A DNA stretch of 37,629 nt from Candidatus Stoquefichus sp. (GTDB lineage: Bacteria > Bacillota_I > Bacilli_A > Erysipelotrichales > Coprobacillaceae): contig JAETUM010000030.1 of the NCBI GenBank assembly GCA_021768625.1, forward strand, positions 1 through 37,629. Reading direction: 5' to 3'. The position numbers were made by a program, and so were the translations under genes. Below the pieces are notes generated by a model. It saw only the letters and a program-made list of their open reading frames with translations, ran no database searches and had not been told where the DNA came from. Below are positions 1 to 37,629 of this stretch, piece after piece; position 1 is the first letter of the stretch; every line of letters begins with the position of its first letter.

Positions 1-115
1 AACATTGCTGTTTTGAATCAGAACAGCGTTTCAGATAACTGTACACAATAAAATCTCTCGGACTCATTTTTTCATTAAAAATATTATTTGGCAGTATAAA
101 ATAATTTCCGTTAAT
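1..115 (-). CDS. Helix-turn-helix protein, N-terminal part, cut by window edge
   Basis: Reverse-strand reading gives about 38 residues that align almost residue for residue with the start of the complete HTH protein at 17256-17552 (shared stretches NG-N-FILPN and PRDFIVYSYLKRC). The remainder lies off the left edge. An AGGAGG sits at 124-129. The in-frame codon at normal spacing is ATT at 113-115, not ATG; the next in-frame ATG is 17 codons in, at 65-67, and would remove part of the conserved N-terminus. Either translation starts at a rare codon or the copy has lost its start. It marks a second copy of the E2 regulatory module, so an integrase and excisionase probably lie just outside the window. 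Confidence 0.6.
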   Translation of the reverse strand, partial: MNGNYFILPNNIFNEKMSPRDFIVYSYLKRCSDSKQQC

Positions 116-244
116 GCTATCAGCCTCCTTTCGCAAAAATATCCCTTCATATAGGTAGGCAGTGGGAATGATGTTTTAACTACCATTTTTTGAAATATTT
201 ATAAATTGTTTACAAATTGAAGCACCTCCAAACCCAAATTTTAG

Positions 245-355
245 AAAATAAAAAAGAGCCAAACCTTTTACATACAATCCACCCTTAGTGCATACAGTTA
301 TTTTCAAACTGTTTTGATAACACTATGGGCAAAAAATATGTAAAAAATTTGACTC
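245..355 (-). ncRNA. Long terminator-tipped hairpin upstream of the HTH gene, copy 1
   Basis: Bases 256-355 fold on the reverse strand into a long interrupted hairpin. Its outer arms pair GAGTCAAA with TTTGGCTC and TTTTTACATA with TATGTAAAAG. It is followed by a U-rich run (255-245, six T then ATTTT). The same layout occurs before the other HTH gene (17606-17696), and both share an AAGGG-TGG then GTAAAAG element in the 3' arm although most other bases differ. It may be an attenuator, a small regulatory RNA, or the terminator of an upstream transcript. I do not recognise a known RNA family. Bases 356-598 hold no gene I can support. Confidence 0.45.
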
Positions 356-598
356 TATCAATTCTGATTTATTAGGCTTTGAGGATTAAAAGTTTTTCAA
401 AACAAATTTATGCTTTCTTGCTTAACCCTGCTCCTGATCTCAAGTAGTAAATAATTTTAATCAGTGATATCAGTAACTTAAAAAGTTGCCCTTATTCAGT
501 TTTCAATGTATATAATTGACATCTTATGCCAACAATACTTAATTTAGCATATTCAAAAATTTGTGTCAAGTATGTTTGCAAATAAAAAGATAAGTTGA

Positions 599-973
599 TT
601 ATAATTCTAAAACTTTTTGCTTTATCATTTCAATTACTTTGTAAAATGCATCATCATTTTGTCCTGTAGGATCAGGTATTCCCCAATCATCATCAAAGCC
701 TTTATCAATGAAAGGGCAACCTACATCACAACCCATTGATATTGCAATATCAGGTGTAGGAATTTCATCAATAGTTTTGCTGTACTGCGTTTTTTCCATA
801 TCAATGTTATAGAGTTGTTTCATCAATCTAACAGCATCCTGATTTATCTGAGGTTTAGTTTCAGTACCTGCCGAATAAAAATCAAATTTATCTCCTAACA
901 AATGCTTTCCGAGAGCTTCTGCTATTTGACTTCTGCACGAATTATGCACACATATAAAAGCAATTCTTTTCAA
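599..973 (-). CDS. arsC: Arsenate reductase, thioredoxin-coupled low-Mr phosphatase type
   Basis: A 124-residue protein of the low-molecular-weight tyrosine phosphatase fold used by thioredoxin-linked ArsC. The N-terminal P-loop CVHNSCR (residues 8-14) is the CX5R anion-binding motif with the nucleophilic cysteine. The distal pair in MGCDVGCPF supplies the cysteines that relay the disulfide in this family. WGIPDP carries the general-acid aspartate. The usual job is to reduce arsenate to arsenite in the cytoplasm. It is the last gene of the arsR operon, 5 bases after the thioredoxin-like gene. A tyrosine phosphatase role is less likely given the extra cysteines and the neighbours. Confidence 0.88.
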   Translation of the reverse strand: MKRIAFICVHNSCRSQIAEALGKHLLGDKFDFYSAGTETKPQINQDAVRLMKQLYNIDMEKTQYSKTIDEIPTPDIAISMGCDVGCPFIDKGFDDDWGIPDPTGQNDDAFYKVIEMIKQKVLEL

Positions 974-978
974 TTCAT

Positions 979-1365
979 TTACCTTCTTTGTTTTTGCAGT
1001 TTATCGAGCAGTTTCTCAACATCCGCAGTTTTTAATACCTTGCCCATTGAAACAACCTTATCATTAACAACAATGGCAGGCATACTCATAACACCATAGG
1101 CCATAACCTTTTGCAAATCTGTTATATATTCAACTTTAATATCAATACCCAAATTTTTAACAGCAGCTTTTGCATTTTCGTATTGTTCATGGCAGGATTT
1201 ACACCTTGCGCCAAGAACTTTAATACAGCATATTCCGTTATTAGCATCAGAACAGCAATCATTTGAAATATCAATTTCTCCTGTTTCACAAGCACCACTG
1301 CAGCTGCAAGTACAATCAGGTGCTTTCTTTTCTTTCTTTTTCTTACCAAAATTAAATAATGACAT
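979..1365 (-). CDS. Small thioredoxin-fold protein with cysteine-rich N-terminus
   Basis: About 128 residues. The C-terminal 80 or so form a small thioredoxin/glutaredoxin-like domain with active site CKSC, a cis-proline segment SMPAIVV, and the length of the redox-active disulfide proteins often found beside permeases. A lysine-rich stretch and a cysteine cluster (CTCSCSGAC, then DCC and ICC) precede it and could bind metal or thiophilic metalloids. I start it at the ATG at 1365 because GGAGG lies at proper spacing; an in-frame start 15 bases upstream would put that ribosome site inside the gene. It lies between the permease and arsC and may recycle ArsC or hand substrate to the permease. 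That role is inferred. Confidence 0.75.
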   Translation of the reverse strand: MSLFNFGKKKKEKKAPDCTCSCSGACETGEIDISNDCCSDANNGICCIKVLGARCKSCHEQYENAKAAVKNLGIDIKVEYITDLQKVMAYGVMSMPAIVVNDKVVSMGKVLKTADVEKLLDKLQKQRR

Positions 1366-1389
1366 TATAAATACCTCCAAAATTTTTAA

Positions 1390-2409
1390 TTAAATTATAA
1401 ATGGTTGAATAACATTAAATAAATAGCCAACTATGATTATTCCGATTGTGCATACCGCAATGAAGATTGCCAACAACTTTGGTTTTACAGCCTTGCGAAG
1501 CATTATTATAGATGGCAAAGATAAAGTTGTAACACCCATCATAAAGGAAAGTACCACTCCAAGTAATGCGCCCTTCGCAAGCAATGCTTCTGCAATCGGA
1601 ATTGTACCGAATATGTCTGCATACATTGGTATGCCTGCAATGGTTGCAATGATTACACCAAACGGATTGTTATCGCCGAGAATTTTTACAACGAAATCCT
1701 GTGGTATCCAGTTATGAATAATTGCACCGATACCTACACCTATCAGAATATAAGGTGCAACTTTTTTTAATGTACCGACAACCTGTTCATTAGCAAATTT
1801 AATTCTGTCTTTTGCTTTTAATTCTTCCTGAGGTGCATCAATTGTATTGGCATTTCTGATAAATTCTTCGACCTGATTTTCAAGGTGTAATTTTTCAATA
1901 ATTGTACCGCCTAAAACAGCGATGACAAGACCTACAACAACATAGATTACTGCAACCTTCCATCCGAATATACTCATAAGCAGAACAAGAGAGCCTAAAT
2001 CCACCATAGGTGATGAAATCAGAAATGAAAAAGTAACACCAAGCGGCAACCCTGCACTTGTAAAGCCGATGAAAAGAGGGATTGAAGAACAAGAGCAGAA
2101 TGGAGTAACCGTACCTAAAAGTGCAGCAATAATATTTGCACCTATACCGTGAAATCTGCCGAGTATTCGTCTTGTTCTTTCAGGCGGAAAATAACTTTGG
2201 ATGTAAGAAATAATAAAAATCAAAAAGCATAATAATACAACTATTTTGATAGTATCATAAACAAAAAAGTTTATACTGCTGCCGATTTTACTTTCAACAT
2301 CCAATCCGATTAGTCCTAATAGTTTTGCAATAACTCCATTAAGCCATTGCATTCCGAGAACCTGATTCTGAAAAAAATCCCATATATTTTTAATAATTTG
2401 CATAAGCAT
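1390..2409 (-). CDS. Permease of the DUF318/ArsP-like family
   Basis: A 339-residue integral membrane protein with about eight to ten hydrophobic segments. The family signature TPFCSCSSIP, with its CxC pair, starts near residue 102; GLPLG and SSPMVD follow in the next helices. A charged cytoplasmic loop (about residues 175-210) divides two similar halves, the second holding GIPMYAD. Relatives export organoarsenicals or other thiophilic compounds. With arsR, a thioredoxin and arsC around it, efflux of an arsenic species is the likely role, though the exact substrate cannot be read from sequence. There is no Acr3, ArsB or ArsA in the operon, so this permease would be the only exporter. Confidence 0.82.
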   Translation of the reverse strand: MLMQIIKNIWDFFQNQVLGMQWLNGVIAKLLGLIGLDVESKIGSSINFFVYDTIKIVVLLCFLIFIISYIQSYFPPERTRRILGRFHGIGANIIAALLGTVTPFCSCSSIPLFIGFTSAGLPLGVTFSFLISSPMVDLGSLVLLMSIFGWKVAVIYVVVGLVIAVLGGTIIEKLHLENQVEEFIRNANTIDAPQEELKAKDRIKFANEQVVGTLKKVAPYILIGVGIGAIIHNWIPQDFVVKILGDNNPFGVIIATIAGIPMYADIFGTIPIAEALLAKGALLGVVLSFMMGVTTLSLPSIIMLRKAVKPKLLAIFIAVCTIGIIIVGYLFNVIQPFII

Positions 2410-2482
2410 CAGCCTTTCATATAAATAAATAGAAATGTGTCAATGTATATCTTTTAAAATAAATCGTGTATGGTTACACGAC

Positions 2483-2788
2483 TTATTTACAGCAGTTGCA
2501 ATCTTCGCCATTGATTACAGTCAATTCATTTAAGATTTCCTTTGCCTGATCTGCACCGCGTTCGGAAATTGAATAGTACATCCATTTGCCTTCTTTTCTG
2601 CCGAAAACAATTTCACTATCGCATAATATTTTCATATGGTGCGACAATGTTGGCTGAGTAACATTCAATTCCTCAAGAATTTTACAGGCACATTTTTCAC
2701 CTGTACCAAGAAGCTTGAGAATTTTAACCCTATTTTCATCGCATAGTGCTTTGAAAATAATTGCTGTTCTTTTTTCATCAATGTTCAT
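2483..2788 (-). CDS. arsR: ArsR/SmtB-family repressor
   Basis: A 101-residue winged-helix regulator. The recognition helix NVTQPTLSHHMKIL is typical of ArsR. The cysteine pair KCAC just before it resembles the ELCVC metalloid-binding site of the family, and the tail ends in CNCCK, which could add ligands. Such proteins leave DNA when As(III) or similar ions bind. It is the first gene of the operon, and two palindromes overlap its promoter (2801-2849), so autorepression and control of the permease, thioredoxin and arsC genes are expected. Confidence 0.88.
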   Translation of the reverse strand: MNIDEKRTAIIFKALCDENRVKILKLLGTGEKCACKILEELNVTQPTLSHHMKILCDSEIVFGRKEGKWMYYSISERGADQAKEILNELTVINGEDCNCCK

Positions 2789-2800
2789 TTTATCACTTCC

Positions 2801-2849
2801 ATAGATAGTTATCTATATGTATTATATGCAACAAATAGATATTTGTCAA
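2801..2849 (-). promoter_or_regulatory. arsR operon promoter with two overlapping operators
   Basis: On the reverse strand TTGACA (2849-2844), a 17-base spacer and TATAAT (2826-2821) form a perfect sigma-A promoter. Two palindromes cover it: CAAATA-GA-TATTTG at 2832-2845, across the -35 edge and spacer, and ATAGATA-GT-TATCTAT at 2801-2816, just downstream of the -10 near the expected start. This is the arrangement of an ArsR-type operator. Confidence 0.8.
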
Positions 2850-2880
2850 TGTGTTTTTTACTTTTTTCGATTTTATATTG

Positions 2881-3010
2881 TTAGTGTTAAAATTTTTATA
2901 TGGGGGTTATTAAAATTTTTAATTTACAATAGGTCGATTTATTGAAAATAAGTTGTCAGAGATTTTTGAGAGACTCAATTCTCAAAATTTGGCTTAAAAT
3001 GGTGTGTTTC
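2881..3010. repeat. Scar with HTH-gene terminator remnant and island right-end sequence
   Basis: Bases 2881-2935 resemble 17224-17275, the terminator and last codons of the complete HTH gene (TTGTTAGT, then A/T-rich arms around a GGGG core). Bases 2957-3005 match 14929-14976 closely: both read AGAGATTTTTGAGAGACT, then a purine-rich gap, then TTGG-TTAAAATGGTG. The second site lies just inside the E1 attachment boundary. The two pieces joined here look like the residue of an older island junction inside E1. Confidence 0.45.
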
Positions 3011-3062
3011 TGAATCGGTTTAGTCTCTCGAACCACTTTAGTTCGATGAACTGACCGATTCA
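3011..3062. repeat. 26-bp-armed hairpin
   Basis: TGAATCGGTTTAGT pairs with ACTGACCGATTCA (one mismatch) and TCGAAC with GTTCGA around a CACTTTA loop, with a small internal bulge. It is followed by TTTGTATTTT. It could act as a forward-strand terminator, but no forward gene precedes it. Confidence 0.5.
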
Positions 3063-3072
3063 TTTGTATTTT

Positions 3073-3164
3073 GGCGGTTCTTGAAGTATAGGACAGGCTC
3101 TCATTTTTCTGTAAAAAGAAAATTGGGGCCTGTATTTGTATTTAGGTCAAGAATTCGAACCACC
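3073..3164. repeat. Nested inverted repeats before the IS3 transposase
   Basis: GGTTCTTGA at 3076-3084 pairs with TCAAGAATTCGAACC at 3147-3161, with a three-base bulge. Inside it ACAGGC at 3093-3098 pairs with GCCTGT at 3128-3133, and ATTTT-CT with AAGAAAAT. The foldback spans about 90 bases. Its relation to the insertion-sequence end is unclear. Confidence 0.4.
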
Positions 3165-3252
3165 CTATTTTGTTTTTATGGTATAGGGCATTTAAATGCC
3201 AGAGTCAGGGAGTATCATAAAACAATAAATTTTTTGAAGGAGGTATATTTTT

Positions 3253-4377
3253 ATGAAATATACGAAAAAATTCAAAGAGGATATCATTTCAAGATATTCC
3301 AAAGGAGAATCGGTACACGATTTGTCTCTATCAACCGGAACTAGTGTCAGCACAATATACAGTTGGATTAAGACTTCCGTGGGTATTGTTCCGGTAACTG
3401 GTCTTCATAAGACCATAAAAGAACAGGAAAAGAAAATTAGTCGGCTTGAGAATATGATAAAAATCATACAGAATGCCGATTTTTTCAAAAATGTTTCTTT
3501 GTCTGAAAGATTGGAAATTATTGATGAAGTTTGGGAAGAATATGGAATTAACGCTTCTTGTGATGCTTTAGATGTTGCACGGGGTACTTTCCATAATCAT
3601 CAAAAGAGAGGAAAGGGGAAAAACTATTTGCACGAAAAACGCAAGAAAGAATTGTTACCTGAAATTCAAAAGATTGACCAAGAATTTCATCATATTTATG
3701 GTGCGAATAAGATAACAGCTGAATTAAAGAATCGTGGCTTTAATGCAAGTAAAAACACGATTCTTAAAATTATGGAAGAAGAACACATTCGCAGCTTAAG
3801 AATGGATAAGAATTATCATGCATTTCTCAATAGCGAAAAGAAAAATGTGCTGAATAGAAAATTTGATATGGATAAACCTAATCAGGCTTGGGTGAGTGAT
3901 GTTACATATTTACAGATTGATGAAAACCATCCGAAATGCTATTTCCTATGCGTCATAATGGATTTGTACTCAAGAAAAATAATTGCCCATTCAGTAGGTG
4001 AAAGTAATAGCAAGCGCTTGATGAATTTGACACTTAAAAAAGCAGTTGAAGTGCGTGGCGTGCACAAAAATCTTGTATTTCATAGTGACAGAGGCTCTAA
4101 TTATACATCTAAATCATTTGGTGACTTAATAAATGAGTATGGCTTTATCCAATCATTTTCCAAACCAGGTACACCATATGATAATGCAGTCATAGAGTCA
4201 TTTTTCCAAAATTTCAAAATAGAATGTTTTAACCATTATTTCAATATAAAATCCAAAAAGGAATTGATAAATATTTTAGATGAATATGTCAATTTCTATA
4301 ACATTAAAAGGTCTCATTCCTATTTGAATTATGTGTCTCCAAATCAGTATGAAGATAGGTACTATCATTCAAAATAG
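3253..4377 (+). CDS. IS3-family transposase in one uninterrupted frame
   Basis: A 374-residue protein that combines what most IS3 members split into OrfA and OrfB. Residues 1-45 hold a helix-turn-helix (SVHDLSLSTGTSVSTIYSW). Residues about 55-80 form a leucine-zipper-like coiled coil. An HTH_21 region is around HHIYGANKITAEL, and the integrase core follows. Catalytic residues are visible: Asp about 216 in WVSDVTY, Asp about 279 in HSDRGSNY and Glu about 315 in VIESFF, with the DD(35)E spacing of the family. AAGGAGG precedes the ATG. The gene looks intact. I could not define matching terminal inverted repeats, so the element's ends are open. No programmed frameshift is needed, which is less common in this family. 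Confidence 0.88.
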   Translation: MKYTKKFKEDIISRYSKGESVHDLSLSTGTSVSTIYSWIKTSVGIVPVTGLHKTIKEQEKKISRLENMIKIIQNADFFKNVSLSERLEIIDEVWEEYGINASCDALDVARGTFHNHQKRGKGKNYLHEKRKKELLPEIQKIDQEFHHIYGANKITAELKNRGFNASKNTILKIMEEEHIRSLRMDKNYHAFLNSEKKNVLNRKFDMDKPNQAWVSDVTYLQIDENHPKCYFLCVIMDLYSRKIIAHSVGESNSKRLMNLTLKKAVEVRGVHKNLVFHSDRGSNYTSKSFGDLINEYGFIQSFSKPGTPYDNAVIESFFQNFKIECFNHYFNIKSKKELINILDEYVNFYNIKRSHSYLNYVSPNQYEDRYYHSK

Positions 4378-4484
4378 TATTATATTTAATAAAAAATTGG
4401 TCACATTTTGCTATTTTTCGTCTTATATATTATGAAAAGCAAAAAAATTAAAACTTTTTTTGTTACCTTTTACATTTTTCGACA

Positions 4485-5402
4485 CTATATATTATATAAG
4501 GATAAATTCATCTTATTTCTCGGATGTTTTGATTCCAATATTTCACGAGTCTTGCTTGTACTGATATGAGTATAGATTTGCGTAGTTGCAATAGAACTAT
4601 GTCCAAGAAATTGCTGAATATATCTTATATCTACGTCTTCATTGTGGAGTTCGGTTGCGAAAGTATGTCTGAACATATGTGGTGTAATGTGCAATGGTAC
4701 ACCAACAGCATTTGCATAATCATTAACCATATATCGTATGGACTGCTCAGATAAGCGGTTGCCTAACTTGTTTGTGAGCAGGTAATCTGTTTTTCAAGAA
4801 CAGATTTTCAGGTAACTGCTTATCGTCTTATTTAAGTTATTGCTTATACACATTATTCGTTCTTTAGAACCTTTGCAGAATATTCGGATTGTGTTGTCGC
4901 CCAAGTTAACAGCAGAGAGTTTAAGATGAGATATTTCTGATACTCTCATTCCGGTTGAAAACAGTAACTCAATTACAACAATATTTCGTAAAGTTACCTC
5001 TTTCTGATAGTTTGTAACTGCTATTGAATGTTGTTTATATGCGTAAGTAAGCATATCCTGAATACAGTTCAGCGGTATCGTTCGTGGTAATTTTAAAGGC
5101 TCTTTGTATTTAAGAATTATCTTGTGGAACGGATTGAATTCAATAATATCTTCAATCTCCATATATCGATAAAATGCTTTTACACAGGCAATTTTCCTCT
5201 TTGCACTTTTAGGCTTGTACTGATTGTGCAGCATATTGATATATGAATTGAGTTCGTTTTTATCAAAGCAGTCACGCTGATTCATAAAATCACAAAACTG
5301 TCTTAAATCAATTTTGTAAGCCTTATGGGTTAGGCCACTTAAACCTTTTAAGGATTTACAAACAATTAAGTATTTGTCCTTTTCATTAACTAAATTAAAC
5401 AT
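4485..5402 (-). pseudogene. XerC-like tyrosine recombinase with one in-frame UGA
   Basis: Read in one frame, this is a 305-codon tyrosine recombinase interrupted only by TGA at codon 203 (4794-4796). The first part has the SAM-like core-binding domain and the box I arginine in STGMRVSEI (R153). The part after the stop has the typical SEQSIR motif, HMFRHTFATELH with H-x-x-R, GHSSIATTQIYTH and the tyrosine nucleophile. The stop separates box I from the remaining catalytic residues, so neither half could work alone. An internal ATG at 4730 could start only the C-terminal half. The start has GGAGG at good spacing. The gene is divergent from the inverted-repeat-flanked gene at 5615 and is a natural candidate for its inversion enzyme. 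It could be a true nonsense mutation, read through, or a sequencing error. Confidence 0.85.
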
Positions 5403-5517
5403 AAAAAACCTCCGTATATTGATAAGTTCATTATGACGGAGAATACATTAAAAGTCGATTATTATCTTGAAAAAATGTACAATTGTGTTGGTATTTTATA
5501 CAGTTTTGATGATTTTA

Positions 5518-5546
5518 TTGAAAAATTAAATTAAATGTAATAAAAT
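5518..5546 (+). promoter_or_regulatory. Candidate promoter outside the left inverted repeat
   Basis: TTGAAA (5518-5523), 17 bases, TAAAAT (5541-5546). Transcription would begin near 5553, just before the inverted repeat at 5565-5587, and run into the nuclease/methyltransferase gene. In this AT-rich context chance matches are possible. Confidence 0.5.
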
Positions 5547-5564
5547 ATAATTATATGAAATTTA

Positions 5565-5587
5565 AATAAAGGATAACTATGAATTAT
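5565..5587 (+). repeat. Left arm of a 23-bp perfect inverted repeat
   Basis: Bases 5565-5587 begin AATAAAGGATAACTATG and are the exact reverse complement of 7914-7936. The arm lies between the candidate promoter and the ribosome site of the gene at 5615, in its 5' leader. Identity stops sharply at both ends. See the finding on the possible invertible cassette. Confidence 0.9.
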
Positions 5588-5614
5588 CACAAAATTTATT
5601 GAGGAGTTTAGTTT

Positions 5615-7897
5615 ATGGAAAAATATACTTTTGAAAAAGATGGACAATATGATTTTTACAATATGTTTTTACCTCGAGTTAATCCTAACTTGAATATAGA
5701 AGAGATCTTAAATGATAATAATGACGGTATCATAAACGGTAATCTACTTGAATTCAAACTTCATGTAACTGATTTGAATTCTGTATTATTTCAATGTATA
5801 AAATATCTTTCAGCACTTCGAATAAAAGGAAAACCTGTACCTGCCAACATATTAATTATTGATGTAAATACTGCAACACTATGGCTATACCGTTCAGAAA
5901 AATACCTTAACAATATTGAAAAAGTATATTCAGGAGCTGCCTCAAAAGATAATAGTGAATTTATAGGTGAAAATGCTAATCAAGTATTGCATTATGACAA
6001 TCCTCTTGAAGTTGAAGATATCGTTAATTTGTTGAAAGAAAACAATTTTACAAAAATACATATTGATGAAAACTGCATTGTAGGTTGGGCAGAAACATTT
6101 TATAAAAAAGTTCCAATAGCAAGAAAAGAGGATTTTTTAGGGGATGATACGGGGAAACATAAAACTATTGGAGAAATAAGAAAACCTGTTCATTTGGCTG
6201 ATTATATTTATCCTTATAAAGGTAAATCTAATATAAAATTCAATTACTTAATGGATAAATTAAATGATACTTTGCAAAAGAAGAACTTAGGTGCTTTTTA
6301 TACACCTAAATTATATGCGAAAAAGTCTATTGAGTTAGTTCGTATAGCAATAGAGCGTGTTCCTGAAGGTAATGATTATATTATTCTTGATCGGTGTGCA
6401 GGAACAGGAAATCTTGAAAGCAATTTTACTGATGAAGAGTTGTCTCATTGTATTGTCTCCACCGTTGAATACTATGAATATAAGGTTTTGCAAGAATTGA
6501 TAGGTTCAAAGGTCAGACATATAATTCCACCAATTGAGACAACAGAAACATTTAATGCAGGGCTGGTTACAGGTGCTGATGCATTAAGCAAGGAATATAT
6601 AGACAATCCTGTTATAAAACAATATTTAGATAATCCTAACTGTACAATTATTCTGTTTGAAAATCCTCCGTATGCTGAAACGACATCTATTGAGCATCAA
6701 AAGAAAAAGCAATCCAAAAATTCTTCAGGTTGGAAAAATAGTTTTGTTGTCCAGCAAATGAAAAAAGAAATTAATGGCGTTACATCTAATGATTTGGGGA
6801 ATGCTTTTATTTGGTCAGCATTTAAATACTATTTAAGACAACCTACTGATAGTTATATTGTATTTTCTCCCGTTAAATATTGGAAAGCACAGCATCTAAT
6901 AGATAAAGAATTTATAAAAGGCTATGCTTTTAACAGAAGACATTTTCATACAAACATTGATGCTTGTATTATGTGTGCACTTTGGGGATATAAGGATATC
7001 AAAAATAAAAAATTAAAAATATCAGCAATTGATTTAGATAAAAACAATAATTATCAAAATTGCGGAATCATTGATGTTGAAAAAATTCATACATCATTTA
7101 GTAGTAAATTCTTTGATAAAAGAAAATTTGATGATTTACAAGGGTCATTGCTTTGTAGTCTTGATGGTTTAGAATATTCTGGTAAAAGAAGTACTTTTAA
7201 ACCAGTTTATAATGAAAATATTTTAGGATATATGGCAGTTTATTCGTCAGGCTTTGATAATCCTGATTTGCATAGTTGTCTTTTAATAGGTGGTAGATAC
7301 GATGGACATGGTTTCTATTTACGGAAAGATAATTATCTAGAAAAACTACCAATGTTTTGCGCTTCAAGATACATAACATATAATCGTCAATGGACAGAAC
7401 GTGCAAGAATTATGAAATCTGCTGACGGCGCCGATAAATTTTATAAAGATGTTGCAAATGGCAACTTAGAACAATTCTTATTAAAGTGTCTATTGTTTAC
7501 TTGTGTTGAAATGCAAAATCATATGCGTACTTTTACTGGCAGTGATAGAAGATTTTATCGCAATGAATTATGTCTTGACAAAACTAATAATGAAACAATA
7601 GCATCTCATGATATTAAGAAGCTTGTAATTGGAAAAAAGGAACACGAACTTATAAATCAATGGAATACTGTTTTAAACTATGCGAAAAAAACCAAGAACT
7701 ATAATTCACAATTAACATACGGAGTCTATCAAATATATGCAGAACTGGATACATCGCATATTGATGAAACAACTGGTGATACTATTTGGGATTATGTTGA
7801 ATTACATACAGCACTTGCAGGTTTAAAAACCCTTGTTAAAAATTATTACAATTCTGAAATAGTTCCAATATTATTTAAATATGAATTTCTAAAATAA
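5615..7897 (+). CDS. Type IIG-like fused nuclease and N6-adenine methyltransferase
   Basis: A 760-residue protein. The N-terminus has a PD-(D/E)xK-like motif: Asp37-Gly, then LLEFK with Glu46-x-Lys48, in a strand-rich context. The middle holds an N6-adenine methyltransferase: LGAFYTPK near residue 230, motif I DRCAGTGN near 258-265 (SAM binding) and motif IV NPPY near 350 (catalytic). The remaining 400 residues probably include the target-recognition region. This order fits type IIG (Eco57I-like) enzymes that cut and methylate with one chain; the nuclease assignment is weaker than the methyltransferase one. GAGGAG precedes the ATG. The gene is alone between the arms of a 23-bp perfect inverted repeat, with a recombinase gene beside it. 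Confidence 0.78.
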   Translation: MEKYTFEKDGQYDFYNMFLPRVNPNLNIEEILNDNNDGIINGNLLEFKLHVTDLNSVLFQCIKYLSALRIKGKPVPANILIIDVNTATLWLYRSEKYLNNIEKVYSGAASKDNSEFIGENANQVLHYDNPLEVEDIVNLLKENNFTKIHIDENCIVGWAETFYKKVPIARKEDFLGDDTGKHKTIGEIRKPVHLADYIYPYKGKSNIKFNYLMDKLNDTLQKKNLGAFYTPKLYAKKSIELVRIAIERVPEGNDYIILDRCAGTGNLESNFTDEELSHCIVSTVEYYEYKVLQELIGSKVRHIIPPIETTETFNAGLVTGADALSKEYIDNPVIKQYLDNPNCTIILFENPPYAETTSIEHQKKKQSKNSSGWKNSFVVQQMKKEINGVTSNDLGNAFIWSAFKYYLRQPTDSYIVFSPVKYWKAQHLIDKEFIKGYAFNRRHFHTNIDACIMCALWGYKDIKNKKLKISAIDLDKNNNYQNCGIIDVEKIHTSFSSKFFDKRKFDDLQGSLLCSLDGLEYSGKRSTFKPVYNENILGYMAVYSSGFDNPDLHSCLLIGGRYDGHGFYLRKDNYLEKLPMFCASRYITYNRQWTERARIMKSADGADKFYKDVANGNLEQFLLKCLLFTCVEMQNHMRTFTGSDRRFYRNELCLDKTNNETIASHDIKKLVIGKKEHELINQWNTVLNYAKKTKNYNSQLTYGVYQIYAELDTSHIDETTGDTIWDYVELHTALAGLKTLVKNYYNSEIVPILFKYEFLK

Positions 7898-7913
7898 TAC
7901 TGATTATTTAAAA

Positions 7914-7936
7914 ATAATTCATAGTTATCCTTTATT
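7914..7936 (-). repeat. Right arm of the 23-bp perfect inverted repeat
   Basis: Exact reverse complement of 5565-5587, starting 16 bases after the stop codon of the nuclease/methyltransferase gene and ahead of the terminator at 7965-7996. Confidence 0.9.
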
Positions 7937-7964
7937 AAGTTTTAATTCAAAAAATATACAAATC

Positions 7965-7996
7965 AAAAATCACTCATCGATTGATGAGTGATTTTT
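7965..7996 (+). terminator. Strong bidirectional terminator
   Basis: A 14-bp perfect stem (AAAAATCACTCATC / GATGAGTGATTTTT) with a GATT loop, carrying T and A runs on both sides. It closes the gene at 5615 and would stop leftward transcription from entering the inverted-repeat segment. Confidence 0.85.
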
Positions 7997-8100
7997 GACA
8001 TTGATATTAATATTAATTGTTTATTTAGTATTGTTTATATATTACCGTATGATATATGACCACTATGTTCATATATGAAACTATCATCCTGTTATAAAAC

Positions 8101-8129
8101 TTGAAAAATGGAATAAACTATATTATAAT
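8101..8129 (+). promoter_or_regulatory. Promoter of the AAA/DUF4143 gene
   Basis: TTGAAA (8101-8106), 17-base spacer, perfect TATAAT (8124-8129), about 50 bases before the TTG start at 8181. Confidence 0.65.
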
Positions 8130-8180
8130 TGAATTATCAAAAATGACGATAACGGCAAAAATATTAAATGGGGTGATGTT

Positions 8181-9476
8181 TTGGAAATTAATAGAGATAT
8201 TTATCTAAATAGAATTATTACAAGAAAACAAAATGGATTTATTAAAGTAATCACTGGAATTAGAAGATGTGGTAAATCATATTTAATGAATAAAATTTTC
8301 TATAATTATTTACTGTCCGAAGGTGTTAAAAAAAATCATATTATCAAATTTGCATTTGATTCAGCAGATGATTTATTACTTATAGATGAAGATATTTTAG
8401 ATATTAGTGAACAAAATAGAAAAGTTGATCCGAGAAAATTTATGAAGTACATTTCAGGCAAAATTGTTGATGATGAAATGTATTATCTTCTCCTTGATGA
8501 AGTTCAGCTGCTTGGAAATTTTGAGGCTGTGTTAAATGGATATATGCGAAAGGATAATTTGGATATTTATGTTACAGGCAGTAATTCTAAATTTCTTTCA
8601 AGTGATATACTGACTGAATTTGAGGGTAGAGGGGATGAAATTCATATTCTTCCGTTATCATTTTCAGAGTTTTATTCTGTATATGAAGGCACAAAAGAAG
8701 AAGCATTTGATGATTTTATGGTATATGGCGGTTTACCGGCTATAGCCTCAATGCAAACTGATGAGCAAAAAGCTAATTATTTAATAACACAGATGAAAAA
8801 TGTATATATCAAAGATATAGTAGTAAGAAATAATCTTAACTCTGATCAAGAGATTAGTGAGCTTGTAGACGTCTTAGCCTCGGGTATATCATCATTAACT
8901 AATCCTAGAAAATTGGAGAATACTTTCAAGTCAGTCAAAAATGCTACTCTCTGCGCATCTACAATTGACAAATATATTGGTTATTTAAAAGATTCATTTT
9001 TGATTAGTAAAGCTGAGAGATATGATGTAAAAGGTAAGAAATATATCAGTACACCTTACAAACTTTATTTTGAAGATACCGGACTTAGAAATGCCCGATT
9101 GAATTTTAGACAAATAGAAGAAACTCATTTAATGGAAAATATCATTTATAATGAACTTAGGTATAGAGGATACAATGTTGATGTTGGTGTAGTTGAATTT
9201 AGAGAAAAGACAGATGAGGGTAAAGAAGTTCGTAAACAGGTCGAAATTGATTTTGTAGCGAATCAAGGCAGCAAACGGTATTATATTCAGTCTGCATATG
9301 AGATACCAAATAATGAAAAATGGCAGCAGGAGACAAGACCGTTTGATAAAACCAATGATTCATTTAAGAAAATTGTTATTGTTGAAAAGAGTATGAAACC
9401 ACGCAGAGATGATAAAGGATATCTCATGATGGGGGTAAAAGAATTTTTGCTTGATAGTGATAGCCTGGAAATGTGA
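8181..9476 (+). CDS. AAA ATPase with DUF4143-type C-terminus
   Basis: A 431-residue protein of the AAA_14/DUF4143 family. Walker A is GIRRCGKSY (residues 26-34), Walker B is YLLLDEVQ (about 102-109), and TGSNSKFL is a sensor-like segment. The C-terminal third has a winged-helix-like region and EIDFVA near residue 355, a nuclease-like motif often seen in DUF4143. Start is TTG at 8181 behind GGGGTGAT; the nearby ATGs are out of frame. These proteins are common on accessory islands and their role is poorly known. It has its own promoter and probably forms a single-gene unit. A defence role is guessed only from the neighbourhood. Confidence 0.8.
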   Translation: MEINRDIYLNRIITRKQNGFIKVITGIRRCGKSYLMNKIFYNYLLSEGVKKNHIIKFAFDSADDLLLIDEDILDISEQNRKVDPRKFMKYISGKIVDDEMYYLLLDEVQLLGNFEAVLNGYMRKDNLDIYVTGSNSKFLSSDILTEFEGRGDEIHILPLSFSEFYSVYEGTKEEAFDDFMVYGGLPAIASMQTDEQKANYLITQMKNVYIKDIVVRNNLNSDQEISELVDVLASGISSLTNPRKLENTFKSVKNATLCASTIDKYIGYLKDSFLISKAERYDVKGKKYISTPYKLYFEDTGLRNARLNFRQIEETHLMENIIYNELRYRGYNVDVGVVEFREKTDEGKEVRKQVEIDFVANQGSKRYYIQSAYEIPNNEKWQQETRPFDKTNDSFKKIVIVEKSMKPRRDDKGYLMMGVKEFLLDSDSLEM

Positions 9477-9508
9477 AATATAGATAGTTAAAGAAAAGAG
9501 AAACAATT

Positions 9509-10031
9509 ATGCTTAAAGAAATATTTGATATAATTGAGAAAAAAGAAAGGACCGGCATTTTCTAAACTTATATACATTTTGACTGGTATTATTATATTGA
9601 TAGAATTATTCTTGAAAATAGCACCATTTAGAATAAGTATTCCCTTTTTAGAAAATTTGGCATGGATTAAAAATATAAATGATAACAGTAAAATAGTAAA
9701 TGGCTTGTTTTGGGTATGGATTATATATATTGTATCTCTTGTTTTAAAAAAATTTATTATGCACCATTATTCTAAAGCTTCAGATGATGAATTTGGAAAA
9801 GCATGTATAATGGTACATAGTGTTTAAGATGTATTAGATTTTATAGTTTCATTATTTTCATTCGTTTTTGTTTTATTTGTTGCTATTCAAATTCATAAAA
9901 CCGAGTTTGTGTTGTTAATAGGAAAAGCAATATTTATTTATGTGATGATAATGCTGCAATTTTTTGATTTTATATTTTTTCGTATCTATTATAAAAACAA
10001 GAAAGTTGTATGGAATTCATTAAAAGGTTAA
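9509..10031 (+). pseudogene. Degraded small membrane protein gene
   Basis: Starts at ATG 9509 with an AAAGAGAAAC leader and reads MLKEIFDIIEKK before shifting frame near the A-run at 9541-9546. The other frame then reads a membrane protein (LIYILTGIIILIELFL, then IVNGLFWVWIIYIVSLVL), is stopped by TAA at 9825-9827, and continues in the same frame for 67 more residues with two further hydrophobic stretches to a stop at 10029-10031. One frameshift and one nonsense change suggest a dead four-helix membrane protein. I do not recognise the family. It follows the ATPase gene by 32 bases. Confidence 0.6.
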
Positions 10032-10368
10032 TTGCTATTTTACAGTTATTAAGAAAACTATTATTTTATGTTTATAATGATTTTAGTTAAGATGGTTATG
10101 TATCCGAATAGGACATTGTTAAACTAATAATCATTGAAGATTTTTTCTACAATGATATTATAGATTGAAATAATCAAAGTGGTGTTTTATAGTTAAAAAA
10201 ATAAAGAGTATTTGAAAATAAATTTAGAATCTATGAGATGACTGGTTTTAATTATACTTTCCTTTTAGATTATATTTTTATACTCATAATGTAATTCTAG
10301 TTATGTTAATTATACATTACAGACTATAAATTAATAATTTGTTATACAAAAGAGGAGAATAAAATCAA
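10032..10368. other. 337-base gap without a recognisable gene
   Basis: Very AT-rich with stops in all frames. It ends in AAGAGGAGA, the ribosome site of the HD-domain gene at 10369. I see only weak promoter-like matches and no strong hairpin. Confidence 0.6.
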
Positions 10369-11457
10369 ATGAATTTGAAAGATAATTATAATGATATTTT
10401 ATCTGACCAAAAGTATTGGATTAGATATAGAAACAAAATATGGGAAAATATAACAGTTGAATCTCTGTTAAATGATACTGATAGGTGTCAAGAATTCATC
10501 TATGACCTTCTAATGACTGAAGGTGGTACGTTTATTAAAAGTAAATATTTACGAATTACAAAGGCTCGTGCACAGCATACGGTTTCTTTATTTTTACTTG
10601 GTATTTTGCTTAAGGAAAAACTCAATATAGATATGAAGTCTTTACCTCGCCCCACTGGTAACTATCATACTTCTTTCATTTATTTTTGGACACTAACTTC
10701 ACTTTATCACGATATGGCGTATGATATAGAGGATAAATCAAAAAATATGTATATCAAATGCAAAACGATAGAAGATTTTGAAAAGGAGTTCAATATTGAA
10801 TACAGTTTATTAGAAAAAACAAATTACAGTGAATTATTTAGTCAATATTATAAGTATCGAATAGATTATGGAAATGGTAATACCAGTTCAGCAGTTTCAC
10901 ATAAAATTGATCATGGTATATGCTGTGGAATTTTACTTTATAACGCTTTAATGAAAAGCTATTATTCGTATCTTAATAAGCCAAAAGCAAAATATGATTT
11001 TACAGAAGGATGGAAATACAGCAAAAAGTTTCCCGATTTTGCTCTTGTAATTTCCGAGACAATTGCTAGACATAACATTTGGGTAGCAAACGAAAATACA
11101 AAGGATATTTATGACGAATATAATCTAAATGAATTGATTAGTGATTCTTTTAAAAAAGACAAAATAAAATTTGGAAAATCAGAAAATTTGCTTCTCCTTC
11201 TTGGTATTGTAGATACAATTGATCCAATAAAAGCTTTCTATAAAAACGATATATGTACATCAATTCTTGATAATATATATATTTCTTTTAAACCTAGTAA
11301 AAAAGAATTTCTATTGTCATCGGATAAATACTTTGACAAAAAAATTTATAAAAAGTGGAAATGTCTTCAAGATTGGTTGAATATTGAAGTAGAACTAAAT
11401 GATTCGACATTTAAATTTCAGATTGTTAAAGATGCAGATTTGCTTTTAACTGCATAA
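10369..11457 (+). CDS. HD-domain-like protein, putative phosphohydrolase
   Basis: A 362-residue soluble protein. The order of potential metal ligands fits an HD domain: His70 in AQHTVSLFLLG, His114-Asp115 in LYHDMAYDIED, a histidine in KIDHGICCG (about 183), a histidine in IARHNIW (about 236) and an aspartate in GIVDTIDP (about 281). HD enzymes hydrolyse phosphate esters, including nucleotides and cyclic nucleotides. The many aromatic and lysine residues give no further clue. It ends 74 bases before a shared terminator and converges on the ATPase/nuclease pair. Defence islands often carry HD proteins, but no partner gene is adjacent. Family placement rests on motifs seen by eye. Confidence 0.6.
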   Translation: MNLKDNYNDILSDQKYWIRYRNKIWENITVESLLNDTDRCQEFIYDLLMTEGGTFIKSKYLRITKARAQHTVSLFLLGILLKEKLNIDMKSLPRPTGNYHTSFIYFWTLTSLYHDMAYDIEDKSKNMYIKCKTIEDFEKEFNIEYSLLEKTNYSELFSQYYKYRIDYGNGNTSSAVSHKIDHGICCGILLYNALMKSYYSYLNKPKAKYDFTEGWKYSKKFPDFALVISETIARHNIWVANENTKDIYDEYNLNELISDSFKKDKIKFGKSENLLLLLGIVDTIDPIKAFYKNDICTSILDNIYISFKPSKKEFLLSSDKYFDKKIYKKWKCLQDWLNIEVELNDSTFKFQIVKDADLLLTA

Positions 11458-11531
11458 CTATCTTAATAAACTCTATAAAGCAACAGTTTGCAATTAATTA
11501 CATACTATAAATTTAATATTATGATACAGAA

Positions 11532-11565
11532 AAATCGCACAATGTATTTATGCATTGTGCGATTT
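11532..11565. terminator. Bidirectional terminator between convergent genes
   Basis: A perfect 13-bp stem (AAATCGCACAATG / CATTGTGCGATTT) with an 8-base loop, between the HD gene and the stop of the ATPase gene. A-rich on the left and T-rich on the right. Confidence 0.8.
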
Positions 11566-11583
11566 CTAAGTTAACTAATTCAC

Positions 11584-13266
11584 TTAAATAAAATTTGAGA
11601 GGATAATATTTATTTCGTTTTCTAATTCATTATATAAATGATTCGATAACAAATGATTTTTCTCATTATTAAGTTCTATTATGTTAATATTGTCAATTTT
11701 TTTTGCGATTTCTAATCCTTCAATTGAAGAAACAATAACTTGATTTGAGGTTTCATTCCAATTAAGTAATGTTTCAAGTATGGATTCTATATGAAAATTA
11801 TCTTGCTCAAAAGAATTCGGCGAATCAATTACAAGTGGGAAAGAAATAATATTTGGCTGATTCAATTTTTGCATTTTTGCAAACGCCAGCATCTGTGATA
11901 TTTTACATCTTGGTCCGTAGGCACCGCTTACTCGAATTTGTGTTCCTGGTTCAATATTTTCTTTTATTTGTTCTTTAGGAATATCCAATACATCGGATAA
12001 TTCATAGAACATATTTTCATATTCTTCTACTGCTTTCGCCCTTTCTTTTTTATATTGGTTTAAAATTTTATTTGACTCATTTTGCTTGTTTTTAAGTTCT
12101 TTTATTTCCCTATTATTTTCAGCAGATTGAACACTGTAATCTTGTATCATTTTACTTGTAACTTTTGATTTTAAATATATATCATAGATTTCTTGCGTTT
12201 CAGTCAAAGAATTTTCTATAGCATTAAGTTCATTTTGGTATGCTTTAAACTTTTTTTCTTGATTGTTAATACGAGTTTCGCATTTTTTTACTTTTTCAAT
12301 AAGTAATAATAAATCACTATTTATTGACTCTTTAAGATATTCGTTTCTTACTTTTCCGGCAATAGATGATGAAAAGAAATAACCGCAATGAGGACATTCA
12401 ACACTTTCATCATAAGATTGTTCTGTTTTATCTCTATTCTTCTTTAAAAATTTAGATATAATCTCTTTTTCTTGAAGACATTTTAAACGATAATCTTCTT
12501 CCATAATTATTTGATTACGAGTTTTTTCTATCGAGATTAATAATTCTTTCAATTCTTTTTTTCTGCTTTCAATGGAAATCTCTAAAGTTTTTTCGTCAAA
12601 TGAATACAGAATTTTATCTAAACCGTTTGATAAAGTTTCAATAACAGTATCTAATTTATCATTTGCTTTCTTTAATTCTTCAATTCTTTTAATCGAAAAT
12701 TTATTGTCCTTAGAAGCAGATACATATTTTCTGTCATAAACTCCAAAATGAAAAAAATAGCTTTCTTTCCTTTGGTTTTTGTCAAATTGATTTAATGAAT
12801 TAAAAGAATCAGAATTGTTTGACCAACCATTTTCTTGATCTATATAGTATGGCAAATAATAAAACACTGGTGGACATTTAACGATGTCCTCATTCTCATT
12901 TTTACCTACTAATTCAATATCAAAATTAAATATATCGCTTATTTTATTTCCAAATTCCCCGATTGAATTATATTTATCAACAAAGTTTCCATTTTGATAA
13001 AGAATAAAATAGCGACTATATCGTACAACTCTAAATTTTTCATCTTGTATATGGAAATCTAGATATGTAATTAAATTTTTCGTATCAATTGTGACGGGAT
13101 AATACACCTCTGCTCCAAGAGAATAATAAATACTTTTCATAATAAAGCTTTTTCCTAAATGGTTGCTTTTACTGGTAAGAAAGTTTTTACCATCTGAAAA
13201 TTCTATCCTTTTGGCTTCTTTATTTTTTATATCTACGATTGTTACATAATCAATTATCAAATCCAA
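11584..13266 (-). CDS. Rad50/SMC-like ATPase of a two-gene defence-type system
   Basis: A 560-residue P-loop ATPase. Walker A is SKSNHLGKS (residues 32-40), in the setting FLTSKS..GKSFIMKSIYYSLG usual for ABC/SMC heads. Two long coiled-coil arms (about 190-275 and 310-430) flank a zinc-hook-like CPHC near 289-292. The C-terminal head has an ABC-signature-like SGAYGPRCKISQ and Walker B FPLVIDSPN near 473. Size and domain order fit LmuB of Lamassu or the ATPase of ABC-3C systems. Its start overlaps the upstream nuclease gene by 17 bases, so the two are probably translationally coupled. The expected role is to sense foreign or abnormal DNA and control the nuclease. Confidence 0.75.
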   Translation of the reverse strand: MDLIIDYVTIVDIKNKEAKRIEFSDGKNFLTSKSNHLGKSFIMKSIYYSLGAEVYYPVTIDTKNLITYLDFHIQDEKFRVVRYSRYFILYQNGNFVDKYNSIGEFGNKISDIFNFDIELVGKNENEDIVKCPPVFYYLPYYIDQENGWSNNSDSFNSLNQFDKNQRKESYFFHFGVYDRKYVSASKDNKFSIKRIEELKKANDKLDTVIETLSNGLDKILYSFDEKTLEISIESRKKELKELLISIEKTRNQIIMEEDYRLKCLQEKEIISKFLKKNRDKTEQSYDESVECPHCGYFFSSSIAGKVRNEYLKESINSDLLLLIEKVKKCETRINNQEKKFKAYQNELNAIENSLTETQEIYDIYLKSKVTSKMIQDYSVQSAENNREIKELKNKQNESNKILNQYKKERAKAVEEYENMFYELSDVLDIPKEQIKENIEPGTQIRVSGAYGPRCKISQMLAFAKMQKLNQPNIISFPLVIDSPNSFEQDNFHIESILETLLNWNETSNQVIVSSIEGLEIAKKIDNINIIELNNEKNHLLSNHLYNELENEINIILSNFI

Positions 13267-14431
13267 CTAAATCATCTCCAGCACAATATTTATAAATTAA
13301 AATCATAGTTAATAAACTAATATAACTATCGTCATATATTACTGTTGTTTTTATATTTTCGATTACATAGTTTCTAATTTTTACATTATCATCAATTCCG
13401 TAATTAATAGCAGTATTAATCCAAGAATATATATCAATAAGAAGTTTTCTGTAAATTGAATCATCCTTTAACATATCTCGTTTTATAGATCTATATATTT
13501 TTGAATATGTTCTTTTTTCTATGACAGAGGTAATTGAAAATTCGTTAAAAATTTTATCTATGCCTGGTAATTGTACTACCAATCCACAATTTATTATTTC
13601 TTTAATTTCTTTGCTATTAAGACCCTTAGTTACAAATATTTCATTTACATTACTACAATCTTCATTTAATTCATTATTAAAAACATCATCTAATTTATCG
13701 TAAATAATATTAAATAATGCTCTCGCTGTTTCAATCTGAACATCTGAAGAAAGACTATTCAAAAATGATTCAAATTTATATGTAATGTCTTGTTTGTGAT
13801 TTTTTGTAGTGAGTTCTGTTTTTATAAAATAGTAAGAACTTAAATCAACATCAGTTACAAGAATGTTATTGTATTTGGCTATCGCATCCTTAATTTTATT
13901 AATGTTCTTGAGTTGAATATCATCACTAACACTCGTCTGCTTATTAATAAGAATTGAATTTTTTCCATCTAATATATCTGCATTACAAACAATATTTGCT
14001 GTTTCAACATAATTGCTGTATTTTAATCCATTAGAATATAACTTTTGAAACCATTCGTCTTTGATAATTGAAGCAAGTGTAAAGTTTGAACCAGCTTTTT
14101 TTGATTTAACCTGGTATATATGGATCTTACTAGGATCATTTGGATTTTCAATTACAGAAACATCTTCAATATAATCCATTAATATTAAAAAATCTAAATT
14201 ATAGAATTCAATAATTAATTCTATAGCATAACTAATTTGTAATGACAAACGATTCTTACTTCTTGAACCATATATTTCTTTATGTGATTTTTCTATTTCT
14301 TGTTTTAACGACAAAATATCACCACCTTTTTCAATTGTAGCATATTGATAATAATTATACAAATCAATATTAGTGAATTTATAAATTAAAATACTTTGAT
14401 TTGACGGACCGCTCATATTTGTTTTGAACAT
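13250..14431 (-). CDS. DUF4297/Cap4-like nuclease, effector partner of the ATPase
   Basis: A 393-residue protein. Residues 60-115 resemble the dsDNA endonuclease domain of DUF4297/Cap4: a helix (LQISYAIELIIEF), then Asp86 and Glu89-Asp90 in MDYIEDVSVI, then IYQVKSK with Gln107-x-Lys109, i.e. a PD-(D/E)xK site of the E...QxK kind. The C-terminal 280 residues are helical and unrecognised and may bind the ATPase. In Lamassu-Cap4 and in some ABC-3C systems such a nuclease is paired with an SMC-like ATPase and kills or stops the infected cell. There is a short N-terminal extension; Met6 is an alternative start. The ribosome site is weak. Confidence 0.7.
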   Translation of the reverse strand: MFKTNMSGPSNQSILIYKFTNIDLYNYYQYATIEKGGDILSLKQEIEKSHKEIYGSRSKNRLSLQISYAIELIIEFYNLDFLILMDYIEDVSVIENPNDPSKIHIYQVKSKKAGSNFTLASIIKDEWFQKLYSNGLKYSNYVETANIVCNADILDGKNSILINKQTSVSDDIQLKNINKIKDAIAKYNNILVTDVDLSSYYFIKTELTTKNHKQDITYKFESFLNSLSSDVQIETARALFNIIYDKLDDVFNNELNEDCSNVNEIFVTKGLNSKEIKEIINCGLVVQLPGIDKIFNEFSITSVIEKRTYSKIYRSIKRDMLKDDSIYRKLLIDIYSWINTAINYGIDDNVKIRNYVIENIKTTVIYDDSYISLLTMILIYKYCAGDDLVGFDN

Positions 14432-14458
14432 TAAGCATATCTTCTAATATAATTCAAT

Positions 14459-14632
14459 TTATTTGTTATATTCTTTATCAAAATTGTTGTCAGATTTTTC
14501 GTATGAATATGAAAATTGTTCTAATCGAGTGTGCAGATATTCAGCATATAAATTGCTAAGAATTGCAAAAGGCATATCTTGATATTTATAGACACTTTTT
14601 TCTTTGACAGCTTGCTTCATAGTTATTATTCA
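14459..14632 (-). CDS. Small ORF ahead of the nuclease/ATPase pair
   Basis: A TTG-started frame of 57 codons (internal ATG at codon 16, MPFAILSNLYAEYL). It lies in the leader between the promoter at 14777-14805 and the nuclease start at 14431. Composition looks protein-like (helical, with KYQ, RLEQF and SYSYEKSDNNFDKEY). There is no strong ribosome site. It could be the small middle component known from ABC-3C systems, possibly shortened, or chance. I do not recognise it. Confidence 0.35.
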
Positions 14633-14776
14633 ATTATCATCTTCTAATCCCACTCAATGGAGTAAATAGTGGTGTTTTGCTTTATTATATAAAACGTAAT
14701 CATTCCAATTTAGATAAAATATTAAAATAATTTTTATTTAGTGATTTAGCAATTTGTTTATATGCTTTTTTTGCAT

Positions 14777-14805
14777 TAAATAGCATAAGTTTGTAGATAT
14801 GTCAA
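14777..14805 (-). promoter_or_regulatory. Candidate promoter of the nuclease/ATPase operon
   Basis: Reverse strand: TTGACA (14805-14800), 17 bases, TATTTA (14782-14777). A start near 14770 would place the small ORF at 14459-14632 first in the transcript. Bases 14806-14991 hold only island-end sequence (14929-14976 is shared with 2957-3005) and no gene. Confidence 0.55.
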
Positions 14806-14991
14806 TACAATATGCAAAAATGCACAAAAAAACTACAAAAGTGTATAACTTAAAACAATTCTCTAATATATAAGTGTATAAAACTGCAAAAAGTAACAAA
14901 AATAATTTATGAAAATATGTAAGAGATTTTTGAGAGACTTAAAAGTGAGAATTTGGTTTAAAATGGTGGACTTCAAAAAGTGATTTTTACA

Positions 14992-15035
14992 CTCTGACTC
15001 CGTCATTTAAGGTTCGAATCCTTATACCTCTGCCA
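14992..15035 (+). other. Attachment site copy A: 3' half of tRNA-Gln(CUG)
   Basis: Begins at the anticodon loop CTCTGAC (U33, anticodon CTG, A37), then stem strand TCCGT, a short variable region, T-arm TAAGG-TTCGAAT-CCTTA, acceptor strand TACCTCT, discriminator G and CCA. The 5' half is missing: the bases before the loop (TTTTTACA) cannot pair. This is what integration into a tRNA anticodon loop leaves at an island boundary. It is identical to copy B at 24063-24106, and identity continues 10 bases past CCA. It marks the E1/E2 junction. Confidence 0.85.
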
Positions 15036-15039
15036 AAGT

Positions 15040-15065
15040 TGGACAATTCAGCAACGAATTGTCCA
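15040..15065 (+). terminator. tRNA-type terminator next to att copy A
   Basis: TGGACAATTC / GAATTGTCCA, a 10-bp stem followed by TTATTTTTC. Copy B has the same stem with one base pair changed on both sides (24111-24135). Confidence 0.8.
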
Positions 15066-15133
15066 TTATTTTTCGCCTTTTGGCACATTTTTGCACTTTT
15101 TCAAGAGCTTTTTTATTTTGTTTTTATCTGAAA

Positions 15134-15236
15134 TGAGACACTTGTGTGACACTAATGTGCCACTAAATTAAAATCTCAAATGCACAAAATAGCCAAATAC
15201 AGCCAATCTAAATGCAGACACTTAACAGACATTGCC
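15134..15236 (+). repeat. Arm-type direct repeats at the left end of E2
   Basis: Three adjacent 11-base units, TGAGACACTTG, TGTGACACTAA and TGTGCCACTAA, occupy 15134-15166. Two more related units (GCAGACACTTAA and ACAGACATTG) lie at 15214-15236. The same GCAGACACTAA word recurs at the right ends of E2 (near 24004) and E3 (near 31934). The 11-base period and position beside the integrase gene suggest binding sites for the integrase N-terminal domain. Confidence 0.6.
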
Positions 15237-15260
15237 GATTTGATATTGTTTGTAAATGAG

Positions 15261-15296
15261 TTCGACTGCAGAGAACTTGTATTCTCTGCAGTCGAA
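15261..15296. repeat. 15-bp perfect inverted repeat downstream of integrase
   Basis: TTCGACTGCAGAGAA (15261-15275) and its exact complement (15282-15296) around a 6-base loop, followed by TTTTGTG. No forward gene uses it. It might block transcription coming from the tRNA side into the integrase region. Confidence 0.6.
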
Positions 15297-15435
15297 TTTT
15301 GTGTAGCAACTATCGGAGCCATGCATTTCTGCAACACAATACATACCACACTTTATCTCTGAAGTCCAGACTTAATAAAAATTTTGGTTTTATTATTGTT
15401 TGTCCTCAGATTTTGAAGGAGGGGTGGTTCAGAAT

Positions 15436-16563
15436 TTAAGCTGTCTTGAATTTGTTTTCTGTGAATTCTGCAAGCCTTTGTCGGTTCTGTTCAAACACTT
15501 CATCCACCATATGAGTATAGATTTTTGCAGTTACTGAAATATCAGAATGTCCCATTAATTCTTTTGCTACATTGATTGGAACTCCTGCTGCCTGACAATC
15601 AGTACAGAAGGTATGGCGGAGTAGGTAAGGTTCTAAATCTTCGGCTAATGTTGATTCAATAATTTGGTTTCGGTATACTTTAGCACCGTTAGCAATGTCC
15701 ATCTCTCTGCAAAAATTGTGCCAAGCGTGATAGAATGCATTTTCATCCATCGGTAAGTTAGGATTTTTGCATCTTACAAATACATACTGTTCGTTTAAGT
15801 TCTTAGCCTTGTGTTCTCGCAAGGCTTTTACTAATTGCGGTGGCATTGGAATTTTTCGCCCTGTACCTGCTTTTGTTTTTGATTTCCCTACAGTCAGTAT
15901 TGCGTTATCAAAGTCAATCCAATCCCATTCCATTCGTCTGATTTCAGCAGGTCGCAATCCACAACATAACATTGTTAGCACCATAGCACCCGCATAATGT
16001 TTTGGAACTTGTTTTAAAATTAGCGCTCTTTCTTCATCTGTAATAGGTCTGCGTTTGCCTTCAGTAACTTGCGGTAATACAATATCCTCAGCAGGATTTT
16101 CACCGATTAGTTTTTGTTTCTGCGCTTTTCTTAATACTCTACGCAAAGTCATTCTGATTTTTGAAACATTCGCTTTACTGTAGCCAACATATTTGTTTAA
16201 AAATCTTTGACAATCATCTTCAGTAATATCGCATAGTTTGAATTTTTCAAAGTATGGAATGATATTTGAGTACAGATAATATTTGTAATCACTTTTAGTT
16301 GTATTGCTGATGTTAGCATTTTTGATATTAAGTTCGTACCAATTATCAGCGAATACTTTGAATTTAACTTCGGGAAACATAGTTTTATTTTTTAATTCAT
16401 CTTGTTCCTTTTGCCATTTCAATAACTTTTGTTCCATATTCTTTTTGACCTGCCGTTCACTTTTACCGCGAGCGGTCAATCGAATTTTGTTACCATCATT
16501 GTCCGTGACTTGCCGAGTCATTCGGTAGAGTATTGAACCGTCAGGTCGCTTTTCTTCATACAT
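15436..16563 (-). CDS. int: Tyrosine integrase of island E2 (Tn916/phage type)
   Basis: A 375-residue site-specific recombinase. Residues 1-60 form an arm-binding (AP2-like) domain, about 65-165 the core-binding SAM-like domain, and 175-360 the catalytic domain. Catalytic residues are seen in CCGLRPAEIRR (Arg box I), LLRHTF (box II Arg; the usual first His is Tyr here), GHSDISVTAKIYTH and its tyrosine near residue 347. It would insert and excise the island at the tRNA-Gln anticodon loop. Its 3' end faces the attachment site 400 bases away, as usual for tRNA-targeted islands. AAAGGAG precedes the ATG. The excisionase gene lies 59 bases upstream, so one transcript is likely. It appears intact. 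Confidence 0.92.
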   Translation of the reverse strand: MYEEKRPDGSILYRMTRQVTDNDGNKIRLTARGKSERQVKKNMEQKLLKWQKEQDELKNKTMFPEVKFKVFADNWYELNIKNANISNTTKSDYKYYLYSNIIPYFEKFKLCDITEDDCQRFLNKYVGYSKANVSKIRMTLRRVLRKAQKQKLIGENPAEDIVLPQVTEGKRRPITDEERALILKQVPKHYAGAMVLTMLCCGLRPAEIRRMEWDWIDFDNAILTVGKSKTKAGTGRKIPMPPQLVKALREHKAKNLNEQYVFVRCKNPNLPMDENAFYHAWHNFCREMDIANGAKVYRNQIIESTLAEDLEPYLLRHTFCTDCQAAGVPINVAKELMGHSDISVTAKIYTHMVDEVFEQNRQRLAEFTENKFKTA

Positions 16564-16622
16564 AATTTATCAACTCCTTTTTGCAAGACACACAATACAC
16601 TATTTGTGTTTGAATATCCAGC

Positions 16623-16829
16623 CTATTTGTAAATCTTTTTCAAGATATCATAAAGATAATATTTCTTACTGCCGGTAAGTTCGGCAGTAGGTATGTCAGT
16701 AACAAGTTTCCTTGCAGATTCTCTGCTGATACCAAATATTTTTCCGACTTCGGTTACATTCAAAAAGTAATCGAACTGACCTGAAATTTCAGTTGCAATT
16801 GATTTTAATTCGTTAGTTGTCTTTTTTAT
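16623..16829 (-). CDS. xis: Excisionase-like small DNA-binding protein
   Basis: A 68-codon reverse-strand frame. It contains NVTEVGKIFGISRESARKL, a winged-helix recognition segment of excisionase/MerR-like helix-turn-helix proteins, and ends SKKYYLYDILKKIYK, a form frequent in such proteins (residue, then Y-hydrophobic-hydrophobic). It sits just upstream of int, as in many islands. AAGGAG is followed after nine bases by ATA, which begins a frame opening KKTTNELKS. The only nearby ATG is followed at once by TAA, so ATA or another rare start is implied unless ATG was mutated. Function from context: promotes excision and bends DNA with Int. Confidence 0.65.
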   Translation of the reverse strand: MKKTTNELKSIATEISGQFDYFLNVTEVGKIFGISRESARKLVTDIPTAELTGSKKYYLYDILKKIYK

Positions 16830-16879
16830 AGTTTACATCTCCTTTTTTGTTACAACCCCTGCCATGACGCCGTAAAATT

Positions 16880-17040
16880 TCCTTTAACCAAGCCGAATTT
16901 TGCAGTTTACAGCACCTATCATAGGCACCTAAGGGCATTTTACGACACCTAAGGTGAATTTTCAAAATTTGGCTTAACGGCGGGCGTTGCACGCCGAAGT
17001 TAGGCGAGTAGAGCGCTTCTAAAGCGCCTACTCTTTCTCC
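16880..17040. other. Structured intergenic region between xis and the HTH gene
   Basis: GC-richer than its surroundings and full of inverted repeats. AAGCCGAATTTTG (16890-16902) pairs with CAAAATTTGGCTT (16963-16975). CACCTAAGGTG is self-complementary within that loop. GGCGT/ACGCC sits near 16983-16995. GAGTAG and GCGCTT pair with AAGCGC and CTACTC at 17006-17033. Origins of replication or transfer look like this, but no relaxase is present. Bases 17041-17228 show nothing else. Confidence 0.5.
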
Positions 17041-17228
17041 TGCTTGAAAATCGACCTTGAGAAAATGGCTTGAATTGTGTTAAGAAAATCATTGTCACAA
17101 ACAGCTCATATTTGCTTTTTGTTCTTAATTTGATTCGTTATTTTATCTCTTTCAAAACTTTTCAAATTTCGCCGACAGTTTTGCGACAGGCGGTTTGTTT
17201 TTTTTGTGAGCAGGCTTTTAGATTGTTA

Positions 17229-17270
17229 GTATTAAAAAATTTAAGACGGGGTTGTTCAAATTTTTAATAC
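17229..17270 (-). terminator. Terminator overlapping the end of the HTH gene
   Basis: GTATTAAAAATTT and AAATTTTTTAATAC form a long A/T stem around a CCCCG loop. The gene's last codons lie in the first arm. A related sequence remains at 2881-2935. Confidence 0.5.
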
Positions 17271-17552
17271 GGTATACAGATTTGATAACTGTCCATTACC
17301 GTCATAGCGATGAGCAATATCAATGTAACCATTTTCAGATAAATTTTTAATTGCCGTGTTAGCAGTTACTGAAGAGATACAACAATTTTCTGCAATGTTT
17401 TTTATTGAAGGGAAACATTGCTGCCTTGAGTCTGCACATCGTTTCAGATAACTGTACACAATAAAATCCCTTGGATTCATTTTTTTCTTAAAAATATCAT
17501 TTGGCAGAATGAAAAAATTACCGTTTATATTTTTATTTTGATAAATAATCAT
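17256..17552 (-). CDS. Small winged-helix HTH protein of the island
   Basis: 98 residues. The first 30 (NGNFFILPNDIFKKKMNPRDFIVYSYL) and the later HTH (FPSIKNIAENCCISSVTANTAIKNL, then a wing ENGYIDIAHRY) match the RepA_N/HTH_36 kind of DNA-binding domain found in plasmid replication initiators and island regulators. AGGAGG precedes the ATG. A near-identical N-terminus at 1-115 shows the same gene in E1. At this size it lacks a replication C-terminus, so regulation of xis-int or cargo is more likely than replication initiation. A long hairpin lies 54 bases upstream. Confidence 0.7.
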   Translation of the reverse strand: MIIYQNKNINGNFFILPNDIFKKKMNPRDFIVYSYLKRCADSRQQCFPSIKNIAENCCISSVTANTAIKNLSENGYIDIAHRYDGNGQLSNLYTVLKI

Positions 17553-17605
17553 AACCTCCTTTCTTGATTTTTATAGATTTCAAAATGCAAAATGACAAAA
17601 CAAAA

Positions 17606-17696
17606 GTCGGGCACTGAAACCTACACATACTTTTACACAGACCACTCCCTTGTGTGAGGAATGCTATGTAAATATGTACAAGTTTCAATGCCCGAC
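17606..17696 (-). ncRNA. Long terminator-tipped hairpin upstream of the HTH gene, copy 2
   Basis: Reverse-strand arms GTCGGGCATTGAAAC and GTTTCAGTGCCCGAC pair over 15 positions with one wobble or mismatch. Further inside, ACATA and TATGTGTA segments pair. TTTTGTTTTG follows. The 3' arm carries AAGGGAGTGG then GTAAAAG, shared with copy 1 (245-355). A TTGACA/TACATT promoter at 17783-17810 could make an RNA of about 175 bases ending here. Confidence 0.5.
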
Positions 17697-17782
17697 TAAT
17701 CCCTAGCGTACATTAAACTTAAAAATTAATTTTAACTTCTACCCAGTTAAATTATATAAGTATAAAATAAATATTAAATTGT

Positions 17783-17810
17783 AATGTATAATGCTGACTT
17801 CCTCTGTCAA
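17783..17810 (-). promoter_or_regulatory. Candidate promoter for the hairpin RNA or HTH gene
   Basis: Reverse strand TTGACA (17810-17805), 16 bases, TACATT (17788-17783). It points at the hairpin at 17606-17696 and the HTH gene beyond it. Confidence 0.45.
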
Positions 17811-17883
17811 CATTATTTAGTCTAGCAGAATTGAGAAAAATTATCAATACGAAAAGAATGTGGCATAATAACGATAATGATTT

Positions 17884-18131
17884 TTAGAGGTAGAATATAA
17901 TGATTTAAAAGAGATAATAGAAATATTGTTAAAAGCGGAAAAATCTTTTCTGATGGAGTACAGTTTCAATTTGAATTAGCACTTGTAATAAAAAATAAAT
18001 TTAAAGAATCCAAAATTTATCTTGAACATTTAGTCCTTGCAAGCGATTTCAAAATTGTATATTGTTCTTTTGTTTTTACTTTGTTATTATCAACATATAT
18101 TGAATATTTTGGCTTGCCATGCGTGTCATAA
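17884..18131 (+). pseudogene. Frameshifted remnant of a small gene
   Basis: Forward frame LEVEYNDLKEIIEILLKAEK continues in another frame as KIFSDGVQFQFELALVIKN, then KFKESKIYLEHLVLASDF, to TAA at 18129-18131. Restoring one A in the A-run at 17939-17943 joins them. No ATG or ribosome site precedes the first part, so the 5' end is also lost. I do not recognise the family. The FSDGVQFQFELA segment has the look of a conserved motif. Bases 18132-18353 hold only the hairpin at 18244-18272. Confidence 0.45.
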
Positions 18132-18243
18132 ATTCTTATGTATATGTATGATTTTGACGATGATTATAAAATTAGGTATACTTAATTACAACAACTTGCT
18201 GTCATAAGACATTGAATGTTTTTAAAACTGAATAATAACATTC

Positions 18244-18272
18244 AACCCCTGTATCTCATTGATATAGGGGTT
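18244..18272. terminator. Hairpin downstream of the LRR gene
   Basis: AACCCCTGTATC / GATATAGGGGTT, 12 bp with one wobble and a 5-base loop. It lies 82 bases past the LRR gene's stop codon and could end its transcript. Confidence 0.5.
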
Positions 18273-18353
18273 AAGTGTTTATGTTTATATAAATATAATT
18301 CTTAGTATACATTTAAACTTCACTAAACATTTCTATTTGTTCAGTTATTCAAT

Positions 18354-19661
18354 TTAGATATCCTTATTCTTATATTCTTTCGTATACAATTCAACTATTT
18401 GAACTCCGTACGGAATTCCCATTTCCTTGTCTATAAGTATGCCGTGCGGAATCACAAGTCTCTTCAAATTGATGCAGCCGAAAAATGCCCGATCGCCTAT
18501 TATTTTAATTGTGGAAGGCAAAAAAATCTCTTTTATTTTCTCGCATTTATTAAAAGCGCAAGTTCTTATTTCTTCCACGCCCTCTGGAATGACAATCGCC
18601 TCCAAATTGGTGCAATCGGAAAACGCCCAATCACCTATTATTTTAATTGTGGAAGGTAAAGAAATATTCTTGATTTTTTCGCATCCCCAAAATGAACATT
18701 TTCCAATTCTTTCTACGCCCTCTGGAATGACAATCGTTTCTAAATTAGTGCAGTAGGGAAAAGCCTTGTCGCCTATTTTTTTAATTGTGGAAGGTAAAGA
18801 AATCTCTTTTATTTTCTCGCATTTATCAAAAACACAAGCTCCTATTTCTTCCACGCCTTCCGGAATGACAATCGTCTCTAAATTGGTGCAATCGGAAAAA
18901 GTCCAATCATCTATTTTTTTGATTGTGGAAGGCAAAAATATCTTCTTTATTTTCTTGCATTCATCAAAAACGCAAGCTCCTATTTTTTTCACGCCGTTTG
19001 GAATCACTATTCTCTTCAAATTGATACAGCCGTAAAATGCCCAATCGTCTATTATTTTGATTGTTGAAGGTAAAGAAATATTCTTGATTTTTTCACATCC
19101 CCAGAATGAACATTTCCCAATTTCTTCTACACCCTCCGGAATGACAATCGTTTCTAAATTGGTGCAGTAGGAAAAAGCATTGTCGCCTATTTTTTTGACA
19201 GAGGAAGGCAAATGAAGTTCCTTTATTTTCTCGCATCCGCTAAAAGAAAAGTTGCTTAATTCCTCCACACCTTCCGAGATTACAACTGTTTCTAAATTGA
19301 TACAGCCGGAAAAGGTCCCATCATCAATTTTCTTTATTGTGGAAGGCAAAGAAATCTCCTTTATTTTATTACACATACTAAACGAGTATTCTCCAATTTT
19401 CTCTACTCCCTCCGGTATGATGATTTTCTCCAAATTGTCACATCCGAAAAAAGCACCTCTGCTTATTCTTTTTATTGTAGAAGACAGGGAGAGCATCTTT
19501 ATTTTCTTACATCTCATAAAAGAGTACATCTCAATTTCTTCTACGCCATCTGGTATGATAATACTACCATTCGCCTCTGCGACGCTGACAAGCGTTTCGG
19601 CAATTTTACTATCAAGTAAGCGATAACTATTGCTTAAAATATCCGCTTCCAATATAGTCAC
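18354..19661 (-). CDS. BspA-type leucine-rich repeat protein (LRR_5), no signal peptide
   Basis: 435 residues built almost wholly of 23-residue repeats alternating two types: (N)LETIVIPEGVEEIG...F..C and EKIKEISLPSTIKKIGD.AF. This gives about eight 46-residue double units between residues 25 and 415. This is the LRR_5 (BspA) solenoid, usually for protein or surface binding. No signal peptide, membrane segment or wall anchor is seen, so it should stay in the cytoplasm, unlike most BspA proteins. The first in-frame start is GTG at 19661, directly on the ribosome site; TTG at 19652 behind AAGGAG is the better choice. Repeats are very similar at DNA level, which favours unit gain and loss. Confidence 0.85.
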   Translation of the reverse strand: MTILEADILSNSYRLLDSKIAETLVSVAEANGSIIIPDGVEEIEMYSFMRCKKIKMLSLSSTIKRISRGAFFGCDNLEKIIIPEGVEKIGEYSFSMCNKIKEISLPSTIKKIDDGTFSGCINLETVVISEGVEELSNFSFSGCEKIKELHLPSSVKKIGDNAFSYCTNLETIVIPEGVEEIGKCSFWGCEKIKNISLPSTIKIIDDWAFYGCINLKRIVIPNGVKKIGACVFDECKKIKKIFLPSTIKKIDDWTFSDCTNLETIVIPEGVEEIGACVFDKCEKIKEISLPSTIKKIGDKAFPYCTNLETIVIPEGVERIGKCSFWGCEKIKNISLPSTIKIIGDWAFSDCTNLEAIVIPEGVEEIRTCAFNKCEKIKEIFLPSTIKIIGDRAFFGCINLKRLVIPHGILIDKEMGIPYGVQIVELYTKEYKNKDI

Positions 19662-19720
19662 ACTCCTTCGTTAATTGTCTATTTATTTTTTAATTGTCAT
19701 TATAATTTCTGGCGTACTTA

Positions 19721-19850
19721 ACAGTCAAAGCCTATTTTTTGCTTTTGCGGTGCATGAGGTTCGGGAACAATAATATCTGCCGCTTTAATATTTTAATTGA
19801 ATATTTTGTTTATAACAGGCGATATGTTTTTATAAATTTCTTCTATAGAA
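19721..19850 (-). pseudogene. Gene remnant after the agmatine deiminase-like gene
   Basis: The reverse strand reads NSIEEIYKNISPVINKIFN, a TAA, then in the same frame NIKAADIIVPEPHAPQKQK and GFDC before another stop. It has no start or ribosome site. It looks like the tail of a lost gene, though a chance frame cannot be excluded. Confidence 0.3.
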
Positions 19851-20651
19851 TTATATTTCCCAGCTGATGCAGTTTAGCACTCCGCCGTGCTCGGCTATTT
19901 CATTTATGTTGATAGGTACGATTGCTTTATTAAAAATATTTTGTGCCGTTTCAATGGCTTTGCTATCCATATCAACGCCAAAGGCCGGCAGAAAAACTGT
20001 TTGATCGGTTTCTAAAAAGTTGAGATAACAGCCTACGGCACTATTACCCTTTGAATTAAAATACGGAAAATCAATAACCTCAATTCCGTGATTTCGCAGA
20101 GTTGTTTTGATATGTGCTTCAAGCCCAAATAGTGAATGGGAAGTATTGCCAACGGCGGTATTTTCATCAACAAATCGTATCATACCATCGGCATGACCGG
20201 TCATATCAGAACGAAGTGAAGGAATGATAATCACCCGTGCTTCCAAAAGTTGTTCTAATTCCTGCACCAGTTCAGCAGATGAGTAATTAAAATTTTCTAT
20301 AAAAATTCTGTCACTGATTATAGCCGTTTCACGTGAGGAAGAAAAGACGATATTTCCTCCGTCAAGATTGATGTCGGAATAAACAAGATTTTCAAGTGAA
20401 AGCAACGGAGTAATTTCTTTACGGAAATCGGTATGCAGTTCAGGATAATCTTTAAGATAACTCGGCTCATATCGAAATGATATATATTTACCGGATTTTG
20501 TTTTCACCGGCATAAAATCCCGCAGCCAGATGTCACGGGTGTTGTCAAGCAATTGATATGGCACTCCGTGAGCAGTGAGACCAGTGAACAATCGCTCTGC
20601 TGAGGGTATGTATTTTTTGTTTATATTTAGTAATGATGAAAAGTAAAGCAT
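19851..20651 (-). CDS. Agmatine deiminase/peptidylarginine deiminase-family protein
   Basis: 266 residues of the guanidine-group-modifying fold. Family motifs occur in order: DIWLRDFMP (residues about 41-49), NLDGGNI (about 95), DMTGHADGMIRF (about 149, catalytic His and Asp) and EHGGVLNCISW at the C-terminus with the nucleophilic cysteine. Full agmatine deiminases have about 340-370 residues, so this is a short version lacking some N-terminal sequence, but all catalytic motifs are present. Substrate is uncertain: agmatine or a peptidyl-arginine. It starts 27 bases after the glycosylase gene and is probably in the same transcript. The ribosome site is weak. Confidence 0.8.
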   Translation of the reverse strand: MLYFSSLLNINKKYIPSAERLFTGLTAHGVPYQLLDNTRDIWLRDFMPVKTKSGKYISFRYEPSYLKDYPELHTDFRKEITPLLSLENLVYSDINLDGGNIVFSSSRETAIISDRIFIENFNYSSAELVQELEQLLEARVIIIPSLRSDMTGHADGMIRFVDENTAVGNTSHSLFGLEAHIKTTLRNHGIEVIDFPYFNSKGNSAVGCYLNFLETDQTVFLPAFGVDMDSKAIETAQNIFNKAIVPININEIAEHGGVLNCISWEI

Positions 20652-20677
20652 TATTTATTCTTTAAATTTTTATGAAG

Positions 20678-21196
20678 TTAATCAAAAAACGGAAAATGAA
20701 TGGCGGTTGCCTGATAATTTTTTTCTTTTAAGTTTTCTGTATTTTTATCCTTTTTTACAATCCCGACCCTTTTTTTCGGAGTATTTTTTTCAACGGTAAA
20801 TCCAAAATCATCCAGCCATAATTTATTTTGGTCGATAACATCCTTTTTTGTTATTTCGTTTTTTATTTCCTTTATTTTTAGAACTTCAACAATGTTGCAA
20901 GGTCCTTTTATACAATCCACTGCTCTGATTAATACATTGTCACATCCATTATCCGTACGACAGTTAATCATAAGCATACCATTATAAGGGCACCATTCTC
21001 CTGTACCATAAAACATATTATTTTTATAGGTAACAGCTTCAGAATCATCATATGCTTCAGTTTCAGTAATACACCAATGCAAAACAGTACCATCATCAAA
21101 TTTACGACAAATAAACATACCAAGTAAATCTGATGCAACCTCATCTGCACTTCTTTTAAAGAAATCCGGTTTTCTAATAATTTTAATTTCTGCCAT
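20678..21196 (-). CDS. DNA-3-methyladenine glycosylase (AAG/MPG family)
   Basis: 172 residues. The N-terminus FFKRSADEVASDLLG, the catalytic ITETEAYDDSEA (Glu near residue 46) and YGTGEWCPYNGMLMI correspond to the family's active-site segments. The later GPCNIVEVLKI replaces the usual GPGKLCKALGI, so this is a divergent, slightly short member. These enzymes excise alkylated purines in base excision repair. AAGGAGA lies before the ATG and a promoter at 21250-21278. Presence on an island together with a deiminase is unusual. Activity is likely but not certain given the divergence. Confidence 0.8.
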   Translation of the reverse strand: MAEIKIIRKPDFFKRSADEVASDLLGMFICRKFDDGTVLHWCITETEAYDDSEAVTYKNNMFYGTGEWCPYNGMLMINCRTDNGCDNVLIRAVDCIKGPCNIVEVLKIKEIKNEITKKDVIDQNKLWLDDFGFTVEKNTPKKRVGIVKKDKNTENLKEKNYQATAIHFPFFD

Positions 21197-21249
21197 TTTT
21201 TTAGTTCTCCTTATATTTTATTAAGCATAATTTCTTATACTTTAAAATC

Positions 21250-21278
21250 ATTATAACACAGCTTTTATTAAAACCTTA
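21250..21278 (-). promoter_or_regulatory. Promoter of the glycosylase gene, sharing a motif with 22380-22408
   Basis: Extended -10 TGTTATAAT on the reverse strand (TATAAT at 21255-21250), preceded by AAGGTTTTAATAAAAGC. The SEL1 gene has AGGGTTTTAATAAAAGG at the same distance from TGCTATAAT. No good -35 box is seen in either, so the shared segment may bind an activator. Confidence 0.55.
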
Positions 21279-21297
21279 ATTAATAATATTATTTAGT

Positions 21298-21462
21298 TTA
21301 ATCCCAAATTCTCAGTATAACAACTGGACCGCCGTCGTTTATTTTCTGACTGCCGACAGTTATAGAATACTCTTCATAAGGTTCAACCGTAATTTTTTCA
21401 ACAGCCTCTCTGCTTGCTAATTCTTCTACAAGTTTCTTCGTTGATACATTTTTCAAATCCAT
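21298..21462 (-). CDS. Small protein resembling the BC1881 family
   Basis: 54 residues. It starts MDLKNVSTKKLVEELASREA and continues with VEKITVEPYEEYSI, then a GGPVVILRIWD tail. This order is like the BC1881 family of small proteins found in Gram-positive phages and islands. AAAGGAG is at correct spacing before the ATG. The gene follows the SEL1-repeat gene by 57 bases and probably shares its transcript. Function unknown. The family call is from memory of its consensus. Confidence 0.65.
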   Translation of the reverse strand: MDLKNVSTKKLVEELASREAVEKITVEPYEEYSITVGSQKINDGGPVVILRIWD

Positions 21463-21519
21463 AGTAAAATCTCCTTTAATTAATTGTTTTATTTTGCTTT
21501 AAGACTTGCACGGTAGGAT

Positions 21520-22341
21520 TCACCTTTTCTCCCAGCCAAGTCTTTTATTACGCCATTTTATTTTTCGTTCGGCATATGTTCTGTACCATTTTGCCGATTC
21601 CTTGTATTGTTTTTGTGATTCGTAATACTTTCCTAGCAGATAGCATGAATATTCAGCACCTTGACTTGAAGCCTTTTCCAGCCAGTAAAGTGCCGATTTA
21701 TAATCCTGTTTCACACCCTTGCCATAATAATACATATTTCCTAAATTTTCCATAGCTTCTGTGTTTCCGTTTTTGGCTGCTGTTTCTGTCCAATAAGCAC
21801 ACTTTTTTATATCTTCTTCTATATAGCCTCCTCCGAGGTTGTATAGATTCATTAAGTATATTTGTGCTTCCACATCTCCGCTGTAGGCGGATTCTGTTAT
21901 GCAATTAATCAGTTCTGGTGTTATTTTTCCAAAAAGAATTTCATCCAGTGTTTCATCAATATTTTGACTTTCAATAGCTTTTTCAAGTGCTTTGTTCGCC
22001 GTATCTCCCACAGGGTCCGGATTGTTTATCAAATCGTTGACAACATTATTGGCTGCCGTTTCATACCAACGAATTGCTCGAGGATAACTTTTTTGAATGC
22101 CATATCCGTTTTCATAGCATTTAGCCAGCATAAATTGCGCATCTGTTTGAATTTTGGTATAGTCTTGGTTTGCCAACTTTTTAAATAGAGAAAATACTTT
22201 TTTAGCATGCTTTTTTTGCTTGATTTTCACGAAACAACAAGCAAGATTAAATTGTGCATTTACATTATTCAAATCAGTAGCATGGTGCCACATATCAAAA
22301 AGATGTTGCAATTCAGGCGAATAGGTTATGATTTCTTTCAA
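21520..22341 (-). CDS. SEL1-like repeat protein
   Basis: About 273 residues of helical SEL1/TPR-like repeats: NVNAQFNLACCFVKI, DAQFMLAKCYENGYGIQKS, DVEAQIYLMNLYNLGGGY, NTEAMENLGNMYYYGKGVKQDY and GAEYSCYLLGKYYE. Such repeats mediate protein binding. There is no signal peptide. A longer frame begins at TTG 22374, but that codon falls at the predicted transcription start (TATAAT at 22385-22380). I therefore prefer TTG at 22341, which has GAGAGG nine bases before it. Partner unknown; the glycosylase operon next to it has a near-identical promoter. Confidence 0.8.
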   Translation of the reverse strand: MKEIITYSPELQHLFDMWHHATDLNNVNAQFNLACCFVKIKQKKHAKKVFSLFKKLANQDYTKIQTDAQFMLAKCYENGYGIQKSYPRAIRWYETAANNVVNDLINNPDPVGDTANKALEKAIESQNIDETLDEILFGKITPELINCITESAYSGDVEAQIYLMNLYNLGGGYIEEDIKKCAYWTETAAKNGNTEAMENLGNMYYYGKGVKQDYKSALYWLEKASSQGAEYSCYLLGKYYESQKQYKESAKWYRTYAERKIKWRNKRLGWEKR

Positions 22342-22379
22342 ATTTCTATCCCTCTCATAATTTTGTTGTTTCAAAGAGT

Positions 22380-22408
22380 ATTATAGCATACCTTTTATTA
22401 AAACCCTA
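22380..22408 (-). promoter_or_regulatory. Promoter of the SEL1 gene
   Basis: Extended -10 TGCTATAAT (TATAAT at 22385-22380) with AGGGTTTTAATAAAAGG upstream, matching the glycosylase promoter at 21250-21278 in about 24 of 29 positions. Confidence 0.6.
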
Positions 22409-22448
22409 AATATTAATTTTAATTATTATTGTTGCTTACAGCAAATTT

Positions 22449-23385
22449 TTACGGGTTGACAAATTCTGATGCATGTTTCATAAAAAGATCATGCATTAAG
22501 CGCATGCTTTTCAGTTTTGTCCATGAATCGACAACTTTAGAGTTATTATCAAAATCATAGATTTTTGCTTGTGGCAAAGACAAAAAGATTGGTGAATGTG
22601 TTGCAATAATAAATTGAGAGTTGTAATATCTGGCTGATGATTCGATGAATTTTGCAAGTGTTATCTGATTTTCGAGTGAAAGACTGTTTTTAGGTTCATC
22701 AAGCAGATAAAGTCTTTCGTTTTCCATTCGTTCAACAAAATACAACATCGCTGTTTCTCCGTTAGAATTTTCTCGTTCCTCTTGTTCCAAATGCTTTTTC
22801 AAAAATGCCGACTTGCTTTTCAGTGCCTCGTTTCGTGTGTGCCATCTATCATAATCTTCCAAAGAATGCAGATTTTTATCACCGTTTATTATATTCCGGT
22901 ATTCTTCGTTTACATCCAGCGTTTTACGAAATAACAGCTTATTAAATTTTCTCTTATTCATGGAAAAATTAAAAATATCATCACTGGTAATAATTCTGCT
23001 GTTATGATTAAAAAATAGTGAGTATCCACGAAAGTCCTATTCGTTATATTCACACATGTCTAAATAGTCGTTGAGAAAGCGACCTGAATTAAAAAGCGTG
23101 TCACGTTTCAGATGGAGTTTTTCGGCAATTATATTCAGTGCGGTGGTTTTACCACAGCCATTTCCACCATAAAAAAATAGTGATGCTTTCAAATTTTACA
23201 TTTAAAAGTCCGATATTTGAGAGGACATCAAACGGATAAAAAGAGTCTGTATGTAAAGCTGTCTCCCAATTAGTTCCATTTGGTGGATATAAAAATAAAC
23301 GTTCTTCTTCCTTAGACGGAAATTTAAACCATTTCAAATAAAAGCATTTGTTCTCATTCCCTTTTTTTAATTTGGATTTAACAGC
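22449..23385 (-). pseudogene. AAA-family ATPase broken by a frameshift and an amber stop
   Basis: Three frame segments rebuild one ATPase of about 310 residues. The first (start unclear, near 23385) reads CFYLKWFKFPSKEEERLF to LNVKFESITIF. Then a T-run of seven (23171-23177 on the given strand as A7) shifts the frame; with six it would read on into YGGNGCGKTTALN, the Walker A. The frame meets TAG at 23037-23039 and continues in frame through SRIITSDDIFNFS to Walker B ERLYLLDEPKNSLS and IIATHSP. These motifs identify a standalone ABC-type AAA ATPase as seen in mobile elements. Two lesions make it inactive as written. A GTGCTATAAT box near 23390 may be its promoter. Confidence 0.7.
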
Positions 23386-23455
23386 ATTATTATAGCACGT
23401 TTTTTTCTTTGACCGAGTAATAATGACTATAGATACATGAGAATAAATACATTTT

Positions 23456-23881
23456 TTAATGCTTTTCTTGTTTCTGAACAATTACTGCAATATATAAATC
23501 ATCAACGATATTATTTGTTAATAGCATTGGTTTTCCGTTTTCTAAATCGCTCCACTTTAGTTCATCTAATAAATCTTTTGTATTCATAAATTCCTGAATG
23601 TATCCGTTACGGCGCCTTTCGTATTCATCTAAATTTTTATTCATCCAGCGATGAATCAGTGAAGTATCCCAATCCAAGTATTTTCCAATAGTTTTGCACT
23701 GATTGATGCCAAGTGCATGAAAAATTGTACATAACGCTTTTGCAATAGTAGCAGTTCTATTTTCTCTTTGATCACCATAAACAAAATGATAACCACATTG
23801 CTTGCACAAATATCTTTGTTTTCCTCGGATAATACCGCTTTTTACCGTTTTATCCGAACCGCATCGTTTACATTCAATCAT
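23456..23881 (-). CDS. Zinc-ribbon HTH protein, IS1 InsA-like
   Basis: 141 residues. CKRCGSDKTVKSG with RYLCKQCGYHFV is a CxxC...CxxC zinc ribbon as in IS1 InsA and related transposase N-termini. A helix-turn-helix follows (AKALCTIFHALGINQCKTIGKYLDWDTSLIHRWMN). There is no DDE catalytic domain after it, so this is an orphan OrfA-like protein or a regulator derived from one. GGAGATG precedes the ATG. It ends about 70 bases before the broken ATPase and could be transcribed with it. The next 110 bases to the right lead to the island boundary. Confidence 0.65.
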   Translation of the reverse strand: MIECKRCGSDKTVKSGIIRGKQRYLCKQCGYHFVYGDQRENRTATIAKALCTIFHALGINQCKTIGKYLDWDTSLIHRWMNKNLDEYERRRNGYIQEFMNTKDLLDELKWSDLENGKPMLLTNNIVDDLYIAVIVQKQEKH

Positions 23882-23991
23882 ATAAGCATCTCCGTAAATG
23901 GCATTTTTCTTTATTGTATATCGTATCTATCTATAAGTCAACATTTTGATGAAATGCAGTGCTATTTATAGAAAATTACATAAATATCATT

Positions 23992-24060
23992 GCAGACATT
24001 TGGCAGACACTAACGGCTGAAATATGGCTTAATTACGGCAGATATTTTAGTCGACTCTAC
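23992..24060 (+). repeat. Right-end arm region of E2
   Basis: GCAGACATTTGGCAGACACTAA then AAATATGGCTTAATTACGGC. Almost the same block stands before att copy C (31919-31975) at the right end of E3. It contains the GCAGACACTAA word of the E2 left arm and is a likely integrase/excisionase binding region. Confidence 0.6.
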
Positions 24061-24062
24061 CG

Positions 24063-24106
24063 CTCTGACTCCGTCATTTAAGGTTCGAATCCTTATACCT
24101 CTGCCA
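24063..24106 (+). other. Attachment site copy B: 3' half of tRNA-Gln(CUG)
   Basis: Identical over 44 bases to copy A (14992-15035), from anticodon loop CTCTGAC to CCA, and for 10 bases beyond. The preceding CTCTACCG cannot rebuild the 5' half of the tRNA. It marks the E2/E3 junction. Confidence 0.85.
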
Positions 24107-24110
24107 AAGT

Positions 24111-24135
24111 TGGACAGTTCATCTTGAACTGTCCA
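24111..24135 (+). terminator. tRNA-type terminator next to att copy B
   Basis: TGGACAGTTC / GAACTGTCCA with a short loop, then TTTTCTTTTG. Relative to copy A, one A-T pair has become G-C on both arms. Bases 24136-24429 hold no gene. Confidence 0.8.
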
Positions 24136-24429
24136 TTTTCTTTTGCCTTTTGGCACTTTTTTACCTTTTAGTTTTTGTATTTATTTGCTATTTCATATTG
24201 CAGACCATTATGAGACTTTGTGAAATTCGTTTGCGACTGCTCGCAGTGCGAGATGAAGGGGGCAATAAGAATCGGCAGCGGTCGATTTCAAAATAATACA
24301 TATTACGTTTTATTCCTAAGTTCAGACCAATATTAAATTAAAATTCTGTTATGATATAATACAGATAAGAACTGTTATACTCAAAACAGAACGCACTGCT
24401 TAAGTTGAAAAAATGAATCTATTTTTGTG

Positions 24430-24458
24430 TTGATATATCAGGTGTTTTATGGTATTTT
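24430..24458 (+). promoter_or_regulatory. Candidate promoter of the DUF4838 gene
   Basis: TTGATA (24430-24435), 17 bases, TATTTT (24453-24458), about 70 bases before the ATG at 24530. Confidence 0.5.
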
Positions 24459-24529
24459 ATAATTAACAGATAAAGGCAGAACTGTGAATAAATTTTGGAT
24501 AAAATAAACGTAATTTGAAAGGAAAAATT

Positions 24530-26530
24530 ATGAAAATATTAAAAAAGGCTCTTGCTATAATTTTAACTCTTGTAATTATGAGTACAAGTTTCGTATCTGC
24601 ATATGCTGAGGAGAGCAAAGCAACTGAAGCAGTCTCATTCAGCAATATTTCTCAGGAAGAATTGCTGAATAAACAATTATCCGAAAAGGGAGATAATAAA
24701 ATTACATTTTTTGAAGACGGTGTTACCGATTTTGTTATTGTTATGCCTGACAAATGCACTGATTCGTTAAATGAAGCGGTTGTTACACTGCAGAGTGTAT
24801 TAGAAGAAATGACCGGAACAAAACTTCCGATAGTAAATGAAAATCAGGCTGATGATACAAAAAAACATTTGTGTATTGATACTGTTATGAATACACAGCG
24901 CCCTACCGATAATATTGATGATGGTTATCAGATTGTTATTGACGATAAGAAAATATCTGTCTGCGGAACGGGAGAAAATGGCACAAGAAATGGTATTTAT
25001 GCTTTTATCGAAGATATATTAGGCTGTATGTTTTTAACACCTGATGATACATATATTCCGCAGCAAAAAAATATTTATCTTGAAAAAATGAATAAAATAA
25101 TAAAACCTGCCGTTCAGTGGCGTGATGTTTATGCATATGAAACGGTGCAAAATAAATGGGCGGCAAAATTAAGGCTGAATGGTATTGATATAGAATCGGA
25201 TCAGACACTTAATATTGAACAGCTTCAGTATGAAGGCTGGGGAACATGGTGTCATAATTGTTATACTTATCTGTCGCCTGAAGATTATTTTGAAGAGCAC
25301 CCCGAATATTTTTCTGAGAAAAACGGTAAAAGGGTTACAGAGTATAAAGGCCGTGAAGCATATCTTTGTTTAAGCAATCCCGAAGTATTTGAAATAGTAA
25401 AAGATTCTTTGGCAAAAAAAATTGCTGAAAATCCCGATCAGTTATACTGGGATTTCAGCGGAAATGATAATCCGTTTCTTGCAGGCTGCGAATGTGAGAA
25501 GTGTAAAGCAGCCGATAAGGCTGCCGGCGGAACAGGAATGGGTACATTGCTTCCGTTTTTGAACAAACTTGCAAAGGCTTTCCCGGATAAATATATTTCT
25601 ACTTTAGCATATCTTCATACTTTAAAAGCACCTGAAAATATTAAGGCAGAGCCAAATGTTGTCATAAAGCTTTGTTCAATGCCGGGAGATCAGGCGGATT
25701 CGTATCTTGACGGCGAAAATCCTAACTCAAAGCAGTTTAAAGATCAGGTTGAGCAATGGTCAAAAATCACTGATAAAATCGTGGTTTGGGATTATGTGGT
25801 GAATTTTTCTCATTTATTAATGCCGTTTCCTAACTTCGCAGTTCAGGCGAAAAATCAAAAGTTTTATGAGGATAATAATATTATTGGCGTTTTTCATCAG
25901 GCCTCAAGGGAAAAGGGCGGCGAATTTGCATGCCTGCGTTCATATGTTCTTTCACGCTTAATGTGGGAGGGCAGTAATATGAATGTTGCTGAATGTGTTT
26001 CAAAATATATTGCTGCATATTTCGGAGAAGCAGCACCGAGTGTTCTTGAATATATGAATCTTTGTGCATCTGAACTGTATAATTCAAATCAGGCATTAGG
26101 CTTGTATGATGGTCTGATTGCACATTATGATGGATATTTGTCTGAAAGCAATGTTGAAAAATATTCTAAGTTTATCAATAAAGCAAAGGCCGTTGTTAAT
26201 GGTAATAAACTGCTTGAAACACGTCTTGAAGAAGTTGAATTATCAGTTTTATATGCAAATGTGTTGCAACCAAAAATAGATGAAAACGAACGTCAGACTG
26301 TTATAAACAGAATTAATGAGCTTTGTGATAAACGGGATATCACTATGGTGTGCGAATGGGAAAGTCTGGAAAGCTTTAATCAAAATGGCTTAAAAAATGC
26401 TGTGTCGGCTGAAAAAAAAGAGTTGATGAAACCTTATCTGATTGCAGGGGGAATAGTTGCCGGAATTGTTGTAATTGCTGTTGTGTCTGTAATATTATTC
26501 AGAACTATCAAGAAGAGAAAACAAAATTAA
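24530..26530 (+). CDS. Secreted, membrane-anchored DUF4838 protein (glycosidase-like)
   Basis: About 666 residues. An N-terminal signal peptide (MKILKKALAIILTLVIMSTS, cleavage near AYA-EES) and a C-terminal helix (LIAGGIVAGIVVIAVVSVILF) followed by RTIKKRKQN place it outside the membrane, anchored by its tail. Residues about 65-180 look like the N-terminal domain of alpha-glucuronidases (YQIVIDDKKISVCGTGENGTRNGIYAFIED in part). Residues 190-480 match DUF4838, a TIM-barrel family related to glycoside hydrolases, with WGTWCHNCYTYL, DFSGNDNPFLAGCECEKC and MWEGSNMN. Substrate unknown; a uronic acid or amino-sugar glycan is plausible. I use ATG 24530 because GAAAGGA precedes it; the in-frame TTG at 24515 would include that site. 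Confidence 0.82.
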   Translation: MKILKKALAIILTLVIMSTSFVSAYAEESKATEAVSFSNISQEELLNKQLSEKGDNKITFFEDGVTDFVIVMPDKCTDSLNEAVVTLQSVLEEMTGTKLPIVNENQADDTKKHLCIDTVMNTQRPTDNIDDGYQIVIDDKKISVCGTGENGTRNGIYAFIEDILGCMFLTPDDTYIPQQKNIYLEKMNKIIKPAVQWRDVYAYETVQNKWAAKLRLNGIDIESDQTLNIEQLQYEGWGTWCHNCYTYLSPEDYFEEHPEYFSEKNGKRVTEYKGREAYLCLSNPEVFEIVKDSLAKKIAENPDQLYWDFSGNDNPFLAGCECEKCKAADKAAGGTGMGTLLPFLNKLAKAFPDKYISTLAYLHTLKAPENIKAEPNVVIKLCSMPGDQADSYLDGENPNSKQFKDQVEQWSKITDKIVVWDYVVNFSHLLMPFPNFAVQAKNQKFYEDNNIIGVFHQASREKGGEFACLRSYVLSRLMWEGSNMNVAECVSKYIAAYFGEAAPSVLEYMNLCASELYNSNQALGLYDGLIAHYDGYLSESNVEKYSKFINKAKAVVNGNKLLETRLEEVELSVLYANVLQPKIDENERQTVINRINELCDKRDITMVCEWESLESFNQNGLKNAVSAEKKELMKPYLIAGGIVAGIVVIAVVSVILFRTIKKRKQN

Positions 26531-26718
26531 TGTTTTTTCTATGCAAAATAGCCGTAAATAGTCTAAAATGAAGAAAGATAATATACATTAGAAAATAATA
26601 AGTCGACTTAGTATTTTAATATTCGTATGGATTGCCATAACCGAATGCGGCAAACAATTTAATGCAAAAATCTGTGATTTTTTGCATATGAATAAGCTTA
26701 TTATATTGCTTAGACAAT

Positions 26719-26760
26719 AGCGGAGAGTAGGATTAATGCCTATTCTTCGTTATTTTTTTA
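26719..26760 (+). terminator. Terminator after the DUF4838 gene
   Basis: A 13-bp stem with three wobble pairs (AGCGGAGAGTAGG / CCTATTCTTCGTT), a 7-base loop and a run of seven T. Apart from this hairpin and the promoter at 26887-26916, bases 26531-26975 hold nothing I recognise. Confidence 0.7.
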
Positions 26761-26886
26761 TGACTAAAATTTTGACGGTTTTAATCATTTCAGCCATTAT
26801 CAGTCATATAACAACCGATTAATATACATATTGTCTAAAGGTTAAGCAGCAATTTATTGTATAACAACGAATTTTACTGATTGTTA

Positions 26887-26916
26887 TTGACTGATTTTGA
26901 TTGACTTTGCTATAAT
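26887..26916 (+). promoter_or_regulatory. Promoter of the deoR-type gene
   Basis: TTGACT, 18 bases, extended -10 TGCTATAAT. About 60 bases before the start of the regulator. Confidence 0.65.
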
Positions 26917-26975
26917 GATATTGCAAAGGAAACAGAGAATCCGTATAATTTGCAAATTTGAGGCTTTAGGAGCAG

Positions 26976-27368
26976 ATGCATATGCTTACTCAAGACAGAC
27001 AATCAAAAATATTATCAATCCTAAATGAGCAAGGTTCCGTAACAGTATCAAGACTGACAGAGATACTTTCTGCAAGTGAATCAACCATCAGGCGTGATTT
27101 AACATCTCTTGCAAGCGAGGGCAAACTCAACAAGGTGCACGGAGGCGCAACGGCACTTAATCAGGAATTTGTCAGATTTGAAGATAATATTGAAGATAAA
27201 TTGACAAAGCATACCGATGAGAAAATAAGAATTGCCGAGTATGCCGCACGTCAAATACAAGACGATGATTTTGTTTTTATTGATGCGGGAACTTCCACCC
27301 TACTGATGACTTCTTACCTGAAAAATTCAAAGGCAACCTTTGTTACAAACGGAGTCTGTCATCGCTAA
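26976..27368 (+). pseudogene. DeoR-family regulator truncated at an RHS junction
   Basis: 130 residues. The N-terminal DeoR HTH is complete (QSKILSILNEQGSVTVSRL, then SASESTIRRDLTSL and GKLNKVHGGAT) and the start of the sugar-phosphate sensor domain is present (DDDFVFIDAGTSTLLMTSYL, then ATFVTNGV). At that point, where the family continues for about 120 more residues, the reading breaks into VCHR and stop. From 27353 the sequence is RHS repeat in another frame. Such regulators often control fructose or other sugar operons; the operon is missing here. A deletion or recombination joined two unrelated genes. The DNA-binding half might still be made. Confidence 0.8.
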
Positions 27369-29443
27369 GCAGAACAGGTGATGACGGCAAGAGCCTTGAT
27401 TATTCAATGACATACAGTAATTTCGGTTATCTGACTTCAACAAAGGTCGGCAATCAGCTTTTGTCCTCAAATACATATAATGAGAAAAACGGCAATATGC
27501 TGCAAACGGTTTACGGCAATGGCGATAAATTGAATTATACATATGATAATATCGGCAATGTAACGTCTGTAAAGCAGAATGATGAATTAACCAACAGTTC
27601 TGTATATAATAACCGTGGCCTTTTAATGACAGATAAAGACCTTACAAACGGCTTGTCAACAGATTACGGATATGATACAATAAACCGTATAACAGGCAAA
27701 AAGGTGCATACTCTTGATTCAATGCAGTCGATATTTGCAACAGAGTATAAGTATGATATAAACAGTCAGATAACGCAGATTGTAAATACGGCAGGCGGCA
27801 GAAGATACAGTCAGAATTATGAATACGGCAAGGACGGACTTTTAACAAAATACACTTTCAGCAATACAAAAACTATTGATTATACTTATGATGGCTTAAG
27901 CAGGCTGAATAAAAAAACATTTGATATAGGCGCGGATAATGATTTAATAACAAAGTATCTGTATAAAGATTCGGACAGAAGACAGCCTGTAATGGAATGT
28001 TATACAACTAATTTTATTAAAAGTGAAATAATAAATAATCATAATTATTCTTATGATTATGATGCACTGGGCAATATTATCCGTATAAGTGAAAAGACAA
28101 GAGTTGATATAGGCAATCCCAAAGAGGTTGTATCATATGAATATGATGATCTTAGTCAGTTGACTCGTGAAAACAACAAAAATCTGAATCAGACCATAAC
28201 ATATGAATATGACAGCGGCGGAAATATTCTTAACAAAAAGATTTATCCGTTAACAGCAGGCGAGATAACGGGAAGTCCGACAGAAACCATCACATATTCC
28301 TATGAAAACAGTAATTGGTGCGATCAGCTTACTGTGTATAACGGTCAGCAGATAACCTATGATGAAATCGGTAATCCGATAAGTTATTTGGGTTATAATA
28401 TGTCTTGGTTCGGCAGGCAGTTAAACAGCTTTAGCGGCAACGGGCTTGATGTCAGTTATGCTTATGACCAGAGCGGAATAAGAATTTCCAAAACAGTAAA
28501 CGGCGTAAAGTATGAATATCAGTATGACGGCAGTAAACTGTTTTATGAAAAGAGAGATAATGCGGAATTTTATTATCAGTACGATTGTTCAGGCAATTTA
28601 TCTACAATAATTCATTATGACGGCAACGGAAACAGGGCACAGTATTATGTGCTCTGCAACAGTCATGGTGATGTAGTTGATATTTATAATCAGGATGGTA
28701 CGATAGCCGCTCACTATATCTATGACAGTTGGGGCAATACTGTATCCATTCTTGATAACGATGTTAACGGAAATGAAATAACAGACCCGAACAATATAGG
28801 AATAATTAATCAAATTAGATACAGAGGCTATTATCTTGATACAGAAACAGGCTATTACTACCTGATGTCAAGATACTATAACCCCGAAATCGGTAGGTTT
28901 CTGAACACTGATGATTTTGATTTGATTTATTGTTCAGAAGATTCATTAATAGAAAATAATTTATATGCTTATTGTTTAAATAATGCAGTTAATATGATTG
29001 ATGGAGATGGGTGTTTTGCTGCTACTGTAAGCACGGTAGTTGTTGCTGTTATAGCGGTGTTAATATTTAGTATATTATTGACACCGATTTTGATTGGTAA
29101 TATATTAGTTAATTGCGATAGTTTTGATTGCGATAGTTCTGACTTGGAAATTTCAATGAGTATTGAATGTAAATTTGCAGTCGCATTTTCTTTGGGCCTT
29201 GTTCCTTCACTTATTAATGGTTGTATATTATTTGCTAAGCAGTCAAAACAAAGTAAAAAAGAAAGATCAACTGATGTTCCAAGTTGGATAAGTGCATTCC
29301 CTCCGGATCCTAATGAGAATTCACACAATTATGCAAAAAGAATTTTAGATTCAAAATATGGTAAAGGTAATTGGAAAAAAGGTCCAGGTTCAGAATATAA
29401 TAAAATTGTTAAGCATGCTCAAAGAAGTCTGGGGATGAAATAA
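27353..29443 (+). CDS. RHS/YD-repeat protein lacking its N-terminus, with C-terminal toxin-like domain
   Basis: The frame opens at the junction at 27353 (first ATG 27407). It carries about ten YD repeats (YDNIGNVTSV, YDGLSRLNK, YDQSGIRISK), then the RHS core end RYRGYYLDTETGYYYLMSRY with GRFLN (around 28823-28910). After it comes a variable region: a hydrophobic segment and a tail with VPSWISAFPPDPNENSHNYA and KYGKGNWKKGPGSEYNKI. This tail has the look of a polymorphic-toxin catalytic domain, type not determined. The usual signal peptide and N-terminal part are absent, so delivery is doubtful unless this piece serves as a donor for recombination. The stop overlaps the immunity gene's ATG by one base. 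Confidence 0.8.
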   Translation, partial: SLSSLSRTGDDGKSLDYSMTYSNFGYLTSTKVGNQLLSSNTYNEKNGNMLQTVYGNGDKLNYTYDNIGNVTSVKQNDELTNSSVYNNRGLLMTDKDLTNGLSTDYGYDTINRITGKKVHTLDSMQSIFATEYKYDINSQITQIVNTAGGRRYSQNYEYGKDGLLTKYTFSNTKTIDYTYDGLSRLNKKTFDIGADNDLITKYLYKDSDRRQPVMECYTTNFIKSEIINNHNYSYDYDALGNIIRISEKTRVDIGNPKEVVSYEYDDLSQLTRENNKNLNQTITYEYDSGGNILNKKIYPLTAGEITGSPTETITYSYENSNWCDQLTVYNGQQITYDEIGNPISYLGYNMSWFGRQLNSFSGNGLDVSYAYDQSGIRISKTVNGVKYEYQYDGSKLFYEKRDNAEFYYQYDCSGNLSTIIHYDGNGNRAQYYVLCNSHGDVVDIYNQDGTIAAHYIYDSWGNTVSILDNDVNGNEITDPNNIGIINQIRYRGYYLDTETGYYYLMSRYYNPEIGRFLNTDDFDLIYCSEDSLIENNLYAYCLNNAVNMIDGDGCFAATVSTVVVAVIAVLIFSILLTPILIGNILVNCDSFDCDSSDLEISMSIECKFAVAFSLGLVPSLINGCILFAKQSKQSKKERSTDVPSWISAFPPDPNENSHNYAKRILDSKYGKGNWKKGPGSEYNKIVKHAQRSLGMK

Positions 29444-29835
29444 TGAAAAAGTTAGTGTTGTTAAATCACATTGATAAAGAAAATCATTTCAAATTATTAG
29501 GTGTTTTTAATAGTGAAATGGTTGAAGAAGTGATTGAAAAGTACAAATTATTACCTGGTTTTTGCAATTCCGGAGGGCAATTTAATTTTCAGGATATTAT
29601 TTTTTCTGATAGTAGATATATATGGGTTGTTTCAGTTTGGAATGAGGATGATTATGAAGATAAAATCATTCATCAAAAAATGTTTGCAACTGAAAAAGAT
29701 GCAAATAAATTTTTACAAAGTATTTCCAATTTATTAGATTATGATGAGTACTGTATTGATAAATATATTGTTAATGAAATGGAGTGGTCGGAAGGTTATA
29801 TAGTATTTTCAAATAGTATAAACGATAATTTTTAA
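29443..29835 (+). CDS. Putative immunity protein for the RHS toxin at 27353
   Basis: 130 residues, acidic and soluble, starting at an ATG that overlaps the toxin gene's stop (TAATG). No known motif recognised. Position directly after an RHS C-terminus, small size and coupling are the grounds for calling it immunity. The in-frame codon after its TAA continues straight into the next RHS fragment (29836). Confidence 0.6.
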   Translation: MKKLVLLNHIDKENHFKLLGVFNSEMVEEVIEKYKLLPGFCNSGGQFNFQDIIFSDSRYIWVVSVWNEDDYEDKIIHQKMFATEKDANKFLQSISNLLDYDEYCIDKYIVNEMEWSEGYIVFSNSINDNF

Positions 29836-31170
29836 TATTATAAAAATATTCTTAACAAAAAGATTTATCCGTTAACAACAGGTGAGATAACGGGAAGTCC
29901 GACAGAAACCATCACATATTCCTATGAAAACAGTAATTGGTGCGATCAGCTTACTGCGTATAACGGTCAGCAGATAACCTATGATGAAATAGGTAATCCA
30001 ATCAATTACCTAGGCTATAATATGTCTTGGTTCGGCAGGCAGTTAAATAGCCTTAGCGGCAACGGACTTGATGTTAGTTATGCTTATGACCAGAGCGGAA
30101 CAAGAATTTCAAAAACAGTAAACGGCGTAAAGTATGAATATCAGTATGACGGCAGTAAACTGTTTTATGAAAAGAGAGATAATGCAGAATTTTATTATCA
30201 GTACGATGGTTTAGGCAATCTTTCAACGATAATTCATTATGACGGAAATGGAAACAGGGCACAGTATTATGTGCTCTGCAACAGCCGTGGTGATGTTGTT
30301 GATATTTATAATCAGAATGGTACGATAGCCGCTCACTATATCTATGACAGCTGGGGCAATACCGTATCCATTCTTGATAATGATGTCAACGGAAACGAAA
30401 TAACAGACCCGAACAATATAGGCATAATCAATCAAATCCGTTACAGAGGTTATTATCTTGATACAGAAACAGGCTATTACTACTTGATGTCAAGATACTA
30501 TAACCCAGAAATCGGAAGGTTTCTGAATGCTGATGCTCTTATCGTAACAAAAGGTGTAATTCATATTAATCAATATGCTTATTGTTATAATAATCCGATA
30601 AATTTTTCTGATGCAATAGGTTATTCGCCGGATAATAATATTGTTATGGCTATATTTCAGGGATTGTGCGGAGCAATATTAATTAATGGTTTGCTTGAAT
30701 CTTGTGGTGATTTATTAACAGGATTGTTTAATTGGTCCTTTAACAATGGCTTTATTAATGTTTTTCAGGAACTAATATATACTACCATAGCTATTGTATC
30801 CAGTTGTGCTTTGACTGCTTCTAATTTTTTATCTGGTTCTATATATGCAAATGCTACTTCGAAATCCTTTTCAATATTGTCCAAAACGCAAGATTTAGAA
30901 TTTGATGCAGCTGAAAAAGCTGGTTCTTTTGGAAAATTTGTTGGTATTTTGGGAGCATTTGTTAATTTTTCTGATAATATGGATAAACGTGGGCAGGGAG
31001 TTTTCGGTAAAAATACAGATACTGTTTTAGCACTTATAAGTTTGGTGTGTGATATAGGTGGCAGTTTGTTTGGTGATGAAATTCCCTTTTTAGGTACTTT
31101 TATATCTTTTACCGGAGAAAATTTGCCGAGAATAATAGCAATGAGAATTGAGGGATTTGTGGTATGTTGA
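29836..31170 (+). CDS. Orphan RHS tip with a second, membrane-type C-terminus
   Basis: From 29844 to about 30530 the DNA repeats 28222-28910 of the previous RHS gene almost base for base, with scattered changes (for example Q to N and S to R codon differences). Without an RBS-led start at its beginning, the first ATG is 30022. After GRFLNAD the sequence diverges fully: AYCYNNPINFSDAIGYSPDN, then hydrophobic helices, then FGKNTDTVLALISLVCDIGG. It is an alternative C-terminal toxin-like tip, not a duplicate of the first. Its stop overlaps the next gene (31164). This is a classic displaced orphan Rhs-CT cassette. Confidence 0.75.
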   Translation, partial: YYKNILNKKIYPLTTGEITGSPTETITYSYENSNWCDQLTAYNGQQITYDEIGNPINYLGYNMSWFGRQLNSLSGNGLDVSYAYDQSGTRISKTVNGVKYEYQYDGSKLFYEKRDNAEFYYQYDGLGNLSTIIHYDGNGNRAQYYVLCNSRGDVVDIYNQNGTIAAHYIYDSWGNTVSILDNDVNGNEITDPNNIGIINQIRYRGYYLDTETGYYYLMSRYYNPEIGRFLNADALIVTKGVIHINQYAYCYNNPINFSDAIGYSPDNNIVMAIFQGLCGAILINGLLESCGDLLTGLFNWSFNNGFINVFQELIYTTIAIVSSCALTASNFLSGSIYANATSKSFSILSKTQDLEFDAAEKAGSFGKFVGILGAFVNFSDNMDKRGQGVFGKNTDTVLALISLVCDIGGSLFGDEIPFLGTFISFTGENLPRIIAMRIEGFVVC

Positions 31171-31868
31171 ATAAGCAAGTTCTTAATGAATATGAATTTG
31201 ATTACGGCTCTAAAGTAAAAAAATTTTTTTCCGATTTGATGGGTTCTTTTTGCAATATAAGTGCTATTTTTTGGTTCCAATTTGCATTGTTTTATGTTTT
31301 TGCGGAACTACTTAATCTTATAAATAATTCAAATTTATTGTCAGTAATTCGTTTTATATATTTTTTTATTAATGCATTCATTATTTTATATTGCATTATT
31401 ACGCTTACTAAAAGTAAAAAAATTATTTTGTATCAGGATATGATTTTCGTTAGAAAAAATACAATATTTGGCAGTCCATTTTTTATTCATAAAGGAATAT
31501 TTAATCAAAAAATTTTATATAAAAATATTGTGTATTGTGATTATTCTGAATATATCCCATTTGGTTCTCAAAGAAGAGGGAATGATTATGCGGTTTCGAT
31601 ATTTAATTGGGATTCATTAGTAAAAATTAAAGATAAATCGGGTCATAAATATTATATTCCTGTAAAAAATGCCGACGATTTTATTGATGAAGTAAATTTA
31701 TATGCAGAAAGAGCAAGATTTTTCAGTAAATTAAATATTGATTTGCTGTTGAAAAATAAAGGGCTATCATATAACGATTTGAATGTACGCTGGAAATCAA
31801 AAGATGAAATTGATTCGATTTATTATACTGATAATATGGGTAATAAAGTTGAACTGATTAAGTATTAG
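31164..31868 (+). CDS. Putative membrane immunity protein for the orphan RHS tip
   Basis: 234 residues with two hydrophobic segments (about 25-50 and 55-80), then a PH-like/DUF domain of strands (KKIILYQDMIFVRKNTIFG, SLVKIKDKSGHKYYIPV). It overlaps the RHS stop by seven bases. A membrane immunity protein would suit a toxin tip that is itself hydrophobic. Family not recognised. Confidence 0.55.
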   Translation: MLNKQVLNEYEFDYGSKVKKFFSDLMGSFCNISAIFWFQFALFYVFAELLNLINNSNLLSVIRFIYFFINAFIILYCIITLTKSKKIILYQDMIFVRKNTIFGSPFFIHKGIFNQKILYKNIVYCDYSEYIPFGSQRRGNDYAVSIFNWDSLVKIKDKSGHKYYIPVKNADDFIDEVNLYAERARFFSKLNIDLLLKNKGLSYNDLNVRWKSKDEIDSIYYTDNMGNKVELIKY

Positions 31869-31907
31869 TTACCATCTAATGTCAAGATACTATAATCCCG
31901 AAATCTG
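31866..31907 (+). pseudogene. Last scrap of a third RHS core
   Basis: Right after the immunity stop the DNA again encodes YHLMSRYYNPEI followed by TGA. It matches the RHS core end of the two preceding units. The rest of that unit was lost at the island end that follows. Confidence 0.7.
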
Positions 31908-31991
31908 AAAATTTTGAAAAGCAGACATTCGGCAGACACTAAGTACTGAAATTTGGCTTAATTACGGCATATATTTTAGTTGTTCCTACCG

Positions 31992-32067
31992 CTCTGACTC
32001 CGTCATTTAAGGTTCGAATCCTTTAATTTATCAAGGTTCTGCGTAGCAGGTTTTTATACCTCTGCCA
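31992..32067 (+). other. Attachment site copy C, interrupted by 32 bases
   Basis: The tRNA-Gln 3' half as in copies A and B, but 32 extra bases sit between the T-stem (GAATCCTT, ends 32023) and the acceptor strand (ATACCTCTGCCA, from 32056). The insert contains the palindrome CTGCGTAGCAG. The E3/E4 junction. The preceding 70 bases match those before copy B. Confidence 0.8.
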
Positions 32068-32071
32068 GCAG

Positions 32072-32096
32072 GCGGTGACATTATAGATGTCACCGC
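32072..32096 (+). terminator. Terminator after att copy C
   Basis: GCGGTGACAT / ATGTCACCGC, 10-bp stem, 5-base loop, then TTTTTCTATG. In the same position as the hairpins after copies A and B, but different in sequence, so it may be the native or another element's terminator. Confidence 0.8.
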
Positions 32097-32127
32097 TTTT
32101 TCTATGTAAAATAGCCTTAAAAAGTCC

Positions 32128-32172
32128 AAAATCGTCCTCAATCTGCTGTTGATTTAAGGACGATTTTTTCTT
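32128..32172 (+). terminator. Second hairpin with T run
   Basis: AAAATCGTCCT / AGGACGATTTT with an 18-base loop, followed by TTCTTTTCTGTTTT. Bases 32173-32235 hold arm-like words (GTGAGACTTTCAGAGG). Confidence 0.65.
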
Positions 32173-32235
32173 TTCTGTTTTATTGAGATTTTTTGTGAGA
32201 CTTTCAGAGGCCTGAAATCTCTTATTTCTCAAACC

Positions 32236-33366
32236 CTACTGAGAGCGACCGGGAGCGTCGAGGACGCCGTACCCTACAGAGTTTTCGTTATTTTGCGGCG
32301 GGGTGAAGGTTATTCCCCTGTTAGGGGAAATGTCTGCGTAGCAGACAAAAGGGTCTGCCAAATTGCAAAGTCCCCGCCCTACGAGGTTGTAGGGGCAATT
32401 TATGAATTGCCCGTTTGTGTTGTTATAAGATTGTATTTTTATAATGTAGTAATGTGTTTTTGAAAAACGGTGGGCGGCGGTAAAATAAAATGAATACAGA
32501 TTAACTAAATGCTGCTCAAATGTTTCATTGAATTTATTCCAATGGCAGGTTTGAATATCGAGTTTTGTATGAGGGATAAATTCATGATATGGCGGCTCAG
32601 TGTTTAAAAAATTACCTACATAAATCAAATCATTAGGAACACTTCTTTTTGATTCTTTTATTAAAGCAATTCTGTACACTGATAAAAACCCATATTCATC
32701 AGGATAATAATTTAGTTCTTTGTTGCTATGTGAAAAGAATACATCATTATAATCAAAAGTGCCTGTTTGAATATAATCTAATGTATTATATTCTTTAATG
32801 TTTTTAGGTAAAGTATCATTCCGGGTAATTTTAACATATAATATAGGTATTGTGTGCCCTGGGTGCCATACCATTTCATCTATTTTTTGAATTAGTGCAT
32901 ATTTTCCAAAAAGTCCTTTTTCTTTTGCTAAATCGCAAGTTAAAGGAATTGCATATATATCGCCGATATTCCATTCGCAATGATATAGTCTGTATTGAGA
33001 AAATTTTTTCTTTTCGGGCTGTGGTGACAATAATTTTTGTTTAAGTTCATTAAGAACTTTTGCTCTTGTTTTGCCTTCACGGGCACTTTCATTTTCCCAA
33101 TATTTCAAATCATAACCGTCATAAATATGTTTTAATGCTTGCTCTTTTACGAAATTTTCCAATCTGCCGAGTTCCCATTGAGTATTCGCCAAAGCAAACC
33201 AAAATACTGGAGCATCATCACAATCGGATAATTCCTCCTCACAATTTTTTATTAACATTTGTGTGATTTCTTCTCCTGCTTTTCCGCGGTGAAGATTATC
33301 TTTGTATTCATTTTTTACGAAAACCGCTAAATCATTTTGATATAGTTTGGGTCCCCAACTTGCCAT
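32236..33366 (-). CDS. Immunity-like protein whose C-terminus is encoded by an interspersed repeat
   Basis: 376 residues. The start MASWGPKLYQNDLAVFVKNE with PVFWFALANTQWELGRL is a common domain of polymorphic-toxin immunity-type proteins. The middle (YHCEWNIGDIYAIPLTCDLA, then DEYGFLSVYRIAL) is a second domain seen with it. From about residue 292 (SFYFTAAHRFSKTHYYIIKI) the protein is the translation of repeat copy 1 and flanking palindromes and has no domain character. The native stop was probably lost when the repeat arrived. It follows a toxin-tail remnant by three bases. Confidence 0.7.
   Translation of the reverse strand: MASWGPKLYQNDLAVFVKNEYKDNLHRGKAGEEITQMLIKNCEEELSDCDDAPVFWFALANTQWELGRLENFVKEQALKHIYDGYDLKYWENESAREGKTRAKVLNELKQKLLSPQPEKKKFSQYRLYHCEWNIGDIYAIPLTCDLAKEKGLFGKYALIQKIDEMVWHPGHTIPILYVKITRNDTLPKNIKEYNTLDYIQTGTFDYNDVFFSHSNKELNYYPDEYGFLSVYRIALIKESKRSVPNDLIYVGNFLNTEPPYHEFIPHTKLDIQTCHWNKFNETFEQHLVNLYSFYFTAAHRFSKTHYYIIKIQSYNNTNGQFINCPYNLVGRGLCNLADPFVCYADISPNRGITFTPPQNNENSVGYGVLDAPGRSQ
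32294..32493 (-). repeat. Multi-hairpin interspersed repeat, copy 1
   Basis: The block 32378-32493 matches copies 2 and 3: CCTAC..GTAGG, GGGCAATTTATGAATTGCCC (perfect 8-bp arms), then a conserved AT-rich middle and ACGGTGGGCGGC. To its left lie further palindromes, TTCCCCT-GTT-AGGGGAA and GTCTGC-GTA-GCAGAC, inside a GGCGGGG...CCCCGCC pair. Confidence 0.75.
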
Positions 33367-33369
33367 GTG

Positions 33370-33525
33370 TTACTCTCCTGACCAATATAATATTTCATTT
33401 GATATCTGATTTCCGACATAATTGGCAACATCTCTACCTGCCGACATATAATCTTCCAATTTGGAATTATTGGGACTTATACCGCTAATTCGATTTAATG
33501 CATTTTTCGTACTGTAAGTTAACAT
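33370..33525 (-). pseudogene. Toxin-tail remnant before the immunity-like gene
   Basis: 51 codons starting at ATG 33525 and containing NRISGISPNNSKLEDYMSAG and NYVGNQISNEILYWSGE, ending three bases before the ATG at 33366. Only the last part of a C-terminal tip seems left, joined to an RHS fragment in another frame. The immunity gene stayed intact at its start. Confidence 0.5.
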
Positions 33526-33770
33526 TGCGATTTATTATAATCCTCTTTGGATGTTCTTAAGCTGTCACCGTTGTAGGTGTAGGCAATTTCACTGTCACCG
33601 TCAGTAATACTTTGTAACTGTCTGCCTGTCCAGGTGAGAGATTTTTCACCGATTGTTAACGGGTTGCCGATTTCATCGTAGGTGATAGATTCACCATTGA
33701 AATTGGTAAGTAAATCTCCCCAAGTGGAATCGTTGTATTCCCACGTTTTGGTAGTTGGTGTTGCGGGCGG
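33519..33770 (-). pseudogene. RHS core fragment
   Basis: Reverse frame TPTTKTWEYNDSTWGDLLTN to YNGDSLRTSK, nearly identical to the fragment at 35930-36115, then out of the RHS sequence (EDYNKSQC, stop). It starts at repeat copy 2. Both its ends are recombination junctions. Confidence 0.7.
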
Positions 33771-34003
33771 ATACTATCCGCCCCTACGAGGTTGTAGGGG
33801 CAATTTATGAATTGTCCGTTTGTGTTGTCATAAGGTTGTATTTTTATAATGTAGTAATGTGTTTTTGAAAAACGGCGGGCGGCGGTAAAATAAAATGATA
33901 AAAATTTGGGGAAAAGCCGCCCACCGTAGTAAACAATGAATTTAATCATTGTTGTACCTGAAATAATGGTTGATTGCGGCGGGGTGAGGGCACCCCGCCC
34001 TAC
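33765..34003 (-). repeat. Multi-hairpin interspersed repeat, copy 2
   Basis: Contains GGGCGGATA-C-TATCCGCCC, CCTAC..GTAGG, an AATT-centred palindrome, ACGGCGGGCGGC pairing with GCCGCCCACCGT 30 bases on, AACAATGA/TCATTGTT, and GGCGGGGTG/CACCCCGCC. It lies between the immunity gene at 34015 and the RHS fragment at 33519-33770. Confidence 0.75.
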
Positions 34004-34014
34004 GAAAAATTGAA

Positions 34015-34752
34015 TTATTTTCGTAAATTTTCATTTGAAATATTGAGTGCTTTAAGTAAAAAATTTCGCATTTTTTTAATTTGTACTATTCCGAAATCTT
34101 TTGGAGGAATTCCGATGTAAAGCGTTTTTCCTCCGAAAGAATACCCGGCTCGTAATTCATATTCACGCATTGATGTAACAGAAGTATCATTTAAATGTTT
34201 ATAAAAAGATGAAGACACTTTATTTACACAAAGCATAGAGGATACGGATATAGTATAATTTCTCCATTCGCTTTTTTCTTTAATGAATTGTTCTAAAATA
34301 TTTGATGTTTCATTTAATATTATCTTAACTTCTTCGTTATCAGAATACATTATTACATAATATGAAACAGATATACCATGATTTTTATAATAGATAAATA
34401 TTTTATTTTTTTGATGTTCCGTATCAGGTTCATATAATTGATATTCTTCTTGGATCAGTTTTGTCGAAAGTTTTAAATGTAATTCATCAAAATTAGAAAA
34501 GTTTATATCTGCTTTATCAGGCTTTTCTGTTTTGCTCCATTTTTTTAAAACTGAATTAGGTATAGTACATGATAATATAATTACAGGTATTCCGAAAAAG
34601 AAAACCATTCCAATCCAAATAGCGACATATATATCTGTCATTTTATCTGTATAAAATATTGGGAAAATTTCAGGAATGAAAAAACCTAGAACAAATGCAA
34701 GAAATGAAAGGACAGTGCAAATTTTTATTATAGTTTCAATCTTTTTAATCAT
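34015..34752 (-). CDS. Putative membrane immunity protein
   Basis: 245 residues. Two hydrophobic helices at the N-terminus (CTVLSFLAFVLGFFIPEIF and IYVAIWIGMVFFFGIPVIIL), then a soluble domain of mixed strands and helices. Its ATG overlaps the TGA of the RHS tip (34749-34752), so translation is coupled. Immunity is inferred from position. Family not recognised. Confidence 0.6.
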   Translation of the reverse strand: MIKKIETIIKICTVLSFLAFVLGFFIPEIFPIFYTDKMTDIYVAIWIGMVFFFGIPVIILSCTIPNSVLKKWSKTEKPDKADINFSNFDELHLKLSTKLIQEEYQLYEPDTEHQKNKIFIYYKNHGISVSYYVIMYSDNEEVKIILNETSNILEQFIKEKSEWRNYTISVSSMLCVNKVSSSFYKHLNDTSVTSMREYELRAGYSFGGKTLYIGIPPKDFGIVQIKKMRNFLLKALNISNENLRK

Positions 34753-36115
34753 GATGCATCATCCTTTTCATATTCAGTAGGATAAAGTTCTAATACAGGT
34801 TCTTGACTATCATTAAAGCCAATTGATAGTCCGTTGTATACAATATCCATTACTCCATTCATACATTCTTCAGAACCAAGTTGCGCAAAAGTTTTTTGAG
34901 CATAGCTTCCCGTAAGGCAAGTGCTTAATTTTACCGGCTTAAACCAACCGGAATTTACTTTTACGATTTTATTAGATAATTTTCCAGTTAATGCACCTAC
35001 TGTACCACCTATGAGAGTGTCTCTTCCGATTTTTATATATGAATTTATTCTGTTTTTTTGTGTTTTTTTCTTTTTTTTAGAACCGTTATATTTAGAAAAT
35101 TTAGTTTCGTTTACAGCTGATTCAACAAAAGCACCAGCAAATGCACCAGCTGCTGGATGACCGCAAGCGGTTAAAAATCCAGCAACTGCACCACCGAGGA
35201 AAGCACCTGCCCAGCCAGAATACCATTTTTTACCAGTTGCAATATTCGAAGCAATTCTACCACCTGTAGAAATTAGTCCACCTACTACAGTTGCAACTGG
35301 TATCCACCAACCTTTACCTTGTTTATCTTCTCTGGTAATTGGATTATTACTACAATAGGAAAATAGATTATTACCGAGTGTGTCATTATTTATTTGGCCA
35401 TCGCCATTAATAAACCTGCACATATCAGGAGAATAGTAACGGGTGTTGAGATAGTACCACTCAGTTTCCTTATCGTAGTAGTAACTGCGGTAGAGGATAG
35501 GGTTGATACGGGCAAGGATTGATGATTCGGTGGCAAATTGGATTGGTTCACCGAATTCATCACATACAGTATACCATTTACCGGTATCAGAGTCATATTT
35601 TGCTCTTAGTTCGTATTCTTCTGAATTGGTAATATCTTTACCGCTTTTGGTTAAGATTTTGTTTATTTTGCCCCAAGCATCATACTCGTACCTTACAAGT
35701 ACTACTCCACGGGCATCAGCAATGGCGATAACGTCATTCTGAGCATTCTTAATGTAATAGTATTCAAATCATTGTAGATAACACCGAAAATATCGGAATT
35801 ATTATCATACATAAATACGAGTGTATAATCGCCAGACTTCTGACCTGCAAGGATTGAACCGTTGTAGTAATAATTGGTGGTTTCTCCGTTTATGGTTTTT
35901 GATGTACGAAGTCCGTCGCCGTTGTAGGTGTAGGCAATTTCACTGTCACCGTCAGTTATACTCTGTAACTGTCTGCCTGTCCAAGTGAGAGATTTTTCGC
36001 CGATTGTTAACGGGTTGCCGATTTCGTCATAGGCGATTGATTCACCATTGAAATTGGTAAGTAAATCACTCCAAGTGGAATCGTTGTATTCCCACGTTTT
36101 GGTAGTTGGTGTTGC
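34749..36115 (-). pseudogene. Orphan RHS core with glycine-rich C-terminal tip, one frameshift
   Basis: Starts at repeat copy 3 with PATPTTKTWEYNDSTWSDLL and runs through YD repeats to FGVIYND, where a base is missing near 35763. In the other frame it continues EYYYIKNAQNDVIAIADARG through the RHS core RYYSPDMCRFINGDG and NNPI to a tip. The tip (about residues 150 on) has WWIPVATVVGGLISTGGRIA, GGAVAGFLTACGHPAAG and KKKKKTQKNR: a glycine/alanine-rich stretch then a basic part, often seen before toxin domains. The frameshift lies before the tip, so only a downstream restart would make the tip. Confidence 0.7.
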
Positions 36116-36311
36116 GGGCGGATAGTATCCGCCCTTACGAGATTGTAGAGGCAATTTATGAATTGCCCGTTTGTGTTGTTATAAGATTGTATTTTTATAA
36201 TGTAGTAATGTGTTTTTGAAAAACGGTGGGCGGCAGTAAAATAAAATGATAAAAATTTGAGGAAAAAAAACGCCCACCGTAGTAAACAATGATAAATCAT
36301 TGTTGCACCTA
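36116..36311 (-). repeat. Multi-hairpin interspersed repeat, copy 3
   Basis: Begins GGGCGGATA-G-TATCCGCCC, then the same blocks as copy 2 to ACGGTGGGCG / CGCCCACCGT and AACAATGATAAATCATTGTT. Located between the immunity gene at 36327 and the RHS fragment ending at 36115, the same relative position as copy 2. Confidence 0.75.
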
Positions 36312-36326
36312 AAGTAAAAATAGTTT

Positions 36327-36818
36327 TTATTGATTCGATGTGTCAATACTTGTATTTTGGATAGGCTTTTTATAAGTAATAAAAATATCAAATGAGATAA
36401 GAAAAATAAATATAAAATCTAAATTAATGTTCAAACTGTTTTCTAAAATAGTTCTTAAATCACTTTTTATAAAAATGTCTTCAATACATCCTATTGAATA
36501 TGTTTGGGATATTATTAATACCACGCAAATACATATATCTGTAACACACAAAATTTCAAGAATAATATTCAAAATTAATTTATATTTACTTTTTTTAAAA
36601 AAAAGAGATATTATTAATACAAATTCTATAAGAAAAAAAGTTAGTGCCAATATAGTTTCCGCTATATTTCCAAACATAGCAAACCCATAAACAAAATAAT
36701 TAATGTGATTCATTACAGTTGCATGAGTATTGGTTATAAATATACTAATGATATTTATAATAATGAAAATTAAAAGTAAAAATCTAATTATGTTTAAATA
36801 TTTAGTGTGTTTTTTCAT
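36327..36818 (-). CDS. Putative four-helix membrane immunity protein
   Basis: 163 residues with four hydrophobic segments (FLLLIFIIINIISIFI; ILALTFFLIEFVLIISLF; ILNIILEILCVTDICICVVL; LDFIFIFLISFDIFI). Its start overlaps the RHS tip gene by 17 bases. It is called immunity from position and coupling only. Confidence 0.6.
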   Translation of the reverse strand: MKKHTKYLNIIRFLLLIFIIINIISIFITNTHATVMNHINYFVYGFAMFGNIAETILALTFFLIEFVLIISLFFKKSKYKLILNIILEILCVTDICICVVLIISQTYSIGCIEDIFIKSDLRTILENSLNINLDFIFIFLISFDIFITYKKPIQNTSIDTSNQ

Positions 36819-37629
36819 ATACCCAACCTTTCATTTGTTCCCACTTATCTGTGCTATCGGTCCCTTTTCCCATATCAAAATTAACATTTTTACCATTTTT
36901 AATAAAAGCAAAATCATTATGCCAGTCCCATTCAACAAGCATAGTATCAATATCTCTATTCCAATTATAATCCTCAGGATTTTCATTGTTATAATCAATT
37001 ATCGCTTGACATACTTTTTGTTGCGTAATTTTATCCTTAATAAGATATGAATCAACGACCTCAAAATTGTTGTCTGATTTGGAGTATTTATTTCTATTAT
37101 CGTATACGTCAATTGAATCTTTATGTGCTTTCCTTTTATCATTTGCTTTCTTTTTATCATTTTTATCATGGATATATATTGGCATGTGTTGCATTTGATA
37201 TATTTTTATTGCTTCAGAGAGTACATATAAAAATGCGGCGGCTTCTAAGGCTTCTTGAACATTTGATGGTGCATTACCATTATCATCTTTATAATTAACA
37301 GGATTATTCAAACAATATGCAAACATATTTTTGTCAAGAAGACTTTGACCTGTTTGAATATATCCGTCAGCATTAATAAACCTGCACATATTGGGTGAAT
37401 AGTATCTTGTTTTGAGATAATACCACTCTGTTTCCTTATCGTAGTAATAACTGCGGTAGAGGATGGGGTTGATACGGGCGAGGGTTACTTCCGTTGAGGC
37501 TGATGTTACAGGATTGCCGTTTTCATCCAATACGGGTGTACTTTCGCCTGTGGAGATATTCAATATGTTTTGTGATAGATCGTTTTCTAAATCAGTGATG
37601 TCACTGCCGTCTGCTTTGGTAATGGAAGT
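36802..37629 (-). CDS. RHS protein C-terminal part, open at the right window edge
   Basis: Reading frame enters from beyond the window, with TSITKADGSDITDLENDLSQ as first residues. It has the RHS core end ILYRSYYYDKETEWYYLKTR, YYSPNMCRFINADG and FAYCLNNPVN, then a distinct tip of about 150 residues: YVLSEAIKIYQMQHMP, a charged KKKANDKRKAHKD linker and a domain with EWDWHNDFAFIKNGKNVNFD. That tip is a candidate toxin; its activity is not recognised. This may be the main RHS gene of E4, with the units to its left being displaced older tips. Confidence 0.75.
   Translation of the reverse strand, partial: TSITKADGSDITDLENDLSQNILNISTGESTPVLDENGNPVTSASTEVTLARINPILYRSYYYDKETEWYYLKTRYYSPNMCRFINADGYIQTGQSLLDKNMFAYCLNNPVNYKDDNGNAPSNVQEALEAAAFLYVLSEAIKIYQMQHMPIYIHDKNDKKKANDKRKAHKDSIDVYDNRNKYSKSDNNFEVVDSYLIKDKITQQKVCQAIIDYNNENPEDYNWNRDIDTMLVEWDWHNDFAFIKNGKNVNFDMGKGTDSTDKWEQMKGWVYEKTH

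What the first reader, a model, noticed from the sequence alone, without database searches (positions are those of the whole stretch)
4485..7936. Candidate invertible restriction-modification cassette bounded by a 23-bp perfect inverted repeat
Seen: 5565-5587 and 7914-7936 are exact reverse complements and enclose exactly one gene, the nuclease/N6-adenine methyltransferase. A TTGAAA-17-TAAAAT promoter lies outside the left arm and a 14-bp terminator just outside the right arm. A XerC-like recombinase gene lies divergently 163 bases to the left. Known: tyrosine recombinases flip DNA between inverted repeats to switch surface genes and specificity subunits. Inferred: inversion would detach the whole gene from its promoter, giving ON/OFF phase variation of the epigenome. 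Flipping an entire one-protein enzyme would be unlike the better-known shuffling of hsdS specificity domains.
Basis: partly seen in the sequence, partly recalled or inferred. Interest (0 to 1): 0.85.

Follow-up and report, generated by a model that had tools for sequence, protein, structure and literature searches.

The report
Invertible, exchangeable cassette with stalled flipper
A probable DNA-cutting-and-methylating gene sits in a flippable DNA cassette beside the enzyme that would flip it; relatives in many bacteria carry other (partly antiviral) gene pairs between the same kind of sites, but here the flipping enzyme is interrupted by a stop codon, so this copy is probably frozen, probably ON.

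Summary
5565-5587 and 7914-7936 are exact inverted repeats, unique in the genome, bounding one 760-aa gene. The anatomy recurs elsewhere: relatives of the adjacent Xer-like recombinase lie next to inverted repeats with one shared core, [AG]TAA-N7-TTA[TC], at 22 of 71 loci, against 0 of 804 control placements. Other cassettes examined hold two convergent genes or gene sets, some defence-like (Thoeris-like ThsA/TIR pair, STAND/TPR ATPases). Two congeners carry homologous cassettes in opposite orientation between collinear flanks. Unrelated cassettes replace each other between near-identical flanks on Streptococcus and Aliarcobacter plasmids. The window's nearest relative has the same flanks but one site and no cassette. 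The repeat thus belongs to the recombinase locus, not the enzyme: 14 enzyme orthologues lack it. ON/OFF flipping of this gene is inferred, not shown. The enzyme has PD-(D/E)xK-like and N6-adenine methyltransferase motifs but matches no Pfam, PADLOC or PDB family; its activity is untested.

The parts
4485..5402 (-). Xer-like tyrosine recombinase gene with one in-frame TGA at 4794-4796; the HxxR, H and nucleophilic Y residues lie after the stop
   Evidence: intact 86%-identical homologue in L048
5518..5546 (+). promoter-like TTGAAA-17-TAAAAT outside the left arm, reading into the cassette
   Evidence: 10 of 12 matches; such matches are not enriched over shuffles
5565..5587 (+). left recombination site (recombinase-proximal), AATAAAGGATAA-CTATGAA-TTAT; imperfect similarity extends outward to 5555
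5601..5606 (+). GAGGAG ribosome-binding site, inside the cassette
   Evidence: read directly
5615..7897 (+). cargo: 760-aa putative nuclease/N6-adenine methyltransferase (NDG-x7-EFK at residues 36-48; DRCAGTG 259-265; NPPY 350-353)
   Evidence: no Pfam, PADLOC, NCBIfam or PDB match
7914..7936 (-). right (distal) recombination site, inverted copy of 5565-5587
7962..7999 (.). bidirectional terminator-like hairpin insulating the distal end; conserved in the cassette-less relative L048
3011..4377 (+). left flank shared with L048: IS3-family transposase region (ORF 3253-4377)
8181..9476 (+). right flank gene whose start is shared with L048 (AAA_14/DUF4143 ATPase, PADLOC PDC-S01)

Best explanation
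The segment is a site-specific invertible cassette of a family in which a dedicated Xer-like tyrosine recombinase (not housekeeping XerC/XerD) acts on two inverted dif-like sites, [AG]TAA - 7-bp spacer - TTA[TC]. Recombination between the inverted sites flips everything between them. Transcription enters from the recombinase side and a terminator insulates the distal side, so orientation decides whether the cargo is transcribed. In most relatives two convergent genes would alternate at the expressed end; in the window the single large gene would be ON or OFF. The sites also mark the boundaries at which whole cassettes have been exchanged or lost. Shown here: the sites, their association with this recombinase subfamily, opposite orientations in congeners, cassette replacement, and an empty site in the nearest relative. 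Inferred: that this recombinase acting at these sites causes these changes, that orientation controls expression, and that the cargo is a restriction-modification enzyme. In this genome the recombinase has a premature stop, so the cassette is probably fixed, in the orientation that faces the promoter-like site.
For: Exact 23-bp repeat, unique and beyond shuffles. Core motif in repeats next to 22 of 71 related recombinases against 0 of 804 control placements. Recombinase tree: a 23-row group of other Xer-like proteins has none, the remaining 45 rows have 23. In 18 other cassettes examined the genes are convergent and start within about 70 nt of an arm, with one exception at 342 nt (second gene of L098 from its annotation). 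Repeats can include the RBS and even the start codon. Congeners L109 and L116 have collinear flanks and an inverted interior. Near-identical flanks with unrelated cassettes, bounded at the arms: L094/L097/L098 and L100/L101. L048 matches the window at 83% on the left and 89% on the right but has one palindromic site, AAAGGATAATCATTAATTATCCTTT, instead of the 2.3-kb cassette. Flank contigs of G466 end exactly at the shared site. In G128 the recombinase-side flank is joined to both cassette ends.
Against: No inverted copy of this particular cassette was found; only one genome per species is held. The window's recombinase carries a nonsense codon; another recombinase acting in trans is possible but untested. 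Promoter-like matches are not enriched. The L061 cassette pairs a ThsA-like gene with a TIR gene, probable partners rather than alternatives, so strict either/or expression cannot be general. The core motif was read from the same data in which it was then counted. The L109/L116 comparison is between species, not within a clone. Some distal flanks, such as those of the S. salivarius plasmids, may carry promoters of their own.
Confidence: 0.72

Rival explanations
1. The repeats chiefly serve cassette exchange (gain, loss, swapping of cargo between plasmids and chromosomes), as for Acinetobacter dif modules; inversion is a by-product without a regulatory role.
For: Different cassettes between near-identical flanks, an empty site in the nearest relative, dif-like half-sites (pdif core ATAA-N6-TTAT in PMC13141974), and a ThsA/TIR pair that should need both genes.
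Against: Convergent genes set tight against the arms, RBS inside some repeats, and terminators outside the distal arm in the window, L056, L109 and L116 fit expression switching better. Inverted sites favour inversion over excision.
Confidence: 0.2
2. The 23-bp repeats are terminal inverted repeats of a transposon-like unit carrying the enzyme, moved by an unrelated transposase; the recombinase is a chance neighbour.
For: The enzyme is found in very distant hosts and the cassette is absent from L048.
Against: The same core motif lies next to related recombinases with unrelated cargo; the enzyme's orthologues lack the repeat; L048 keeps a whole recombination-type site at the empty position.
Confidence: 0.04
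3. The repeat arose by chance or by a local duplication and has no function.
For: AT-rich sequence raises short matches; the recombinase is broken in this genome.
Against: 23 bp against a shuffle maximum of 15; 22 of 71 against 0 of 804 for the motif-bearing repeats.
Confidence: 0.02

Closest known systems
Acinetobacter pdif (dif) modules
   Same: Cargo modules bounded by inversely oriented sites with an ATAA-spacer-TTAT core; modules shuffle, and inversion and excision at the sites were shown by PCR (PMC13141974, PMC6449649).
   Different: Those use host XerC and XerD with a 6-bp spacer and two distinct half-sites; here the spacer is 7 bp and a dedicated recombinase gene lies beside the cassette.
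Phage Mu G segment / P1 C segment (Gin, Cin)
   Same: Two convergent alternative gene sets between inverted sites beside the invertase gene (own knowledge; Gin and Cin inversions mentioned in PMC12529663).
   Different: Serine invertases and tail-fibre genes; no exchange for unrelated cargo known to me.
hsdS inversion in type I restriction-modification loci (PsrA and relatives)
   Same: A tyrosine recombinase flips DNA of a restriction-modification locus (PMC4948785, PMC7096588; titles and abstracts).
   Different: There, specificity domains are shuffled within hsdS genes; here a whole single-polypeptide gene is enclosed.
Type IIG restriction-modification enzymes
   Same: Nuclease-like and N6-adenine methyltransferase-like motifs on one chain.
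   Different: No detectable match to any Pfam, PADLOC, NCBIfam or PDB family; activity untested. The phase-variable type IIG enzyme of Campylobacter jejuni (cited in PMC5903667) switches by repeat-tract slippage (own knowledge), not by inversion of the whole gene.

Membership tests
Tyrosine recombinase (phage integrase family) | PF00589 domain with R-K-HxxR-H-Y residues | tested here: met
   PF00589 on both fragments; R, K, HxxR, LGHSS, Y conserved in the aligned family
Tyrosine recombinase (phage integrase family) | intact reading frame in this genome | tested here: not met
   in-frame TGA at 4794-4796; TGA ends 3 of 19 other ORFs checked, so it is an ordinary stop here
Housekeeping XerC/XerD | NCBIfam equivalog cut-off | tested here: not met
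   L048 homologue 244 bits for XerC (cut-off 335) and 235 for XerD (cut-off 330)
Invertible cassette with cognate recombinase | inverted sites of a shared core beside the recombinase | tested here: met
   22 of 71 against 0 of 804
Invertible cassette with cognate recombinase | both orientations observed | tested here: inconclusive
   opposite orientations in congeners L109/L116; not seen for the window's cassette
Acinetobacter pdif module | 6-bp spacer between XerC and XerD half-sites | tested here: not met
   7-bp spacer in the sites found
Type IIG restriction-modification | PD-(D/E)xK nuclease motif and N6-adenine MTase motifs I and IV on one chain | tested here: inconclusive
   motif-like residues invariant or nearly so in 13 orthologues, but no family match, model pLDDT 57 and only weak SAM-methyltransferase fold matches, E 0.02 or worse
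Type IIG restriction-modification | methylation and cleavage activity | not testable with these tools
   needs biochemistry or methylome data

The most novel reading that the evidence does not exclude
A widespread, apparently undescribed class of cassettes in which a single dedicated Xer-like recombinase and dif-like N7 sites both flip and exchange immunity-like gene pairs (Thoeris-like, TIR, STAND/ATP-grasp, small membrane-protein pairs, restriction enzymes), giving clonal populations switchable and swappable defence.
Probability: 0.45. Interest if true: 0.85.

Novelty: new variant of a known kind. Interest (0 to 1): 0.7.

Why it matters
DNA inversion is best known for surface genes and hsdS domains. 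A recombinase family that flips and swaps whole cargo genes, several of them defence-like, would make phase-variable and modular immunity directly testable, including on plasmids of cultured Streptococcus salivarius. It could also explain some of the recombinases seen beside defence genes, whose role is described as unknown (PMC12529663). My literature searches found no description of this arrangement, but they cover open-access papers only and no preprints.

Tried and rejected
Repeat as a property of the enzyme: rejected; 14 orthologues have at most 11-bp matches in 600-nt flanks, and the only recombinase-like hits in the orthologue loci are weak or partial (L148, 22% identity; a 47-aa piece at the edge of L013). 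Frameshift in the recombinase: rejected, it is one in-frame TGA. Recoded TGA: unlikely, TGA ends other genes. Viral origin: the enzyme has no match in phages or viral contigs; recombinase relatives occur in some viral contigs, three with the same kind of repeat. Structure prediction of the enzyme was too poor to classify it. Within-strain inversion on the S. salivarius plasmids could not be shown: strains sharing a cassette have it in the same orientation.

Full report
What was checked. The two arms are exact, unique in the genome at up to 3 mismatches, and far above shuffle expectation. They enclose one ORF, 5615-7897, which starts 28 nt after the left arm and ends 17 nt before the right arm. 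The left promoter-like site is no better than chance for this AT-rich region, while the terminator-like hairpin just outside the right arm is. The divergent recombinase gene is interrupted by an in-frame TGA at 4794-4796; the catalytic R and K precede it, and HxxR, H and the nucleophilic tyrosine follow it.

Whose repeat is it? Seventeen loci encode close relatives of the enzyme (64-75% identity) in records titled Clostridia, Treponema, Phascolarctobacterium, Aeriscardovia and others. MAG titles can be wrong. None has the repeat, and none has a close, full-length relative of the recombinase beside the gene. Limosilactobacillus plasmids carry about 41%-identical homologues as stand-alone genes. 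The repeat therefore goes with the recombinase.

The recombinase family. Relatives in the same order, the same class, plasmids and viral contigs were examined for inverted repeats with one arm within about 400 nt of the gene. At 22 of 71 loci there is a repeat of at least 15 bp that contains [AG]TAA-N7-TTA[TC]; 0 of 804 control placements in the same DNA did. The motif was defined on these data, so the contrast is somewhat optimistic. Without any motif, repeats of 17 bp or more were seen at 20 of 63 loci against 12 of 496 controls. The spacer is identical within a pair and differs between most loci, as expected for a tyrosine recombinase core. In a quick tree the sites cluster outside a 23-row group of other Xer-like proteins. 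The intact homologues fall below the XerC and XerD equivalog cut-offs.

What the cassettes hold. The 18 other cassettes examined contain two convergent genes or gene sets; their starts abut the arms, apart from one at 342 nt. In the S. salivarius-type plasmids the repeat includes the ribosome site, in two records also the start codon. Cargo includes SIR2-STALD (ThsA-like) facing a TIR protein, TIR-TPR, AAA/STAND-like TPR proteins, ATP-grasp ligases, an SHMT-like enzyme, a glycosyltransferase, a polyprenyl synthetase and methyltransferases. Only part of this is recognisably defence. The window's is the only single-gene cassette among those examined.

Evidence of movement. (a) L109 and L116, from one genus, have collinear flanks and an inverted interior. 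(b) In G466 the two flank contigs end exactly at the last base of the shared site; mixed orientations would do this, but a missing or different cassette is not excluded. (c) In G128 the recombinase-side flank is joined to both cassette ends, and a third site with another flank borders an N. (d) Ten of 45 recombinases outside the 23-row group lie within 250 nt of a contig end, against 0 of 23 inside it (p = 0.013); some of these are viral contigs, so this is weak. (e) Streptococcus plasmids L094, L097 and L098 and Aliarcobacter plasmids L100 and L101 have 90-99% identical flanks and unrelated cassettes, with the change at the arms. (f) L048 (G140) matches the window on both sides (IS3 and recombinase; AAA_14 gene) but has one palindromic site and no cassette. 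Another such palindrome lies next to the recombinase of G349, at the end of two contigs.

Mechanism. The simplest model is inversion between inverted N7 sites, with read-in from the recombinase side and a terminator outside the distal arm (clear in the window, L056, L109 and L116). Two-gene cassettes would alternate; the window's would be ON or OFF. Loss and exchange may use mispaired sites, cointegrates or ordinary homologous recombination in the flanks; this is not resolved. The ThsA/TIR cassette shows that both genes of a pair may be needed together, so alternation may not be the rule everywhere.

State of the window's copy. The gene faces the promoter-like site, so a locked-ON state is the best guess. 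A sequencing error at the TGA cannot be excluded.

The enzyme. An NDG...EFK motif near the N-terminus and DRCAGTG and NPPY further on are invariant or nearly so in 13 aligned proteins and read as a PD-(D/E)xK-like nuclease fused to an N6-adenine methyltransferase. No library recognises it, and the model (pLDDT 57) gives only weak matches to SAM methyltransferases. The type IIG reading is inference.

Verdict. This is a member of a recurrent invertible and exchangeable cassette system, a new variant of known inversion switches and dif modules, probably stalled in this genome.

Noticed in passing
window 11584-14431: LmuB- and LmuA-like genes (Lamassu; LmuA with a Cap4-type nuclease domain) on the minus strand, and an AAA_14/DUF4143 PDC-S01 gene at 8181-9476: the cassette lies among defence-type genes.
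   Followed up: partly
L061:4155-6378: ThsA-like SIR2-STALD gene and a TIR gene convergent inside an inverted-repeat cassette, so inversion would change which Thoeris-like partner abuts the recombinase.
   Followed up: partly
L018:2950-5323: An orthologue of the enzyme with a disrupted reading frame and a 32-bp inverted repeat (4651-4682 / 4733-4764) inside it, perhaps a small insertion.
   Followed up: no
window 18354-19661: Repetitive 435-aa protein with leucine-rich BspA-like repeats.
   Followed up: no
window 27407-31170 and 34749-37563: Several RHS/YD-repeat protein fragments with similar C-terminal cores on both strands and a 19-bp inverted repeat (33765-33783 / 36116-36134).
   Followed up: no
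L270 (G052:C4:432919-432937): A further AAGGATAA-N7-TTAT site about 33 kb from the L061 cassette in the same genome.
   Followed up: no
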